Positions 1 to 64,000 of a DNA stretch of 64,000 bases are shown piece after piece (position 1 is the stretch's first letter; each line of letters starts with the position of its first letter). Source of the stretch: Ohtaekwangia koreensis. Its GTDB lineage: Bacteria > Bacteroidota > Bacteroidia > Cytophagales > Cyclobacteriaceae. The stretch lies in contig NZ_FUZU01000003.1 of assembly GCF_900167975.1 (NCBI RefSeq), positions 806,001-870,000 of the forward strand, in the 5' to 3' direction. The notes beneath the pieces are model-generated. The model was not told the origin of the DNA. It saw only the letters and a program-made list of their open reading frames with translations, and ran no database searches. Position numbers and translations under genes: made by a program.

Positions 1-508
1 TATAGGTAAATGTTAATGATGAAAGTAGCGGCTTTGCAGTATAATCCACGGCATTTACCTGCCAGAACCTGTCGATTGCAAAAGCAGACTGATCGGAGCC
101 GGATGAACCATTAAAGTCAGTAACACCAGTAGGTAAATTTGCTGCATTGTTCCAGTTCGTTGTATGGTATGTCGAGAAAATGAAATAACCACTTCCAGAG
201 GCGCTCGATGGTGTGAAGGTTACTGGAATATAGTCTCCGTTATATCCCCATGGGATTGTATAATTCCCGGTGAATGTACCGATATACCATTTGATCGCAT
301 TATTTTCTCCCTCGCTGATAATATACCCGCTGTTTCGGGTAATAGCATCTGCACTTGGGTTTCCTACAACGAGCACCGCTCCTTGAGTTATATTGATCGT
401 AGCGCCATTGAGAATAAGTCTGGCTTGAGCCTGTACGTCACGAACACACGTTGTGATCAAACTAACTGCTAAAAAAATTGAGGCTGCCTTAAAATAGATA
501 TATCGCAT
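1..508 (-). CDS. Partial secreted protein, probably type IX-exported (C-terminal part outside window)
   Basis: The reading frame starts at an ATG at 508, reads leftwards and stays open to base 1 (169 codons), so the gene is cut by the window edge. The first 20 residues, MRYIYFKAASIFLAVSLITT, form a signal peptide, with a likely cleavage after AQA near residue 34. The mature part reads as short beta-strand repeats rich in Gly, Asn and Thr (GYIISEGENNAIKWYIGT, then a TIPWGYNGDYIPVTF-type segment, then FAIDRFWQV). This resembles the N-terminal halves of large Bacteroidota surface proteins that end in a type IX sorting domain; that domain would lie outside the window, so export by this route is an inference. 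It is divergent from the S74 protein at 854. The rightward frame over 164-472 is its antisense shadow. Confidence 0.7.
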   Translation of the reverse strand, partial: MRYIYFKAASIFLAVSLITTCVRDVQAQARLILNGATINITQGAVLVVGNPSADAITRNSGYIISEGENNAIKWYIGTFTGNYTIPWGYNGDYIPVTFTPSSASGSGYFIFSTYHTTNWNNAANLPTGVTDFNGSSGSDQSAFAIDRFWQVNAVDYTAKPLLSSLTFTY

Positions 509-853
509 ATAGCATCTGATTTCTTAAATGAAAAACTCAAACCGTATTGCTATAAGACTATATATAAAGTAAATAGGTATCTATATATAGTCTTCATGAT
601 CCATCACAAATACGGGACGGATCACAATCATTGGCAACTATGTGAGTGAACAAAATGATGTTCAACCAATAATATTGCTTTCATAAAAATATAGATCCAT
701 CATCTTACTTTGAAATAATGTTTGAACACTTCATCGTTTTCTTTTTATGACATTTAAAAAATCAGATTTTTCCTGATGCATACAACGCTATAGCTATGCA
801 TTTTTGATGATCGTAGGAAGTTTTCTGATAAATGAACTATAAATCCCAGGGCA
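509..853. other. Intergenic region between divergent surface-protein genes
   Basis: About 345 AT-rich bases separate two divergent secreted-protein genes and must hold both promoters. I see no clear TAnnTTTG element. The only structure is a 13-bp inverted repeat at 554-594, listed separately. Confidence 0.5.
554..594. repeat. 13-bp inverted repeat in divergent promoter region
   Basis: The arm AAGACTATATATA (554-566) is matched perfectly by TATATATAGTCTT (582-594) across a 15-base spacer. It could be a regulator site, or a hairpin in the leader of the leftward gene. It is very AT-rich, so some chance symmetry is expected. Confidence 0.45.
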
Positions 854-3316
854 ATGAAAAAGATCTATCTGAGTATTGTATTCTGCATAGGAGTACTCCA
901 CGGAATACTGGCGCAAAATATTGGAATCAATGCTTCGGGAAGCGCTCCTGCACCGTCCGCTATGCTTGATGTTTCTTCTACTAACTCTGGCCTCTTAATA
1001 CCGCGCGTAGCACTAACAGCAATCAATTCAAGCTCACCAGTCACATCACCTGCTACAAGTCTTTTGGTATATAACACTGCAACCGCAGGAACATCTCCTA
1101 ACAATGTTATTCCAGGATATTATTTTTGGAATGGCAGTACATGGTCGCTGCTGATCGCGGCATCATCTTCGGGCAGAGTAGGTATAGGCAATACCGCTCC
1201 TACAGAAGCGCTCGATGTAACAGGAAATTTTCGTTTCAGTGGTGCATTCATGCCTAATAATAGTGCCGGCACAGCGGGATATATATTGCAATCCAACGGT
1301 ACGGGTACTGCTCCCACATGGGTTTTACCTTCCACCGTTGCCGCAACCACAAGCTGGCTCCAGAATGGAAATAGTATAGCAACTTCTGCAAGATCGATTG
1401 GTACAACCACCAACTTTGCACTTCCTTTCATTACAAATAACGTAGAGAGAATGCGCCTAACAGAAACCGGGAATCTCGGTATCGGTAATGCCGCTCCAAC
1501 AGAAGTGCTTGATGTCACTGGAAATCTTCGTTTCAGTGGTGCACTCATGCCTAACAACAGCGCAGGTACAACAGGGTATCTATTGCAATCCAACGGTACG
1601 GGTACTGCTCCCACATGGGTTTTGCCTTCCACGGTTGCCGCAACCACAAGCTGGCTCCAGAATGGAAATAGTATAGCAACTTCTGCAAGATCGATTGGTA
1701 CAACCACCAACTTTGCACTTCCTTTCATTACAAATAACCTAGAGAGAATGCGCCTGACAGAAACCGGGAATCTCGGTATCGGATCCAGTACATTTGATGG
1801 TACAAATCCAGAAAAATTATTAGTGGATGCAGGAACAACAACCTCCTATAATTTAATGATGGGCAGAGGTAGTATTAACAGCTATCTGCAGATCAATATA
1901 AAGAATAACTCTGCGGCCGGTAGCGCCAGTTCCGACCTCGTGGCTACTGCGAACAATGGCACTGAGTCGGTAAACTATATAGATATGGGTATAAATTCCA
2001 GCGGATATACCAGCGTAGCTCTGCCGGTATTGGGTGGCGCAAATACAGCCTATCTATATGCTACGGGAAATGACTTTGTTATCGGCAATGGTACGGCTAC
2101 ACGCTCAATTCGTTTCTTTACCGGAGGCTTCGCCAACGCGAATGAAAGAATGCGCATTGACGGCACCGGCAGAGTGGGCATCGCGAACCTCTCTCCTACT
2201 GAAGCTCTTGATGTAACCGGAAACCTTCGCTTTAGTGGTGCTTTGATGCCCAACAACGCAGCCGGCACTTCAGGCTTTATACTTCAATCAAATGGCACGG
2301 GCTCAGCGCCAACCTGGGTCGCGCCTTCTGTTGTGGCGGGCGGTGCTAACTGGACCCTCGATGGAAACAACGTACTGGCTGTACGCAACTTCGGAACAAC
2401 CTCCAATTTCGATCTTCCATTTATTACCAACAACACTGAACAGATGCGCATTACGGCCACAGGCAGTATTGGTATAGGAACAACAGATATAGAAGATGAA
2501 AAAGTGTTGATTGATGCTGGTACTACTCAAACTGCATTAAGTGCAGTTGGTACTATAAATGATTTCCTGGAGATCAATGTTCAAAACTTCTCAAACGGAG
2601 CGCTCGCCAGTTCAGATATAGTGGCGACTGCAAACAACGGCACTGAAAACTCAGTATACGTTGATCTCGGGATCAACAGTGCCGGATATTCAAATGGAAA
2701 TAGTAATATTTTAAATGGCGCCAACCTCGCGTATGCGTATGCCAATGCCAATGATTTCAAAATCGGTAACGGTACACCCGGAAGAAACTTGATATTTTTT
2801 ACGAACCCAACCGGTGGTGTACTGGGAACGAATACTGCCAACGGAGTGGAGAGAATTCGTATTTCGGCGGCAGGTTTTGTTGGTATAGGAACGAGCAACC
2901 CTTCCCATTTACTTCACCTCGGTGCTGACGATGCGGTTAAACCAGGTGGCGGCAGCTGGAGTGTTCCATCTGACAGAAGATTAAAGAAAGACATTGCCGC
3001 GTTTACGGATGGACTGGATATCCTTACTAAAATCAACCCTGTATCCTTCCGCTACAATGGTGCAGGTAGTATACCCGATGATGGAAAGCAATATGTAGGT
3101 ATAATAGCACAGGAGGTGCAGGAGATCGCTCCCTATACCATCGATACCTTCCACGATGATGCTACCAACACAGATTATCTGAACTATAATCCCAATGCCG
3201 TTATGTATATCCTTATCAACGCGGTAAAAGAACAGCAGGTAACGATCGATGCATTGAAGAAGCAACTCGAAGACCAAAACAAACGATTGACAGCGCTTGA
3301 AAACAAACTAAAATAA
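854..3316 (+). CDS. Repeat-built surface protein with C-terminal peptidase S74 / intramolecular chaperone domain
   Basis: The 820-residue protein has a signal peptide (MKKIYLSIVFCIGVLHGILA, then Q). The middle is made of tail-fibre-like beta repeats with recurring phrases such as VGIGNTAPTEALDVTGN and RMRLTETGNLGIG. The C-terminus is a typical S74 chaperone domain: SDRRLKKDI holds Ser706 and Lys711, the spacing of the Ser-Lys cleavage dyad of endosialidase-type domains, followed by GKQYVGIIAQEVQEIAP and a terminal coiled coil. In this family the domain trimerises the protein and then cuts itself off. Such proteins occur both in phage tails and as Bacteroidota surface proteins. No phage gene is nearby and there is a signal peptide, so I read it as a cell-surface fibre. 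A hairpin terminator follows at 3375. Confidence 0.85.
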   Translation: MKKIYLSIVFCIGVLHGILAQNIGINASGSAPAPSAMLDVSSTNSGLLIPRVALTAINSSSPVTSPATSLLVYNTATAGTSPNNVIPGYYFWNGSTWSLLIAASSSGRVGIGNTAPTEALDVTGNFRFSGAFMPNNSAGTAGYILQSNGTGTAPTWVLPSTVAATTSWLQNGNSIATSARSIGTTTNFALPFITNNVERMRLTETGNLGIGNAAPTEVLDVTGNLRFSGALMPNNSAGTTGYLLQSNGTGTAPTWVLPSTVAATTSWLQNGNSIATSARSIGTTTNFALPFITNNLERMRLTETGNLGIGSSTFDGTNPEKLLVDAGTTTSYNLMMGRGSINSYLQINIKNNSAAGSASSDLVATANNGTESVNYIDMGINSSGYTSVALPVLGGANTAYLYATGNDFVIGNGTATRSIRFFTGGFANANERMRIDGTGRVGIANLSPTEALDVTGNLRFSGALMPNNAAGTSGFILQSNGTGSAPTWVAPSVVAGGANWTLDGNNVLAVRNFGTTSNFDLPFITNNTEQMRITATGSIGIGTTDIEDEKVLIDAGTTQTALSAVGTINDFLEINVQNFSNGALASSDIVATANNGTENSVYVDLGINSAGYSNGNSNILNGANLAYAYANANDFKIGNGTPGRNLIFFTNPTGGVLGTNTANGVERIRISAAGFVGIGTSNPSHLLHLGADDAVKPGGGSWSVPSDRRLKKDIAAFTDGLDILTKINPVSFRYNGAGSIPDDGKQYVGIIAQEVQEIAPYTIDTFHDDATNTDYLNYNPNAVMYILINAVKEQQVTIDALKKQLEDQNKRLTALENKLK
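1181..1774 (+). repeat. Two 297-bp tandem units inside the S74 protein gene
   Basis: Bases 1181-1477 and 1478-1774 are direct repeats of exactly 297 bases (99 codons). A stretch of about 155 bases in each (near 1287-1441 and 1584-1738) differs at only two positions, while the flanks of the units are more diverged. A third, much more diverged unit lies around 2176-2470. The near-identical core points to recent gene conversion or duplication. Confidence 0.85.
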
Positions 3317-4073
3317 AAAATTCACTTTGTGAGTATACCTGTAAGATCGATTTAAAGCCATGATAATATATACCGAGTCCCGGTTTTTCCCGGGACTCAG
3401 TTTTTATACCCAATACCGTTAATGGCTGAAACATGCAGTCCCATTCCAAGTTCTCCTGTAAAGGCATACTCGGTAAAGCAACGGCGTCTTCCCTCGATGT
3501 CACTAAGCCACTGCTCTCTTATATATAAAGAGTCATTATACCTATTAGCTAACATCAGTTAGACAGCTAAATATCCAGTTTTTATAAAAATTAATATAAA
3601 AAGAAAGAAATAATGAGTCAGGGCTTGCATATATAGGATCGCAAACATACTTTTGTCTATCGAATTAGTAGAGTAAATCAATTCCCACCAGATTGTTTTT
3701 ATAGCGAAGAAGGGAGAGAACAGGCTCAATGAACTTCTGGCAACCAGTCTCCACCAAAGACAAGGTGCTCAAGCCTGCCAAGTTTAGTTTGGAACTATAA
3801 AATCAAAGTAATGAAAACGAACGATTTTTCATGCAGGGATTTTCCATTGCCGGAAAATACATTTAGACTGACTCACTACAACTGTAGTTGTTGTTGTTGC
3901 CGCATGTGCTGAGCCTTCTGCGCTCGCTATCTTATCTTCCGATAAGCATTCTATACTATATATGGTTCCGGGTACACTGGTCTTAATGAATTTTTGGTGG
4001 AAATTCCTTAAAGTAACGGTGTACTCCGTAGCCACCAATTTCTGATCATTTACATCTATACTTCTTATTATTC
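3317..4073. other. Long intergenic region with one terminator and no gene seen
   Basis: About 757 bases lie between the S74 protein gene and the binding-protein gene. Apart from the terminator at 3375-3405 I find no convincing gene. The small frames here have low-complexity or atypical translations. The promoter of the sulfatase array should lie in the right part, but no clear TAnnTTTG box is visible. Confidence 0.5.
3375..3405 (+). terminator. Rho-independent terminator after the S74 protein gene
   Basis: A perfect 9-bp GC-rich stem, GAGTCCCGG (3375-3383) and CCGGGACTC (3390-3398), closes a 6-base loop and is followed by a run of five T at 3401-3405. Confidence 0.85.
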
Positions 4074-5009
4074 ATGAAATCTTTCATCTCCATATTGGTA
4101 GCTTACTTCCTGTTGCTCATGGCCAGCGCATCGTTTGCACAGGAAACTTCTTCAAATAAAGTAATTGTTACCGGGGTACGCTTCGCATATCCACTGATAG
4201 AGAAATGGATCCAGGACTATAAAGCTGTTAACCCATCAGCTTCCATTAGCATTGAAACACGTACAACAACAGATCCTACCAAATACGATCTTTTAATTGA
4301 AGCTTACGAACCTGAAAGAGCGATAAAAGAAACGCGTGACTATCTATATATAGGGCGCTATGCATTATTACCAGTGGCCAATGCTTCTTCCGCGTTCGCA
4401 AAAACATACCATGATAAAGGCTTGACAAATGCCTTGATCAAGCAATTATACTTCCACGATATACTGGCTGACAAGGATAAAAAGCAGGAGATAAAAGCTC
4501 CTTATACTATATACACCCGTTTACAAAAAGCCGGGGCACCGGTAACATTCGCGCGGTATTTCGGATATGAACAACAAAACATTTCCGGTAAGGCAATCGC
4601 GGGGGCAGATGAACACCTGATCAAAGCATTGCTAAAAGACTCCACCGGAGTTTCCTATGGCACGCTGGGACTTTTATACAATCCGAAAACACGTAAGCCT
4701 TTGGACGGTCTTTCTGTTCTACCGGTAGACCTCGACGAAAACGGGCGCATATCCAATGATGAAAAGATATTCGATGACCTGGAGACTGTTATTACACGAC
4801 TCGAAGATGATAAAGTAAAAAACGTTCCAATCGAATACTTACATATATCACTGAGTAAAATCAGTACGAATCCGGATGCTTTGAAATTCCTGCTCTGGAT
4901 TATCGACAATGCGCAGGAAGATCTTCACGCATTCGGTTATCTGAAACCTGAGATCAAACGCTTCGAAGCGGAGAAAGAAAAATTCCTGCAACGCGCGGCT
5001 GCCCAGTAA
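4074..5009 (+). CDS. PstS-like periplasmic substrate-binding protein with EF-hand-like loop
   Basis: This 311-residue protein has a signal peptide (MKSFISILVAYFLLLMASAS, cut near FAQ) and the layout of the PstS-like binding-protein family (PBP_like_2): VTGVRFAYPLIEKWIQDYK at the N-terminus and VSYGTLGLLYNPKTRKPLDG in the second half. Family members bind phosphate or related oxyanions; the ligand here is unknown. Residues 219-230, DLDENGRISNDE, match the 12-position EF-hand calcium loop (acidic or oxygen side chains at 1, 3, 5, 9, 12 and Gly at 6). It is the first gene of the sulfatase array, 85 bases upstream of susC. A paralogue with the same loop sits near the other end (17213). No ABC permease or ATPase gene is nearby, so it may serve the outer-membrane system or act as a sensor. 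Confidence 0.75.
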   Translation: MKSFISILVAYFLLLMASASFAQETSSNKVIVTGVRFAYPLIEKWIQDYKAVNPSASISIETRTTTDPTKYDLLIEAYEPERAIKETRDYLYIGRYALLPVANASSAFAKTYHDKGLTNALIKQLYFHDILADKDKKQEIKAPYTIYTRLQKAGAPVTFARYFGYEQQNISGKAIAGADEHLIKALLKDSTGVSYGTLGLLYNPKTRKPLDGLSVLPVDLDENGRISNDEKIFDDLETVITRLEDDKVKNVPIEYLHISLSKISTNPDALKFLLWIIDNAQEDLHAFGYLKPEIKRFEAEKEKFLQRAAAQ

Positions 5010-5094
5010 CCTAACAACTTTAACAACTCCATACAACGTGTCCTTTGCTGCTCATAAAATGAGTAGCCCGGGAATCCTTTAACCTTTTATAAAC

Positions 5095-8000
5095 ATGAAA
5101 AAATTTCTACTCACGTCATTCTTTACACTTTCCCTGGCAGGGTTTGCTTTCGCACAAGAGAAGCTTGCCGGTTCTATTAAGGATGAGGGCGGAGATCCTT
5201 TACCTGGCGCCACCATTGTACTGAAGGGAACATCATCATACGCTGTAACAGACACCGAAGGAAATTTCTCGATTGCTCCGGCAAAGGAATTTCCATTTAT
5301 ACTTCAGGTAAATCTGGTAGGCTATAAACAACAAGAGATCGAAATCTACGAACTGACCGAAGAATCAACTGACATCACGCTGCAGATTGAAAATATACTA
5401 AATGAAATTGTGGTTATCGGCTATGGCGAAGTAAAGCGAAAAGATATCACGGGTTCGGTCGCATCCGTGCCTGCAGAGCTTAAAGCACAACCGGTGAGTT
5501 CTCCAGAGCGATTGCTGCAAGGGGCAACGGCCGGGGTACAGGTTACACAAACCAGTGGCCAGCCCGGAGGTGGTGTAAGTATACAGATCCGTGGTAACAA
5601 CTCGATTACTGCAGTGTCCGATCCACTATATGTCATTGACGGCTTTCCAATCAACAATGACTATAGCATTAACGATGCAGGTGTAACAGACGGTCCCAAG
5701 CTAAATCCACTGTCAACGATCAGTCCTTCGGATATAGAGTCGATCGATGTTTTAAAAGATGCATCGGCTACCGCGATCTATGGTTCACGTGGAGCGAACG
5801 GTGTTATTATAGTCACTACAAAAAAAGGAAGTAAAGGTGGAAAGTCATCTATACATTACGATGGCTACTATGGCGTACAAAAAGTAATCCGTACTATACC
5901 CGTACTAAATGCACGTGAATGGTGGGAGTTGAGAAAGGAAGCGTATGCAAACACACCAAATGGTAAAGCAGCAACGCTGCCTGCATCCGGTACATTTAAT
6001 TACGATACGACAGGCGCTGGCACTGATTGGCAAGGTGCCGCCTTTACAGAGGCTCCTATTCAAAGCCATAGTCTTTCTATACTGACGGGTTCCGACAAAA
6101 CAGGAATTGCCTTTTCAGGAAACTATTTCAAACAGGAAGGTATACTTCGGAACACAGGGTTTGATCGCTACGCTGCACGCATTAACGTAGAACATGACAT
6201 CAACGAGCGTTTTACATTTACATCCTATATCACGGGAAGCTATACTATAGGAAGTGTTGCGCCGCAGGCTATTGTACCGAACCTGCTCCTCACCTCTCCT
6301 GCTATACCCGTATATGATACACTCGGAAACTTTGTCCGGAATACCTCTACGGATTCACCGTTACAAAATCCAATCAACTCGCTGCTGAACCAGATTAACG
6401 AAAGCCGTACAACACGATTTCTTGCCAATGTAGCAGGCGAATATAAACTTACTGAAGAACTATCATTCAAAGTATTGTTGGGTACCGATATAGTCCTCAA
6501 CAAACAAAACCGGTATTTACCAAACAGTACCTACGAAGGAAATCCGTCAGGAGGCGTGGGTACAGGGGGTATCGCTACCATTGGTACATCCAATACCATT
6601 AGCTGGCTGAATGAGAATACGCTTTCTTATTCCAAAATATTCAACGGCATCCATAATATAAATGCAGTAGTAGGTTTTACAGCGCAAGCTTCTGATACCA
6701 AAGGTGAAGTAGCTTCTGCCGCTACATTTGCATTTGATGATCTTACCTATAATGCATTGCAGAATGGGACAGGCACCAGAACGCCAGGTTCATTTGCATC
6801 TTCCTGGCAGTTGGCTTCCTTTCTTGGCCGGATAAACTATATACTACGCGAAAAGTATTTGCTAACGGTAACCCTACGCGCAGACGGTTCATCGCGGTTT
6901 GGTGGTGGTAATAAATGGGGATACTTTCCATCTGCGGCATTGGGTTGGAATCTGAACGAGGAGAGCTTTCTTGAAGATATACAGGAAATCAGTATTCTTA
7001 AACTGCGCCTCAGTGCTGGTGTAACCGGAAACCAAGGCATTGTACCGTACTCTTCTATATCGCAGATTGCTCCATACCGCTACAACTTCTCCAACGCAAC
7101 GGTGCAAGGCTATGCCCCTAACTCTGTAAACAATCCGAATCTTGGTTGGGAACAAACTTTTCAAACCAACATTGGTATAGATCTCGGTCTGTTCGACAAT
7201 CGGGTAAATATAGTAGCGGATTACTATCAGAAGAAAACTACTGACTTGCTGTTGAACGCATCAGTGCCGGGCTCTTCAGGACTTTCTTATTATGATCCTT
7301 CTACAAATACAAGCCAGGCTTCTACCATTTACCAAAATATAGGGGCTGTAGAAAACAAAGGTGTAGAAGTGGCTGTAAATGCACAAACCCTCCGCGGTAG
7401 CAAGTTAACCTGGAACACGCTTTTTGTATTCTCGAAAAACTCGAACAAAATCACAGACCTTGGTGCCGGTATAGATCGGATTATACCCAACATCAGTCAG
7501 CCTTCTGTATTACAGGTGGGCGCACCAGTAGGTTCTTTCCTGGTATACCAGACGGATGGTTTGATAAAACCGGAAGAAGCAGGATCAACTGCGCTTACTC
7601 CTCAAGCTGATAAAACAGCAGGTGGACAAAAGTATAAAGATATCAGTGGACCGAACGGAGTACCCGATGGTGTTATTACACAAACTTATGATCGTGTTAT
7701 TATCAAGAATCAGCCGGGTATAAATCTTGGATTGACCAATACAATAAAATACAAGACTCCGGTCGGAGATATAGATCTGACTATATTCTTTCAATCTTCA
7801 CTGGGTGCCAAGCTATATAATAATAACCGTGCTACCCTGGAGCTGGGTACAGGATACTACAATGGTTCAAAAGATATGCTGAACCGCTACAGTGCAACCA
7901 ATACTGATACTGATGTTAAAGAAGCATACCAGGACCCGGCTGTTACTATATCAGATCGCTTCATCGAAAACGCTTCGTACCTGCGGTTAAAGAATGTAAC

Positions 8001-8217
8001 AATCGGGTATACATTTCCGAAAGCATGGACTGCACGGATAAAAATACAAGGCCTGCGGATCTATGGTTCAGCCCAAAATCTCTGGACAAAAACAGATTAT
8101 ACCGGGTATGATCCCGAAGCCAGCTTCTCGGGGCAGTCTTTGATAAACCGGGGTATCGACAACGGTGTATATCCAAATTCCAAATCAATATTGGGTGGAG
8201 TTAGCCTTACATTCTAA
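5095..8217 (+). CDS. SusC/RagA-type TonB-linked outer-membrane transporter
   Basis: The protein has 1040 residues, the usual SusC length. In order: signal peptide (to about residue 21, FAFAQ); a carboxypeptidase-D-like beta-sandwich (residues 22-105, with GSIKDEGGDPLPGATIVLKG); a TonB-box region around NEIVVIGYGEVKRKDITGSV; a plug domain with IQIRGNNSITAVSDPLYVIDG and SIDVLKDASATAIYGSRGANG; and a 22-strand-type barrel ending in aromatic GGVSLTF. SusC proteins form the channel through which ligands captured with SusD cross the outer membrane, powered by TonB. The downstream susD begins 45 bases later. The co-directional sulfatases suggest a sulfated ligand, which is an inference. Confidence 0.95.
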   Translation: MKKFLLTSFFTLSLAGFAFAQEKLAGSIKDEGGDPLPGATIVLKGTSSYAVTDTEGNFSIAPAKEFPFILQVNLVGYKQQEIEIYELTEESTDITLQIENILNEIVVIGYGEVKRKDITGSVASVPAELKAQPVSSPERLLQGATAGVQVTQTSGQPGGGVSIQIRGNNSITAVSDPLYVIDGFPINNDYSINDAGVTDGPKLNPLSTISPSDIESIDVLKDASATAIYGSRGANGVIIVTTKKGSKGGKSSIHYDGYYGVQKVIRTIPVLNAREWWELRKEAYANTPNGKAATLPASGTFNYDTTGAGTDWQGAAFTEAPIQSHSLSILTGSDKTGIAFSGNYFKQEGILRNTGFDRYAARINVEHDINERFTFTSYITGSYTIGSVAPQAIVPNLLLTSPAIPVYDTLGNFVRNTSTDSPLQNPINSLLNQINESRTTRFLANVAGEYKLTEELSFKVLLGTDIVLNKQNRYLPNSTYEGNPSGGVGTGGIATIGTSNTISWLNENTLSYSKIFNGIHNINAVVGFTAQASDTKGEVASAATFAFDDLTYNALQNGTGTRTPGSFASSWQLASFLGRINYILREKYLLTVTLRADGSSRFGGGNKWGYFPSAALGWNLNEESFLEDIQEISILKLRLSAGVTGNQGIVPYSSISQIAPYRYNFSNATVQGYAPNSVNNPNLGWEQTFQTNIGIDLGLFDNRVNIVADYYQKKTTDLLLNASVPGSSGLSYYDPSTNTSQASTIYQNIGAVENKGVEVAVNAQTLRGSKLTWNTLFVFSKNSNKITDLGAGIDRIIPNISQPSVLQVGAPVGSFLVYQTDGLIKPEEAGSTALTPQADKTAGGQKYKDISGPNGVPDGVITQTYDRVIIKNQPGINLGLTNTIKYKTPVGDIDLTIFFQSSLGAKLYNNNRATLELGTGYYNGSKDMLNRYSATNTDTDVKEAYQDPAVTISDRFIENASYLRLKNVTIGYTFPKAWTARIKIQGLRIYGSAQNLWTKTDYTGYDPEASFSGQSLINRGIDNGVYPNSKSILGGVSLTF

Positions 8218-8262
8218 GCAACCGCACCAATCAATCAACTATATACTTGTAAACAAGCTCAT

Positions 8263-9876
8263 ATGAAGTCCTTAAAATATATAGCATTAACGGGAACTAT
8301 ACTCTTTGCTTTCGTTTCATGCAGCAAATTTCTGGAAGAAGATCCGGAAGGTTTTATCGCCACGGATAGTTACTATAACACCGAGGCCGATGCTATCAAT
8401 GCCGTGAACGCGGTATACTATTTATTAAACGCAGGAGGTAATGCCGTACAAACGCCCTATAATACATTATTCAACACCGGCCTTAACTTTGAAGCCGACG
8501 ATGAATTTCCAGGACCTGGTGCAACGAACCCGGACGTTCGTTCTATGGCCAACCTGTTGCATACATCTTCCAACCTCCGGGTATATGAGTTGTGGCAACA
8601 GCACTATGCAGCAGTACGCAAAGCAAATTTAGCAATTGAGAAAATACCTACTATCAATTTCAGTGAAACGCTTAAAACAAGATTGATCGGTGAAGCTAAA
8701 TTTCTCAGAGCCTTATGGTATTTCAATCTTGTAAGACTATACGGCGATGTTCCGCTCATCAAGGGTGTACAAACCGGTGTAACATCAACGGACTATGCCA
8801 TTGAACGAACACCTTCTGCGCAAGTATATGCACAGATTGAACAGGACTTGAAAGATGCAGCAAGTGTACTGCCTGATTCCTATGTATCACCGGATGTAGG
8901 AAGGGCTACAAAAGGTGCTGCACTCGCGTTGCTATCAAAAGTATATCTAACAAAAGCTTCACTCCCATTGAACCTTACTGCGCATTATGAAGACGCTGTA
9001 ACGACCGCTGAGCAAGCGTTATCACCAGCAGACGGTGGTACGGGTACATTTGGCTATGCGCTGCAAAGCGATTACTCAAGAGTATTTCTACCTGCCTATA
9101 AAAATAACTCCGAACATATATTTTCGGCACAGTTCAAATCCGGATCAAGCTCAAGCTATCTCACACAAGGCAACAATCAAAACCCGAGATCAATCAGAAC
9201 ACAGGTTCCAGGGCTCGCAGGTTCCTATGCTGACCAAGTATGGTTCTATACGGTAGACGATGCTTCCAAACCCGGAGGTAAAGACAAGTTCTTCAGTGTC
9301 TTTAAACTATATACTTCAAAAGATAAAAGAAGAGACGTAACGTTCGTAACTAATTTTAAAAGTCCTACCAATGGTAAACGTTACGGAGCATTGAATGACC
9401 CGGCCATCAAGGGGAGTAAACTTGATTCTATACCTTACTTCAACAAAACGTGGGACCCTAACTCAACAGCAGTTACCAGTGAGTCGGCAGCCAATGTGGC
9501 AATCATTCGCTATGCAGAATTACTTCTGATCCACGCTGAAGCGGAAAACGAATTGAATGGCCCGACAGCAAAAGCCTATAGCTCGCTTAATAAAGTACGG
9601 AACAGAGCAGGACTTGATGACCTGACCGAAGGATTAACACAAGCACAGTTCCGTGATTCGCTATACCTGGATCGCAGGCTTGAACTTGTATTCGAATATC
9701 AGCGCTGGTTTGATCTCGTACGTCAGAAAGATGCAGATGGCAATTCCATTTTTGTGAAGACGCTTCGTGCCTCTGGCAAAGTCAACGCGGAAGATAAACA
9801 CAGACTACATCCTATACCGCAACAGGAAATTGAATTGAATGCCAGCCTTCGGGATAATCAAAATCCCGGGTACTAA
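8263..9876 (+). CDS. SusD/RagB-type surface lipoprotein
   Basis: The protein has 537 residues and a lipoprotein signal ending in FVSCSKF (lipobox Cys near residue 21). The helical TPR-like scaffold is visible in KTRLIGEAKFLRALWYFNLV and VAIIRYAELLLIHAEAENEL, and the C-terminus has the family ending, DNQNPGY. SusD proteins form the lid over the SusC barrel and bind the substrate at the cell surface. It lies 45 bases after susC and before the first sulfatase, so it is very likely co-transcribed. The 105-base gap to the next gene contains repeated TATA-type sequence but no clear terminator. Confidence 0.95.
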   Translation: MKSLKYIALTGTILFAFVSCSKFLEEDPEGFIATDSYYNTEADAINAVNAVYYLLNAGGNAVQTPYNTLFNTGLNFEADDEFPGPGATNPDVRSMANLLHTSSNLRVYELWQQHYAAVRKANLAIEKIPTINFSETLKTRLIGEAKFLRALWYFNLVRLYGDVPLIKGVQTGVTSTDYAIERTPSAQVYAQIEQDLKDAASVLPDSYVSPDVGRATKGAALALLSKVYLTKASLPLNLTAHYEDAVTTAEQALSPADGGTGTFGYALQSDYSRVFLPAYKNNSEHIFSAQFKSGSSSSYLTQGNNQNPRSIRTQVPGLAGSYADQVWFYTVDDASKPGGKDKFFSVFKLYTSKDKRRDVTFVTNFKSPTNGKRYGALNDPAIKGSKLDSIPYFNKTWDPNSTAVTSESAANVAIIRYAELLLIHAEAENELNGPTAKAYSSLNKVRNRAGLDDLTEGLTQAQFRDSLYLDRRLELVFEYQRWFDLVRQKDADGNSIFVKTLRASGKVNAEDKHRLHPIPQQEIELNASLRDNQNPGY

Positions 9877-9981
9877 AAAATCGGATCACTAATAGCTATA
9901 TCTATATAGTATATACGTGATCTTTAATTAAAAGGGAAGTTGTCCACCAGGCTTCCGGTTAACAACGCTAAACAAAACAGT

Positions 9982-12312
9982 ATGACCGTTTCCTCTTCTT
10001 TCAAACAGTACGCAAGAATTTTTACTACTTTGATTCTTGTCGGGACTTTCGCGAAGCATGCTGCAGGACAGCATAGTCCTTCACAACCTTATCAAGGTAA
10101 AATCGGGCGCAATCTTGCAGAGACAAAAGCCTGGTGGCCTGAAAAAAAGAAGGCTCCACAAAATGCACCCAATGTAGTCTGGATCTTACTGGATGATGTA
10201 GGTTATGGTGCGATCAGTACATTTGGTGGTCTCATTAAAACACCTACACTCGATAGCCTTGCCAACAACGGGCTCCGCTATACTAACTTCCATACTACAG
10301 CCATCTGTTCCCCTACGCGTGCTGCATTGCTCACCGGAAGAAATTCTCATTCGGTACACATGGGACTATTTCCACAAACTGCGATTGGTACACCGGGGTA
10401 TGATGGCTATATGCCATTGGAGAAAGCAACCATTGCAGAGATACTTCGTGAGAATGGATACAACACCTATGCTGTGGGCAAGTGGCATCTTACGCCTCCC
10501 TCCGATGCAACGGCTATCGGTCCATTCAACCGTTGGCCTACTGGCTGCGGGTTCGATCACTTCTATGGATTTCTGGGAGGATCAACGGATCAATGGCACC
10601 CTACTCTATGGGAAGACACACGTAAAGTAGAACCGGCTTCTGACGGAAAACATTTCAACACACGCCTGGCCGATAAAGCAATCGGATATATAGCAGAGCA
10701 AAAAACAGTCGATGCATCAAAACCTTTCTTCCTATACCTGACACCTGGCGCTGGCCATGCTCCACACCAGGTTGCCAGAGAATGGTCTGATAAGTATAAA
10801 GGTAAATTTGATGGTGGATGGGATAAATACCGCGAAGATGTACTCGCACGGCAAATTGCATTGGGCGTTGTTCCGAAGGGAACTGTATTGCCAGCGCGTA
10901 ATCCTGGTATAAAAGAATGGAATACATTATCCACGGATGAGAAGAAGCTATATGCACGTTTCATGGAAGTATATGCGGGCTTCGTTACACAAACCGACTA
11001 TGAGATCGGACGCATTATAAACTTTATACGCAAGACAGGGCAGCTTGAGAATACGCTGATCGTTGTATCGGTAGGCGATAATGGTGCGAGTAAGGAAGGA
11101 ACGTTTGTCGGTGTAGTAAATACCAACGACCCGGCACAAACCGAAGCGCAGCGTCTGCAGCAAAATATAGCAGACATAAACCTGATCGGTACCGAAGCGT
11201 CAAAGCCAAACTATCCATTGGGTTGGGCTATGGCCGCAAACACACCTTTCAAATACTGGAAGCAGGATGCCAACTCTGAAGGAGGCACTCGTAATCCGCT
11301 GATCGTTTTCTATCCGAAAGGTATATCTGAAAAAGGTGGCATTCGTAATCAATATAGCCACGTGATCGATATACTTCCTACTACGCTCGATCTTACCGGA
11401 GCGCAGGTACCATCGATCATCAATGGATACAGACAGGAACCTATCGAAGGAACAAGCCTCGCCTATAGCATAAACAATCCGGCTTCACCATCACGTCACG
11501 TTGTTCAGCATTACGAAATCATGGGGTCCCGGTCTATCTATAAAGATGGGTGGAAAGCTGGAACACTCCATAAGAAAGGCGAAGATTTCAGTACCGACAA
11601 ATGGGAACTCTATAACCTGAATGAAGATTACAATGAACGCTTTGATCTGGCCGATAAAAATCCGGAGAAGTTGAAAGAGCTGCGCGAACTATTCGACAGG
11701 GAAGCTGCAAAGTATAATATATATCCCTTGAAAGATGGAACCGAAAAAGAACTCGATTATAATCCACTATACCAGCGAAACGAACAAAGCGCTACGGTAT
11801 TCTATCCGGAAGCCGGAGAAGTCTTTGGTATAGCCAGCCCCATTGTCCCCTATCGCTCCTATACCATTACCGCAGATGCGGAAGTATTAAAAGGTAGTGA
11901 GGGAGTACTCTTTGCTTTGGGTGGCCGCTTTGGGGGTGTGAGTTTGTTCATTAAAGATGGAAAGTTACAGGCTGCCAACAACACCGGGGCAAAGCTCACG
12001 CACCTGGTTTCAGACAAGCCCGTACCAGCCGGAAAAGTAAAGCTGAAATATATACTCACCTATAAAGAAGCTAAAGAGCCAACCGATGCTGCGGGTACGC
12101 AGGCCCTTTACATCAATGATGTAAAAGTAGCCGAAGCTCCGATTGTCAAGGCACAAGCCAACATTCGCAATACGGACGAGATCAATGTTGGCAAAGACTA
12201 TATCACACAAGTATCTGATCGCTATAAAGGTCCTTTCGCCTTTACGGGAAAAGTGAACAGCGTATTGGTGGAGAATAGTAAAGACCAGCCTCTCTCGCTC
12301 GGAAGCAAGTAA
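9982..12312 (+). CDS. AtsA-type sulfatase (Cys type) with extra C-terminal domain
   Basis: I chose the ATG at 9982 rather than the TTG at 9940 because it directly precedes a signal peptide (MTVSSSFKQYARIFTTLILV, cut near AAGQ); this gives 776 residues. The catalytic core starts with PNVVWILLDDVGYG (metal-binding Asp pair). The sulfatase signature ICSPTRAALLTG places the modified cysteine at residue 109, which must be converted to formylglycine. KWHLTP follows. The pattern matches the bacterial arylsulfatase AtsA group of family S1. After about residue 590 there is a beta-sandwich-like extension (VLFALGGRFGGVSLFIKDG) found in long members of this group. Export to the periplasm or surface is expected. 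The substrate is unknown; the susCD genes upstream and the FGE gene downstream form its functional context. Confidence 0.9.
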   Translation: MTVSSSFKQYARIFTTLILVGTFAKHAAGQHSPSQPYQGKIGRNLAETKAWWPEKKKAPQNAPNVVWILLDDVGYGAISTFGGLIKTPTLDSLANNGLRYTNFHTTAICSPTRAALLTGRNSHSVHMGLFPQTAIGTPGYDGYMPLEKATIAEILRENGYNTYAVGKWHLTPPSDATAIGPFNRWPTGCGFDHFYGFLGGSTDQWHPTLWEDTRKVEPASDGKHFNTRLADKAIGYIAEQKTVDASKPFFLYLTPGAGHAPHQVAREWSDKYKGKFDGGWDKYREDVLARQIALGVVPKGTVLPARNPGIKEWNTLSTDEKKLYARFMEVYAGFVTQTDYEIGRIINFIRKTGQLENTLIVVSVGDNGASKEGTFVGVVNTNDPAQTEAQRLQQNIADINLIGTEASKPNYPLGWAMAANTPFKYWKQDANSEGGTRNPLIVFYPKGISEKGGIRNQYSHVIDILPTTLDLTGAQVPSIINGYRQEPIEGTSLAYSINNPASPSRHVVQHYEIMGSRSIYKDGWKAGTLHKKGEDFSTDKWELYNLNEDYNERFDLADKNPEKLKELRELFDREAAKYNIYPLKDGTEKELDYNPLYQRNEQSATVFYPEAGEVFGIASPIVPYRSYTITADAEVLKGSEGVLFALGGRFGGVSLFIKDGKLQAANNTGAKLTHLVSDKPVPAGKVKLKYILTYKEAKEPTDAAGTQALYINDVKVAEAPIVKAQANIRNTDEINVGKDYITQVSDRYKGPFAFTGKVNSVLVENSKDQPLSLGSK

Positions 12313-12377
12313 TCATTCTAAATGTAGGACCGGGACAAAAACTGGTTCTCAAAATATACTCTGATAAAAAAAATAAC

Positions 12378-12497
12378 ATGACACTTTCAGATGTAACAAC
12401 ACTCGCAAAAAAGATCCTGGTCGGGATTCTTGTAACGCTTGTCCCCTTCATTATCCTTTTCGGTGGCTTGTGGCTCACGCAAAAATTACTGAGCTAA
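12378..12497 (+). CDS. Small single-span membrane protein (39 aa)
   Basis: An ATG frame of 40 codons encodes a short polar start (MTLSDVTTLAKKI) followed by one clear membrane segment, LVGILVTLVPFIILFGGLWL, and the tail TQKLLS. It sits 65 bases after the first sulfatase and 47 before a second small membrane protein, in the same direction. The hydrophobic-helix composition and its place inside a tight array support a real gene. I recognise no family and the function is unknown. It could anchor or partner the neighbouring membrane hydroxylase. Confidence 0.55.
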   Translation: MTLSDVTTLAKKILVGILVTLVPFIILFGGLWLTQKLLS

Positions 12498-12544
12498 CAT
12501 TATAAGTAAAACTATATACTCAAAACTATATACCAACATCCTAT

Positions 12545-12706
12545 ATGAAAATTGAACCGCATATTGCAAACAGGATATTCAGAAACATACTTCTGAGCCT
12601 CTTCATTTACGCTTTGCCAATAGTGCTAATGCTGCTGACGTTTTACCTGTCGGGTGAAAGACCGTGGGAAAAGAAAGCACCAACGCATCAGGTTATCCGA
12701 AAATAA
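12545..12706 (+). CDS. Small single-span membrane protein (53 aa)
   Basis: An ATG frame of 54 codons gives a basic N-terminus (MKIEPHIANRIFRN), one membrane segment (ILLSLFIYALPIVLMLLTFY) and a charged tail (GERPWEKKAPTHQVIRK). By the positive-inside rule the orientation is ambiguous, as both ends are basic. It lies between another tiny membrane protein and the sterol-desaturase-type hydroxylase (24 bases to its start), so it is probably part of the same transcript. No family is recognised. A role as a small subunit of the hydroxylase is only a guess from position. Confidence 0.55.
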   Translation: MKIEPHIANRIFRNILLSLFIYALPIVLMLLTFYLSGERPWEKKAPTHQVIRK

Positions 12707-12730
12707 TATCAACCCTAAATCCAACTATAT

Positions 12731-13675
12731 ATGATCAAGTTTTTTGAAGCACTTTTTCAAAACCTGAGCACGTGGGGTTTACCTGTGCTGGTACTCTTAC
12801 TGGGTATCGTTGAGTTTTCATTGGGTCTCTATAAAAAACACTGGGACAAGAATGAACGTATACTGGATATCGTATGCTATACTGTTCCAAAAATTGTTGT
12901 ACGCCCATTGGTAGCATACTTCGGTTTGAAATTCTTACCACTGGCTTTACCCGGTTTTAAAGCAGCGTTTGAATGGGTACCCTTCTGGTGGGGCTTTTTT
13001 ATTCTCTGTATCGCGGATGATTTGACGCAATACTGGTATCACCGTTTGCATCATGAAGTACCATTCCTCTGGCGGTTCCATCGAACGCACCACTCTGCGC
13101 CCTATATGGGCATGGCAATGGCCGGACGACAGAATATCATCTATACTATATTTTTTTCACAGACATACCTTACCACGGCATTGGTATATGTAGGCCTTGG
13201 TTACCCAGCCCTGTTTGTAAAAGGTATCAAATCAATCATCACTACACTGGCACATTCCAGCATTCCCTGGGATAAACCTTTTTATGAAAAGAAATGGCTA
13301 CACCCCATTGCCTGGGTTTTGGAACGCCTCATCTCAACACCAGCAACGCACCACGCACATCATGCTGATACAAACGATGATGGTATAGGGCACTATAAAG
13401 GAAACTTCGGCAATATGTTTTTCCTGTGGGATATCATTTTCGGTACAGGCATCATCACACGCAAATACCCAACCGCGTATGGCATAAAGCATTACCAGAA
13501 AGAAGAGTGGTACGCACAATTCATGTGGCCTATTTTCAAGTCGAAGAAAGCAGGCAGCGAATTATCCGCAGACGGACCTATGGTACAGGAGGACCCTATA
13601 GCAGAAGAAGCCGCTACAACGGAACGGGTAGTGCTCGAACCGGTTCGCAGAGAATCAAAACTTGGTCTCACCTAA
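12731..13675 (+). CDS. Sterol desaturase / fatty acid hydroxylase family protein
   Basis: This 314-residue integral membrane protein carries the three histidine clusters of the di-iron fatty acid hydroxylase superfamily (PF04116): HRLHH at 104-108, HRTHH at 117-121 and HHAHH at 207-211. About four hydrophobic segments surround them. Family enzymes use O2 and a di-iron centre to hydroxylate or desaturate sterols, ceramides, carotenoids and alkylglycerols. The C-terminal 45 residues are polar and acidic, outside the usual domain. The gene is embedded between sulfatase genes and 24 bases after a tiny membrane protein. That context is unusual and suggests that the sulfated substrate, or the product after desulfation, is a lipid or steroid; this is an inference. 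Confidence 0.9.
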   Translation: MIKFFEALFQNLSTWGLPVLVLLLGIVEFSLGLYKKHWDKNERILDIVCYTVPKIVVRPLVAYFGLKFLPLALPGFKAAFEWVPFWWGFFILCIADDLTQYWYHRLHHEVPFLWRFHRTHHSAPYMGMAMAGRQNIIYTIFFSQTYLTTALVYVGLGYPALFVKGIKSIITTLAHSSIPWDKPFYEKKWLHPIAWVLERLISTPATHHAHHADTNDDGIGHYKGNFGNMFFLWDIIFGTGIITRKYPTAYGIKHYQKEEWYAQFMWPIFKSKKAGSELSADGPMVQEDPIAEEAATTERVVLEPVRRESKLGLT

Positions 13676-13714
13676 TTATACCTATAAAACAGATAAAACT
13701 TCTTCCAACAACCC

Positions 13715-15595
13715 ATGAAAAAATTCTCACAATTCACGCCTCGCTATACGCGGCTGAAAATAGCAGTATCGTTACTGTTGACAGTAACACTGCTACCATC
13801 GGCCTATAGCCAGCAAGGGAAAATCAGCAAGTCAGTAAAAGATTCACAGCCCTATAAAGTTGAGTACCTGAAGAAAGCTGCTGCAGGCTCGCCCAATGTA
13901 TTACTGATCTTGCTGGATGATGTCGGGTATGGTGCTACCAGTGCGTTTGGCGGATTGATCCACACGCCAAATCTGGATACACTGGCCAACCAAGGTCTGC
14001 GCTATACCAATTTTCATACAGCCGGTATATGCTCCCCTACACGTGCAGCATTGCTCACAGGAAGAAACCACCATTCAGTAGGCATGGGGTTGTTTCCGCA
14101 TTATTATCTCTCTGCAGATTTCCCAGGGTATAACGGACATATCCAACCCGAGAAAGGAACAATAGCAGAGGTGCTACACGAAAACGGATATAGCACCTAT
14201 CAACTAGGCAAATGGCATCTTACTCCCGATGATGAAAATACAGACCTCGGTCCTTTCGACCGTTGGCCTTCCGGAAAAGGGTTTGATCATAACTATGGTT
14301 TTCTTGGAGGTGCAACGGATCAGTATAAGCCTGACCTAGTAGAAGACAATCAACATATCAAACCTGACGGCAGACATTTGAATGCTTTACTTACGGATAA
14401 AGCGATCAGCTATATCAGCAAGCAGAAAGAACTTGCTCCATCGAAGCCATTCTTTTTATACTATGCTACCGGGGCAGGTCATGCTCCACACCAGGTAGAT
14501 CGTGAATGGTCTGACAAATACAAAGGTAAATTTGATGAAGGATGGGATGTATACCGTGAGAAAGTATTTGCCAATCAAAAGAAACTCGGTGTTATACCGG
14601 CCAATGCACAACTGCCACCGCTCAATGCATACCTGAAGGCATGGAAAGATCTGCCGGCAGACGAGAAGAAGCTATATGCACGGTTCATGGAAGTATACGC
14701 AGGTTTCCTGGAGTATACCGACTATGAAATAGGGCGTCTGCTCAAGCACTTGAAGACAAGCGGTCAGCTTGAGAACACCGTTGTCTTTGCAATCATTGGC
14801 GACAATGGAGGAAGTAAAGAAGGCCTGGAATATGGTGTCACCACGAAATCCATTCGCTTTGGTATAGATAACATCAAGCGCGATGATTATCGGAAATTTA
14901 TACTTAGTGAATATGATAAGATTGGTGGAAAAGAAGTTGCCACGGTAGCAAACTATCCACTCGGCTGGGCGCAGGCAACCAACACGCCTTTCAAATTCTG
15001 GAAGAGTGATGCGAATGCTGAAGGCGCAACGCACAATCCACTCATTGTATATTTCCCGAAAGCTGTTACAGACAAAGGAGGTATTCGCAATCAATATACG
15101 CATCTCATAGATCTATACCCTACCATTGCAGAGCTCACTGGTGTGAAGCAACCTGAAACAATCCGAGGTGTTAAGCAAGATCCATTGCATGGCACCAGCC
15201 TGGTATATTCTATACTTGATAAAGGTGCTGCATCGCGCCATACACAACAATACTATTGCATCTTCGGAAACCGGGCAATCTATAAAGACGGATGGAAAGC
15301 CGGTGCTGCACACAGACCGAACTCGCTGGATCTATTTACCTATGCAGATGAACCCAAGACCACATTGGAGAACAATCCGGATACAGAAGTATGGGAACTC
15401 TATAATCTGAATGAAGATTTTAACGAGCGTACCAACCTTGCACAGAAGTATCCTGAAAAGCTAAAGGAGCTCAAGGATTTGTTCGATACCGAGGCAGCCA
15501 AGTATAATATATATCCACTGATTGATATTGAATATGCGGCCGGACGCTACAAAGAATTACAGCAACGTCAGCAGGCACAACAAGCCAAAAAATAA
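13715..15595 (+). CDS. AtsA-type sulfatase (Cys type), second copy
   Basis: The protein has 626 residues. A long signal region (about 33 residues, ending PSAYSQQ) precedes the catalytic core, which starts at PNVLLILLDDVGYG. The signature ICSPTRAALLTG puts the formylglycine cysteine at residue 106; KWHLTPDDENTDLGPFDRWP and DNGGSKEG follow. It is a clear paralogue of the 9982 sulfatase (same order of motifs, same WELYNLNEDFNER region) but stops after the catalytic domain, without the roughly 180-residue C-terminal extension. The pair may attack two positions of the same molecule. A strong hairpin lies immediately after its stop codon. Confidence 0.9.
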   Translation: MKKFSQFTPRYTRLKIAVSLLLTVTLLPSAYSQQGKISKSVKDSQPYKVEYLKKAAAGSPNVLLILLDDVGYGATSAFGGLIHTPNLDTLANQGLRYTNFHTAGICSPTRAALLTGRNHHSVGMGLFPHYYLSADFPGYNGHIQPEKGTIAEVLHENGYSTYQLGKWHLTPDDENTDLGPFDRWPSGKGFDHNYGFLGGATDQYKPDLVEDNQHIKPDGRHLNALLTDKAISYISKQKELAPSKPFFLYYATGAGHAPHQVDREWSDKYKGKFDEGWDVYREKVFANQKKLGVIPANAQLPPLNAYLKAWKDLPADEKKLYARFMEVYAGFLEYTDYEIGRLLKHLKTSGQLENTVVFAIIGDNGGSKEGLEYGVTTKSIRFGIDNIKRDDYRKFILSEYDKIGGKEVATVANYPLGWAQATNTPFKFWKSDANAEGATHNPLIVYFPKAVTDKGGIRNQYTHLIDLYPTIAELTGVKQPETIRGVKQDPLHGTSLVYSILDKGAASRHTQQYYCIFGNRAIYKDGWKAGAAHRPNSLDLFTYADEPKTTLENNPDTEVWELYNLNEDFNERTNLAQKYPEKLKELKDLFDTEAAKYNIYPLIDIEYAAGRYKELQQRQQAQQAKK

Positions 15596-15604
15596 ACCTA
15601 TGGA

Positions 15605-15632
15605 TAGATACCCTGGTCATCCAGGGTATCTA
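15605..15632 (+). terminator. Strong hairpin between second and third sulfatase genes
   Basis: A perfect 12-bp stem (15605-15616 with 15621-15632, core ATACCCTGG/CCAGGGTAT) closes a 4-base TCAT loop, 9 bases after the sulfatase stop codon. No T run follows, so it may stabilise or process the message within the operon rather than end it. Confidence 0.6.
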
Positions 15633-15680
15633 AGCTTTAACGGATTCCAGTATACATATATATTCATTGCAACCACCTCT

Positions 15681-17144
15681 ATGAAAAGATCGATAATACA
15701 TGTGAGCAGATTTAGTTACAGAATCTTTTTTATACTATCCAGTATATTTGGCTGCCTGCAAATACGTCCAGCGCTATCGCAGGCTCCCATTGCCAAGCGT
15801 GCTATATCTGGTCCGAACATCATTATTATACTGGCCGACGATCTCGGGTATGGGGACCTCTCCTCTTTCGGACAGACCCAATGGGAAACTCCCAATATTG
15901 ACAAGCTTGCAGCCGAAGGTGCTAAACTCACACAGTTCTATGCACCAACGCCTTATTGCGCGCCTACGCGGGCCTCTCTCCTTACCGGGCTATATCCTAT
16001 ACGTCATGGTTTAACTTCCAATCCAAATCCTGAGAAAGCACAAAACAATTACCAGACCTATCGCGGTGGTGATGCTATAGGGATTGCGGACAACCAGTTG
16101 CTGTTAAGCGAAGCATTGAAGGCATCGGGGTATGCAACAAAAATTATAGGCAAGTGGCATCTTGGTCACAAGCCTCCTTTCTTTCCAACACGTCATGGAT
16201 TTGATGAATATTATGGTATACCCTATTCAAATGACATGCGCCCGGTTCTGTTGATGGAGAATGATAAGGTTGTAGAATATCCGGTAGTACAAACCACACT
16301 TACAAAGCGCTATACCCAACAAGCGCTGGAGTATATCGACAAAAATAAAGATAAACCGTTCTTCCTATATCTGCCGCACGCCATGCCGCACAAACCTATG
16401 GCTGTATCGGAAGAGTTCTATACTCCTGAAACGAAAGGCGATCTATATGCCGATGCGGTGCGTGAGCTTGATTGGTCGGTTGGGGAAGTAATGAAAAAAT
16501 TAGCACAGACAGGGCTTGATGAAAACACGTTGGTAATTTTTGTTTCGGACAACGGTCCCTGGTTTGGTGGAAGCTCCGGAGGATTGCGCGGTATGAAATC
16601 ACAGAACTGGGAAGGTGGTATACGTGTACCATTTATAGCACGATGGAAAGGTCACATTCCCGCAGGTCACGTAAGTCATGAACCAGCAGGCATCATTGAT
16701 ATATTTCCAACGGTAGGGGTATTGGCCGGAATCAAACTTCCGAAAGGAATAGTATTGGATGGTCGTGATATCACACCAATATTAACATCCCGTGCCAACA
16801 CACCTCACCAGGCACTCTTTTCATTTTATACAGACAAACTTCAAACTGTACGAAGTGGTAAATGGAAACTTCACATTAACTCGCCAGAGTCGGCTAAGCT
16901 TCCTTCGGACTCTACATGGGTTGATCCTCGCAGTCCCGATGGCGTAACCATTCTGGCTCCGTTCGAGCAGGCAAGAGCGCATCAGTTCCCGGGGATACAA
17001 ACGGGTGATGATGCTGCACCCGGATTATTATTCGACCTTGAAAATGATCCTTCTGAACAAAAAAATGTAGCTGATAAATATCCCGAGATCGTTGAGAAGC
17101 TACAGAAACTGGCAACAGCTTTTATTCAGAATAAAGGTATATGA
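15681..17144 (+). CDS. Arylsulfatase-A-like sulfatase (Cys type)
   Basis: I place the start at the ATG at 15681, which gives 487 residues and a signal peptide (MKRSIIHVSRFSYRIFFILS onward, cut near ALSQA). The longer open frame would overlap the previous gene and cross the hairpin. The core begins PNIIIILADDLGYGDLSSFG. The signature YCAPTRASLLTGLYP puts the formylglycine cysteine at residue 93, and KWHLGH, HAMPHKPMA and VSDNGPW follow. This layout resembles human arylsulfatase A and galactosamine-6-sulfatase rather than AtsA. The third enzyme is therefore of a different subfamily from its two neighbours, which implies a second kind of sulfate ester in the substrate. Confidence 0.9.
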   Translation: MKRSIIHVSRFSYRIFFILSSIFGCLQIRPALSQAPIAKRAISGPNIIIILADDLGYGDLSSFGQTQWETPNIDKLAAEGAKLTQFYAPTPYCAPTRASLLTGLYPIRHGLTSNPNPEKAQNNYQTYRGGDAIGIADNQLLLSEALKASGYATKIIGKWHLGHKPPFFPTRHGFDEYYGIPYSNDMRPVLLMENDKVVEYPVVQTTLTKRYTQQALEYIDKNKDKPFFLYLPHAMPHKPMAVSEEFYTPETKGDLYADAVRELDWSVGEVMKKLAQTGLDENTLVIFVSDNGPWFGGSSGGLRGMKSQNWEGGIRVPFIARWKGHIPAGHVSHEPAGIIDIFPTVGVLAGIKLPKGIVLDGRDITPILTSRANTPHQALFSFYTDKLQTVRSGKWKLHINSPESAKLPSDSTWVDPRSPDGVTILAPFEQARAHQFPGIQTGDDAAPGLLFDLENDPSEQKNVADKYPEIVEKLQKLATAFIQNKGI

Positions 17145-17212
17145 GCAAACACGATAAATAAAAACACAACGCATAAAAGGTAACAGTATATCAAAATATA
17201 AAATTATACTAT

Positions 17213-18202
17213 ATGAAAAAGAATCTCATCATCGTCATTATGTTGCTCACCGGTTCATTGGTGTCGGCACAAACACAGCAAGGTGTTGTTAAACTTCGCG
17301 GTACAAGACTCACCTATCCATTGGTGAATAAGTGGATCGAAGAATTCAGCAAAGAATATCCGAACATCAAAGTAACGATAGCACCGAATGCACCTGCTGA
17401 CAGTATCGATTTTAACATTGCTGCCTACGGACTTACCGACAAAGATTTTCAGGGTAATAAAGAAGGCGTTGCCATTGCCCGCTATGTACAGTTGCCGGTA
17501 GCAAACAGTAAGCGCGGCGATCTTGCTTCGCTTCAGGAAAAAGGATTTACTGAAAAAGATTTTAACAATCTATACTTCACATCCGGTACGCCCGACCTGT
17601 TTGCTTCGTCACAAGCTAAGTCTCCAATCACATTATATACCCGCGAAAAACCTGCATGTGCAGCCCATACCTTTGCCAAACATTATGGTAACGATGCTGC
17701 AACCTTACAGGGTACCGGTGTAAAAGGCGATGATAAAGACCTGGCGAATGCAGTACGAAATGATGTGAATGGTATATCGTTTAACAACCTGGGGTTTGTT
17801 TACGATATCAAAACACGTAAAGTATCTGAAGGGCTGGCAGTCATTCCACTTGACCTGAACGAAAATGGAAAAGTGGACAAAGATGAAAAAGTATATGCTA
17901 CGCTGGACGAGGTTATAGGCTATATCGAAAAAACCAATAATCGTAAATTTGTGACTGAGCGCGTAAACTTTGTGTTCAGTAAAAATTCAGCCAACAGATC
18001 CGCTGGTGTATTCCTGCATTGGGTGTTGAGTAAAGGACAGCGATTCAATCACGGAATCGGATTCCTCGAACTGGATGAAAAAACACTTACGGCCCAGAAA
18101 GTTATATCCTCTTCTGTATTCAAGGTGACTTCGGTCCAATCCTGCGAAGGCGCCAGTGATATCACGCAACAACGCAAAGCAAAACTTGCATCCAATAAAT
18201 AA
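17213..18202 (+). CDS. PstS-like periplasmic substrate-binding protein with EF-hand-like loop, second copy
   Basis: The protein has 329 residues and a signal peptide (MKKNLIIVIMLLTGSLVSAQ). The start VVKLRGTRLTYPLVNKWIEE and the later GISFNNLGFVYDIKTRKVSEG align with the protein at 4074. Residues 214-225, DLNENGKVDKDE, are a textbook EF-hand calcium loop. It also has an unusual C-terminal tail with a lone cysteine (VQSCEGASD). Only 5 bases separate it from the formylglycine-generating enzyme gene, so the two are almost certainly co-translated from one message. By family it should bind an oxyanion such as phosphate or perhaps sulfate; the ligand cannot be read from sequence. As at the first copy, no ABC transporter genes accompany it. 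Confidence 0.75.
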   Translation: MKKNLIIVIMLLTGSLVSAQTQQGVVKLRGTRLTYPLVNKWIEEFSKEYPNIKVTIAPNAPADSIDFNIAAYGLTDKDFQGNKEGVAIARYVQLPVANSKRGDLASLQEKGFTEKDFNNLYFTSGTPDLFASSQAKSPITLYTREKPACAAHTFAKHYGNDAATLQGTGVKGDDKDLANAVRNDVNGISFNNLGFVYDIKTRKVSEGLAVIPLDLNENGKVDKDEKVYATLDEVIGYIEKTNNRKFVTERVNFVFSKNSANRSAGVFLHWVLSKGQRFNHGIGFLELDEKTLTAQKVISSSVFKVTSVQSCEGASDITQQRKAKLASNK

Positions 18203-18207
18203 TCAGC

Positions 18208-19080
18208 ATGAACGTTATAATACATAAGCTTGTGAAGGAGTATATATGGATTAGTGTCGAGATATTTGCAATTGTATTACTCTTATCATTCCGCGGTATA
18301 CCAGACTATATAAGCAAAGAGATGTCGGTAGTAAAAGGCGGCACGTTGTCCACCATTGATCCGGTCAGCAAAGCAGCCACGAAAGTAAACATCAGAGCAT
18401 TTCTTCTTGATAGAAATCTCGTGACGGTTGCCGACTTCGAAGTCTTCATTAAAATGACACACTATATTACAGAAGCTGAGAAGTTTGGAAATGCAGGTAT
18501 ATTCGATGCTAAAACCGGTGAATGGACCTTGATCGATGGCGCAGACTTCCGCCATCCGTTCGGTAAAGATAAACCGGCTGCATTGCCAGATCATCCGGTA
18601 ACGCAGGTGTCTTGGAACGATGCGCGTGCCTATGCTAAATGGAAAGGCAAGCGTTTGCCTACACAATGGGAATGGGAGCATGCTGCTAAAAACGGTGAGA
18701 GTACACAACAACAATATAGCTGGGGTGAAGACCTCGTTGTAGGCGGAAAGTATAAAGCCAATACATGGCAGGGAAGTTTTCCTTATCACAATACGGTGGA
18801 AGATGGCTATGCTACAACGTCACCGGTAGGTGCGTTCGGAGCGAGCAAGATTGGACTCACCGATATGGGTGGCAATGTATGGCAATGGTGTGAAGATAGT
18901 ATTGAACCAACCGGGCGGGATAAAGAGATTGACCCTTCCGTAAGACGTGTATTACGGGGTGGATCATTTCTATGTGATCCACTGGTATGCCATGGGTTTC
19001 AAATTGTCGGGAGGTCCTCCTCTACTCCGGAATCCTCGATGGTTCACATTGGTTTTCGATGTGCACAGGACCTGAAGTAA
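18208..19080 (+). CDS. Formylglycine-generating enzyme (sulfatase activator)
   Basis: The 290-residue protein starts with one membrane or signal segment (residues about 12-30), followed by an FGE-sulfatase domain (PF03781). The catalytic cysteine pair of the true aerobic enzyme is present: GGSFLCDPLVC gives Cys256 and Cys261 in the C-x4-C spacing of human SUMF1. The end RSSSTPESSMVHIGFRCA also closely parallels SUMF1. Earlier motifs include PVTQVSWNDARAYAKWKGKR and DMGGNVWQWCEDS. It converts the Cys of CxPxR sulfatases to formylglycine using O2 and copper. Three such sulfatases lie just upstream, so this looks like a dedicated activator. The gene is slightly shorter than typical full-length FGE and closes the array; a hairpin follows at 19090. 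Confidence 0.92.
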   Translation: MNVIIHKLVKEYIWISVEIFAIVLLLSFRGIPDYISKEMSVVKGGTLSTIDPVSKAATKVNIRAFLLDRNLVTVADFEVFIKMTHYITEAEKFGNAGIFDAKTGEWTLIDGADFRHPFGKDKPAALPDHPVTQVSWNDARAYAKWKGKRLPTQWEWEHAAKNGESTQQQYSWGEDLVVGGKYKANTWQGSFPYHNTVEDGYATTSPVGAFGASKIGLTDMGGNVWQWCEDSIEPTGRDKEIDPSVRRVLRGGSFLCDPLVCHGFQIVGRSSSTPESSMVHIGFRCAQDLK

Positions 19081-19089
19081 TCAAACTAT

Positions 19090-19127
19090 ATATCTATAGC
19101 CTGTTATTCAATGCAGGCTATAGATAT
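19090..19127 (+). terminator. Hairpin at the end of the sulfatase array
   Basis: A perfect 14-bp stem (19090-19103 with 19114-19127, core TATAGCCTG/CAGGCTATA) with a 10-base loop starts 10 bases after the FGE stop codon. It has no T run, so it is a probable message end rather than a classic rho-independent site. Confidence 0.6.
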
Positions 19128-19345
19128 CACTACTCAATACTTTAAAGCTTTTGTGGGATCCATTGTAGCGGACTGCCAGCTCTTTATTCCCACCACTGAC
19201 TTACTATACTCACCTTTGTAAGTGAAGCGCAATACCAGTGCGTAACACCACTGTCGCAGTGGCTAAATTACATTTCGTCTGAATTCCTTCTAAAATTCAA
19301 TTTGTATTCAGAATTCCTGATGATTTTTGTACGGAAGATCAGGCT

Positions 19346-21754
19346 ATGAAACGATTTTACTTTTTGCTCTTTCTTTTTTTACTTCCGCTATTTTGCTTTG
19401 GCCAGGTCAAAAGTGTTACGCTTTCGGGTATTCTGCAAGACAAGGTCTCGAAACGCCCCCTCTCCTATGTGGGCGTTATCCTCAAATCAGAACGTGACAG
19501 CACATTTATATCCGGTTCCATAGCAAACGAAGAGGGTCGGTATACCCTGAGTAAAGTCCTTCCCGGAAATTATATACTCGAGATCTCTTATGTCGGCTAC
19601 CAAACGAAGTACACCTCCGTATTGGTAGGTAAACTCAGTGAATATCTTGACCTTGGTGTAGTCGAATTGGAAGAGACTATAACTTCCTTGAATGAAGTCG
19701 TCATTACCGGAAAGCAAGATGCTGTAGCGGAGACACTGGATAAAAAAACATTTTCAGTTGCAGAAGGTATCAATCAGCGTGGCGGGTCTTTATTACAAGT
19801 CATGCAAAATCTCCCCGGCATTACTGTAAGTGATGAGGGTACCGTGCAACTCCGCGGGAGCGATAAAGTAGTAGTACTTGTGGATGGCAAGCAAACCGCG
19901 CTGACCGGGTTTGGCAACCAGCGAGCATTAGACAATATACCGGCTTCTGCCATTGAAAGAATCGAAGTGATCAACAATCCGTCTTCCAAATACGATGCTA
20001 ACGGCAACGCGGGCATCATCAACATCATCTATAAAAAAGAAGTAAAGGAAGGCTTCAACGGAAAGGCAGGGCTCTCCGCAGGATTGGGGGCGTTGTGGAT
20101 CAAAAAAGAAAATTATCCGACCATACGACCACAGTATCAAAACACTCCCAAGATCAATCCTTCTATAGCGCTCAATTATAGAAAGAAAAAAATAAATCTT
20201 TTCATACAAGGCGATAATCTATATACAAAGACATTAAATAAAAACGAGTTTGTAGACAGGTACTATGATAATGGTGATACGGTAAAGCAGCAAACCAAAA
20301 GAAACCGGACAACAAATATAGCAACTGCCAAGGGAGGATTCGACTGGTATATGAACGATCAGAATACAATAACGGTATCGGGATTGTTTAGCAGTGAAAA
20401 GATACTCGATCGTGGGGATGAGCCTTTTTTCAATGGCAGTTTGTCCGAACGTCAGCGCCTTTGGCAATTTCTGGAAGACGAATTAAAAACGACTGTTACG
20501 GAAGTTGCTACGTGGCAGCATAAATTCAAACAACCCGGCCGGCTGCTGACGGTAGGCGTTAACTATACCTTTCACAGGGAGGATGAGAAGTATTACTTCA
20601 CCAATATTTTACCTACCTATATTGGTCTCGATTCCTTTAAGCTTATTTCTGACGAACATGTGGGAGATTTCAGTATAGATTACGTTCGCCCAATGAAATA
20701 TGGAAGATTTGAGACTGGCGTAAAATTCAGAAACCGATATATACCCACGAATATGCGTTTCATTCCTGGGCAAAATTCACCGCTCGATGTAAAGGCGGGC
20801 GGCTGGGCTAATTATAGAGAAGCAATCCCGGCTGTATATGGCAACTATATTTTCGAAAATAAGGATTTTGAAGTCGAAGCCGGTTTGCGCGTTGAGTATG
20901 TAAATATATACTATAAAGTAAACCCGGACCATAGCACCTATAAGGGCAGTGGCTACAACTATACGCAACCGTTTCCCAACCTTCGGCTGGCGTACAAACT
21001 TAACAGCAACTATACACTTTCCTTATTCTACAATCGCAGGGTGGATCGGCCCAATGAAGTGGATATTCGGATCTTTCCCAAATATGATGACGCTGAAATT
21101 ATCAAGGTTGGAAATCCCGGGCTTCGCCCGCAGTTTACAAATTCCTTTGAGTTAGGATCCAAGGCAAATTGGGACAATGGCTATCTATACTCAGCCTTGT
21201 ATCATAAGCGTATGGACGCTACAATCACCCGCATCGCCAGCACCGCTCCGGGGTCCAACCTTATATACAATATATTTCAAAATGCAGGAGCCAGTTATAC
21301 AACCGGAATAGAAATTATACTTTCACAGAACATAGACCAATGGGCAACGTTTAACCTTAACCTGAACGGTTACCAGAATATCATAGAGGCATTTCGTGTA
21401 GTTAATAAATATCCACAGGAAAATACATTCACGGCTGGTCGTCAGGAAATCTTATCCGGAAGTGCAAAGTTGAATGGGCTCTTTCACTTGCCCGGAAAAT
21501 ATGACATACAGTTCACAAGTGTATACATGGCACCTGATGTTGTGCCGCAGGGAAAAACATATTCGCGCTTCTATATTGACCTGGGAATAAAGCGACTCAT
21601 TCAAAATGGCAAAGGCGAAGTATTTTTGAATGCTACCGATGTTGCTAATACGCTACGGATAAAAAAACAAATTCAGGGCGATGGATTCCATTATGTAAGC
21701 ACTGATTATTATGAGACCCAGGTTATCCGTTTGGGCTATACCTATAAATTTTAG
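19346..21754 (+). CDS. TonB-dependent receptor with outer-membrane beta-barrel 3 domain
   Basis: The 802-residue protein has a signal peptide (MKRFYFLLFLFLLPLFCFGQ), a carboxypeptidase-D-like domain (residues about 24-105), a TonB-box-like LNEVVITGKQ, a plug domain (LLQVMQNLPGITVSDEGTVQ, VVVLVDGKQTAL, GNAGIINIIYKK) and a large barrel ending VIRLGYTYKF. This matches the OMP_b-brl_3 type of TonB receptors rather than SusC; these usually lack a SusD partner and carry siderophores, metals, peptides or oligosaccharides. It is separated from the sulfatase array by 265 bases and a hairpin, so I treat it as its own unit. A weak candidate promoter (TTTG at 19301 and GATTTTTG at 19322-19329) precedes it. 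Confidence 0.88.
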   Translation: MKRFYFLLFLFLLPLFCFGQVKSVTLSGILQDKVSKRPLSYVGVILKSERDSTFISGSIANEEGRYTLSKVLPGNYILEISYVGYQTKYTSVLVGKLSEYLDLGVVELEETITSLNEVVITGKQDAVAETLDKKTFSVAEGINQRGGSLLQVMQNLPGITVSDEGTVQLRGSDKVVVLVDGKQTALTGFGNQRALDNIPASAIERIEVINNPSSKYDANGNAGIINIIYKKEVKEGFNGKAGLSAGLGALWIKKENYPTIRPQYQNTPKINPSIALNYRKKKINLFIQGDNLYTKTLNKNEFVDRYYDNGDTVKQQTKRNRTTNIATAKGGFDWYMNDQNTITVSGLFSSEKILDRGDEPFFNGSLSERQRLWQFLEDELKTTVTEVATWQHKFKQPGRLLTVGVNYTFHREDEKYYFTNILPTYIGLDSFKLISDEHVGDFSIDYVRPMKYGRFETGVKFRNRYIPTNMRFIPGQNSPLDVKAGGWANYREAIPAVYGNYIFENKDFEVEAGLRVEYVNIYYKVNPDHSTYKGSGYNYTQPFPNLRLAYKLNSNYTLSLFYNRRVDRPNEVDIRIFPKYDDAEIIKVGNPGLRPQFTNSFELGSKANWDNGYLYSALYHKRMDATITRIASTAPGSNLIYNIFQNAGASYTTGIEIILSQNIDQWATFNLNLNGYQNIIEAFRVVNKYPQENTFTAGRQEILSGSAKLNGLFHLPGKYDIQFTSVYMAPDVVPQGKTYSRFYIDLGIKRLIQNGKGEVFLNATDVANTLRIKKQIQGDGFHYVSTDYYETQVIRLGYTYKF

Positions 21755-21875
21755 CACCCGAATTCCAAAATAAAAGCGACCAACCGGTCATAGACCGTTG
21801 TAACTTTTCGTATTGGGTCTGCGTACTATAAAATTTGCATACGCAGATTAGACTAGTATCAACACCTGAAAAACG

Positions 21876-22229
21876 ATGACCAACCATTACGTGCACGAAG
21901 TAAACGGAGAGCAGATTACAGTCTTTACAAGCAAAGAAACCGTGATTGATAATCCTCAGTTATTCCTCGATATTATTTTCAACCTACCCACTGAAAAAAT
22001 AGTTTTGTATAAAGAGAATTTACACGAATCATTCTTTGATCTGAAAAGCGGGGTAGCCGGAGAACTGTTACAAAAGATTGTAAATTATTCCATGAGTCTC
22101 GGTATTGTTGGTGACTTCTCGGTATATCAAAGCAAGAGTCTGCGCGACTTCATTTACGAAAGCAATAAGTCAAACCGGATTGTATTTGTAAGCACATTGG
22201 AAGAAGCCCTCGACAGGCTGAGTCGATAA
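21876..22229 (+). CDS. DUF4180 domain protein
   Basis: This 117-residue cytoplasmic protein fits DUF4180. The diagnostic stretch includes ESFFDLKSGVAGELLQKIVN and VGDFSVYQSKSLRDFIYESN, and the total length is typical. The biochemical role of the family is unknown. It has no signal peptide. It stands alone, 121 bases after the TonB receptor and 93 bases before a DUF1801 gene in the same direction, so a small operon with the latter is possible. Confidence 0.8.
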   Translation: MTNHYVHEVNGEQITVFTSKETVIDNPQLFLDIIFNLPTEKIVLYKENLHESFFDLKSGVAGELLQKIVNYSMSLGIVGDFSVYQSKSLRDFIYESNKSNRIVFVSTLEEALDRLSR

Positions 22230-22322
22230 CAGATATGTTTCCGAATCTCCAACATTTATACTATATAGCTGTAGCATGTTCCTTAAAATTTGATTTTTTT
22301 TTATCAGCAAAACTTCATTTCC

Positions 22323-22748
22323 ATGCCATCTCAAAAAACCGTTGACGAAATGATTCTGAACCTGCCAAAAGCTGAGCAGACTATGGTAAAACGCCTCCGT
22401 ATGCTTGTGCAGGAGTGTCTTCCCTCCGCGATTGAGAAAGGATACTATGGAGAAGGTGTACCTTTTTATTCACACCATCATATGATCTGTTTTATCTGGC
22501 CAGCATCCGTGGTATTGGGAGCTAAAAATAAAGCTGCAAAAGAAAAAGGTGTGTCACTTGGATTCTGCCAGGGGAATTTAATGTCCAACGAAGATGGCGC
22601 CTTGTTGGCCGAAGGGCGCAAGCAGGTATATATATTGTATTTTAATTCTGCAGATGAGATCAAAGACGACCAGGTGAGGGCTTTACTATTTGAAGCCGGA
22701 ATGATTGACGATACCTTTGCGAAAAAGAAGAAGCATCTAAAAAACTGA
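22323..22748 (+). CDS. DUF1801 (YdhG-like) family protein
   Basis: I chose the ATG at 22323 (141 residues) over an upstream TTG, because the family begins with a helix like KTVDEMILNLPKAEQTMVKR. The pattern of a small alpha/beta protein with an IEKGYYGEGVPFY-type loop and a strand-rich centre (MICFIWPASVVLG, VSLGFCQGNL) fits DUF1801 (YdhG). Members of this family are small soluble proteins of unknown function. The C-terminus is lysine-rich. It follows the DUF4180 gene in the same direction. Confidence 0.75.
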   Translation: MPSQKTVDEMILNLPKAEQTMVKRLRMLVQECLPSAIEKGYYGEGVPFYSHHHMICFIWPASVVLGAKNKAAKEKGVSLGFCQGNLMSNEDGALLAEGRKQVYILYFNSADEIKDDQVRALLFEAGMIDDTFAKKKKHLKN

Positions 22749-22848
22749 AGGTTAGCATTCCATTCCTTCCCTCCTCCTTCAAGTGGTTGTACATTGATTC
22801 GAACAATGTTATATAGCTTGTTTTAACCAACATAAACTACCAGGTAGT

Positions 22849-22903
22849 ATTGGCGGGATTCGAACCCGTTCAGCTATAGTTTTGCCATTAAACTAACAAC
22901 CGG
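22849..22903 (-). pseudogene. tRNA-like remnant lacking the anticodon arm
   Basis: Read on the minus strand, this segment contains a D-arm-like GTTTAATGGCAAAAC and a perfect T-arm, CGGGTTCGAATCCCG, directly followed by CCA. Between them only about 11 bases remain where the anticodon arm and variable loop should be, and the two acceptor ends do not pair. The elements look most like Bacteroidota tRNAs of the Trp, Gln or Gly type, but identity cannot be assigned without an anticodon. I read it as a decayed tRNA gene. Confidence 0.45.
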
Positions 22904-23121
22904 GAATTTTGGTTTGAAGATATAGCTTAATCATTATTTCGACAAATACACGCAGGAACAACACCGCAGGAATTCCATTATTTTCCTTAACTATAATTGG
23001 ATAATCCGGTATTCCAGATAATGGATTACATGACGAGACCATGTATATATTTCAGCACGTCCATTTGGAGAATGCAGACGCGGCACAGAATTTTCACGCC
23101 TCCCGCCAAATTATCGATACC

Positions 23122-23299
23122 ATGAATCACATTACTTCAATACTCACAGCAGCCATTATCATTACCGCTTGTGGCGGAAAAAATACCGAGTCTAACGTTT
23201 GATTCTCCCCGTGAAGAGAAATCCGGAAAAACGAAAGCACTCGAAATCGGTGCGGATCTGTTACAGGATAAATGTCCTTGGAAAAGGTCCCAGTTGTAA
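23122..23299 (+). pseudogene. Remnant of an OBAP / DUF1264-like lipoprotein gene
   Basis: An ATG at 23122 starts a lipoprotein signal (MNHITSILTAAIIITACGGK) that stops after 26 codons. In the frame shifted by one base, from about 23198 on, the translation continues as FDSPREEKSGKTKALEIGAD and LLQDKCPWKRSQL and then stops at 23297. The phrase TKALEIGADLLQDK is characteristic of the N-terminus of OBAP (DUF1264) proteins, which are normally well over 200 residues. This is therefore a frameshifted and truncated gene start. Assignment rests on one short motif, so it is moderate. Confidence 0.5.
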
Positions 23300-23438
23300 T
23301 GGCACATTTTTTTATAAGTAATCGCTCAGTATCTTTTTTTCTGCACTACTAATAACTACAACGTAAATAAAATTGAATCAAAGCACGCGTCATTCATTTG
23401 GTAATAAACTAAATGAGTATTCCCTACACACCAGACCA

Positions 23439-23807
23439 ATGGACCATAAAAAGAAAATTTTAATAGCAGATGATGATGAGGATGTTCTCTTGCTTTTGCG
23501 CAAAATACTCCATGACAACGGATTCGAAGTTCAATGCCTCCGCAACGCCAACACCATTGTAGATGGAATGAGTGAATGGCCGGATTTATTTATACTCAAT
23601 AAAGAGATGGCGGTGATTGACGGAATAGCCATTTGCAAGTACCCGAAACTTCATAAGGTCGCGAGCAATATCCCAATCGTAATGATCTCCGGAGTTGACT
23701 GCCAGCAAAAAGCGAAAGCCGCAGGCGTGGATTGTTTTATCGAGAAACCATTGGACACGACTAAACTACTCGAAGCAATTAATCATTGCTTATTTGTTCC
23801 TCACTGA
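23439..23807 (+). CDS. Single-domain response regulator receiver with Asn at the phospho-acceptor site
   Basis: I start at the ATG at 23439 (122 residues), since MDHKKKILIADDDEDVLLLL is the normal receiver N-terminus; an upstream TTG would add an unrelated tail. The acidic cluster (ADDDED), the Ser of VMISG and the conserved Lys103 (IEKP) are in place. At the position of the phosphorylated Asp the sequence reads DLFILNKEM, giving Asn54. Such a protein cannot be phosphorylated in the normal way and may work constitutively or by protein contact. No DNA-binding domain is attached and no kinase gene is adjacent. The receiver at 51236 has the same substitution. Confidence 0.85.
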   Translation: MDHKKKILIADDDEDVLLLLRKILHDNGFEVQCLRNANTIVDGMSEWPDLFILNKEMAVIDGIAICKYPKLHKVASNIPIVMISGVDCQQKAKAAGVDCFIEKPLDTTKLLEAINHCLFVPH

Positions 23808-23843
23808 CACTATGCTATCTCTGACATTACCTTCCGCCTGCAT

Positions 23844-24278
23844 TCAAAACTCTTCGATGTCTACGTCCGATATATTAACGCCATTTAGTTCGTTTAAAAC
23901 ACGTGCTGAAATAACCAGGTCATAGTCTGCGGTAATCCCGATATCATCACCACCGGGTGTACCCTTTACGGCCAGCAGGAAGTAAGACGGAAGCGGTTCG
24001 CTTGTATATACATCCTTAAATTCACCTGAAATTTCCACGATAAGCTCCTTGCAAATTCCCAACCCTGTGAATTGATTCTCGCGGAAAATTTCAAGCAGCC
24101 TTCTAGTTGCTATGTGTGAGTATTGAAACTTAAAAAGGTCATCAGACGATAAAGCATCGAAAACGATGTGAAATCTATTTACAGTAAAAGGAGTTTGTCC
24201 GCTTCCATATATCTGGCTGATCACCTTCGAGGGATTTCGCCAATGAATTTTATAGTACATTCTGTGATCGATGCTCAC
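23844..24278 (-). CDS. Hypothetical protein translationally coupled to GH76 gene
   Basis: The 144-residue frame probably starts at the GTG at 24278, which overlaps the GH76 stop codon in a GTGA arrangement typical of coupling; an ATG at 24260 is the alternative. It has no signal peptide or membrane segment. The sequence looks like a soluble alpha/beta protein with a Gly-rich turn (VKGTPGGDDIGITADYDLVI) and an acidic C-terminus (NISDVDIEEF). I recognise no family. Being encoded with a secreted glycosidase while lacking a signal peptide, it is not an obvious partner. Confidence 0.65.
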   Translation of the reverse strand: MSIDHRMYYKIHWRNPSKVISQIYGSGQTPFTVNRFHIVFDALSSDDLFKFQYSHIATRRLLEIFRENQFTGLGICKELIVEISGEFKDVYTSEPLPSYFLLAVKGTPGGDDIGITADYDLVISARVLNELNGVNISDVDIEEF

Positions 24279-25414
24279 TTTAAATAATTTTTACGCGCCA
24301 GCAATGCCATAGATTCCATCAGCATGCACCCGCTTAACTGCGGAGTCAGGTATGCTGTCTCTCCGGGCGGCTGTCGCCAGTTATTACTAAATATAGTCTT
24401 GGTCCTGTCCATTCCGTTTAACCAAAGCGTCTCCGCGTTATGTTTGATAAATGCTATATACTTGTTACGCAACGAGGATGGTATATCCGGATGCAACGTT
24501 AATAAAGTAAGATAGCGTACGCCAATGCCGTTGAATAAACCACCGTCACCATTGTCACTTGCACGCATAATTCCGTCAGGGGACATAACGTTATCGATGA
24601 TCATGTGGTCAGCAGTTCTAAGGGCATCGTTTAAATATACTTTGTCTTTCGTAATTCCATAAAGTTCAAGTGCTGCTCCTATGAAAACTCCCTGGTTATA
24701 AGCGAATCTCCAACCGGGATCATCCTGCAATTTGCCATCATTGTTTGCATTGATACCATCGTATACCAGACCATCGAGTCTATTCACAAGTGTCGACTTC
24801 TCCCAGGTATAGATCTTCTTTGCCCACGTCAGGTATATCTCTTCTTTCGTTTCAATGTAAAGGCGGGCTGCCAGTATAGCAGCAGGTACATTGGCTGGCG
24901 TATTCTTATAATAGGTTTGCGTTTTTCGCCAGGCAATTCCTCCACCTATAACATCATTCCAGCCATTCTTGATATCATTCCAGAGTATAACACTTTCGTT
25001 CAGCCACTTTTTGTCATGTGTAACCTGATAGGCACGGTGCATAGCCAAAGCGTTCCACTCCATGTCATCATAAAATTCGTTTAAAAATGTATTGCCGTTT
25101 TTAACGTTTACTCCTGTATACCAGGCATTCATATAATCAATATATACATTCTTTCCGGTTCGTGCATAGGCATCTACCAATACATCCAGTGCATGGGCCT
25201 GAGGCCAGTAATTAAACTTTCCGTCATCCGGATTAGCATTACTATAGAACTTAGCTGCGTTCCAAAAATTCGTATTCAAAGACGCTATACCGCTATCTGC
25301 AATTTGCTCCCATTGAAATGTATTTTGAACGTCACTATCAGCGATATAATCATGCTCTGCAGAAGGAATGTAGGATGAAAAAAATATAAGGTTTATCAAT
25401 ATCAATAGTCTCAT
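24275..25414 (-). CDS. GH76 family glycoside hydrolase (alpha-1,6-mannanase type)
   Basis: The 379-residue protein has a signal peptide (MRLLILINLIFFSSYIPSAE) and an (alpha/alpha)6-barrel of the GH76 family. The catalytic Asp pair lies in EFYDDMEWNALAMHRAY (Asp116 and Asp117). Other family features are YWPQAHALDVLVDAY, the GGGIAWRK loop and the YNQGVFIGAALELYG helix. GH76 enzymes cut alpha-1,6-mannan backbones such as those of fungal cell walls, in retaining fashion. The gene is transcribed leftwards, divergent from the alpha-2-macroglobulin gene, and it overlaps the start of a hypothetical gene by 4 bases. Confidence 0.88.
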   Translation of the reverse strand: MRLLILINLIFFSSYIPSAEHDYIADSDVQNTFQWEQIADSGIASLNTNFWNAAKFYSNANPDDGKFNYWPQAHALDVLVDAYARTGKNVYIDYMNAWYTGVNVKNGNTFLNEFYDDMEWNALAMHRAYQVTHDKKWLNESVILWNDIKNGWNDVIGGGIAWRKTQTYYKNTPANVPAAILAARLYIETKEEIYLTWAKKIYTWEKSTLVNRLDGLVYDGINANNDGKLQDDPGWRFAYNQGVFIGAALELYGITKDKVYLNDALRTADHMIIDNVMSPDGIMRASDNGDGGLFNGIGVRYLTLLTLHPDIPSSLRNKYIAFIKHNAETLWLNGMDRTKTIFSNNWRQPPGETAYLTPQLSGCMLMESMALLARKNYLK

Positions 25415-25619
25415 AAGAACATATTATTATTGTTATCTTCATTGCACCGATGCACGACCTGATGCAAAAGATGCGATATCCAACCCAATGTATTTATTCA
25501 ATCGGAAATAATTATACAATTTTTTATTCATTTTTATGGAATTCACCTGCTTCCAACATCTTCCGTTGTGACTTTTAAAAAATCAAGTATTCTATTCCTG
25601 ATCATTTACCTTTGACGAT

Positions 25620-28600
25620 ATGAAATCTTCATTTTTAGCACTCGGATTTTTTGCATTCATTCTATCCGCCTGCGCCCAAAATAAACCCTATACCATGAAT
25701 TCATTTGACTTTGAGAAAGCCTGGAACGAAGTAACTGATTTTGAGAATAAAGGACTGCCCGAATCGGCTTTAAAAATTGTTAACGAAATCGCCCAACAAG
25801 CACAAGCACAAAACAACGTTGGCCAGCAAGTAAAAGCCATGATCCACCAGCTAAAACTGGCGGATGTAAAAGAAGAAAATGCGTTTGTTAAAAACATGAT
25901 CCGGCTAAAGGGTGAAGCCGATCATGCGTCCTATCCGATGAAGCCACTTCTGCATTCCATGTTGGGCGAGTTATACTGGCAGTATTACCAAAGCAATCGA
26001 TACGAGTTTATCAATCGTAGTGCAACTATCAATGTAGAGGAAAATGACATTGAGACCTGGAACCTCCCGAAAATTATACAGGAGACGTTTACACAGTATA
26101 AATTAAGTCTTGAGGAAGCCGATAAAAGTAAAAAGGAAGTCGTTGACATCTACGAGCCTGTCATCTACAAAGGAAATGATCTTGGAAGAAAATACCGTCC
26201 CACACTTTACGATTTCCTGGCACACCGTGCGGTGGATTTCTTTATGTCCGAGGAGCCTCACATCACAAAACCTGTATATGCTTTCACGCTTGATAAGAAA
26301 GAGTATATATCGGAAGCAGCAGCTTTTGTACAGGTAAAGGTTACTTCACCGGATACATTGTCGATGAAGTTCTATGCTCTTACTATTTTACAGGACTTGA
26401 TTCAATTTCATTTACAGGATGCAGACCCTGGTGCTCTGGTAGATGTAGACTTGAAGCGATTGAAATTTGTTCGTATGCATTTGACACAGCCGGATAAGGA
26501 TGACCTTTATATGCAGGCGTTGGAACGACTTGAACAAAAAGTAAAAAACAATCCGTTGGCTGGCATTGTTCTAATAGAGAAGGCGCGTGTGCTGGTAGAA
26601 CATGGGGCACTATATAAACCATTGCTTGGCGATAACCACAAATGGGATTTAAAAAAAGCGTATGCATTGTGCGAAGAAGAAAAGAAACGGTTTCCGGATT
26701 CTGATGGCGCTATACGTTGTGAAAATCTGCAGGAAGATATCCTGAGTAAGTCCATTAATGCAACGATCGAAGAGCACAATGTTCCCGGCCAGCCATTCAG
26801 AAGTCTGGTACACTATAAGAATTTTACCGATCTGTATTACCGCATCATTAAAGTAACGCGTGACGAAGTACAATCGCTACGCAAAAAGCTGGAAAAGGAT
26901 TATAGCAATCACGAAGAAAATTTCATTGAGCATTTTACAGCGAAGCCTCCTTTTAAAACTGGTAAGTATACATTGCCAGATGATGGCGATTACCAACAGC
27001 ACAGCATTGAAGTAAAACTTGACGCACTTCCTGAAGGAGAATATATGGTGCTTTATAGTCATCATTCTAACTTCTCTACGAAAGACAACGGACTGGCGTA
27101 TGCCTTCACCGTTGTTTCCAACATCGGTTACGTGCATCGTGCTTTACCGGACGGAAGTGCTGAAATTTATACTTTGCACCGCCAGTCAGGCGAACCACTT
27201 GCAGCGGTAACAACAACGTTATTCTCACAACGCTATAATTATAAAAAGAATACGTATGAAAGAATCAAAGTTGGAAGCTTTGTTACCGATGCCAACGGCT
27301 ATCTCAAGGTAGGGTATTTGAAATCGGAGGACCAAAGAAGTTTTTCGGTGGACTTTCGTACTGGCAACGACTTTAATAGTACTGATCCTATTGACCGCGG
27401 TCAAAACTATTACTACTACTCAGGCGCCATCGACCAATATAAATCCGGTAAAGAGCCCGCAGAGACACAAACGTTCTTCTTCCTCGATCGTGCTATATAT
27501 CGCCCCGGGCAAACTATATACTTTAAAGGACTCGTGATCAGCAGCGATGGAAAGAATCCGCTAATCATGAAAGGATATACTACAACGGTACGGTTCCTGG
27601 ACGTAAACGGCCAGGAACAGGGTACGAAGATGGTAACGACCAATGAGTATGGAACTTTTAACGGAGTTTTTACAGCTCCTTCCGGAGGATTAACCGGTAA
27701 CATGCAAATCCGCAATGACGATGGTAGCGGTGATGTATACTTTTCTGTTGAGGAATATAAACGACCAAAGTTTGAAGTAGCCTTTAACCCGGTCACGGCA
27801 TCCTTTCGCTTGAACGATGTTATTCAGGCAGAAGGCTATGCACGCGCTTATTCAGGTGCGAACATCGATGGGGCGCTTGTGAAGTATCGTGTTGTACGTG
27901 CCGCTAATTTTCCAATGTGGTGGTGGGCGCGTTGGGGAAACTTCCCTACTTCTCCAGAAGTAGAAATTGTCAATGGAAATTCAACATCCGATTCGAATGG
28001 TAAATTTACCATCAGCTTTACGGCCGTTCCTGATTTATCAATAGAACGTTCGTCCGATCCTACCTTTACTTATAAAGTATATGCTGACGTAACGGATATC
28101 AACGGAGAAACACATAGCTCTTCTACAGCTATAGCCGTGGGTTATAAATCCTTACGTATAAATGCTACGATTGATAATGTAAACAAGGACGACCGTGAAT
28201 TGAAAAAAGAATTCAACATTCAAACGTCCAACCTTGCAGGTGAATTCCAGGCAGCAAAAGGACAGTTGAAAATATACCTATTAAAGGCACCTGCCAAAAC
28301 ATTCCGCCCTCGCCTATGGGAACAGCCCGATCGGCAGCTACTCTCCCGTGAAGAGTACTATACTTTATTCCCCAAGGATCAGTATGAAGACGAAGTCAAC
28401 AAGTACAAGTGGGCCAAAGATAAAGAGGTATATACCATGACGTTTGATACCGGGAAGAACAAGACCTTTACAATCCCTAACCTTTCACAATGGAAAGAAG
28501 GCGAATATATACTGGAAATAACATCTGCCGATAAAGACGGTGAGGCGGTGCGCGAGGTAAGTTACTTTACCGTCTATGCTCCCACGTCCAAATCAATTTC

Positions 28601-31600
28601 CACTCCGGCTGTCATGTATTACCAACCGGTAAAGATGAAAGTCGAGCCTGGCGAAAAAGCTTCCTTCACAACCGGTACATCCGAAGATAAAATAAATGTA
28701 CTCTACGAAGTAGAACAGGAAGGTGTATTGCTTTCAAAAGAATGGATTACACTAAAGAACGAACAGCGTCTTTTCGAAATTCCCATCAAAGAGGAATATC
28801 GTGGTAACATTGCGATACATTATACTTTCATAAAAGACAACCGGCTATATATAGAGCAATTTGATGTTACCGTGCCCTATACGAACAAACAACTGGATAT
28901 ATCTTTTGCGAGCTTCCGCGATAAACTGCAACCGGGTGAACAAGAGCAATGGAAAATCATTGTCAAAGGTAAAGCAGCAGACAAGGTAGCAGCCGAGATG
29001 GTAGCGACTCTATACGATGCTTCCCTCGATGAATTCAGAGCGAACAGCTGGTACGCTCAATTCTATCATAACAAAAATGCAAGTCTAGGTTGGACCAGTG
29101 CATCCGGTTTTGATCATGTAGATCTCACTCCCTATACACGCGAATGGAACCATGGCCATACAAGATCTGCGCAAGATGCTTCCTTCGATCATTTGAATTG
29201 GTTTGACTATAGCTTCTATCAATTCAGATCGCGATTCTATCTCTATGAAGAAGCAATGCCAATGGCTGCTGGCGCACCGAGAAAGGAAGCAAAAAAATCT
29301 TCCATAGCTTCTATGGATGAAGTAGAAGGTGAACTTGCAGCTGATACTACAGCATCTGATGGATATGGATATAATGGATATAACAACAAAGCTTCAAAGC
29401 CTGATGTAAATACAAAACCGATAGAAAAAGTTGATTTATCTGACGTAAAAGTCAGGACCAACTTTAATGAAACCGCTTTCTTCTTTCCTCAGCTAATGAC
29501 GAATGAACATGGCGAGATCATTATCAAGTTTACTATACCTGAAGCGTTAACGCGCTGGAAGATGCTTGGCTTTGCGCACACAAAAGATCTGAAATCAGGC
29601 TTTGTCCAGAATCAACTGGTAACACAAAAAGACATTATGGTGGTGCCGAATCAACCGCGATTCTTCCGTGAAAATGATATCATGAAATTCTCAGCCAAGA
29701 TCAGTAGTCTTGTCGATAAAGAATTAACCGGTATAGCACAGTTAGAATTTTTTGATGCACTTACCATGAAGCCTATCGATGACCTGATCAGGAATCAAGT
29801 CAAATCAAAAAACTTTGCATTGAAGTCGCGGCAAAGTACCAGCCTCGAATGGAGCATCGAAATACCGGAGGGGCTACAGGCCATTACATATCGCATCGTT
29901 GCTAAAGCCGGTGACTTCTCGGACGGCGAGGAGATGGTATTGCCGGTGGTAACAAACCGGATGCTGGTAACGGAGACATTGCCTTTACCAATACGCGGCA
30001 AGCAAACGAAAGAATTCAAATTTGAAAAACTGCTAAACAACAAATCGACTACGCTGCGTCATCAACGCTATACATTGGAGTTTACTTCTAACCCGGCATG
30101 GTATGCTATACAAGCACTCCCCTACCTGATGGAATATCCATATGATTGTGTTGAACAGACTTTCAGTAAGTATTATGCCAATAGCATTGCAGCACATGTA
30201 GCGAATTCCAATCCGCGTATTAAGCAGGTCTTTGATACTTGGAAGAACATACAGCCTGATGCACTGCTGTCCAATCTTGAAAAGAACCAGGAATTGAAAT
30301 CAGCGTTGCTGGAAGAAACTCCCTGGGTGCTTCAGGCGAAAGATGAGAGTCAGCGAAAGCGTATGGTGGGTGCATTGTTTGATCTGAACCGGATGGCCAA
30401 TGAACAGGAACGTGCGCTTGAGAAGATCACCAAAGCACAAAGTGGTGACGGTGGCTTTAGCTGGTTTCCAGGGTTTCCATCTGATATATATATGACCCAG
30501 CATATCATTGCAGGCATGGGCCATCTGGATGTGATGGGTGTGAAGTCCATACGAACTGAAGGCAAAACCTGGAGTATGATCACGCGTGCCATTGAATATA
30601 TAGACGCCAATATGAAACGTGATTATGATCGCCTGAAAGAGCAAGCCAAACGAAAAGAAATCAACCTGGATGACAATCAGATCGGCTATCTTCAATATCA
30701 TTATTTATATACCCGCAGTTATTTTAAGGATCGTGCAATTCCTGCAAACAGCAAAGAAGCATTTGACTATTTCCTCGGGCAAGCTAAAAAATATTGGTTG
30801 AAGAACACGCTATACCTGCAAGGCATGACGTGTCTGGCACTTAAACGTTTTGGTGATAACACGACACCAGCCGCCATGATCAAATCATTTTCCGAGCGTG
30901 CTTTGCATTCGGAAGAAATGGGTATGTATTGGAAAAATGATCATGGTTATTACTGGTATCAAGCTCCTATAGAAACGCAGGCGCTGATGATTGAAGTATA
31001 TGACGAAGTTGCTGCCGATACAAAATCTGTAGAGGATATGAAGGCCTGGTTGTTAAAACAAAAGCAAACACAGGATTGGAAAACTACCAAGGCTACCACA
31101 GAAGCTTGCTATGCATTACTTCGAAGAGGCACCAATGCGTTGGCCAGCAGTAAACTTGTAGATATATATGTAGGGGATGAAATAATAGACCCTGCAAAGC
31201 GAGCCGATACTAAAACAGAAGTGGGCACCGGCTATTTCAAAACTGCATGGCAGGCAAATGAGATCACGGCCGACATGGGCAAGATCAAGATTTCAAAGTC
31301 TGATGAAGGAGTAGCATGGGGTGCTGCCTATTGGCAATACTTTGAGCAGCTTGACAAGATCACACCCGCCGATACACCCTTGAAGCTGAAGAAGGATCTA
31401 TACCTGCAACAGAATACTGATCGCGGTCCGGTGATAACGCCTGTGACTGATAAAACAGAATTGCATGTAGGCGATCTCGTGAAAGTAAAGATCGAATTGC
31501 GTGTTGACAGAACGATGGAATATATACATCTCAAGGATATGCGCGCATCAGGTTTTGAACCGGTGTCCACCATCTCTACACATAAATACCAGGACGGATT

Positions 31601-31796
31601 GTATTATTATGAGAGCCCACGCGACCTGGCTACCAATTTCTTTATCGGTTACTTGCCAAAGGGAACCTATATATTTGAATATGCACTGCGTGTTTCGCAG
31701 AAAGGAAATTTTTCAAACGGAGTAACAACTATTCAGTGTATGTATGCGCCTGAGTTCACGAGTCACTCACAAGGTATACGTGTACAGGTAAAGTAG
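25620..31796 (+). CDS. Bacterial alpha-2-macroglobulin family lipoprotein
   Basis: The 2058-residue protein has a lipoprotein signal (FFAFILSACAQ, Cys near residue 19). In order there are an N-terminal helical region (to about 400), several macroglobulin beta domains including MG2 (RAIYRPGQTIYFKGLV near 630), the A2M domain (FNETAFFFPQLMTNEHGEII near 1285), and the complement-like thioester domain with YDCVEQTFSKYYANS. Cys1510 and Gln1513 (C-V-E-Q) can form the internal thioester used to trap attacking proteases. The later (alpha/alpha) toroid and receptor-like domain follow. Such proteins guard the periplasm against host or predator proteases. No pbpC gene, the usual partner in Proteobacteria, is adjacent. 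TACCTTTG at 25607-25614 resembles a -7 element but sits only 5 bases before the start codon. Confidence 0.93.
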   Translation: MKSSFLALGFFAFILSACAQNKPYTMNSFDFEKAWNEVTDFENKGLPESALKIVNEIAQQAQAQNNVGQQVKAMIHQLKLADVKEENAFVKNMIRLKGEADHASYPMKPLLHSMLGELYWQYYQSNRYEFINRSATINVEENDIETWNLPKIIQETFTQYKLSLEEADKSKKEVVDIYEPVIYKGNDLGRKYRPTLYDFLAHRAVDFFMSEEPHITKPVYAFTLDKKEYISEAAAFVQVKVTSPDTLSMKFYALTILQDLIQFHLQDADPGALVDVDLKRLKFVRMHLTQPDKDDLYMQALERLEQKVKNNPLAGIVLIEKARVLVEHGALYKPLLGDNHKWDLKKAYALCEEEKKRFPDSDGAIRCENLQEDILSKSINATIEEHNVPGQPFRSLVHYKNFTDLYYRIIKVTRDEVQSLRKKLEKDYSNHEENFIEHFTAKPPFKTGKYTLPDDGDYQQHSIEVKLDALPEGEYMVLYSHHSNFSTKDNGLAYAFTVVSNIGYVHRALPDGSAEIYTLHRQSGEPLAAVTTTLFSQRYNYKKNTYERIKVGSFVTDANGYLKVGYLKSEDQRSFSVDFRTGNDFNSTDPIDRGQNYYYYSGAIDQYKSGKEPAETQTFFFLDRAIYRPGQTIYFKGLVISSDGKNPLIMKGYTTTVRFLDVNGQEQGTKMVTTNEYGTFNGVFTAPSGGLTGNMQIRNDDGSGDVYFSVEEYKRPKFEVAFNPVTASFRLNDVIQAEGYARAYSGANIDGALVKYRVVRAANFPMWWWARWGNFPTSPEVEIVNGNSTSDSNGKFTISFTAVPDLSIERSSDPTFTYKVYADVTDINGETHSSSTAIAVGYKSLRINATIDNVNKDDRELKKEFNIQTSNLAGEFQAAKGQLKIYLLKAPAKTFRPRLWEQPDRQLLSREEYYTLFPKDQYEDEVNKYKWAKDKEVYTMTFDTGKNKTFTIPNLSQWKEGEYILEITSADKDGEAVREVSYFTVYAPTSKSISTPAVMYYQPVKMKVEPGEKASFTTGTSEDKINVLYEVEQEGVLLSKEWITLKNEQRLFEIPIKEEYRGNIAIHYTFIKDNRLYIEQFDVTVPYTNKQLDISFASFRDKLQPGEQEQWKIIVKGKAADKVAAEMVATLYDASLDEFRANSWYAQFYHNKNASLGWTSASGFDHVDLTPYTREWNHGHTRSAQDASFDHLNWFDYSFYQFRSRFYLYEEAMPMAAGAPRKEAKKSSIASMDEVEGELAADTTASDGYGYNGYNNKASKPDVNTKPIEKVDLSDVKVRTNFNETAFFFPQLMTNEHGEIIIKFTIPEALTRWKMLGFAHTKDLKSGFVQNQLVTQKDIMVVPNQPRFFRENDIMKFSAKISSLVDKELTGIAQLEFFDALTMKPIDDLIRNQVKSKNFALKSRQSTSLEWSIEIPEGLQAITYRIVAKAGDFSDGEEMVLPVVTNRMLVTETLPLPIRGKQTKEFKFEKLLNNKSTTLRHQRYTLEFTSNPAWYAIQALPYLMEYPYDCVEQTFSKYYANSIAAHVANSNPRIKQVFDTWKNIQPDALLSNLEKNQELKSALLEETPWVLQAKDESQRKRMVGALFDLNRMANEQERALEKITKAQSGDGGFSWFPGFPSDIYMTQHIIAGMGHLDVMGVKSIRTEGKTWSMITRAIEYIDANMKRDYDRLKEQAKRKEINLDDNQIGYLQYHYLYTRSYFKDRAIPANSKEAFDYFLGQAKKYWLKNTLYLQGMTCLALKRFGDNTTPAAMIKSFSERALHSEEMGMYWKNDHGYYWYQAPIETQALMIEVYDEVAADTKSVEDMKAWLLKQKQTQDWKTTKATTEACYALLRRGTNALASSKLVDIYVGDEIIDPAKRADTKTEVGTGYFKTAWQANEITADMGKIKISKSDEGVAWGAAYWQYFEQLDKITPADTPLKLKKDLYLQQNTDRGPVITPVTDKTELHVGDLVKVKIELRVDRTMEYIHLKDMRASGFEPVSTISTHKYQDGLYYYESPRDLATNFFIGYLPKGTYIFEYALRVSQKGNFSNGVTTIQCMYAPEFTSHSQGIRVQVK

Positions 31797-31844
31797 TTAG
31801 CAGTTACGATTTGCAACCAATACGTTTTTCTCCTGCCGCTTAAT

Positions 31845-31882
31845 CTCGGCGTGTGCTATGAAAAGTTATAGCACACGTTGAG
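31845..31882 (+). terminator. Hairpin after alpha-2-macroglobulin gene
   Basis: A 15-bp stem (CTCGGCGTGTGCTAT at 31845-31859 with ATAGCACACGTTGAG at 31868-31882, two G-U pairs) closes an 8-base loop 48 bases after the stop codon. No T run follows. Confidence 0.6.
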
Positions 31883-32139
31883 GTAGGCGATGTAATCACA
31901 AACCGTTATCCGAAATTTTACTTCGTCTTTTTTACAGGCATTTTCCAACTACATTCGCCACGTGTCAGTATATTTACGGATATACGGATCAGTATTTACA
32001 GAATATATTTTTACTGAACATCTGCCATCTTAAACACAGATGATGTAAGAAGAATACCTCTGCACAACTTTTTCAGCCACAGATCGACCTTCATCAAGTG
32101 CCCATACGAGCTGCATTCGCCCTGTCCTAGTAGTTTTAT

Positions 32140-32175
32140 ACTATGTTTCATAGTAGTTTTTTACCAGTAAAAAAC
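32140..32175. terminator. Two adjacent short hairpins with T and A runs
   Basis: ACTATG-TTT-CATAGT (32140-32154) is followed by AGTTTTTT. That T run then pairs in GTTTTTTAC-CA-GTAAAAAAC (32156-32175). It may terminate transcription from either side or act as an alternative-structure leader for the gene at 32312. Confidence 0.4.
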
Positions 32176-32311
32176 CTTGTAGTGTTTAACGATAAGTTAA
32201 AGAAACTATCTAGCAATCGCGCTATATACTTGCACGAAAGTATGACAACAACCTGCAAATGCATTTCATCTACCCTTCATATAATTTTTTTCACTTAACC
32301 TTTAACTATTT

Positions 32312-32656
32312 ATGAGTTACACCCTAAGTCCAGATGTAGGCAAGCCTATTTCAAAAGACACCGCCGACAAATGGATTAAAAACCATCATGACAAGCATCC
32401 AGAAAAGAATTCGATTCGCGCACGCTTTTTTGGAAGCAACATCATCAACGAACTTCTCTCCCAGGAAGGATGCGTTGGTATGCGTATATACTATGCCACG
32501 AATGATGAAGGCGAGAAACAACTTCTGTTGGTAGGTGCACGCGAAGACGGAAGTAACATCTGGCCTTCAGGTAGTGGAGACGAAAAAACAATGAGCACAA
32601 GCGGGCTTATCGTTGATGCTTCAAATCCTTGCCCTCCGTTCTGTCCAACAAATTAA
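32312..32656 (+). CDS. Hypothetical protein with C-terminal Cys-Pro motif
   Basis: The 114-residue soluble protein begins MSYTLSPDVGKPISKDTADK. It contains IRARFFGSNIINELLSQEGC and a strand pair, VGMRIYYATNDEGEKQLLLV, and ends in the unusual DASNPCPPFCPTN, where CPPFCP could bind metal or form a disulfide. No signal peptide is seen. I recognise no named family. The next gene, a membrane protein, starts 26 bases downstream in the same direction, so the two are probably one unit. The region upstream has TATACTTG-type sequence about 80 bases before the start but no exact promoter match. Confidence 0.7.
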   Translation: MSYTLSPDVGKPISKDTADKWIKNHHDKHPEKNSIRARFFGSNIINELLSQEGCVGMRIYYATNDEGEKQLLLVGAREDGSNIWPSGSGDEKTMSTSGLIVDASNPCPPFCPTN

Positions 32657-32682
32657 ACTTGTACAAAAAAAGACTTTCTCTA

Positions 32683-33357
32683 ATGAATTTTGAAACGTTT
32701 GTGGTTATCCGAAATATATCCGTACTATCTGTACTGGTTCCGCTGATCTTGCTTGTGTTCGCCCTCCGCAAAAGAGAACAGCCCGTTCCCGTAAAACTCT
32801 TAGGTATACTTCTTTCTGTATCAGCACTTTCAGATGTACTTAGCCTGGTGCTATACATGCAATTTAAAATCAACCCCAATCCTGTTAACAGCGTTTATGT
32901 ATGGCTCCAGTTTATCTTAATGAGCCTGATCTATAAGGCTGCCTATACTCGTATCTGGTATAAGCGGATTATAGACATCGGCATTATAACCTTTACCATT
33001 TTTGCAATTGTAAACATGTTCTTTATACAAGGTGTTAACGGTTTCAATTCAAATACATTTACTGTTTCGAGTATAGCGTTTATGTTCTACTCGCTGCTTC
33101 ACAGCTATCAACTGGTAAAAGACTTACCGGAACTACACATCGAACGGATGTTTATGTTCTGGTTCAGCGCAGCTGTATTTATTTACTTTGGAACAAACCT
33201 ATTCCTCTTCGCTACCATCGACCGGCTGATCGTTAAAGCCGACAATCAATTCCTGCTCTCGTGGGGATTTCATAACGGAACCAATGCTTTCAAGAATCTA
33301 TTATTCGCTATTGCCCTCTACGTGACTACGCTCAGTCGTAAAAGTATACTGAATTGA
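32683..33357 (+). CDS. Polytopic membrane protein of unknown function
   Basis: I start at the ATG at 32683 (224 residues), right before the hydrophobic part; a longer frame would overlap the previous gene. The protein is almost entirely membrane segments, about six or seven: ISVLSVLVPLILLVFALRKR first, FKNLLFAIALYVTTLSRKSI last, with a basic C-terminal end. It has no motif that I can name. The layout resembles seven-helix sensor modules of Bacteroidota, but no signalling domain is attached. It shares direction and close spacing (26 bases) with the Cys-Pro-tailed protein at 32312. Confidence 0.75.
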   Translation: MNFETFVVIRNISVLSVLVPLILLVFALRKREQPVPVKLLGILLSVSALSDVLSLVLYMQFKINPNPVNSVYVWLQFILMSLIYKAAYTRIWYKRIIDIGIITFTIFAIVNMFFIQGVNGFNSNTFTVSSIAFMFYSLLHSYQLVKDLPELHIERMFMFWFSAAVFIYFGTNLFLFATIDRLIVKADNQFLLSWGFHNGTNAFKNLLFAIALYVTTLSRKSILN

Positions 33358-33723
33358 TTCTCTTGATGACCCGATAGTATATTTCGTATATCAAGTACCG
33401 TATTGCATCGACATCCCCGATCTGGGGAACCCATCTATATACTTCTTTTTCTAAAATATAGTGCCAACCCTTTTGGTACCGTTGATAATATTTAAAATCC
33501 GTTGACGTAAATTATATACCCATTTTAGACTAAAAAATGCCTTCCGCATACTATATCATAAAATAACTCATTTCTAGTTTGGCTTTACTAACGAGTATAT
33601 TTTTCAAAAAAAATATTGTGTCTTTGAATTTTATTGACGTTTGGCATGTTGCCGCTTAAGATTTAGTGTAGAACTAACAAATCACCCCACATATGCAATC
33701 GATAACGACAAAAGGATCAGGCA
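33358..33723. other. AT-rich intergenic region
   Basis: The 366 bases include a small stem, TCCCC-GATCT-GGGGA (near 33414-33428), which may end the previous transcript. The rest is AT-rich and must hold the promoter of the kinase gene at 33724. I see no gene. Confidence 0.45.
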
Positions 33724-34572
33724 ATGAAATCTTACAAGATCAGCAGCGAATTTTCAGATTCAAAAGAATTTGTAGTAAACCTACCAGAGCGCTTTGACCA
33801 TCTTGGTGGTCTGGTAATCAAGGACAACCGTAATGTTGTCAAAAAGGTGGATACACACCACGGTACATTTGTAGTGAAGAGTTTTGCGGGCATGTATTTT
33901 TTTAACCGGCTCGCCTATTCTTTGTTCAGGAAATCAAAAGCATCCCGATCCTATATATACTCGGAGATGCTGAATGAAAAAGGTATAGCCACCCCTGCTC
34001 CTGTGGCATGGGTCAACTCCTACACCTGTGGCCTGCTTACGCAGAGTTACTTCGTAAGTGTTTATGAGCCCCACCAAACACTGGAAGAAATTTTGAAACA
34101 TGGCAGCATGCAGGATGAATCAAAGAAAGAAGAGCTGTATCATAACCTCGCGGAGTTCACCTCCCGGCTTCACTCCCTGGGTATTTATCACGAAGATTTT
34201 TCCATGGGCAACATCCTGGTAATACCAACTTCGAATGGCTATCAATTTTCTTTGGTTGATCTGAACAGAATCAAGTTTCAAAATATAGGTTATCGAAAGG
34301 GAGTTCGAAATTTTGTTAAACTCGGAATCCCTCAGGAGGACATGAACTTGCTGCTCAGCAAGTACGCTATACTATCCCAACAATCACCTGAGCGATCTAT
34401 AAATCTGTTTTGGAAAGACAAGAAGCGCTCGTCCTTGCTGCGCAAATTCAGAAAAAGAATCCGTTCCTATACGGTTGCTCCACTGGAAAGACTGTTGGCA
34501 GGAAAAGCGTTTTTAATTTTCTTCGACCAGCTTCAGACATTTATAGATGTATATAGCATATCAATGACTTGA
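33724..34572 (+). CDS. Kdo/WaaP-type lipopolysaccharide kinase family protein
   Basis: The 282-residue protein lacks a signal peptide and shows a small eukaryotic-like kinase fold of the Kdo/WaaP group (PF06293). An N-lobe Lys lies in GTFVVKSF. The catalytic loop is LGIYHEDFSMGNILV with Asp158 and Asn163, and LVDLNRIKF takes the place of the DFG segment. The basic C-terminus (FWKDKKRSSLLRKFRKRIRS) suggests membrane contact. Family members phosphorylate Kdo or heptose of the lipopolysaccharide core at the inner membrane. A GT9 glycosyltransferase gene follows 92 bases downstream, which supports a role in core building. Confidence 0.82.
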   Translation: MKSYKISSEFSDSKEFVVNLPERFDHLGGLVIKDNRNVVKKVDTHHGTFVVKSFAGMYFFNRLAYSLFRKSKASRSYIYSEMLNEKGIATPAPVAWVNSYTCGLLTQSYFVSVYEPHQTLEEILKHGSMQDESKKEELYHNLAEFTSRLHSLGIYHEDFSMGNILVIPTSNGYQFSLVDLNRIKFQNIGYRKGVRNFVKLGIPQEDMNLLLSKYAILSQQSPERSINLFWKDKKRSSLLRKFRKRIRSYTVAPLERLLAGKAFLIFFDQLQTFIDVYSISMT

Positions 34573-34664
34573 ATAATTATTACCTGTTAATCCATACCAT
34601 TATTTGCCTGGACAGATTTCCATGGTACAATCCATTTTAGTATACTAGTAAATAATTTCCACGG

Positions 34665-35717
34665 ATGAGCTTTTTAACGACTATAAATGGAGTACGGAAA
34701 AGTGTAATGCGAAGAATGACCAGAAACATTGGCACTTCACACTTTGAGCATACTATAGATTTAACAAGTACAATAGAGATTAAGAGAATTCTGATTTCCA
34801 GACCCAATCATCGGCTGGGCAATCTGTTGTTGATTACTCCGCTTTTACAGGAAGTGTCTGAAACGCTTCCCGAATGTAAAATTGATTTATTCGTGAAAGG
34901 AAGTGTAGCGCCAATCCTTTTTAAAAATTATCCGAATGTGGATCGCATTATTCAACTTCCTAAAAAACCACTTAAAGATCTGATGAAGTACGTGGGTGGA
35001 TGGATGAGGATTAAGCGAAACCGTTATGATATAGTTATCAATGTTGTTAACAATTCTTCGTCTGGAAGACTCTCCACAAAATTCGCTAATTCTAAATACA
35101 AATTCTTCGGGGAGATCAACGAGGAAATCCAAATGAGATATACCGACCATGAACACATCGCGAAATATCCGGTTTATAGCTTTCGGAATTTTTTAAATAA
35201 ACTGGGTTTTCCAAAGAACGAAAAACAGGTTTCACCATTAAATCTGAAACTCAGTCCGGATGAATTAGCAGAAGGCAAAAAAAGCTTACAGGACATTGTA
35301 AAGAACGACAAGAAAACGATCGCGTTATTCACCTATGCAACCGGTGCAAAACGTTATTCAGAATCGTGGTGGGAAGAATTTTATGAGCGTGTAAAAAAGG
35401 AGTTCCCGGATTATAATGTAATTGAGGTACTTCCTGTTGAAAATGTTTCGCAGATCGCATTTAAAGCGCCATCGTTTTATAGTAAAGATGTCCGGCAGAT
35501 AGGATCACTCATTGCCAACACCGATGTATTCATTGGTGCGGATAGTGGCATGATGCATTTAGCCAGTGCTTCGCTGGCAGCAACGGTAGCACTATTCAAG
35601 GTTACCAGCACAAATACATATAGACCTTATGGAAACAAAAGCACCGCTATAGATACCACCACCGGAAACCTGGACGATTGGATGAAAGTAATCCGCGGCA
35701 TTCTTACAAAGGAATGA
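34665..35717 (+). CDS. GT9 (heptosyltransferase-like) glycosyltransferase
   Basis: The 350-residue soluble or peripheral protein carries the GT9 signature. The N-terminal Rossmann start reads IKRILISRPNHRLGNLLLIT, with the Asn/Asp-type residue and Gly of the acceptor site. The donor-binding half has IALFTYATGAKRYSESWWEE and the conserved NTDVFIGADSGMMHLASA motif. GT9 enzymes add heptose or a related sugar to the lipopolysaccharide core. Its place beside the Kdo/WaaP-like kinase fits a two-gene core-modification unit. The sugar donor cannot be told from the sequence. Confidence 0.88.
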   Translation: MSFLTTINGVRKSVMRRMTRNIGTSHFEHTIDLTSTIEIKRILISRPNHRLGNLLLITPLLQEVSETLPECKIDLFVKGSVAPILFKNYPNVDRIIQLPKKPLKDLMKYVGGWMRIKRNRYDIVINVVNNSSSGRLSTKFANSKYKFFGEINEEIQMRYTDHEHIAKYPVYSFRNFLNKLGFPKNEKQVSPLNLKLSPDELAEGKKSLQDIVKNDKKTIALFTYATGAKRYSESWWEEFYERVKKEFPDYNVIEVLPVENVSQIAFKAPSFYSKDVRQIGSLIANTDVFIGADSGMMHLASASLAATVALFKVTSTNTYRPYGNKSTAIDTTTGNLDDWMKVIRGILTKE

Positions 35718-36079
35718 TTATATCGCAAGTATATCTGCTACCACATCGAGTTCAGTAACCTTCGTTTCATAGGCAAAAGGCAAAGATTCATTTTCCACAG
35801 GGAACTAAATATTTATCATCACGGGTTGTCTCAAAGATCAACCGTTTAATGTATATGGAATTATTCCCAGTCACGCCACGCTTGCCAGAAGGCTTCAGCT
35901 ATATATCATCTCCGGAAGCTCACGCATGGAATGGGAACATGGTATAGCCCCAGTTCAGGAGGTGAGATACTCAATAACCTTGCGGACATTAAAGCAACAT
36001 GGCTGACTAGCTTTTTTGCATGGCCGCAAACCCCGAGAGTGTAAAGGTTGTGATCAGAAAAACAGGAAATATATAGCTT
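35718..36079. other. Intergenic region holding an AlkB-like gene scar
   Basis: Between the GT9 gene and the convergent permease gene lie 362 bases. The right half (35849-36006) is the decayed AlkB-like gene described separately. In the remainder I see nothing. Confidence 0.5.
35849..36006 (+). pseudogene. Internally deleted AlkB-like 2OG-Fe(II) oxygenase gene
   Basis: An ATG at 35849 starts MYMELFPVTPRLPEGFSYI, which matches the N-terminus of small AlkB-like dioxygenases. In another frame, from about 35899, the sequence reads IISGSSRMEWEHGIAPVQEV, then RYSITLRTLKQHG and a stop at 36004. That is the C-terminal end of the same family, including the Arg that binds 2-oxoglutarate. The roughly 130 codons normally in between, with the iron-binding HxD, are missing. 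The gene has therefore been reduced to its two ends joined out of frame. No product with activity is possible. Confidence 0.65.
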
Positions 36080-37420
36080 TTACACAGATGTCTCAAAAGG
36101 CCATTGCTTTTCAACCTTAGCCTTGATAAGGTATACCACTACACCGGCCGCAATCACCGTTAAGCCGCCTGCTACCATTTTATACCCGGTAGAAATCAAA
36201 ATACAGCCCCACATCGTGATTGCCAGATATACCGGCCATGGAAAGAACGGCATTTTATACGGAAAGTTCTTTCCATTGTCACTACGTAACATCAGCAACC
36301 CGACCGCTTGTCCTATAAATTGCACCAGTATACGCATTGCCAGTATAGCACTGATTACATCGCTTAGTTTAAAAAGCATACTGAACACCAACGCTATCGC
36401 TCCTAAGAAAAGTAACGATACGTGTGGAAAGTTTCCTGTAGGATGTGTTCGTGCAAAAGCTTTGAAGAATGCACCGTCAACGGCTGCGGCATACGGTATG
36501 CGACTATACCCGAGTGTGGCAGAGAATACGGAAGCAAAAGCAACGAGCAGTATCAGATACGTTACTACTTTGGCTGCTATGGGTCCGGAAAGATGAAGCA
36601 TAAAAAGGCTGATCACAAACTCGCTGTCCTTCGCCTGCTGCCAGGGAATTACACTTACGATACTGATATTCATGAGCAGGTATAGGATAAATATTCCCGC
36701 TATAGAAAGGAACATGCTCCTCGGAATATTCCGGGATGGGTTAATGATCTCTCCACCGAGGTGGCAAACGTTGTAGTATCCAAGATAGCTATATATACTC
36801 TTAACGGAGGCAAAACCAATGGCTGCTGCAAAAGCATAGTTCAAAGTAAGGCCATCATTGATTTGCTTTACAGGTTCAATAATATTTCCATGCACTATAC
36901 CGCCCCCAATGATCCAAAGCATAGTCCCCATCACGGCCACCCAAAGGAGCACGCTAATCTTGCCAATGTCTTCGATTTTACGATAGAGTAAAAAAATTAT
37001 AGTCACCACTACACCCGCACTGATGAGCTTTGCCTGCAACGGTGTCAATGGTGTTAAATATGAAAAGTAAGATGAAAAGCCGATCGCTGCCGATGCTATA
37101 ACCAGTGGCGCCTGGATCATCGTTTGCCAAACAAAAAGAAAGCTCATCAATTTGCCAAGGCCGCTTTTCTTATAGGTCTCTTTCAAGAAGTTATAGGAAC
37201 CACCCGCCATAGGATACGCTGCACCCAACTCACTCCAGATCATGGCATCAATAAAAGATAACGCAGCGCCTGCAACCCAAGCATATAGGAAGTATGGGCC
37301 ATTCATGATACCGATTACCATCGGCAGCGTTATAAACGGGCCGATCCCTACCATGTCGGTCATGTTAATGGCGGTCGCCTGTAATAATCCTAATCGTCTA
37401 TCCTGCCGGGCCTCAGCCAT
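36080..37420 (-). CDS. APC-family amino acid permease
   Basis: The 446-residue protein has about 12 membrane segments. The first carries the APC signature INMTDMVGIGPFITLP, a broken helix that binds the substrate amino group. ELGAAYPMAGGSYNFLKETY after the second segment is also typical. It fits the amino acid-polyamine-organocation superfamily; the substrate is not evident. The protein begins without a signal peptide (MAEARQDRRLGLLQATAINM). The gene stands alone on the minus strand, convergent with the GT9 and AlkB-scar side, and 475 bases separate it from the divergent hydrolase gene. Confidence 0.88.
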   Translation of the reverse strand: MAEARQDRRLGLLQATAINMTDMVGIGPFITLPMVIGIMNGPYFLYAWVAGAALSFIDAMIWSELGAAYPMAGGSYNFLKETYKKSGLGKLMSFLFVWQTMIQAPLVIASAAIGFSSYFSYLTPLTPLQAKLISAGVVVTIIFLLYRKIEDIGKISVLLWVAVMGTMLWIIGGGIVHGNIIEPVKQINDGLTLNYAFAAAIGFASVKSIYSYLGYYNVCHLGGEIINPSRNIPRSMFLSIAGIFILYLLMNISIVSVIPWQQAKDSEFVISLFMLHLSGPIAAKVVTYLILLVAFASVFSATLGYSRIPYAAAVDGAFFKAFARTHPTGNFPHVSLLFLGAIALVFSMLFKLSDVISAILAMRILVQFIGQAVGLLMLRSDNGKNFPYKMPFFPWPVYLAITMWGCILISTGYKMVAGGLTVIAAGVVVYLIKAKVEKQWPFETSV

Positions 37421-37895
37421 TGTGAATCGTAATTGTCAAAATCATATAAGCAGGATTAATCCTTCAAGGTAATTTAAATTCTCTCAACAAAATCAAATGA
37501 AAATAATTCCAGGTTTAAAAAAATTAATCAGAGATTTTTAACGATGAAACAATTTAGAGCCTTTTACATAATTTCTTTTATTATAACTATACTAAGCCTA
37601 TAGACTTATTGTATTCGTTAGAAATATTCTTATCTTTATGCGTCACTCAGGCATTCTGGAAGATAATTCTTTTGGAGTGAAGTCTATGTATAGGTAAACA
37701 TGAATGGGATGAACTAACAACGATGTTAAATCAGATCGGACGTATAACGTGTGCTCGTGAACCCACCAAAAAACGTTAGCATCCTTAGCCCGTTCGAAAA
37801 AACACCAAAACGATTTCGTATAGTTTATAGGTATATCTTAAAGTATATCTGTATTGTCAATTACAAAATTAAGATTGAACATAACGCAAATAACC
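37421..37895. other. Intergenic region between divergent permease and hydrolase genes
   Basis: The 475 bases between divergent genes are AT-rich. TATCTTTA near 37631 differs by one base from the TAnnTTTG promoter element, but it is far from both starts. I see no gene or strong hairpin. Confidence 0.4.
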
Positions 37896-38666
37896 ATGAG
37901 CTTTTCCATTGAATTACCGTACAAACCGCTCTTCCACATTGGAGAAGGAGAACCTATTATTTTATTGCACGGACTATTTGGTAATCTGAGTAATTGGGAA
38001 CACGTAGCGAATGAATTTACTACGACACATCACGTGCTGGTTCCAAGACTTCCATTGTTTTCCAATCCACTGACAAAGGAACGATTGGACAACCTCGTAG
38101 ATTATCTGGATGCATTCATTGAAGCCCATAACCTTGGCAAAGTCATTCTCATGGGAAATTCGCTGGGTGGCCATGTAGCGTTACTATATGCGTGGCGACA
38201 ACCAAACAAGGTTAAGAAGCTGGTGTTAACCGGCAGCTCCGGACTTTTCGAAAATTCATTTGGCGGCACATTCCCGCGTGTAAAGGATTACTCCTATATA
38301 CAGGAAAAAGTCGAGAGTACTTTTTATAAAAGAGAAGTCGCTACGAAGGAGCTTATTGATGAAGTTTTTGAAACTGTACAAAGCCGTTCGAAAACATTAA
38401 GCATCATCGGACTCGCACGCGCAGCTCAACGTCATAACATGACGAATCTCTTGCAACAAGTGACAGCGCCTACATTGCTGATCTGGGGGCTGCAAGATAC
38501 CATAACACCACCGGAGGTAGCATTGGAGTTTCACGATCTGCTGCCACATTCCGAATTAATATTTTTGGATCATTGCGGACATGTAGCCATGATGGAGCAA
38601 CCCAAACTTTTCAATCAGCATGTGCGCAAATTTTTAGAAACAAATTCTGTACACGGCGTTCACTAG
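37896..38666 (+). CDS. Alpha/beta hydrolase
   Basis: I start at the ATG at 37896 (256 residues), since an upstream TTG start would add only an unrelated tail. The oxyanion loop is IILLHGLFGN. The nucleophile elbow GNSLGG contains Ser89. The acid is probably the Asp of LQDTITPPE, and His229 lies in HCGHVAMMEQP, so the triad is complete. The fold matches small cytoplasmic esterases and C-C hydrolases of the alpha/beta hydrolase superfamily; substrate unknown. No signal peptide is present. The gene ends at a bidirectional terminator shared with the convergent AraC-type regulator. Confidence 0.88.
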   Translation: MSFSIELPYKPLFHIGEGEPIILLHGLFGNLSNWEHVANEFTTTHHVLVPRLPLFSNPLTKERLDNLVDYLDAFIEAHNLGKVILMGNSLGGHVALLYAWRQPNKVKKLVLTGSSGLFENSFGGTFPRVKDYSYIQEKVESTFYKREVATKELIDEVFETVQSRSKTLSIIGLARAAQRHNMTNLLQQVTAPTLLIWGLQDTITPPEVALEFHDLLPHSELIFLDHCGHVAMMEQPKLFNQHVRKFLETNSVHGVH

Positions 38667-38684
38667 CAAGATGTAAAAGCAAAT

Positions 38685-38733
38685 ACTATATATAAAAAGA
38701 GGTTCACCTTTCAGCGAACCTCTTTTATATAGT
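38685..38733. terminator. Bidirectional terminator
   Basis: AAAAGAGGTTC (38695-38705) pairs perfectly with GAACCTCTTTT (38716-38726), flanked by A and T runs that extend the pairing outward (ACTATAT/ATATAGT). It lies between two convergent genes and can serve both. Confidence 0.85.
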
Positions 38734-38751
38734 TTCACTATCCCAAGCGCC

Positions 38752-39549
38752 CTATATTTTGGAAGGCGCATGCCCAAAGGCATTTTTAAATGCGTATGAA
38801 AAATGTGAAAGATCTTCGAAGCCTAAATCCAGGTATATATCCGTAGGCTTCATTCCTTTTTCCTTGATTTGGTAATACGCTTCCTGCAATCTTTTCTGAA
38901 GCAGCCACCGGCTGGGAGATGTATGAAATATCTTTTCAAAATCTCTTTTAAAGGTAGCAAGGCTCCTCCCACTGAGGTACGCATAACGGTTAAGGCCTAC
39001 ATTGAAGTGATAATTATTCAGCATAAATTCTTCAAGGTCTATTTTACCTGGTTCCGTAAAATCGAAAAGTATATCTTTCAATTCGGGCTTGGCCCTCAAT
39101 AAGATTAACACTGCTTCTTTTACTTTCAATGAAAATAAAGGTTCATTGTCTCCGTGCTGCAATGTTAAATACGGCATGAGCGAATCTATATATGTTTTAA
39201 ACAAAGGATCCGGATCAAGGCTGATGATGGGTCCGCCTTCATACTTATGGTCAGACGAATAACCATTTTCCCTGCTTAATTGTCGCAATGCCTCCTGATC
39301 AATCCGAATAGACAAAGCTTTGAACTCCCCTCCTTCCGGAGGTTGTTTCACAAACTTAACAAGCGTGTTTCGTTTACAGAATCTAAAATCGCCTTCGTTA
39401 AAGGTATAACTTTCAGTACCGATATTCATTGCCAGTGACCCTGAATTCTGGTAACTGAAAATATGCTCAGGTATAAATTGTTCTCCCTCCCGACTGACAT
39501 CGAAGTAACAGGAATAAACAATCTTCGGCAAAGGATTTTTGTCGGGCAT
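38752..39549 (-). CDS. AraC-family transcriptional regulator
   Basis: The 265-residue protein has an N-terminal cupin-like sensing domain (SGSLAMNIGTESYTFNEGDF) and a C-terminal AraC double helix-turn-helix: YAYLSGRSLATFKRDFEKIF for the first motif, then IYLDLGFEDLSHFSYAFKNA for the second, ending FGHAPSKI. This length and order are typical of AraC regulators that bind a small ligand. It is transcribed leftwards just after a short-chain dehydrogenase gene. A 17-bp direct repeat with 23-bp period upstream of that dehydrogenase (40594-40633) is a candidate target. Confidence 0.9.
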   Translation of the reverse strand: MPDKNPLPKIVYSCYFDVSREGEQFIPEHIFSYQNSGSLAMNIGTESYTFNEGDFRFCKRNTLVKFVKQPPEGGEFKALSIRIDQEALRQLSRENGYSSDHKYEGGPIISLDPDPLFKTYIDSLMPYLTLQHGDNEPLFSLKVKEAVLILLRAKPELKDILFDFTEPGKIDLEEFMLNNYHFNVGLNRYAYLSGRSLATFKRDFEKIFHTSPSRWLLQKRLQEAYYQIKEKGMKPTDIYLDLGFEDLSHFSYAFKNAFGHAPSKI

Positions 39550-39657
39550 TCAATCTCACTTTACAGTGTCTAAATATACAGATGAATCAAAAATTATAAA
39601 GGCTGTCGTTCACAAATTTAAGTACCGTTTTGGTATATAATTTCGTAATGAATGAGA

Positions 39658-40542
39658 TTACTTTTTTTCGGGTATAAATAACTTTCCTTGTTCTGTGTTA
39701 AGGAAATTAGTGGCCTTTGAATGATCCGTTGAGATCGTTACAGGCAACCATTTTTCAAATTCATTTTGTCTGCGATCATCAGCTTGCCTCAAAATTTCTG
39801 CTGCTTCACTACCCAATACCAAATGTATAGGAGGCTCGGGATGTAGTACCAATTCGATCATTACGTGAGCCGCCTTGTCAGGATCACCCATGGGTATAAA
39901 TTCTCCACTCTCAAGAAACTTTACGCGTGCGCCTACAGTCGATTCATACCCTTCTACCGAAGGAGCAAAACTCATAGATGCACCCGCCCAGTCCGTACGA
40001 AAACCTCCTGGCTCAACAGACGTTACTTTTATACCAAGTGGAGCAACTTCACGTGCCAGTGCTTCCGTAAAACCACCGAGTCCGAATTTTGCTGTCTGAT
40101 ATATAGTTAGCCCTGCGGTCCCAACACGGCCGCCAACAGAGCTGATCTGAAGAATGTGGCCACTCCGTTGCCTGCGCATATAGGGCAACACAACACGTGT
40201 TACTTCTATCGGTGCATATAGATTTGTTTCCAATTGACTTCGTACCTGCTCATCTGTAAAAGCTTCCGCTGCACCCATTATACCAAACCCGGCATTGTTT
40301 ACCAATACATCTATACTGCCGAAATGTTGGACTGCCTTTACTACGGCCGACTGAATTTGAGTCTTGTCCGTTACTTCTAACGCTATAGGCAGGATTTGAT
40401 CCGGAAACTTTTTCAACAAATCGTCAAGTGCTTCCGGCTTCCGTGCAGTAGCCGCTACGTTGTCTCCACTATTCAGAACTGCTTCTGTAAGGCTCCTTCC
40501 CAACCCGCGGGAACTGCCTGTGATAAACCAAACTTTTTTCAT
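39658..40542 (-). CDS. Short-chain dehydrogenase/reductase
   Basis: The 294-residue enzyme has the classical SDR features: nucleotide-binding TGSSRGLGR near the start, an NNAGFG stretch, catalytic Ser in HILQISSVGGRVG and the YxxxK motif in IYQTAKFGLGGF. The extended C-terminus (about 45 residues beyond the fold) is typical of the oxidoreductase subgroup around 280-295 residues. The cofactor is probably NADP(H), since an Arg follows the Gly-rich start. The substrate is unknown. It lies directly upstream of the AraC-type regulator and shows a repeat-type operator candidate 52-91 bases before its start codon. Confidence 0.9.
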   Translation of the reverse strand: MKKVWFITGSSRGLGRSLTEAVLNSGDNVAATARKPEALDDLLKKFPDQILPIALEVTDKTQIQSAVVKAVQHFGSIDVLVNNAGFGIMGAAEAFTDEQVRSQLETNLYAPIEVTRVVLPYMRRQRSGHILQISSVGGRVGTAGLTIYQTAKFGLGGFTEALAREVAPLGIKVTSVEPGGFRTDWAGASMSFAPSVEGYESTVGARVKFLESGEFIPMGDPDKAAHVMIELVLHPEPPIHLVLGSEAAEILRQADDRRQNEFEKWLPVTISTDHSKATNFLNTEQGKLFIPEKK

Positions 40543-40565
40543 GATTCCTTTTTTTATTAATCATG

Positions 40566-40573
40566 CAAATATC
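40566..40573 (-). promoter_or_regulatory. Candidate -7 element of the dehydrogenase gene
   Basis: On the minus strand GATATTTG differs by one base from the Bacteroidota TAnnTTTG element and lies 24 bases before the start codon at 40542. No TTTG box is seen at the -33 distance; the 17-bp repeats occupy that region instead, as expected for an activator-dependent promoter. Confidence 0.4.
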
Positions 40574-40593
40574 CATTGGTTTCACTGGGGTGA

Positions 40594-40633
40594 CTTTGTT
40601 GAAAAGCTCAAAGACGCTTTGTTGAAAAGCTCA
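40594..40633. promoter_or_regulatory. 17-bp direct repeats, candidate AraC-type operator
   Basis: CTTTGTTGAAAAGCTCA occurs at 40594-40610 and again, identical, at 40617-40633. The 23-bp period places the copies on the same DNA face about two turns apart. AraC-family proteins typically bind such tandem half-sites. The nearer copy would end about 34 bases before the predicted start of transcription of the dehydrogenase, the position of a class II activator site. The adjacent AraC gene is the obvious candidate regulator. Confidence 0.6.
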
Positions 40634-40701
40634 TCATTTTTATGCAGACTCTATTGAAGGTTATTATAGGGTTCTTTTTTTGAGGTGTATACTATATGCG
40701 T

Positions 40702-41442
40702 TTACGACTCATTTAAAACTTTATACGCTTGGGTCGGTGACGACAGAAACACCTGGTATAACTGTGCTGTCATCCCAACGTGGATTTCAAACTCACCAGT
40801 TTGCAAGGCAGTATATAGTGCATCGGCCACCTGGCTTGCAGGTATACCTCTTTGCTCTCCGCCAATTTCTTTTGCCATGTCTGTATTTACCAAAGGAGGC
40901 ATCAATTCAAAAACCTGTACAGACGTATTTTCCAATGAGTGTCTCAATATCTGAGTATAAGCATGCAGCGCTGCTTTACTGGCAGAGTAAGTAGGTATAG
41001 ATGCCGCAGGAGCGAACACTACGATAGAAGTAACATTTACAATGGCAGCTTCTTTTTGCTTCTTTAAAACCGGCAAAAGATTTTCTGTCAGCCGTACTAC
41101 AGATAAGTAGTTGATGGAGATTTCTTCCTGTGCAATGTCAAAGGTATTTGCACTTTGATGCAGGCGATGTACATGGGCCACACCAGCGTTGTTTATCAAA
41201 ACACTCAGGTCACCAAAATCATTCTCAATTTTTGACACCAGGCGGAGTACATCAGCTTCTACTGTAACGTCACACGCTATAGCAGTAACATTTTTAAACT
41301 GGCTTGCTGCTTTGGAAAGTTTTGCTTCATTCCGTCCCGTGATAATAACACGGTTTCCTTTTTCGCTTAAAAGTTTTGTGATTTCTAAACCAATCCCAGA
41401 ACCACCGCCTGTAACCAGTATCGTTTTGTTTTCAATATTCAT
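40702..41442 (-). CDS. Short-chain dehydrogenase/reductase (DltE-like)
   Basis: The 246-residue protein is an SDR: TGGGSGIGLEI for the nucleotide, NNAG, a catalytic Ser in NVTSIVVFAPA and YSASK. The series (248-250 residues, LMPPLVNTDMAKEIGGEQRG near the end) resembles the DltE-like group of unassigned dehydrogenases. It is the middle one of three SDR genes on the minus strand. The 76 bases to the next upstream SDR contain a perfect palindrome (41485-41505). Substrate unknown. Confidence 0.9.
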   Translation of the reverse strand: MNIENKTILVTGGGSGIGLEITKLLSEKGNRVIITGRNEAKLSKAASQFKNVTAIACDVTVEADVLRLVSKIENDFGDLSVLINNAGVAHVHRLHQSANTFDIAQEEISINYLSVVRLTENLLPVLKKQKEAAIVNVTSIVVFAPAASIPTYSASKAALHAYTQILRHSLENTSVQVFELMPPLVNTDMAKEIGGEQRGIPASQVADALYTALQTGEFEIHVGMTAQLYQVFLSSPTQAYKVLNES

Positions 41443-41484
41443 TGTATAAATTGTTTATGTGTGTTAATTATGTGTTCCCGTATG

Positions 41485-41505
41485 CAAGCATATACTATAT
41501 GCTTG
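41485..41505. repeat. 21-bp palindrome between two dehydrogenase genes
   Basis: CAAGCATATA and TATATGCTTG are perfect inverted arms around a single C. It lies 43 to 63 bases before the start of the DltE-like gene and 14 bases after the stop of the next SDR. It may be an operator of the former or a weak message end of the latter. Confidence 0.55.
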
Positions 41506-41518
41506 TGAATAGATTTTA

Positions 41519-42373
41519 TCAAGCTGTTGCGATTTGACGATCTGTGCTGGCCGCTATATTTTCCCATGTATTCAACTCAGCCTCCATCGCAGTAATTTTT
41601 TCACGGAAGGAAGCAAATGAATCTTTGCCAACCGGTAAATGAAGCGGTGGCTTCTCACTATTCGCGAGTTCAATTACAACCTGTGCAAGCTTGGCCGGAT
41701 CACCCGGTAGAGTACCATGAAGCTGACCGGCTGCTACTCTCATTTGTCCCACCGTGGAAGCGTAGGCGTCCAGTACATTCTCTGTGACGGTATAGGAATC
41801 GGTCGATAGAAACTCTGTATTAAAAAGCCCTGGCGCAAGAGCCGTGACATGAATTCCAAAGGGATTAACTTCTAACGCAAGCCCTTCAGATATACCTTCC
41901 ACAGCAAACTTGGTCGAACCATATATACCCAGGCCAGGCACTGAAGCTTTATAGCCGAACAAAGATGAAATGTTAATGATATGGCCTGACTTCCTGCTGC
42001 GCATGTGTGGTAAAACAGCACGCGTTACGTGCAGCAAACCAAAGACGTTGGTATCATATTGTTTTTTAATTTCATTATCAGATGCTTCTTCGAAAGAACC
42101 GAGCAGGCCATAGCCCGCATTGTTAACCAACACATCGATCTGACCGAAATGTGAGATTGCTTTCTGCACACCTTCTTGTACTTGCTGTGTATTTGTTACA
42201 TCCAGCACAACTACCAGCAAATCTTTATGGCGTTTCAATGTGATTGCAAGTTGCTCCGGATTTTTCCGCACCGTTGCAATTACTTTATCACCAGCGTCAA
42301 GCGCGGCCTTCACTATATCCAGGCCCATGCCTCTAGAGGCTCCTGTGATAAACCATACTTTTTGGATCTTCAT
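41519..42373 (-). CDS. Short-chain dehydrogenase/reductase, probably TetR-controlled
   Basis: The 284-residue enzyme shows TGASRGMGLDI, NNAGYG, a catalytic Ser in HIINISSLFGYKA and YGSTKFAVEG, all standard SDR features. It is closest in layout to the SDR at 39658 (same C-terminal extension with a PPLHLPVG-type phrase) and may be its paralogue. A perfect 30-bp palindrome lies 33-62 bases upstream of its start, and the TetR-type gene ends just behind that site. It is therefore the likely target of that repressor. Substrate unknown; induction by a xenobiotic or aldehyde would be typical. Confidence 0.9.
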   Translation of the reverse strand: MKIQKVWFITGASRGMGLDIVKAALDAGDKVIATVRKNPEQLAITLKRHKDLLVVVLDVTNTQQVQEGVQKAISHFGQIDVLVNNAGYGLLGSFEEASDNEIKKQYDTNVFGLLHVTRAVLPHMRSRKSGHIINISSLFGYKASVPGLGIYGSTKFAVEGISEGLALEVNPFGIHVTALAPGLFNTEFLSTDSYTVTENVLDAYASTVGQMRVAAGQLHGTLPGDPAKLAQVVIELANSEKPPLHLPVGKDSFASFREKITAMEAELNTWENIAASTDRQIATA

Positions 42374-42405
42374 TTGATTCTAAATTTAATTGTGGAGTTA
42401 GTAAC

Positions 42406-42435
42406 GATAAAAATGACCGATCGGTCATTTTTATC
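42406..42435. promoter_or_regulatory. TetR-type operator upstream of dehydrogenase gene
   Basis: A perfect 30-bp palindrome with centre ATGACCGATCGGTCAT lies between the TetR gene and the SDR gene. A near-copy precedes the TetR gene itself. Such sites are typical for TetR-family repressors. Confidence 0.85.
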
Positions 42436-42445
42436 TCAAAAAAAA

Positions 42446-43033
42446 TCATTTTTCTTTTTCTTCAATTTCTTTTTTCAATGCACGGATCAGGACTTTGATA
42501 GCTTTATTGCTTCCGGCTACACGCGACATCATAATGCCTCCTTCTATCATGGCAAATAATTTTGTTGCGAATTCACGCGCATCCCAGCCAGACTTGAATT
42601 CACCGTCAGCTATACCTTTTTTAATGATACTGGCTATACTTTGCTCTGATCCTTCAATGATTGCATTTACTTTCTTGCGTATCTTCTGATCAGTATCGTC
42701 AGCTTCCATCCCAAAATTCAATAGCGGGCAGCCACCGGTAAAGGGCGGATCCAACGGGTCACTGAAAAGATCGATATAGGCAAACAACTTTCCTTTTGCC
42801 GTTGCCTGCTTGCTTAAGGTAGCATTCACACTTTCTACAAGCTTGTTCAGGTGATAATCAACAACAGCATGAGAAAGGTCTTCTTTATTCTCAAAGTGTA
42901 CATATAGGCTTCCCTTCGCCAACTTCGTAGCTTCCAATATATCGCTCATAGACGTACCGGCAACACCTTTTGTATTGAAAAGTGGCGCAGATTTGCTAAT
43001 GATTAATTCCCGGGTTCGCTCCGCTTTTGTCAT
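42446..43033 (-). CDS. TetR-family transcriptional regulator
   Basis: The 195-residue protein has the TetR N-terminal helix-turn-helix, FNTKGVAGTSMSDILEATKL followed by AKGSLYVHFENKEDL, and a C-terminal ligand domain with GGCPLLNFGMEADD, as in the QacR/YxaF-like group. It ends in a charged KKEIEEKEK. The start at 43033 lies 27 bases downstream of an inverted repeat (43060-43079) of the same sequence as the one in front of the SDR gene, which indicates that it represses itself and that gene. Confidence 0.92.
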   Translation of the reverse strand: MTKAERTRELIISKSAPLFNTKGVAGTSMSDILEATKLAKGSLYVHFENKEDLSHAVVDYHLNKLVESVNATLSKQATAKGKLFAYIDLFSDPLDPPFTGGCPLLNFGMEADDTDQKIRKKVNAIIEGSEQSIASIIKKGIADGEFKSGWDAREFATKLFAMIEGGIMMSRVAGSNKAIKVLIRALKKEIEEKEK

Positions 43034-43059
43034 CTCCGTGACTTTGATGGCTCAAATAT

Positions 43060-43079
43060 AAATGACCGATTGGTCATTT
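43060..43079. promoter_or_regulatory. TetR-type operator upstream of the regulator's own gene
   Basis: AAATGACC (43060-43067) and GGTCATTT (43072-43079) flank a GATT centre. It matches the 42406 palindrome except for one central base, so it is a likely autoregulation site. Confidence 0.8.
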
Positions 43080-43170
43080 TACAAGAATCACTAAAAATAT
43101 TTTTTAGGGACAGAGAATAAATACAATTCCCTGGAAAATTCACGAAAAACAAATCTGCCTCGTGGCTATA

Positions 43171-44478
43171 TCAGGATGATCCTATCAAGGAAGGGTTATT
43201 AATTCCCATGGTGACAAGAGATTCCATCTGCTGTGTTTTAAATTTCAGCGCTTGTTTCTCGATCTCCTTCTTAACCCGCCATTCCAGGTCGGAAACAACA
43301 TTCATGTAATTCATAAATGCTTCATAAGGAGAACTATAGGGACTGAAGTATTGATGCACGTTGCCATCATCACTTTTTTTAGTAGACATGTAATAGAAGT
43401 GATCGCTTGTTTGTAAATGGCGGTAATCATCTATGAGGTCAGCATTATTCGTGTCGATGATATCGTGATGAAGCTTATTCAGAGAATCAAACGCATCGCG
43501 TTGTAAGTCGTTTCCCAGCCACGCAGAAAGATCGCGCGCCTGATCGGCCCATGAAATAATTTTACTGGTAGAAAGTGTATCTCCGGCTGAATCGCGCTTT
43601 ACAACTTCGGATGGATTTATGAATCCAAATTGACGCAGGTTCGCGAGTATAGAAATAACCTGTTCAAGAAATTTAAATATACCTCCGGATGCTTTCTGAT
43701 GCTCTCCGAATGTTTCGTAATCCATACCCAAGCCGATATAGTTTTGTTCGGCCGGAATTTGCTGTAACCAATTTACAAATTTACCAGGCGTCAATGGCCA
43801 CTGGTTCCAGTTAGCATCTGAATACCGAAAAGCGATATCATCACTCAATGCATAATTTCTGGGGAAAAGCATTAAGTCGCTATCGGGATGAGTATATACT
43901 TTATTAGGCGACCGTCCTTTCAATATGCCCTCAATTCCATCGAGGTATATTCCTTTAAATCCCAGGTCATACATCATACTGCCAATGGCATCGGAGTATA
44001 TTAACTCCGTATTCCTGAAAACAGAAGGTGATATACCTATCAGCTCTTCTATTTTTTGTTTGTGTTGTCCAACCTGTGCTATAAATTCATTTTTATCAGT
44101 AAGGAAAGATAACGAGTGGTAATATGTTTCACCCAGAAATTCAACCTTGCCGGTAGCAGCAAGGTTCCGGAAGCTGTCGAGTACTGCCGGTGCATACTCC
44201 TGGAACTGTTCCAACGCTATGCCGGATATCGAAAACGTAATTCTGACAGAAGGATATTTACGGATCAGCTTCAACAGCAATTCATTTGCCGGTATATAGG
44301 AATCGCGCGCGATCCGTTGAAGTATATTTTCATTTAATGAATCATCAAAATAAGATATACCAGATCCTATATCAAAAAACTGGAATCTTCGCAGGCGCCT
44401 TGGTTGGTGTACCTGAAAATACAGGTTCAGATATTGCTTCGATTTGTTTGATGCTTTGTAGTTCATGATATAGATCAT
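43171..44478 (-). CDS. GH57 family alpha-amylase-like protein
   Basis: The 435-residue cytoplasmic protein belongs to GH57. The N-terminal strand is LNLYFQVHQPRRLRR. The predicted nucleophile is Glu158 in FRNTELIYSD and the acid/base is Asp253 in LGMDYETFGEH. The start is at 44478 (MIYI) or 44466 (MNYK); there is no later Met before the essential N-terminal strand, so the gene must overlap the end of the upstream GT4 gene by 95 to 107 bases. In Bacteroidota, GH57 next to a GT4 glycogen-synthase-like gene is a known glycogen-metabolism pairing. The protein probably acts on alpha-1,4-glucan in the cytoplasm. Confidence 0.88.
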   Translation of the reverse strand: MIYIMNYKASNKSKQYLNLYFQVHQPRRLRRFQFFDIGSGISYFDDSLNENILQRIARDSYIPANELLLKLIRKYPSVRITFSISGIALEQFQEYAPAVLDSFRNLAATGKVEFLGETYYHSLSFLTDKNEFIAQVGQHKQKIEELIGISPSVFRNTELIYSDAIGSMMYDLGFKGIYLDGIEGILKGRSPNKVYTHPDSDLMLFPRNYALSDDIAFRYSDANWNQWPLTPGKFVNWLQQIPAEQNYIGLGMDYETFGEHQKASGGIFKFLEQVISILANLRQFGFINPSEVVKRDSAGDTLSTSKIISWADQARDLSAWLGNDLQRDAFDSLNKLHHDIIDTNNADLIDDYRHLQTSDHFYYMSTKKSDDGNVHQYFSPYSSPYEAFMNYMNVVSDLEWRVKKEIEKQALKFKTQQMESLVTMGINNPSLIGSS

Positions 44479-45760
44479 TAATTTTTTTTGCTGCCTGACT
44501 CCAGGTCAGCGTTTCAATTTGTTTTTTACCACTGGCCTGAAGCGACCTTGAAAGCGCCTTATGTTTCAGCACTCCTATAATAGCGTTTGCCAAAGCATCT
44601 GTATCCCAGAAGTCGGCTTTTATAGCATGGTCCATCACCTCTGCTATACCCGACTGGTTCGATACAATTACCGGTACACCGGCCTGAATTGCCTCAAGTG
44701 GTGTAATGCCGAAAGGCTCCGATACCGAGGGCATCACATATACATTGCTCACCGACCACACCTGGTGAATTTGTTTTTCTTTCAAGAATCCGGTGAAATG
44801 AAAATGTGAAGAAATCCGAAGTTGTGCGACACGTTCCATCATGGCTGGCAGAAGATCACCAGACCCGGCCATAATAAAATGAGCATCCGGAAAATGGAGC
44901 AACACTTTGCGCGCGGCTTCAATAAAATACTGTGGACCTTTTTGATAAGTGATTCGTCCCAGGAAGGTCACGATATGTTCACTAATCTTCGGAAGAACTG
45001 AAAAATCTGTTTCCTCTTGGGGAACAATTCCATTATGAACAACCTTTACTTTTGCTCCATTAATTTTATACTTGGACACCACTATATCTTTTGTCCACTG
45101 GCTTACAGCAATAACCAGATCGGCCTCCTGCATTCCTTGATATTCAATATCAAACACGCGCTTATCTATATTCTTTTCTCCTGCTCTGTCAAATTCTGTT
45201 GCGTGCACGTGAACGATAAGCGGTTTATTGCTGCTCCTCTTTGCTTCTATACCTGCCGGATATGTAAGCCAGTCATGCGCGTGGATAACATCAAATGTAT
45301 ACTGCTTTGTTAACTCTGCTGCTACCTCGCTATACCGTTGCACTTCGTCCAGCAGAGCCGGACCGTAGGTGCCGGTGAATTCGTAACGCTTCCCTCCTTT
45401 CGTTACAACTTCTTTTATAGTAGTAGCCGGAAATTCATAGTTCCATTTTTCAACGGTGCTTGATTGCTGCCACTGTTCAACATCGGTATAGGGCGCCAAC
45501 GTAGACGCTACTGTTATTTTTATAGATTGTCCTTCACCTTTCACAGGAGGGATCACAGAGTCCACTTCCTCTTTTGTTGCACCCACTAAAACGTCTGAAG
45601 CATTGATCAACTCGATACGCTCATCACCATGGGCGCGTGGCACAACAAAAAGAATTTTGGCATTCTCTTCCATCAATGATTGCGTAAGGCCAAGGCAGGC
45701 CGTTCCGAGTCCTCCGGAAATATGCGGTGGAAATTCCCATCCAAACATCAGAACTGTCAT
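44372..45760 (-). CDS. GT4 glycosyltransferase, glycogen-synthase-like
   Basis: The 462-residue protein starts MTVLMFGWEFPPHISGGLGT, the N-terminal motif shared with glycogen synthases, where the KxGGL-type loop binds the sugar nucleotide. The second Rossmann domain contains ITYQKGPQYFIEAARKVLL and the E-x7-E motif in PSVSEPFGITPLEAIQAG. It probably transfers glucose from UDP- or ADP-glucose to an alpha-glucan. Its last 35 codons (from about SIKQIEAISEPVF) overlap the GH57 gene in a different frame and look like a non-conserved tail rich in Pro and Lys. The stop codon may have moved downstream; upstream stops are otherwise expected near HELQ. Confidence 0.88.
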   Translation of the reverse strand: MTVLMFGWEFPPHISGGLGTACLGLTQSLMEENAKILFVVPRAHGDERIELINASDVLVGATKEEVDSVIPPVKGEGQSIKITVASTLAPYTDVEQWQQSSTVEKWNYEFPATTIKEVVTKGGKRYEFTGTYGPALLDEVQRYSEVAAELTKQYTFDVIHAHDWLTYPAGIEAKRSSNKPLIVHVHATEFDRAGEKNIDKRVFDIEYQGMQEADLVIAVSQWTKDIVVSKYKINGAKVKVVHNGIVPQEETDFSVLPKISEHIVTFLGRITYQKGPQYFIEAARKVLLHFPDAHFIMAGSGDLLPAMMERVAQLRISSHFHFTGFLKEKQIHQVWSVSNVYVMPSVSEPFGITPLEAIQAGVPVIVSNQSGIAEVMDHAIKADFWDTDALANAIIGVLKHKALSRSLQASGKKQIETLTWSQAAKKINDLYHELQSIKQIEAISEPVFSGTPTKAPAKIPVF

Positions 45761-46239
45761 GCGTGGTTACGGTTAAAAAAATAAGTTTCCAAAATTCGCT
45801 CTATAGAAATGACAGAAGTAAACAGGTAACATGTCATCACCTGTTTTCCGAGTACACGAAGTATACATGGTCTACACTACAGATACTTCACACACTATAA
45901 CTAAATCGTACTAGTTCTTCTTTGTATGTTTAGACATCAACGATTCGATCCCGTCACTTTCTTACGCATTAAAAATTTGTAAGAACCTTAACTACGACAA
46001 CATTCAGGAAATCAAAAACGTGAAATAAGATTATTCAACTAAAATTGCTAAAATCAATTGTATAATCATATCAGCATTTCCAGTATTTTTTGTGATAACT
46101 TAATGTTCTACTGCCATGGACATGTCGGTCAAATAAAAAACTGCTTGTCAAAGTCTGACAGTCTCTTCTTTATACAATAAACTTATCTCAATCCTATACT
46201 TGCTAACAAGCATGGACGGTATATTACTAACGTATATTC
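45761..46239. other. Intergenic region, nothing recognised
   Basis: The 479 AT-rich bases lie between the GT4 gene and the hibernation-factor gene, both leftward. They must hold the GT4 promoter, but no TAnnTTTG box stands out and no gene or strong hairpin is visible. Confidence 0.4.
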
Positions 46240-46533
46240 TTACTTTTTAGAATCCTTCCAACGCTCAAGTTGATGCTTCACAGCATCTATCGATTGCTGC
46301 ACAGCATTTTCAAAAGTATCACTTTGCCTGCTGGCGAATAGATCATGTCCTGGAATAACCAATTTTATTTCACAGATCTTATTCTCACCGGTTTCAGAAT
46401 TATCCAGCTTCAGATTTACCCGACCTTCCAATATCCGATCGCTCAGCGACTCCAGCTTACCAACTTTCTCTTCCACGAAATCTATCAACGTCTGGCGCGC
46501 TTTAAAATCAGGTGTTTGAATAATGATCTTCAT
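46240..46533 (-). CDS. hpf: Ribosome hibernation promoting factor (short HPF/RaiA type)
   Basis: The 97-residue protein fits the S30AE/HPF family: an N-terminal strand MKIIIQTPDFKARQTLIDFV, the beta-sheet with VNLKLDNSETGENKICEIKL, and the C-terminal helix FENAVQQSIDAVKHQLERWK. It is the short type, without the dimerisation tail. It binds in the decoding channel of the 30S subunit during stationary phase and silences ribosomes. The gene stands alone, divergent from the CoA-transferase gene. Confidence 0.88.
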   Translation of the reverse strand: MKIIIQTPDFKARQTLIDFVEEKVGKLESLSDRILEGRVNLKLDNSETGENKICEIKLVIPGHDLFASRQSDTFENAVQQSIDAVKHQLERWKDSKK

Positions 46534-46877
46534 AATTGTAATCGTATTTATAGTTCGTTACGGATGTCCAGTTCGGGCAGTGATGTGACAACGTATATTT
46601 TAACGTTTTAGTTTTCCTGGCAGTCATCGATTCGGACATCAATATATTAATTATCCGGATAATGTACGGGCTGTCTCCATATATAAAACAGTCTTTCTGT
46701 TCGACACTCAGATTTTTACCCCAAGACTATATATAAACCTGACAAGGATCAGTTTTTTAGTTGACCGATATCATCCGCTCGGTTCGATTCCACAGGCATC
46801 TTTGAGTTCGGGATGAGATCGCGCATTTTAAATGAAAGTAGAATCAACACTCCTGTATAATTTTAAACTATACAAAT
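46534..46877. other. Divergent intergenic region
   Basis: The 344 bases between the hibernation-factor gene and the CoA-transferase gene contain TATATA-type tracts but no identified promoter, hairpin or gene. Confidence 0.4.
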
Positions 46878-48170
46878 ATGTATATAACAGCAGAAGAAGC
46901 CGTTCAAATCATCAAACCTGGTCAACGGGTATTTATTCATGGAGGTGCCGCTACACCTCACTTCCTATTACAACATCTGGCAAACCGATATCATGAACTA
47001 TGGAATGTAGAGCTTGTCAGCATCAGCCTGCAAGGGGATGCAATTCTTGCAGACAAAAAATATAAAGACAGTTTCAGAATGAATTCATTGTTTGTTTCGC
47101 AAAACATTCGTGAAGCAATTAATAGCGGACGAGGTGATTATATACCTGTATTCTTAAGTGAGGTGCCGAATCTTTTCAGAAAGAATATACTTCCTATTGA
47201 CGTGGCCATCGTGCAGGTATCACCTCCTGATAAGCATGGATACTGCTCGCTGGGTGTATCAGTAGATGTCGCTGCTGCCGCTGTGAAAAATGCCAGGTAT
47301 ACTATTGCTCAAATAAACCCGAGGATGCCCAGAACGTTGGGAGATGGCTTGATCAAAGCAGATACGTTTGATGCTATGGTATATGCCGAGCAAGAGCTTC
47401 CCGAGGTTCGATGTATCAAAGAGAACGGTGAAATTGAAATGAGAATCGGAGCATACTGCGCAGAACTTGTAGAAGATGGAGCAACGATTCAAACAGGCAT
47501 TGGATCTATACCGGATGCCGTACTGGCGTCCTTAACTAATCACAAGCAACTTGGTATACACACCGAAATGTTTTCTGACGGAATTATACCTCTTGTGGAA
47601 AAAGGTGTCATTACGAATGAGCGTAAAAAGAAACATCGTGGAAAGATCGTTACCTCTTTTGTGTTGGGAAGTCGCACGCTATATGATTTTATAGACGACA
47701 ATCCATCGGTCATTGCACTGGGTATTGATTATGTAAATGATACCGCTGTCATCCGGACAAATCCAAAAGTAACCGCTATTAACAGTGCGATCGAGGTTGA
47801 TATAACTGGTCAAGTGTGCTCGGATTCTATCGGCACTTATCATTACTCAGGAGTGGGTGGACAAATGGACTTTGTGAGAGGCGCATCGCTTTCTGAAGGT
47901 GGCAAGCCTATTATAGCATTGCCGTCTATAACATCAAAAGGTATATCGCGAATTTCGTCCTTTCTCAAGCAAGGCGCTGGTGTTGTTACCACGCGGGCAC
48001 ATGCACACTATATAGTAACGGAATATGGAATCGCATACCTGTATGGAAAAAATATGCGTCAACGGGCAAAGGCGTTGATTGATATTGCACACCCTAACCA
48101 CAGGGAAGATCTGGAGAAAGCTGCCTTTGAAAGATTCCGCAGCTACGAATTTGAGCGCACGATGTATTAG
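46878..48170 (+). CDS. Acetyl-CoA hydrolase / 4-hydroxybutyrate CoA-transferase family protein
   Basis: The 430-residue protein has the two-domain layout of the acetyl-CoA hydrolase/transferase family. The first half has MYITAEEAVQIIKPGQRVFI and IVQVSPPDKHGYCSLGVSVD. The second has the catalytic Glu230 in LGIHTEMFSDGIIPL and the CoA-binding YHYSGVGGQMDFVRGASLSE stretch. Enzymes of this type move CoA between short acids through a glutamyl-CoA intermediate. The exact acyl substrate is unclear; acetate, succinate or 4-hydroxybutyrate are usual. The gene is free-standing and ends at a hairpin shared with the following convergent fragment. Confidence 0.88.
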   Translation: MYITAEEAVQIIKPGQRVFIHGGAATPHFLLQHLANRYHELWNVELVSISLQGDAILADKKYKDSFRMNSLFVSQNIREAINSGRGDYIPVFLSEVPNLFRKNILPIDVAIVQVSPPDKHGYCSLGVSVDVAAAAVKNARYTIAQINPRMPRTLGDGLIKADTFDAMVYAEQELPEVRCIKENGEIEMRIGAYCAELVEDGATIQTGIGSIPDAVLASLTNHKQLGIHTEMFSDGIIPLVEKGVITNERKKKHRGKIVTSFVLGSRTLYDFIDDNPSVIALGIDYVNDTAVIRTNPKVTAINSAIEVDITGQVCSDSIGTYHYSGVGGQMDFVRGASLSEGGKPIIALPSITSKGISRISSFLKQGAGVVTTRAHAHYIVTEYGIAYLYGKNMRQRAKALIDIAHPNHREDLEKAAFERFRSYEFERTMY

Positions 48171-48197
48171 CGAATATATAGCGGTCCCCTCATTGAA

Positions 48198-48226
48198 ACT
48201 GTACAGGTAGGTTATGCCTGTACAGT
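48198..48226. terminator. Bidirectional hairpin between convergent genes
   Basis: ACTGTACAGG (48198-48207) pairs perfectly with CCTGTACAGT (48217-48226) around a 9-base loop. It lies 27 bases after the CoA-transferase stop codon and before the stop of the convergent fragment. Confidence 0.7.
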
Positions 48227-48239
48227 CAAGAGAAGTGCA

Positions 48240-48851
48240 TCAACTCACTGATTTTTTTACATAATCTACTTCTATCAATACCGGAAAATGATCGGATGGG
48301 AGTTTACCATTATAGCTATCGGTAAGAATTCCATAACGCTTCACGCGAAAGGCGGATGTTAGAAATATATGATCGATCCTGCGATCCGTTTTGCTGGTAA
48401 TGTCGAAGCTGTTAAAAGTACCATTCGGAGTCAGTTTAATCTCAGCGGTGGTATATGCATCTTTCAATATTCCTGACGTATGCAGCAAGGCATAGCTTTC
48501 ATTGAACTGATCAACATTGAAATCTCCGGTGAGTACCACGGGGGCGCTACCCGCTATAGTTTTAATCTTGTCCAGGATTAAGCGGACACTCTCCTTGTGT
48601 GCCTGCACACCCCGATGATCAAAATGTGTATTGAATACATAGAACTTAAGACCGCTCTTTTTTTCTTCAAACTCTCCCCAGGAGCAAATGCGCGGCAGCG
48701 CGGCGTCCCATCCCTTAACAGGTTTATCCGTAGTCTCTGCGAGCCAGAACGTTCCCTTCTTTAACAGACGAAATTTATCGGCCTTGAAATATATAGGTGA
48801 GAACTCACCTTTCTTATCGCCATCATCTCTGCCAACTGGTGATACCCGCAT
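48240..48851 (-). pseudogene. 5'-truncated endonuclease/exonuclease/phosphatase-family gene
   Basis: The 203-codon frame carries only the C-terminal two thirds of the EEP fold. It begins within the VGRDDGDKKGEFSPI segment (from about 48836), then YVFNTHFDHRG, VVLTGDFNV and the final SDHFPVLIEV His. The N-terminal part with the metal-binding Asn and Glu, about 80 residues, is absent; family members are near 280 residues. The first codons (MRVSP) belong instead to the frame of a neighbouring SusD fragment. A deletion has therefore joined the two genes. The downstream catalytic residues are intact, but without the metal ligands activity is unlikely. Confidence 0.75.
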
Positions 48852-48866
48852 GCTTTCGTAATGCTC

Positions 48867-49007
48867 CTAAGTCTTTGCCCAATCTGCATCCCTAAATATA
48901 CCAAGCTCTTCTTTTGCCTCGGCGAAATTTAGCAAGACTTCCGCATAGCGGATAATTGAAATCGAATTGTCATTCCGGCTGCCACCATCATAATATGTAT
49001 AGGAGTT
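48867..49007 (-). pseudogene. Fragment of a SusD/RagB gene
   Basis: On the minus strand the segment translates as NSYTYYDGGSRNDNSISIIR, then YAEVLLNFAEAKEELG and a short stretch ending DADWAKT with a stop. ISIIRYAEVLLNFAEAKEEL is the conserved late helix pair of SusD proteins. After a one-base shift the similarity goes on with LGALRKHAGIT, another SusD phrase, until about 48840, where the endonuclease-like frame takes over. No start and no signal peptide precede it. It is a leftover of a lost SusD gene. Confidence 0.75.
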
Positions 49008-49231
49008 CAAATAACTTAAATAAAAAAGGAGCCAGTAACGTAAGTAGCATTAAGGAATTCTTAATTTTTAGAAACCGGAACATCCTGTTCGTCACCATAT
49101 TCCAAGAGAACACGATATCGCTGAGAATTCAATTAATAAAACGTTAATATATCCTTTGATGTAAAGTAACGCTATTCCCGTTTCTTTGAGTTCCCCAAAA
49201 CCCCTCTCACTAACGTAAGAATTATTTTTCT

Positions 49232-51088
49232 ATGAGAGATTTTCTTCTGAGCCTCCGGATACGCATAAAACTACTGGCGGCCTTTGGATCTATATTACTT
49301 CTATCGGTTTTACTGATCGCACTTTCCGTTACATCGATCGACAAAATCATATACTATAAAAGTATCAATGAAGAGGTCGACATCCTAAAGCTCAGACTGG
49401 AAACACTTGACCTTGCTTCAAAGGATTTTATATATGAAGGATATAAATCAAAATCATTCCTCGAAACGCAAAAGGCTTCTTCCATCAACTCTTTTACAGA
49501 GAACTATAGTGCGGCTAAAAAAATCATTCAGGAAATCCAAAACATCCGGACAGATAATGAAACTGATACTCAATTAACCCAGGTGCTTCTTGTAACATTG
49601 GACAGTCTGCAAAACGATTTTAATACCTTGGTGAACCTTCTTCAAAATCGAGGGTTCAAAGACTACGGGCTTGAAGGATCATTACGCACAGCCATACACG
49701 ATGTTGAGAATTCAGGATTCGAATTTGACAAAGCAACGATGCTGATGCTGAGACGACACGAGAAAGATTTTTTTCTTCGGAAGGATCTTAAATATCAGGA
49801 TGAGTTCAATAAACGTTTTGATGTCTTCCGACAACAGATCGAATCATCCACTAACGCTGCGCTTCTTTCATCCCTCGTAAATTATCAGACTGAGTTTAAT
49901 AAAGTAGTAGAAATAGAAAAGCAAATTGGCCTGACAGAACATCAGGGTATTCGCGGAAGAATACAAAAATATTTTTCGTTAATCCGTCCACATATAGAGT
50001 CTATTCGCACGGCAGTGAAAAATCAGAACGAAGCACAAATTGCACAAACCAAATGGATGCTCTGGATTATCTTCTGCGTACAAATTATAGCCGGTATAGC
50101 AATGGCACTTATATATGCAGGTTTGTTAACCAAATCTATTAAAGAAATTCGAGGTGGAATGCAGCGGCTCGCCAGCGGAGTGTTCCCTGACAAGCTTCGG
50201 GTTCTTACTACTGAGGAAATTGGTCAGACCAAAATTGCATTCAATCAATTTATAGACCGACTCAAGGCGGCCTCTATATTTGCAGGTCACCTGGGTGCCG
50301 GAGAACTTCATGCTAAATATGATGATCAGTATACCAATGATGTGTTGGCAAAATCGTTGATCAGTGCACAGGAGAAACTCCGACATGCCGAAGAGCACCA
50401 GCGGAAAATAAACTGGATGAATGAAGGCGCTGCACGTTTCAATGATATACTTAAAGATGATTTCAAGGAAACCAATTTGCTGGGAGACCGGATCCTAAAA
50501 ATGCTGGTAACCTATATGGGCGCCAATCAGGGTGCACTATATATTATGAAACGTGAAGAAGGCCGGGAATTCCTCGAACGTATTGCTACGTACGCATTCG
50601 ACAAGAAAAAATTCATTAACGAGCAGATCACTCCTGGCAGCGGGCTTATCGGACAATGTGTTCTGGAAGGTGAAACTATATATCTGAAAGATGTGCCGCG
50701 GGATTTCATCAAGATCACTTCAGGTTTAGGCGAAGCTACGCCAAGGCGGGTTGTCATCGTGCCGCTTAAAACAAGAGACCTCGTTATGGGTGTAATTGAA
50801 TTGGCATCCTTTCAGGATATAGAGCCGCATCACCTTGAATTTATCGAAAGGATTGCTGAGAATATTACCACCCTTCTTGCAAATAAACAAGCAGCATCGG
50901 AGATGAAAAGATTGCTCGAAGAATCGCAGCAACGATCTTTTTCATTCGCACAACAGGAAGAAGTCATGCGCCTGAATACAGAAGAGTTTCAGGCAACGCA
51001 AGAGGAACTCGAACGGCAGCGGTTTGCTTTGCAACAGGAAGTAAAAAGTCTGCGACTCAAATTGGCAAGCGTTGTTGTTGAGCTTTGA
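49232..51088 (+). CDS. Membrane sensor with HAMP and GAF domains and no output kinase
   Basis: The 618-residue protein has a first membrane segment (residues about 13-33), a long helical periplasmic sensor region rich in charged residues (EKDFFLRKDLKYQDEFNKRF resembles the helical-bimodular type), a second membrane segment (WMLWIIFCVQIIAGIAMALI near 275), a HAMP-like linker (LTKSIKEIRGGMQRLASGVF), a GAF domain (about 400-565, ILKMLVTYMGANQGALYIMK) and a C-terminal coiled coil (QEELERQRFALQQEVKSLRL). There is no histidine-kinase, cyclase or MCP domain. Coiled-coil ends of this sort occur in hybrid kinases that have lost or not gained their catalytic part. A single receiver gene follows 147 bases downstream, and the two may act together. 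Confidence 0.85.
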   Translation: MRDFLLSLRIRIKLLAAFGSILLLSVLLIALSVTSIDKIIYYKSINEEVDILKLRLETLDLASKDFIYEGYKSKSFLETQKASSINSFTENYSAAKKIIQEIQNIRTDNETDTQLTQVLLVTLDSLQNDFNTLVNLLQNRGFKDYGLEGSLRTAIHDVENSGFEFDKATMLMLRRHEKDFFLRKDLKYQDEFNKRFDVFRQQIESSTNAALLSSLVNYQTEFNKVVEIEKQIGLTEHQGIRGRIQKYFSLIRPHIESIRTAVKNQNEAQIAQTKWMLWIIFCVQIIAGIAMALIYAGLLTKSIKEIRGGMQRLASGVFPDKLRVLTTEEIGQTKIAFNQFIDRLKAASIFAGHLGAGELHAKYDDQYTNDVLAKSLISAQEKLRHAEEHQRKINWMNEGAARFNDILKDDFKETNLLGDRILKMLVTYMGANQGALYIMKREEGREFLERIATYAFDKKKFINEQITPGSGLIGQCVLEGETIYLKDVPRDFIKITSGLGEATPRRVVIVPLKTRDLVMGVIELASFQDIEPHHLEFIERIAENITTLLANKQAASEMKRLLEESQQRSFSFAQQEEVMRLNTEEFQATQEELERQRFALQQEVKSLRLKLASVVVEL

Positions 51089-51179
51089 TCTTAGCCAAGC
51101 CCAAACATCTTAAACGTAAATGTAAAAGGCGCAAAGTATAGACCGTGTTTACAAACAATTAATGTTCTGGTAATTTTGA

Positions 51180-51213
51180 TTTGATGCCATCTGTCAAACT
51201 TCGTTTACATTTG
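51180..51213 (+). promoter_or_regulatory. Bacteroidota-type promoter of the receiver gene
   Basis: TTTG (51180-51183) is followed after 22 bases by TACATTTG (51206-51213), an exact match to the TAnnTTTG -7 element. The start codon at 51236 lies 22 bases further on. It indicates that the receiver is transcribed separately from the sensor gene. Confidence 0.55.
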
Positions 51214-51235
51214 CATTTATTTACAGGATACTTCT

Positions 51236-51613
51236 ATGCATGTATTAGTAGTAGATGATGTACAGGTGGATCGATTTATAGTGAAGAAACTACTCATGCC
51301 AATGTATGGCGTTACGACACTATCATCTTCAAAAGAGGCTGTCGCCTTCGCACTGAGTCATACCTTTGATGTTGCGTTACTGAATGTAACACTTCGTAAC
51401 GATATGGATTGTATCGAATTACTCGAAGATCTCCGGAACATTTGTGCTCTCCCTTTCACCGCTATTGCTACCACCTGCTATGTGGATAAAGCACGGCATA
51501 AAAAAATCCTTCGTTCCGGATTCCAATCAGTGATGCTTAAACCCTTTGATGTAGATCAGTTCAATGCGCTCGTGGATCGACACGAATTGCAGCCCGCTTT
51601 TATCAAGCGTTGA
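51236..51613 (+). CDS. Single-domain response regulator receiver with Asn at the phospho-acceptor site
   Basis: The 125-residue protein starts MHVLVVDDVQVDRFIVKKLL with the acidic pair of a receiver, and the conserved Lys102 (MLKPFD) is in place. Where the Asp to be phosphorylated should be, it reads FDVALLNVTLRNDMDCIELL, giving Asn50. Normal phosphotransfer is therefore excluded. No output domain follows. Its promoter and the sensor gene upstream suggest a signalling role by protein contact. It overlaps by 4 bases a longer, probably unused upstream frame of the next gene. Confidence 0.85.
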   Translation: MHVLVVDDVQVDRFIVKKLLMPMYGVTTLSSSKEAVAFALSHTFDVALLNVTLRNDMDCIELLEDLRNICALPFTAIATTCYVDKARHKKILRSGFQSVMLKPFDVDQFNALVDRHELQPAFIKR

Positions 51614-51702
51614 TTTACTTTATACTTTTCTTGTCATACCTTCACAACAAATTTATTCCGTGTTCAGTGAACAACCTGAGCCGGCCTTTTCTTACTATAC
51701 CT

Positions 51703-53526
51703 ATGAAACACTCTGCATTTCTTTTGTTATTTCTGGCAACAGCTTCTTTCGTTCTGGCGCAAGAGTATACCTCGTCTTCTATACATGCGCACAACGACTA
51801 TGTGCACCCTATCCCCTTCCTTACGGCCTACTACCAGCACGCAGGTTCCATTGAAGCAGATATATTCCTGCACAACGGCGAGCTATACGTTGCACACGAA
51901 GAGAAAGAGATCCTTCCTTCCAGAACACTCGATAAATTATACCTGGAGCCTTTGCAGGCTAAAATAAAATTTCATGACGGTGCTGTATATCCCAAGAATA
52001 AACCACTTAATTTTCTGATCGATTTAAAAACGGAAGGTATTCCTACATTACAGCTGCTGGTAAAAAAGCTGAAAAAATATCCAACGATAACGGCTTGCAA
52101 ATCACTTACCATAACCATCAGCGGAAGTGTTCCGGATCTAGCCCGATGGAATGAATTTCCAGACTATATATACTTCGATGGAAGACCAGCCATTACCTAT
52201 ACACCGGAACAGCTCAAACGCATCAGCATTATAAGTGATGACTTTAAGCAATACACAAAGTGGAACGGTAAAGGTACACTTACGGCTCCTGATAAAAAGA
52301 AAATTGAAACCGTGATTGCCAACGTTCATGCGTTGGGCAAGAAAATACGATTCTGGGCAACACCGGATCTTGTGAATGCATGGATCACGCTTCAAAAATT
52401 AAAGGTAGACTATATCGGTACAGATAACGTTACAGAGCTTGCATCCTTTATAGAGAAAGAGCCTAAATCGGTTTTTAAAAATACAACCACACATGATGTC
52501 CACAAACCAGTTATAGCGGCTGAAAGCGTACAGGTAAAAAATGTTATACTGCTGATCGGTGATGGTATGGGGCTGACGCAAATATATGCCGGCTATACGG
52601 CAAACCAGGGAAAGCTAAATCTCTTCACGATCAATACCATCGGTCTTTCGGTTACGGCTTCCGCTGATAGCTATATTACCGATTCTGCAGCGGGCGCAAC
52701 GGCTATGGCCACTGGCCAGAAAACAAATAATCGTGCGATAAGTGTGGACACCTTAGGAAAACCATTGGAACCTATAACCGATATTCTTAACCGAAAGAAG
52801 TATAAAACCGCTGTGATCTCTTGCGGGGATATTACTGATGCAACGCCCGCAGCATTTTATGGACATGTTGTAGATCGCGAATTTAACGAAGCCATCGCTG
52901 CCGATTTTATTTCCAGTCCTGTTGACATTCTCATTGGTGGCGGTGGTACACATTTCACGACTCGTAAAGACGGCAGCAATCTCATTCCGGCTTTGCAAAA
53001 GAAAGGGTATACATTCTCTTCCGATTTACATTCACTCGATACGATTCGATCCTCCAAATATATAGTGCTGGACAATGCAGCTGCATTATCGATGAAACAA
53101 GGGAGGGGCAATTTTCTTGCATCATCCTTGCAAAAAGCCTTGACTACATTTTCAAAAGACAACAGTTCATTCTTCATTATGGCAGAAGGTGCACAAATTG
53201 ATTATGGTGGACATGCGAATGACATGGAGTATGTTGTAAAAGAAATGCTTGATTTCGACAACGCTATCGGTGCTGCCATGAAGTTTGTAGATCTACACCC
53301 GGGAACACTTTTAATCGTTACAGCGGATCATGAAACGGGTGGGCTCACATTACTCGATGGTGATCTTAAAAAGGGATCTGTACACGGCAACTTCAGCACG
53401 CATGATCACACAGCCGTAATGGTACCGGTCTTTGCTTACGGAAGCGGCGCCAAAGAGTTTGCCGGTGTATACCAGAACACGGCTATATTTGACAAGATCA
53501 TCAAGCTTTTGGGAGTAACGAAGTAA
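51703..53526 (+). CDS. Fusion of a glycerophosphodiester-phosphodiesterase-like domain and alkaline phosphatase
   Basis: I start at the ATG at 51703, which gives 607 residues and a signal peptide (MKHSAFLLLFLATASFVLAQ); the longer frame would overlap the receiver gene. Residues about 25-265 form a TIM-barrel of the GDPD/PI-PLC-like type: IHAHNDYVHPIPFLTAYYQH, EADIFLHNGELYVAHEEKE and a late FWATPDLVNAW. Residues about 285-607 are an alkaline phosphatase: VILLIGDGMG, the nucleophile in TDSAAGATAMATG (Asp327, Ser328), TADHETGG and THDHTAVMVPVF for zinc. A phosphodiesterase followed by a phosphomonoesterase could release phosphate from phosphodiesters in two steps. It converges on the GH92 gene with 29 bases between. 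Confidence 0.88.
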   Translation: MKHSAFLLLFLATASFVLAQEYTSSSIHAHNDYVHPIPFLTAYYQHAGSIEADIFLHNGELYVAHEEKEILPSRTLDKLYLEPLQAKIKFHDGAVYPKNKPLNFLIDLKTEGIPTLQLLVKKLKKYPTITACKSLTITISGSVPDLARWNEFPDYIYFDGRPAITYTPEQLKRISIISDDFKQYTKWNGKGTLTAPDKKKIETVIANVHALGKKIRFWATPDLVNAWITLQKLKVDYIGTDNVTELASFIEKEPKSVFKNTTTHDVHKPVIAAESVQVKNVILLIGDGMGLTQIYAGYTANQGKLNLFTINTIGLSVTASADSYITDSAAGATAMATGQKTNNRAISVDTLGKPLEPITDILNRKKYKTAVISCGDITDATPAAFYGHVVDREFNEAIAADFISSPVDILIGGGGTHFTTRKDGSNLIPALQKKGYTFSSDLHSLDTIRSSKYIVLDNAAALSMKQGRGNFLASSLQKALTTFSKDNSSFFIMAEGAQIDYGGHANDMEYVVKEMLDFDNAIGAAMKFVDLHPGTLLIVTADHETGGLTLLDGDLKKGSVHGNFSTHDHTAVMVPVFAYGSGAKEFAGVYQNTAIFDKIIKLLGVTK

Positions 53527-53555
53527 AGTATAGAAACCGACTATAGAAACGCTCC

Positions 53556-55859
53556 CTAAGGTATATATACAGGATCACTTCCCCACGCTTTATTAGGCTG
53601 AGATCCCATTTCCAGGATCAACGTTCCGCCCTTCACGATCTCATCGTGAAGCAAGTAGGTTCTATTGAAAGGTGTGCCATTCAAGGTTGCGGACTGGATA
53701 TACTTATTTCCTTCCTTGAAATTCGTTGCCTTCAGTGTAAATGTATTCGTGCCTGTATGGATGCTCACTTCCTCAAAGAATGGCGTGCCTAAATCATAAT
53801 ACGGGAGCCCCGGACAGGTTGGGTATATACCGATCATATTAAATGCAAGCCACGCAGACATCTGGCCGCCATCTTCATTTCCACTCAATCCGCCCGGACC
53901 GGTGCTATATTCTTCTTCTACGATCTGGTGAATACGACCTTGCGTCTTCCACGGCTCACCGGCATGATTGTATAAATATACAGTTTGGTGCCCCGGCTCA
54001 TTGCCATGCCAGTAATATCGCTGATCAAAAAACGTATCCAGCTTAGTAATGAAATTTTCCTTACCACCCAGTACAGCGATTAATCCTCCTATATCCTGCG
54101 GAACATACCAGGTATATTGAAAAGGCGACCCTTCGGTAATATAGGACGCGCGTATAGCATTGGAATCAAATGACTCGATCCATTTTCCATCTGCGTAGCG
54201 TCCGCGTGCATAACCTATGGCAGGGTCTATGACATTTTTATAATTTCCTGCCCGCTGACTCAGTCTTTTATAGTCCTCATTCTTTCCAAGTTTCCTGGCA
54301 ACCTGCGATAATACAAAATCATCGTATGCATACTCCAATGTCCTGGACACCTGTTCGCGTTTATGAAAGGATTCCAATACTGAATCTTCCAACGGTATAT
54401 ATCCATATTGCAGATACGATGCTAATGCGCGCCTGCCCTTGCCATCTTTATAGCTTGCTGTATCGGTATTCACTTCGAATGCATTTTTTCGCATGATGGT
54501 ATAGGCACGTTTCATTTCATCTGACGCTATATCTTTCATCAAGGCATCTCCGATCATGGCTATCGCATGATCTCCGATCATCGCTGCTGTGTAGTTATTC
54601 CAGCATGGAAATATAGGGAGCCATCCACCCTGGTCAGCTTTCGTCAACAATGATTTAACCATATCACCGGAAGATTGCGGCTCCAGTAGCGTCAGCAAGG
54701 GATGTACAGCCCTATAGGTATCCCACATCGAGAAGTCGTCATAATAATCATAGCCCGTAGCGGTCATGATCTTTCCACTGCCACCAAATTCAGGATAAGA
54801 TCCATCCGCGTCATTGAATACGCGCGGCAACAATTCAGCATGATATAGCGCGGTATAAAAAAGTTTTTTACTTTCTTCACTGCCCTTTACCTCAACCTTG
54901 GTCAATGCTTTATTCCAGGTAGAAGCAGATTCATTTCTTACCGCATCAAAGTCCCAACCTGTTATAGCAGCTTCCAGATTTTTACGCGCGCCTTCTATAC
55001 TTGTAAAAGAAGTACCAATCTTGACATGGACTTCTTTTATACCGGGGCGTACTGCGACATAAGCGCCTACAGAACTCTTTGCTCCTGTTGCTGCTATATT
55101 CTTGTCTTGTATACTATCACCATTCCAGGTGCCATAATGCTCAAAGTCGGTATCAAACACGGCAACAAAGTATCCGCTAAATCCTGCGGACTCGCCCCAC
55201 CCCTGGTATATTCTATGAGCCGGATTATAACCTACAATTTCTTTCTTAGCAGGATCAATCTCAATATACCCTTCACCTTCATCGCTGTTGGGTTCCACTA
55301 TAAATTGTATTGCATCTGAATCCTCAGAGCTAAAGCGCATGATGGATGCCCTGGAGAGTGCCGATACTTCAGCAGTAATTTTATACTTGTCCAGATATAC
55401 TGAGTAATAATCGGGACTCGCTTTTTCATTCGCATGATGGAATAGCGATGCACGTTCTTCCGCCTTTACTTTCAATGCACCGGTCATGGGCATAATGGTA
55501 ACACTTCCATAATCTTGCGTGCACGAACCACTCAGCCAATGGCTTCCACGAAAGCCCTGGAACAGGCTATCGCGATAGTAATACGGAGCTATACATTTAC
55601 GCTCGCTTGCACGGGTCTGTGGAGTCCACTGTGTCATACCATGCGGGACACCGACGGCAGGAAAGGTCTGTCCTTTTAATTCAGAGCCCGCTTCGCTATG
55701 CTTCTCTGCACTTTCCGTAGTGCTCGCAGCCGTCCCTACGAGCGGATCTACATAGGCTATAGCCGTAATCGTTTCACGGTGGTTGCATGCCGACACTATA
55801 CCGGAAAGAACAGTGACAAAAATTACAGCACGATGCAGAAATGGCCTCTTTAATAACAT
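53556..55859 (-). CDS. GH92 family alpha-mannosidase lipoprotein
   Basis: I start at the ATG at 55859 (767 residues), which opens a lipoprotein signal (LLKRPFLHRAVIFVTVLSGI then VSACNH); the longer frame begins with TTG. The protein is of the GH92 family: VDPLVGTAASTTES at the start of the mature part, the GSHWLSGSCTQDYGSV loop, DYYDDFSMWDTYRAVHPLLT and the GNEDGGQMSAWLAFNMIG motif near the end. GH92 enzymes are calcium-dependent inverting alpha-mannosidases, often active on N-glycans or yeast mannan. It is the last gene of the leftward locus, 34 bases after the GH29 gene. Confidence 0.93.
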   Translation of the reverse strand: MLLKRPFLHRAVIFVTVLSGIVSACNHRETITAIAYVDPLVGTAASTTESAEKHSEAGSELKGQTFPAVGVPHGMTQWTPQTRASERKCIAPYYYRDSLFQGFRGSHWLSGSCTQDYGSVTIMPMTGALKVKAEERASLFHHANEKASPDYYSVYLDKYKITAEVSALSRASIMRFSSEDSDAIQFIVEPNSDEGEGYIEIDPAKKEIVGYNPAHRIYQGWGESAGFSGYFVAVFDTDFEHYGTWNGDSIQDKNIAATGAKSSVGAYVAVRPGIKEVHVKIGTSFTSIEGARKNLEAAITGWDFDAVRNESASTWNKALTKVEVKGSEESKKLFYTALYHAELLPRVFNDADGSYPEFGGSGKIMTATGYDYYDDFSMWDTYRAVHPLLTLLEPQSSGDMVKSLLTKADQGGWLPIFPCWNNYTAAMIGDHAIAMIGDALMKDIASDEMKRAYTIMRKNAFEVNTDTASYKDGKGRRALASYLQYGYIPLEDSVLESFHKREQVSRTLEYAYDDFVLSQVARKLGKNEDYKRLSQRAGNYKNVIDPAIGYARGRYADGKWIESFDSNAIRASYITEGSPFQYTWYVPQDIGGLIAVLGGKENFITKLDTFFDQRYYWHGNEPGHQTVYLYNHAGEPWKTQGRIHQIVEEEYSTGPGGLSGNEDGGQMSAWLAFNMIGIYPTCPGLPYYDLGTPFFEEVSIHTGTNTFTLKATNFKEGNKYIQSATLNGTPFNRTYLLHDEIVKGGTLILEMGSQPNKAWGSDPVYIP

Positions 55860-55893
55860 ATGCACAAAGTATATCTCCAAATATAGGAGAATA

Positions 55894-57321
55894 CTAATGC
55901 ACTTCGCCAGCTTGCATCTCTTTCTTCACCACAGGGGCTGAAACTTTTGGCACAATGCCCTTCACTTCAAGTTTAATTACGGTAGCAATCGGATCAATTG
56001 CCTGGCCTGGCAACATGATCACCAACTGATCTTGCTCTCGTTTACTTTCCAGTTTTTTTCCGGTAGCCAGAAGTTTAGCGCTATAGATTTCATTCTTAAG
56101 TCCGGGCACAACGAGCTTACCATCATTCGGCCAATCAAACACAGACAGGTAAAGTATAGTATTTCCGTTTTGTTCTTTCTGCGTACAACGCCCCCAGGCT
56201 AACGGCAACAAGGGCGATGCCTTTGTTGCATAGATAGCCTCACCGTTGCTTTTCATCCAGGTTCCCACGGTCTTCAGACGATCTATACTTTCAGCGGGGA
56301 ATTCACCGTCAGCTTTAGGGCCTACATTTAATAAATAGTTTCCACCCTTCGAAGCAATGTCCACTAAATTCCGAATCATCGTTTCAGGACTTTTCCATTT
56401 GTCATCGTAGCTTTTATAGCCCCACGTTCCATTCATCGTCATGCACGTCTCCCAATCTTTACCATCGAGTTCACTCAGATCAGGAATCCTCTGCTCCGGT
56501 GTTTTAAAATCTCCGGGAAAGTTTGGACGCTTCAGGCGATCGTTGGTAATCATATTCGGTCGCAGCGCCAGCAGCGGTTGAAACTTCTCTGCAAATTCAT
56601 CCGTCATTCCTGTAGGAGTATCCCACCACAACACCGCTATATCTCCATACTGCATCAGTATTTCTCGTACCTGTGGCACCGCTATATCATTTATATACTG
56701 CTCCATAGTTTTCGTTGTCTGCGCAGGATCCCAATGTCCACTATGCGTTTCGGTATAGGCATCAATGCGTGCGCTATCCGGATTCGCCCATCCCTCTGAT
56801 GCTTTCTTACGTGCTGCTGCTCCTCCTGGATTAACCCAGTCTTGTGCATGCGAATAATATAGTCCTAATTTAATTCCATGCTTGCGACAAGCTTCCGCCA
56901 AGGGTTTGATCAGATCCTTTCCATAGGGTGTAGCATCCACCATATCCCATGTGGTTACCTTCGAATCGAACAACGCAAAGCCGTCATGATGTTTTGCCGT
57001 GATGACTATATATTTCATTCCGGCATCTTTCGCCAGCTTCACCCAGGCATCCGGATCATACTTTACCGGATTAAATTGTTTTGCATACGCTTTATAGTCT
57101 GCTACCGGAATCTTTCCCCGGTTCATGATCCATTCACCAATGCGATTAATACGCTGGCCGTTGTGTGTGCCCGCAGGCACCGCATATACCCCCCAATGGA
57201 TAAACATACCGAAGCGTGCTTCACGCCACCATTTCATCCGCTCGTCTTTGCTTACGGTCTGGCTATATATAGTGCTGACTATACCCAAAGCCATAATCCA
57301 TGTTAAAAATACCTTTTTCAT
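55894..57321 (-). CDS. GH29 alpha-L-fucosidase
   Basis: The 475-residue protein has a signal peptide (MKKVFLTWIMALGIVSTIYS) and a GH29 TIM barrel. RFGMFIHWGVYAVPAG and YIVITAKHHDGFALFDSKVT are the family signatures, and the nucleophile is Asp234 in IAVLWWDTPTG. A C-terminal beta-sandwich (LYLSVFDWPNDGKLVVPGLK) follows. It removes terminal alpha-L-fucose with retention. The gene lies 34 bases behind the GH105 gene and 34 before the GH92 gene, so all are one operon. A GH95 enzyme in the same locus offers a second fucosidase of inverting type. Confidence 0.93.
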   Translation of the reverse strand: MKKVFLTWIMALGIVSTIYSQTVSKDERMKWWREARFGMFIHWGVYAVPAGTHNGQRINRIGEWIMNRGKIPVADYKAYAKQFNPVKYDPDAWVKLAKDAGMKYIVITAKHHDGFALFDSKVTTWDMVDATPYGKDLIKPLAEACRKHGIKLGLYYSHAQDWVNPGGAAARKKASEGWANPDSARIDAYTETHSGHWDPAQTTKTMEQYINDIAVPQVREILMQYGDIAVLWWDTPTGMTDEFAEKFQPLLALRPNMITNDRLKRPNFPGDFKTPEQRIPDLSELDGKDWETCMTMNGTWGYKSYDDKWKSPETMIRNLVDIASKGGNYLLNVGPKADGEFPAESIDRLKTVGTWMKSNGEAIYATKASPLLPLAWGRCTQKEQNGNTILYLSVFDWPNDGKLVVPGLKNEIYSAKLLATGKKLESKREQDQLVIMLPGQAIDPIATVIKLEVKGIVPKVSAPVVKKEMQAGEVH

Positions 57322-57355
57322 AGACTATATCATTTATGTTAACGTGTACCTGTAT

Positions 57356-58492
57356 TTACTTACGCAGCAATGCCGTAGCACACCACAATACCGGAGCCTG
57401 TCCATGCATATCGCCTGTAAGACGTTTCCGGTCGAGATAATACTGACGATCATTTTTCTTATTCGTTCCTTCACATACTTCCCGAATATCACCGTTTGCA
57501 TCAATGTAGGATATAAGCGCAAGCCAACCTTTCCGCGATGCGGCACCATATACTTCTTTGTCGAGCCATCCGTTTTTTACTCCGGTGATCATGGCAAACG
57601 TAAACATACCGGTACATGATGTCTCTGGCCATGATTCTGGATCATCGATCAACTGACGCCACATACCATCGTTTGCCTGATACTTTAAAAGTGTTGCCAT
57701 CATTTTCTTGTAGCCTTCCATAATGCGCGGGCGATCAGGATTACTTTCAGGCAATGAACGCAACAGTTCGGCAGTACCAGCCGCCATCCAGCCATTGCCG
57801 CGTCCCCAGAAAAATGGCACATCCGGAGCATGATAGAATAAACCATTTTCACGCTGCAACGAGTCCAGGTACATCACCATTTCACGAGCCGCCCGATCTA
57901 TATACTTCTGCTCGCCTGTAGCGCGATACGCCTGTGCCTGAACAGCCGTGATCATAAACATATCATCGATCCAGAGACGTGTTTGCCACGTATGGCCCAT
58001 ACGGTGATATAGGTGTGACTCCTCCTTCACGCGCGGACCTTCCGGTGGCCCCCATTGCTTATCTGCTATAGCTTGTCCCATGTCAAGATACTTTTTCTCT
58101 TTCGTCTGCATATATAGCTCTAGCGGGATTGATCCGAATACAGTATAGTCAACATGATCGGGTACAGGCACCAGACTCGCTTCTTCCTTGAAGAACGGTT
58201 CGAACCGTTGGATCAAGGCTATCTTTAATTTCGCGCCCTTGCTTTCCTTCTCGAATGTAAGTGCACCATACCACGCGCATACTTCCGGATACGTGATCGT
58301 CTTCGGAGGTGTCGGTCTTCCGAAGTTCGGATGTGGTGTTGCTATGAACCGGTCGGCCACACGCTTTCCTATTTCTTTGGGAGAAGCGCCCTTGGGCCAC
58401 TTCGTCAGATCCGCCTGCGCTGATTGTGCAAATGTACTCTCATACATAAACAGCAGGCTCACCACAAAAAGATGTATTGCTATTTTTTTCAT
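57356..58492 (-). CDS. GH105 unsaturated glucuronyl/galacturonyl hydrolase
   Basis: The 378-residue protein has a signal peptide (MKKIAIHLFVVSLLFMYEST, cut at FAQ) and an (alpha/alpha)6-barrel of GH105/GH88 type. WIDDMFMITAVQAQAYRATG holds the family Asp (about 176-177), and FFWGRGNGWMAAGTAELL and CTGMFTFAMITGVKNGWL are typical. These enzymes remove 4,5-unsaturated uronic acids left by polysaccharide lyases. No lyase gene is visible in the window, so the lyase may lie to the right of it or elsewhere. The gene is the fourth of the operon. Confidence 0.88.
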   Translation of the reverse strand: MKKIAIHLFVVSLLFMYESTFAQSAQADLTKWPKGASPKEIGKRVADRFIATPHPNFGRPTPPKTITYPEVCAWYGALTFEKESKGAKLKIALIQRFEPFFKEEASLVPVPDHVDYTVFGSIPLELYMQTKEKKYLDMGQAIADKQWGPPEGPRVKEESHLYHRMGHTWQTRLWIDDMFMITAVQAQAYRATGEQKYIDRAAREMVMYLDSLQRENGLFYHAPDVPFFWGRGNGWMAAGTAELLRSLPESNPDRPRIMEGYKKMMATLLKYQANDGMWRQLIDDPESWPETSCTGMFTFAMITGVKNGWLDKEVYGAASRKGWLALISYIDANGDIREVCEGTNKKNDRQYYLDRKRLTGDMHGQAPVLWCATALLRK

Positions 58493-58542
58493 ACCGTAGA
58501 TGTTAGACTCTTCAACAAGCGCTTGCCCTATATTTATACTTC

Positions 58543-60456
58543 TTAATAAAGAACAAATCCCCCTTTTGCAACCAGTTTGATTTTTATATTCTTTCCTTTA
58601 GTCTTCATTGATTCCGTTGCAAAGCTTGCTGAATCTTTACCATCGGTGATCATGTTCAAAGTAGTTTCCTTGTTTATAAAGGGCAGGTCAAAAGAAACCT
58701 CTTGTTCAGTAAGTTGTCCGTTGATACCCGCTATATACCATGCATTACCTTTTCTCCGGGCTACCACGGTATATTTTCCCGGCACACCAGCTATATATCT
58801 CGTTTCGTCCCATGCTGTAGGAACTTTGCGAAGGAAGTTTTTAGGCTGCTCCGGCAAAGCCTGGTACGACTTCATGTTGTCGGCAAAGTGAAATATACCG
58901 GACTCGAAGACCACCGACAATGCAAGTTCATGCGCAAATGTAGTCTGCCGTTTCGCCTCGCGTTTATTCGTGAATGTGACAGGAGTATAATCCATCGAGC
59001 CAACCACATTCCGTGTAAACGGTAATATAGTATTATGCACCGGAGCCCGATCGCAGAATTCCTGTCGGCCAGCGCCTTCGGCTCCCTTGACAGATTCCAT
59101 CGACACTACATGCGGATAGGTGCGCTCCCATCCTCTTGGCAATGTTGACCCATGAAAGTTCACCATGATCTTGTGATCAGCGGCATCGCGAAGTATATCA
59201 TAATAACGCTGGATCACCGGTTGTTTATCGCTATCAAAAAAATCGACTTTTATACCTTTCACTCCCCACGCCTGGATCTTTTGAAATTCCTTTTTTCGTT
59301 CTTCGGGAAAGGCCATCAGGTTTGCATAGCTCAGTGTGTCTTTTTCGCGGCCCATGCCAGAATGATACCATAACACGATGCCTACATTTTTAGAATTTGC
59401 ATACTTCACGAGATCCTCCATGCTACCACCTTTCATATCCGGCCAGCCTGCATCAATGAGTACATATTCCCACGTCATATCTGCTGTGAAATCTATATAC
59501 TCTTTCTGTACATTGAAATCTCTTGTAGTACCGCCTGCTGACCACCAGCTCCAGCTTGATCTTCCTGGTTTAACCCATGAAGCATCTTCTATAACTGAAG
59601 GCGGATTCAGATTAGCTACCAACGAAGTTTCCTGGATCGTTGCCAATGAAGTACCAATCACAACAGCACGCCACGGTGTCGTCCAGGGTAATTGTGATGT
59701 TGGCTCGGGATCAGCACTACTGGTGGCTTCCTCCTTTTCAGGAAATCGTATAGTATATATAGCATTTCCGTTTTTATCTTCAAGGTGTGTACCGGGATAA
59801 TGCTCATCAAGCGCTGCTTCCGTAATCAACAACCATAGGTTATTTACATTGAAGAGTGCCGGGAATGCCCACCCCGCAGGATTCGGAGAAGGACGGCCAA
59901 CAGCGATTCCATTTTCATAAAATGCCTCATAGCAAGGTTTACTACGAACGTTGAGATCGTACGGCTGTATCCACGCCTTTGCTGTCTTCGGAACAGCGAA
60001 CCCGGATTCTTCCTTCATGATCTTATGTATACCATCCGCAGCACCCGGAAAATGATAGCGGTATGCCATACCATCGTTGTATGCGCGCAAGATGATATAT
60101 ACTTGCTTTTTATTTTCATTCTCAAAGGTGAGCGTAAGTTCATTGGCATGATTGTGACACTGTAGTCTTCGTCCAACACTTAAGGTATATTTTTCATCTA
60201 TTGTATTTTCCTTTTTGGAGACGAATTTCAGATTCGATGAAAACTGTTGATCATCACGTACAATGCCCAGCGGTGAAGACTCCAACGCAACACGTTTTTC
60301 GTAGCTAACGGTATAGTGTAACTGGTTCGATTTACTCGAAACGGTTACACAAACTTTCTTATCAGGAGACAACAGGTTCCACTCTTCGTTCTGAAACGCA
60401 TCAGCATGCGCAGACATGAAGACCAGAAAGAAACATGCAATAGTTCGTATAAACAT
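58543..60456 (-). CDS. GH97 alpha-glycosidase, probably retaining (galactosidase type)
   Basis: The 637-residue protein has a signal peptide (MFIRTIACFFLVFMSAHADA) and the three GH97 parts: an N-terminal beta-supersandwich, the catalytic TIM barrel (about 285-540, WEYVLIDAGWPDMKGG) and a C-terminal beta domain. In GH97, retaining alpha-galactosidases use an Asp nucleophile after a strand such as GIKVDFF, whereas the inverting glucosidases (SusB) use Glu bases. Here GIKVDFFDSDKQ places Asp405 in that position, so I predict a retaining alpha-galactosidase. It lies 23 bases behind the GH95 gene. Confidence 0.9.
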   Translation of the reverse strand: MFIRTIACFFLVFMSAHADAFQNEEWNLLSPDKKVCVTVSSKSNQLHYTVSYEKRVALESSPLGIVRDDQQFSSNLKFVSKKENTIDEKYTLSVGRRLQCHNHANELTLTFENENKKQVYIILRAYNDGMAYRYHFPGAADGIHKIMKEESGFAVPKTAKAWIQPYDLNVRSKPCYEAFYENGIAVGRPSPNPAGWAFPALFNVNNLWLLITEAALDEHYPGTHLEDKNGNAIYTIRFPEKEEATSSADPEPTSQLPWTTPWRAVVIGTSLATIQETSLVANLNPPSVIEDASWVKPGRSSWSWWSAGGTTRDFNVQKEYIDFTADMTWEYVLIDAGWPDMKGGSMEDLVKYANSKNVGIVLWYHSGMGREKDTLSYANLMAFPEERKKEFQKIQAWGVKGIKVDFFDSDKQPVIQRYYDILRDAADHKIMVNFHGSTLPRGWERTYPHVVSMESVKGAEGAGRQEFCDRAPVHNTILPFTRNVVGSMDYTPVTFTNKREAKRQTTFAHELALSVVFESGIFHFADNMKSYQALPEQPKNFLRKVPTAWDETRYIAGVPGKYTVVARRKGNAWYIAGINGQLTEQEVSFDLPFINKETTLNMITDGKDSASFATESMKTKGKNIKIKLVAKGGFVLY

Positions 60457-60479
60457 AGTATATAGTTTAGTAGGTATAT

Positions 60480-63035
60480 TTATTGTGGTACAATTGTGTA
60501 ACGCTTTCCTTTTTCAGTTTCAATATCAATTACATATCCCTTGGTGAACTCCAGCGCAGGAATTGTAGCAGCTTCACTTTTTTTATAGGCTGGTACTTTG
60601 GCTGCCTGTGTCAATGGATTCGGATTTATACCAACACTATTCTTTGTAGTCGTTTCAACAACCTTCACGGGAATGGAAGTACGTATGCGGCAAGTCCCTC
60701 CCAGCGTTGATGTAATAATAGCTTCCTGAAGCTTTCGCTCTTTCCAGCGAATGCTGACTTCAAAAGCTCCTCTTGCCCGAAGTCCTGTTACGCTTCCGTC
60801 AGGCCATGCATCCGGGAGCGCGGGCAGTATATTTACTTCGCCATCATGACTTTGAAGTAACATCTCTGTTATACCGGCCGTTGCACCAAAGTTTCCATCA
60901 ATCTGAAAAGGCGGATGCGCATCAAACAGATTCGGATAGGTACCACCACCTCCCATTGTATCCTTCTGTAATTTGGGATCTATATAGGTAAGACCATCCT
61001 TGAAAATCGCGTACGCATGATTACCATCACGCAGTCGCGCCCACCAGTTTATCTTCCATGCCATCGACCACCCTGTACTTACATCACCACGGTGGATTAA
61101 AGACTGCTTTGCTGCTGCTGCCAATTCAGGAGTATATATAGGGGAAATCTGATTGCCTGGATGCAGTCCAAAAAGATGTGACAAGTGGCGGTGTTTATCA
61201 TTTGGATCATCCCAATCTTTAAACCACTCTTGCAGCTGTCCATGTTGTCCTATATGATAGGGATATAGCTTCGCCAAAGCAGCCTCAACCCTCGCAGTGA
61301 AATCATCGTTAACGCCTAAAGTCTTTGAAGCACTCAGGCAATTTTCAAAGAGTTGTCGCGTGATGGCCATATCCATTGTTGTAGCCATGCTGATCTGAAA
61401 TTCCTTACCACCGATTTTAAAAACATTTTCCGGAGACGTTGAAGGATTCGTTACCAAATATCCATCGAGTCCTTCTACAAGCCAGGCGAGTAAAAATTGT
61501 GCTGCACCTTTCATCAATGGCCATGCTTTATCCTTGAGATATAGCGTATCACCTGTAAATATATAGTGCTCCCATAAATGTGTACTGAGCCATGCACCAC
61601 TCATAGGCCAACACGCCCAGCGGGCACGACTACGAGGATCCCATTCATAACCGCCCGGAGGAGAAGTCTTGGCCCACACATCAGCATTGTGATGGGCACA
61701 CCAGCCTTCCGCAATTCCATAATTGATCTTGGCAGTCTGCGCACCGTTCACCGAAAGCTGGTATATAAAATCCAATAATGGTGTGTGGCATTCGGATAGA
61801 TTGGTAGATTCCGCGAGCCAGTAATTCATCTCTGTGTTGATGTTAGTGGTGTAATTGCTTCCCCACGGTGGTTTGACATAATCGTTCCATATACCTTGAA
61901 GATTAGCAGGTATACCTCCAGGCCGCGAACTTGAAATCAACAGGTATCTTCCGAATTGATAGTATAAAGTTTGAAGTTGGGGATCAGGTTTACCTTCATT
62001 GAAACGCAGCATGCGTTTATCTGTGGGAAGCTTCAGCGCATCAGGATCCGCACCCAGATCAAGCGACACGCGGTTGAATAAATTCTGATAATCTGCAAGG
62101 TGTGATGCCTTCAACTGTGCAAATGACTTCTTCGTTACAGCATCAAGATTCGCCTTCGCTTCTATAGCAGGATCTTTACCCTCATGACCAGGTGATTTAT
62201 TAAAACCATTAAAACTCGTAGCTTCCGTAATATATAGTGTAACCACATCTGCATTGGTGACAGCAAGCGAAGAATCCTGCTTCGTTACTATACCGCCTTC
62301 AGCTTTTACTTTCAGGTGTAATTCGAAATTCATTCCTTCACCCTGCCAGTCATCGTAAACAACTTGAAGGGGCTCTGCCTCCCGATTGGCTACATATAAC
62401 GGAGCTTTTCCGTGAAGTACCAGGAGGTCATTCGCTATAGCACCGGTGGTATATTTTAATTTGCTCTGGAGTGACGCTTTGAATGTGATGCTCTTCTTCT
62501 TGTTTGCAGACAAACGAATTACCAACGTTTTATCCGGGTGGCTGATAAAAGATTCACGTGTATAGGTTACCCCTCCCGTTGTAAATGTGACCGACGCAAT
62601 CGCTTTTGTCAGGTCAAGACTCCTTCGATAGTTTCGGACAACGGTATCTTTCAATGAAAAATCCAGAAAGAGATTTGCCATGTGCAGGTACCGTGCCGAG
62701 TATGGGCCTTGCATTTTCTTCCAGTATGTTTCTGCGGCAGCATAATCGCCCTCGTTTACCGCTCGCCTTACAAGTGGTAAATATTTTATACCATTCGGAT
62801 TATTCCCCGGATCCGGATAACCTGACCAAAGTGTATTGTCATTAAGCTGAAATCTTTCGCGTATCACACCACCGAAGATCATCGCGCCAGTTTTTCCATT
62901 GCCCAAGGGTAACGCTTCCTCCCATGCAGTGGCGGGCTGCCTATACCAGATCGTAAGGAGATCCGGTACAGGCTGCGCCAAAGCAGTATATACCCAAGCA
63001 TATATGAATACCAAACAAATCAATAGTCGTCTCAT
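60480..63035 (-). CDS. GH95 alpha-L-fucosidase/galactosidase
   Basis: The 851-residue protein has a signal peptide ([20 protein letters not shown]) and matches GH95. The N-terminal part has [20 protein letters not shown] and LNDNTLWSG. The catalytic (alpha/alpha)6-barrel carries [13 protein letters not shown] with the Asn residues that activate water, and later [19 protein letters not shown] with an Asp. GH95 enzymes are inverting and act on alpha-1,2-L-fucose or, in some members, alpha-L-galactose. Length is slightly above the usual 780-800. It follows susD in the leftward operon after 153 bases and precedes GH97. Confidence 0.92.
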
Positions 63036-63188
63036 AGTAAAGATTCTCTCCTATGGACTATAAAATTCAACAGCTCCCTTACTCTCACTTCGTATTTATT
63101 TGTGTTTTTATACTATATGTTAAAAATGTACCCAGACGGTCAATGTATACTTATTCAATGGATAGATATTTACCGATAGCACTCCGTA

Positions 63189-64000
63189 TTATTGCCAAGG
63201 CTCATTATTCTGCCAAACGCCTTGCATAATATCCATTTGAGATTGTGGTATAGGCCACAGGTATCCATCAAACTTGCGCTTGCTTCCATTCTGATGATAC
63301 TGGATTGTTGGGATTACTTGTTCTGCGATTCCCCAACGAATCAGATCATTATAGCGAATGCCCTCATAAGCAAGTTCAACGCGTCTTTCATTGCGAATAT
63401 TCTCTTGTGTCAATTCCGTTTTAGCAGGCATCTCCACACCGGGCCGTGCACGTACATCGTTCAATGCTTTCAACGCACGTTCATCTGTACCCTGACCGCT
63501 TTCAAACATAGCCTCAGCGTATAGCAGCAGTAAATCTGCGTATCTCATTTTTACTATATCCTGATCGCTCAGGTTTGATGAGTTAGCCGTGCGCAAGTTT
63601 GGGTCAATCCACTTTTTAAAAGCCATATTCGTAAAAGGTATAGCCCCTTCTGATACACGACCATCATTGGAGAAAGTCCCTGTCTTTGTATTGTTAACCC
63701 ATGGATCACCGATTTGAAATATAGTCATCTTCAAACGCGGGTCCTTCTCTCCTGTATTCGGATCCTTTACTTCGTATGCGTCTCTCAACTGTGGCGTTGG
63801 GAAGACAGACATTCTGCTGCTCACATATTGATCGAGTTGATGATAATCATCCGGTGCAGCATATATAACCGAGAACATGATCTCCGGATTATTCTTTTGC
63901 TCATTGAAAAATATACCAGGATAATTTGTGTGCAGTCTGAATGGATTTTGTGGATCGCCAATTAAACTCCATGCCGTCTCCGCTGCCTCGCTGTAGCGTT
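63189..64000 (-). CDS. SusD/RagB-type lipoprotein, partial (N-terminal part outside window)
   Basis: The frame is open to the right edge (270 codons visible) and ends at 63189. It begins inside the protein with RYSEAAETAWSLIGDPQNPF. The late SusD helices are seen in DQDIVKMRYADLLLLYAEAM and LNDVRARPGVEMP, then the C-terminal NERRVELAYEGIRYNDLIRW phrase and the terminal QSQMDIMQGVWQNNEPWQ. A Met at 63878 is internal and not the start. It heads the leftward glycoside-hydrolase operon; its SusC partner is expected just outside the window. Confidence 0.92.
   Translation of the reverse strand, partial: RYSEAAETAWSLIGDPQNPFRLHTNYPGIFFNEQKNNPEIMFSVIYAAPDDYHQLDQYVSSRMSVFPTPQLRDAYEVKDPNTGEKDPRLKMTIFQIGDPWVNNTKTGTFSNDGRVSEGAIPFTNMAFKKWIDPNLRTANSSNLSDQDIVKMRYADLLLLYAEAMFESGQGTDERALKALNDVRARPGVEMPAKTELTQENIRNERRVELAYEGIRYNDLIRWGIAEQVIPTIQYHQNGSKRKFDGYLWPIPQSQMDIMQGVWQNNEPWQ

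Follow-up and report, generated by a model that had tools for sequence, protein, structure and literature searches.

The scavenging of sulfate esters by Pseudomonas, which has a transport system of its own, is among the systems closest to the locus analyzed here. Some membrane enzymes carry micro-subunits, such as CydX and KdpF, which are single-helix proteins of about 40 residues encoded beside the enzyme. The Pseudomonas arylsulfatase AtsA belongs to the S1_4 sulfatases, and in soil, arylsulfatases serve to recover sulfur from phenolics, as stated in excerpts of PMC5066984; excerpts of PMC10154612 describe a known S1_4 enzyme as a mucin galactose-3-sulfatase and the cleavage of 3-sulfated galactose by the S1_4 sulfatase BT4683. 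In excerpts of PMC8049743 and PMC8346489, a family 2A encapsulin is reported to rise under sulfur starvation in Synechococcus, and in those of PMC8049743 the knockout shows no growth defect under this condition. Word searches of the open-licence literature found no paper on the locus described here, which we tentatively read, somewhat short of an even judgement, as a locus for organosulfate scavenging with a membrane hydroxylase complex at its center.

The window, the whole stretch of 64,000 nucleotides that was analyzed, is from a soil-type Bacteroidota bacterium. Positions 4074 to 19080 contain eleven genes, all on the + strand, at the coordinates and in the single direction that a preliminary description of this DNA had given. 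The features are as follows.

4074..5009, +, PstS-like protein 1, 311 amino acids, apparent signal peptide; 33% identity with PstS-like protein 2, no Pfam match, TIGR02136 14 bits
5095..8217, +, SusC/RagA TonB-dependent outer-membrane transporter; TIGR04056 816 bits, above cut-off
8263..9876, +, SusD/RagB outer-membrane lipoprotein; PF07980 132 bits, PF14322 99 bits
9940..12312, +, sulfatase A, AtsA-like (S1_4 type), CSPTR motif; PF00884 215 bits, top PDB match a Pseudomonas arylsulfatase; missing in relative L088
12378..12497, +, tm39, 39-amino acid single-helix microprotein; in 95/95 clade loci, pN/pS 0.18
12545..12706, +, tm53, 53-amino acid single-helix microprotein; in other loci joined to the N-terminus of the hydroxylase
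12731..13675, +, PF04116 membrane hydroxylase, presumed di-iron; 84 bits, invariant histidines
13715..15595, +, sulfatase B, AtsA-like (S1_4 type), CSPTR motif; PF00884 216 bits, aligned to the Pseudomonas arylsulfatase
15681..17144, +, sulfatase C, GALNS/STS/ARSA-like, CAPTR motif; PF00884 219 bits, PDB 4fdi and 8eg3, then ARSA chains; ATG 15681 the likely start
17213..18202, +, PstS-like protein 2, 329 amino acids, apparent signal peptide; PF12849 23.6 bits, cut-off 27
18208..19080, +, formylglycine-generating enzyme (FGE), N-terminal hydrophobic segment; PF03781 197 bits, both Cys aligning with those of a solved FGE
19090..19127, no strand, perfect 14-bp inverted repeat directly after the array, a possible terminator

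When TTG 9940 and ATG 15681 are taken as the starts of sulfatases A and C, the intergenic gaps are, in 5' to 3' order, 85, 45, 63, 65, 47, 24, 39, 85, 68 and 5 bp. The range of 5 to 105 bases previously proposed thus holds at its lower end, while the upper end becomes 85, the value of 105 being obtained if sulfatase A starts later. The Bacteroidota-type promoter pattern had no match within the array and three in the window, compared to a mean of 3.3 in shuffled sequences. Profile searches supported the families assigned in the preliminary description to SusC, SusD, the three PF00884 sulfatases, the PF04116 hydroxylase and the PF03781 FGE; the PstS-likeness of the remaining pair is weak, as the better of the two proteins scored below the cut-off with both PF12849 (23.6 of 27 bits) and TIGR02136 (32.7 of 206.6 bits). 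In alignments, the loop and the Asp of the RSD/RED motif, both phosphate-site features of PstS, were missing and replaced, respectively, and on these grounds we reject the view that PstS-likeness is here a sign of phosphate uptake.

Sulfatases A, B, and C all include a PF00884 domain and the C-x-P/A-x-R motif of the formylglycine sulfatases of family S1. Sulfatases A and B share 57% identity and, judged by their closest PDB chains (Pseudomonas AtsA, followed by 7all), are of the S1_4 type, while the PDB matches of sulfatase C resemble GALNS, steryl-sulfatase and ARSA; the two AtsA-type enzymes and one arylsulfatase-A-like enzyme foreseen before are therefore recovered. Sulfatase A is dispensable: the L088 locus, 93–94% identical on both flanks, lacks exactly that gene. 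The FGE has both active-site cysteines, in the sequence RGGSFLCDPLVC, aligned to those of a solved FGE. The array does encode its own FGE, as had been proposed, but not an exclusive one: a second PF03781 protein with a catalytic cysteine pair, as judged by the cysteine motif, is encoded elsewhere in the genome, which rules out the array FGE as the sole FGE of the host.

The hydroxylase has a PF04116 domain scoring above cut-off together with the histidine clusters of the family, and nine histidines (H104, H108, H117, H120, H121, H175, H207, H210, and H211) are invariant among 38 aligned sequences. Its profile found one match among solved structures, with an E value of 0.74. The two tiny membrane proteins noted in the preliminary description are both present, and we now read them as conserved partners of this enzyme: a tm39 homolog lies just upstream of the hydroxylase gene in each of the 95 clade loci. 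Full-length tm39 matches were confined to hydroxylase-holding genomes (14/14 among 395 genomes of the phylum and 9/9 among 148 of the order). This co-occurrence and a pN/pS ratio of 0.18, calculated from 98 non-independent pairs, rule out spurious ORFs. Residues D5, K12, and P23 of tm39 are conserved. Of the same 95 loci, 55 have tm53 as an N-terminal fusion of the hydroxylase and 36 have it as a separate protein, while in four it was not found; the separate copies, 20 of which (L088 included) are in a reading frame other than that of the hydroxylase, rule out a mere broken N-terminus. Homology of tm39 and tm53 is at best weakly indicated: comparison of their profiles gave a probability of 91% when the L064 row, which looked tm39-like, was included, and 64% (E 6.5e-5) without it, while four control sets reached at most 0.6%. 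Neither profile had a match in the control loci, 26 in number, which comprised 20 regions around paralogs, three outgroup loci and three plasmid loci. Since tm39 is constant beside the hydroxylase and tm53 is separate in some loci and fused in others, the core of the locus looks like a membrane complex of the microproteins and the PF04116 hydroxylase.

A search for the same gene order in other genomes, suggested in the preliminary description, revealed that the array is collinear in L088 apart from sulfatase A, and that it recurs in part in L089–L091, with other sulfatases added. A sulfatase gene was located near the clade hydroxylase in 72 of 80 loci (within 1 kb in 56 of them) and in 12 of 15 further loci, compared to 2 of 20 control regions that surround further PF04116 genes of seven clade-holding genomes (72/80 versus 2/20, Fisher p 8e-12, without correction for kinship). 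Each of the 34 genus-level labels that we assigned includes at least one sulfatase-linked locus, and in a quick tree the deepest branches of the clade are sulfatase-linked, the label requiring 7 changes. SusC and SusD usually accompany the clade, SusD being present in the fetched DNA of 73 of the 80 loci. Three plasmid relatives with 35–39% identity, two near arsenic-resistance genes and one near an ABC-transporter/acyl-CoA-dehydrogenase-type set, have neither a listed sulfatase nor a microprotein match and are not members of the clade. By these comparisons the locus is conserved and its link to sulfatases is specific to the clade. Independent genes assembled by chance would agree with the gene order that differs among genera and with the swapped SusC/SusD types; the sulfatase link and the presence of tm39 in every clade locus rule this out, and we regard it as hardly credible. 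On the other hand, 11 of the 95 loci have the hydroxylase pair with no sulfatase in the fetched DNA and nine of these still include SusC/SusD or an RND pump, so the hydroxylase may act on a substrate that carries no sulfate.

The model of the ornithine-lipid hydroxylase OlsE matched the hydroxylase with 52 bits, below the NCBIfam equivalog cut-off of 475, and this weak similarity can be accommodated in two other ways. The complex could remodel the envelope lipids of the cell itself, for example under sulfur limitation, and be merely co-regulated with the sulfatases, as might be the case in L058 and L060, where an RND pump gene is nearby and there is no sulfatase; considering how often the fetched DNA contains SusD and sulfatase genes, we deem this quite improbable. 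Alternatively, a small sulfated molecule (a lipid, sterol or aryl compound), the kind of substrate suggested in the preliminary description, could be catabolized as a carbon source, with the sulfatases removing the sulfate and the hydroxylase beginning the oxidation of the ring or chain. The proximity of sulfatase C to steryl-sulfatase and the lack of a glycoside hydrolase in the array agree with such a role, and the substrate may be small, hydrophobic and sulfated. However, the profile scan matched no dehydrogenase, thiolase, ring-cleavage or β-oxidation family in the array, and the recurrent neighbors in relatives are more sulfatases, SusC/SusD and FGE, joined by sulfur genes in a minority of cases. 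Use as a carbon source is in our opinion unlikely.

A sulfated-glycan locus with its glycoside hydrolases encoded elsewhere is equally doubtful. In its favor, the SusC/SusD pair is a hallmark of glycan loci and the S1_4 enzyme BT4683 cleaves 3-sulfated galactose (excerpts of PMC10154612). The window includes a GH76 gene at 24.3–25.4 kb, on the strand opposite to the array, and GH92, GH29, GH88, GH97, and GH95 genes at 53.6–63.0 kb, the GH29/GH88/GH95 cluster being 34 kb away. In 4 of the 80 loci (Niastella, Longitalea), the fetched DNA includes a NAGLU gene downstream of the hydroxylase. Within the array, a profile scan of ten of the eleven genes (all but the 39-amino acid tm39) matched neither a regulator family nor any family of glycan-degrading enzymes (glycoside hydrolases or polysaccharide lyases), which bears out the absence of glycoside hydrolases claimed earlier. 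A census of the same-strand runs around the 80 homologous hydroxylases, covering all 61 of the 76 otherwise unmatched proteins that reach 100 amino acids and partial because the 350-bp gap rule frequently ended a run at the hydroxylase, yielded four GH30 proteins and two NAGLU as the only glycoside hydrolases. These results support the preliminary view that the array is unlike the usual sulfated-polysaccharide locus, and a membrane lipid-type hydroxylase with micro-subunits would have no evident role in glycan breakdown.

In some relatives sulfur genes lie alongside the locus, and for this reason we favor sulfur scavenging over carbon use. In L081/L082 the locus continues with a rhodanese-thioredoxin and a putative sulfate exporter of the YeiH type, which scores below the TIGR00698 and above the PF03601 cut-off; CysE-like or CysK, an encapsulin 2A shell and, as its cargo, a partial cysteine desulfurase are also part of this continuation. 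Encapsulin PF19307 was present in 21 of 40 searched hydroxylase genomes and in 5 of 148 genomes of the order, which are not a matched control; three of the 21 had it at most 30 kb from the hydroxylase, and in the remaining 18 the two were not close. In genus g85 the encapsulin was within 30 kb in all five genomes that have it. Within the order, encapsulin occurred in 2 of 9 hydroxylase holders versus 3 of 139 other genomes (p 0.03), both holders belonging to one genus. Beyond encapsulin the enrichment in sulfur genes is small: the rhodanese half was found in 11/80 and 5/15 loci and in 1/20 controls, and YeiH in 3/80 and 5/15 loci. The host genome has PAPS-reductase-family genes and no PF19307 match, and its array has no rhodanese, YeiH or cys gene. 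Large genomes may simply carry more of everything, encapsulin included. Taken as a whole, the gene neighborhoods of relatives speak for sulfur supply no less than for sterol or lipid catabolism.

In the organosulfate-scavenging process that we envisage, SusC/SusD would import a small sulfated molecule, probably an amphiphilic one, into the periplasm, where the sulfatases, activated by the FGE, would set sulfate free and the PstS-like proteins could bind or hand on the anion. The inner-membrane hydroxylase with its micro-subunits would oxidize the hydrophobic part that is left, or else a lipid that contains sulfur. The released sulfate would serve sulfur nutrition and in some relatives may supply encapsulin sulfur storage. 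Alkylglycerol monooxygenase acts on ether lipids by chemistry comparable to that of a bolder and rather improbable version, in which the microproteins and the PF04116 enzyme form an obligate membrane complex that itself extracts sulfur from lipid-like organosulfur compounds by hydroxylating the carbon adjoining the sulfate-ester or sulfonate group, which would then depart as sulfate or sulfite. If true, sulfur scavenging would have a new branch, oxidative and membrane-bound, that complements the hydrolytic sulfatases and feeds sulfur-storing encapsulins in some relatives. A protein of about 40 residues, easily overlooked by gene callers, is the most constant neighbor of a whole Bacteroidota hydroxylase clade and, were it a subunit, clade enzymes purified without tm39 may be inactive. 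More broadly, the locus suggests a role in sulfur supply for some of the many SusCD-sulfatase sets of Bacteroidota, which are commonly taken for glycan loci, and it connects sulfatases with encapsulin sulfur storage in some genera.

Compared to the known systems, the array shares S1_4-type Cys sulfatases with the AtsA scavenging of Pseudomonas, in which arylsulfatases obtain sulfur from the phenolic compounds of soil (excerpts of PMC5066984), and adds SusC/SusD uptake, a linked FGE, and the membrane hydroxylase with its microproteins. As in SusCD polysaccharide utilization loci, a SusC/SusD pair is followed by secreted hydrolases, but glycoside hydrolase, polysaccharide lyase and regulator matches are absent from the array. 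While the hydroxylase has the domain and histidine clusters of the fatty acid hydroxylase/sterol desaturase family PF04116, it is in a separate clade with a constant 39-amino acid partner and a split or fused 53-amino acid helix. Family 2A encapsulin operons with cysteine desulfurase are found near the homologous locus in genus g85, L146, L143, and L157, whereas the host has no encapsulin match. Like CydX and KdpF, tm39 consists of one helix, is about 40 residues long and has its gene next to that of a membrane enzyme; its partner, however, is a PF04116 hydroxylase, with which it may form a physical complex.

The eleven genes of the array, located on the + strand between nucleotides 4074 and 19080 of the window (which is G000:C4:806001-870000 of a 7.24-Mb Bacteroidota genome), are separated by gaps of 5-85 bp, which bears out the co-directional array of the preliminary description. 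Profile searches (ten of the eleven genes) identified SusC, SusD, three sulfatases, a PF04116 hydroxylase (12731-13675), a formylglycine-generating enzyme (FGE, 18208-19080), and two weakly PstS-like proteins. Sulfatases A (9940-12312) and B (13715-15595) share 57% identity and both are nearest to Pseudomonas AtsA; the nearest proteins to sulfatase C (15681-17144) are GALNS, steryl-sulfatase and ARSA. All three include the formylglycine motif. The genome has ten sulfatase matches, three of them within the array, and seven PF03781 matches, two of which have the cysteine pair: the array FGE and a lipoprotein-like protein on contig C6. The array includes an FGE as proposed, but it is not the only cysteine-pair protein of this kind in the genome. 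Since the N-termini of both are hydrophobic, sulfatase maturation in this organism may be periplasmic. At the fetched loci L083, L094, L103, L113, L146, L167, and the own-genome L001, FGE proteins that have both catalytic cysteines carry N-termini that by eye are lipoprotein-like or hydrophobic, which suggests maturation of Bacteroidota sulfatases in the periplasm. Outside the array, nucleotides 854-3316 encode an 820-amino acid protein that contains repeats (305-bp internal matches) and ends in a Peptidase_S74 (endosialidase chaperone) domain.

The hydroxylase shares 99% identity with a MAG homolog and 83-88% with its counterparts in Chryseolinea and Parachryseolinea. When it was used as bait in 148 genomes of the order, the matches with 56-74% identity formed a small group, nine genomes with our own, and the remaining matches among those listed had at most 43% identity. 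Among 395 genomes of the phylum, 15 had a match at E 1e-40, and in 14 of these, our own included, it reached at least 64% identity. A further genome scan found 341 relatives, of which the best 80 were retained; together with a 15-locus set they constitute 95 clade loci, with at least one overlap (G073, counted also as L127, has an identical hydroxylase).

With up to 10 kb of DNA fetched per side, 72 of the 80 and 12 of the 15 loci showed a sulfatase, versus 2 of 20 control regions centred on other PF04116 genes from seven clade-holding genomes; for 12 of these 20 our own profile gave its label to the PF04116 gene as well, and both positive regions come from two genomes of one genus. The sulfatase lies within 1 kb of the hydroxylase in 56/80 loci, and an S1_4-type sulfatase (at least 50% identity) directly adjoins it in 51/95. 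Locus L088 is collinear with the array except for sulfatase A (~9610-9631 versus window 9892-12357, flanks 93-94% identical), a clean single-gene presence/absence difference. SusD is present in 73/80 loci and SusC in 66/80, but they are of at least three kinds, and so the hydroxylase and sulfatase, rather than the transporter, look like the core of the locus. A quick tree was built from the window, three outgroup rows and 94 clade loci. Its deepest branches within the clade carry the sulfatase link, and this label requires seven changes; this fits an early association with later losses, in a tree that cannot prove the direction of change. The hydroxylase unit need not be accompanied by a sulfatase: the fetched DNA of eleven of the 95 loci lacks one. 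That this unit remodels the cell's own lipids seems improbable to us. In L187 and L188, the two sulfatase-positive control regions, a PstS-like protein is found beside the non-clade PF04116 gene, hinting at a second hydroxylase-PstS-sulfatase arrangement.

Two single-helix micro-proteins, tm39 (12378-12497, 39 amino acids) and tm53 (53 amino acids), are encoded before the hydroxylase. A tm39 homolog (E ≤0.01, 31-100% identity) was found in 95/95 loci within a span that starts 700 bp upstream of the called hydroxylase ORF and ends 200 bp into it, with conserved residues D5 (98%), K12 (98%) and P23 (97%) and mainly synonymous substitutions (pN/pS 0.18). Neither the 20 control regions nor the three outgroup loci nor the three plasmid relatives gave a match to the tm39 profile. 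Full-length matches occurred in 14/395 phylum genomes, and these are exactly the 14 genomes with the close hydroxylase. None occurred in G300, which has a hydroxylase of 43% identity, and five partial matches (E 0.003-0.009) are likely due to chance. Within the order tm39 was present in all nine hydroxylase genomes, at both loci in G103, and one further partial match (E 1e-4) lies within a 450-amino acid frame. At 55 of the 95 loci tm53 is joined to the N-terminus of the hydroxylase; at 36 it is separate and at four it was not detected. The fusion suggests that both parts function together. Between themselves, tm39 and tm53 may be distantly related paralogs (64% probability once a doubtful row was removed).

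Relatives of the PstS-like proteins are rare (9/98 order genomes, our own included). Compared with canonical PstS-type rows and solved PstS sequences, they lack a ligand loop, and another residue replaces the RSD/RED-motif Asp. These changes argue against a phosphate-type site and would be compatible with a fully ionised anion, sulfate for example. No permease was found within the eleven-gene array.

The following glycoside hydrolase genes are located in the window.
24275-25414, minus strand: separate GH76 gene, 5 kb from the sulfatase array
53556-63035, minus strand: consecutive genes for GH92, GH29, GH88, GH97 and GH95, 34 kb from the sulfatase array
A census of 61 otherwise unmatched proteins of at least 100 amino acids, in same-strand runs around the hydroxylases, gave diverse Pfam matches: four GH30, two NAGLU, 4-5 two-component regulators, two ComA-like, two DUF1254/DUF1214, and mostly singletons. 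Judging from where they lie, the GH30 and regulator genes would be part of a second SusCD set in Chitinophaga. We consider glycan use an unlikely role for the locus. DUF1254/DUF1214 proteins immediately precede the hydroxylase in Hufsiella and Mucilaginibacter (L161:8240-9691, L164:8190-9650). Related RND efflux pumps share the hydroxylase locus in L058, L060, L090 and L148 (57% and 81% identity to that of L058 in L090 and L148, respectively); in L058 and L060 the pump is one gene from the hydroxylase and the fetched DNA includes no sulfatase.

Two loci of one genus, L081 and L082, continue into genes for a rhodanese-thioredoxin protein, a YeiH-type putative sulfate exporter, and a CysE-like protein or CysK, followed by an encapsulin 2A shell (NF041162, 529 bits in L081) and cysteine-desulfurase cargo, cut by the locus end. 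PF19307 encapsulin was found in 60/395 phylum genomes, 54 of them in one distant family; five of the other six have the hydroxylase, all of this genus, on the same contig and ~5-27 kb apart. It was also present in 21 of 40 searched hydroxylase genomes from the 80-locus set, 6-13 kb from the hydroxylase in three (L146, L143, L157) and not nearby in 18, and in the order in 2/9 hydroxylase holders versus 3/139 other genomes. Our own genome had no PF19307 match. Two proteins of another sulfur-linked family, ComA-like (phosphosulfolactate synthase), occur in same-strand runs, probably in L134 and L135.

By sequence, the locus combines a constant unit of micro-protein and hydroxylase with an outer-membrane pair for uptake and with sulfatases to which an FGE is linked. 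The substrate would be a sulfate ester with a hydrophobic part, the product of value would be sulfate, and the hydroxylase would act on the remainder of the molecule or on a sulfur-bearing lipid. We hold this whole chain tentatively, somewhat short of an even chance; the gene-level facts are much surer. Carbon catabolism is about as doubtful as glycan use.

Sulfur starvation is reported to induce family 2A encapsulin (PMC8049743; PMC8346489), with no growth defect in the knockout (PMC8049743). In open-licence full text we found no report of a PF04116 clade constantly paired with one or two micro-membrane proteins and tied to SusCD-sulfatase sets; apart from the micro-proteins, all parts of the array fall into known families.
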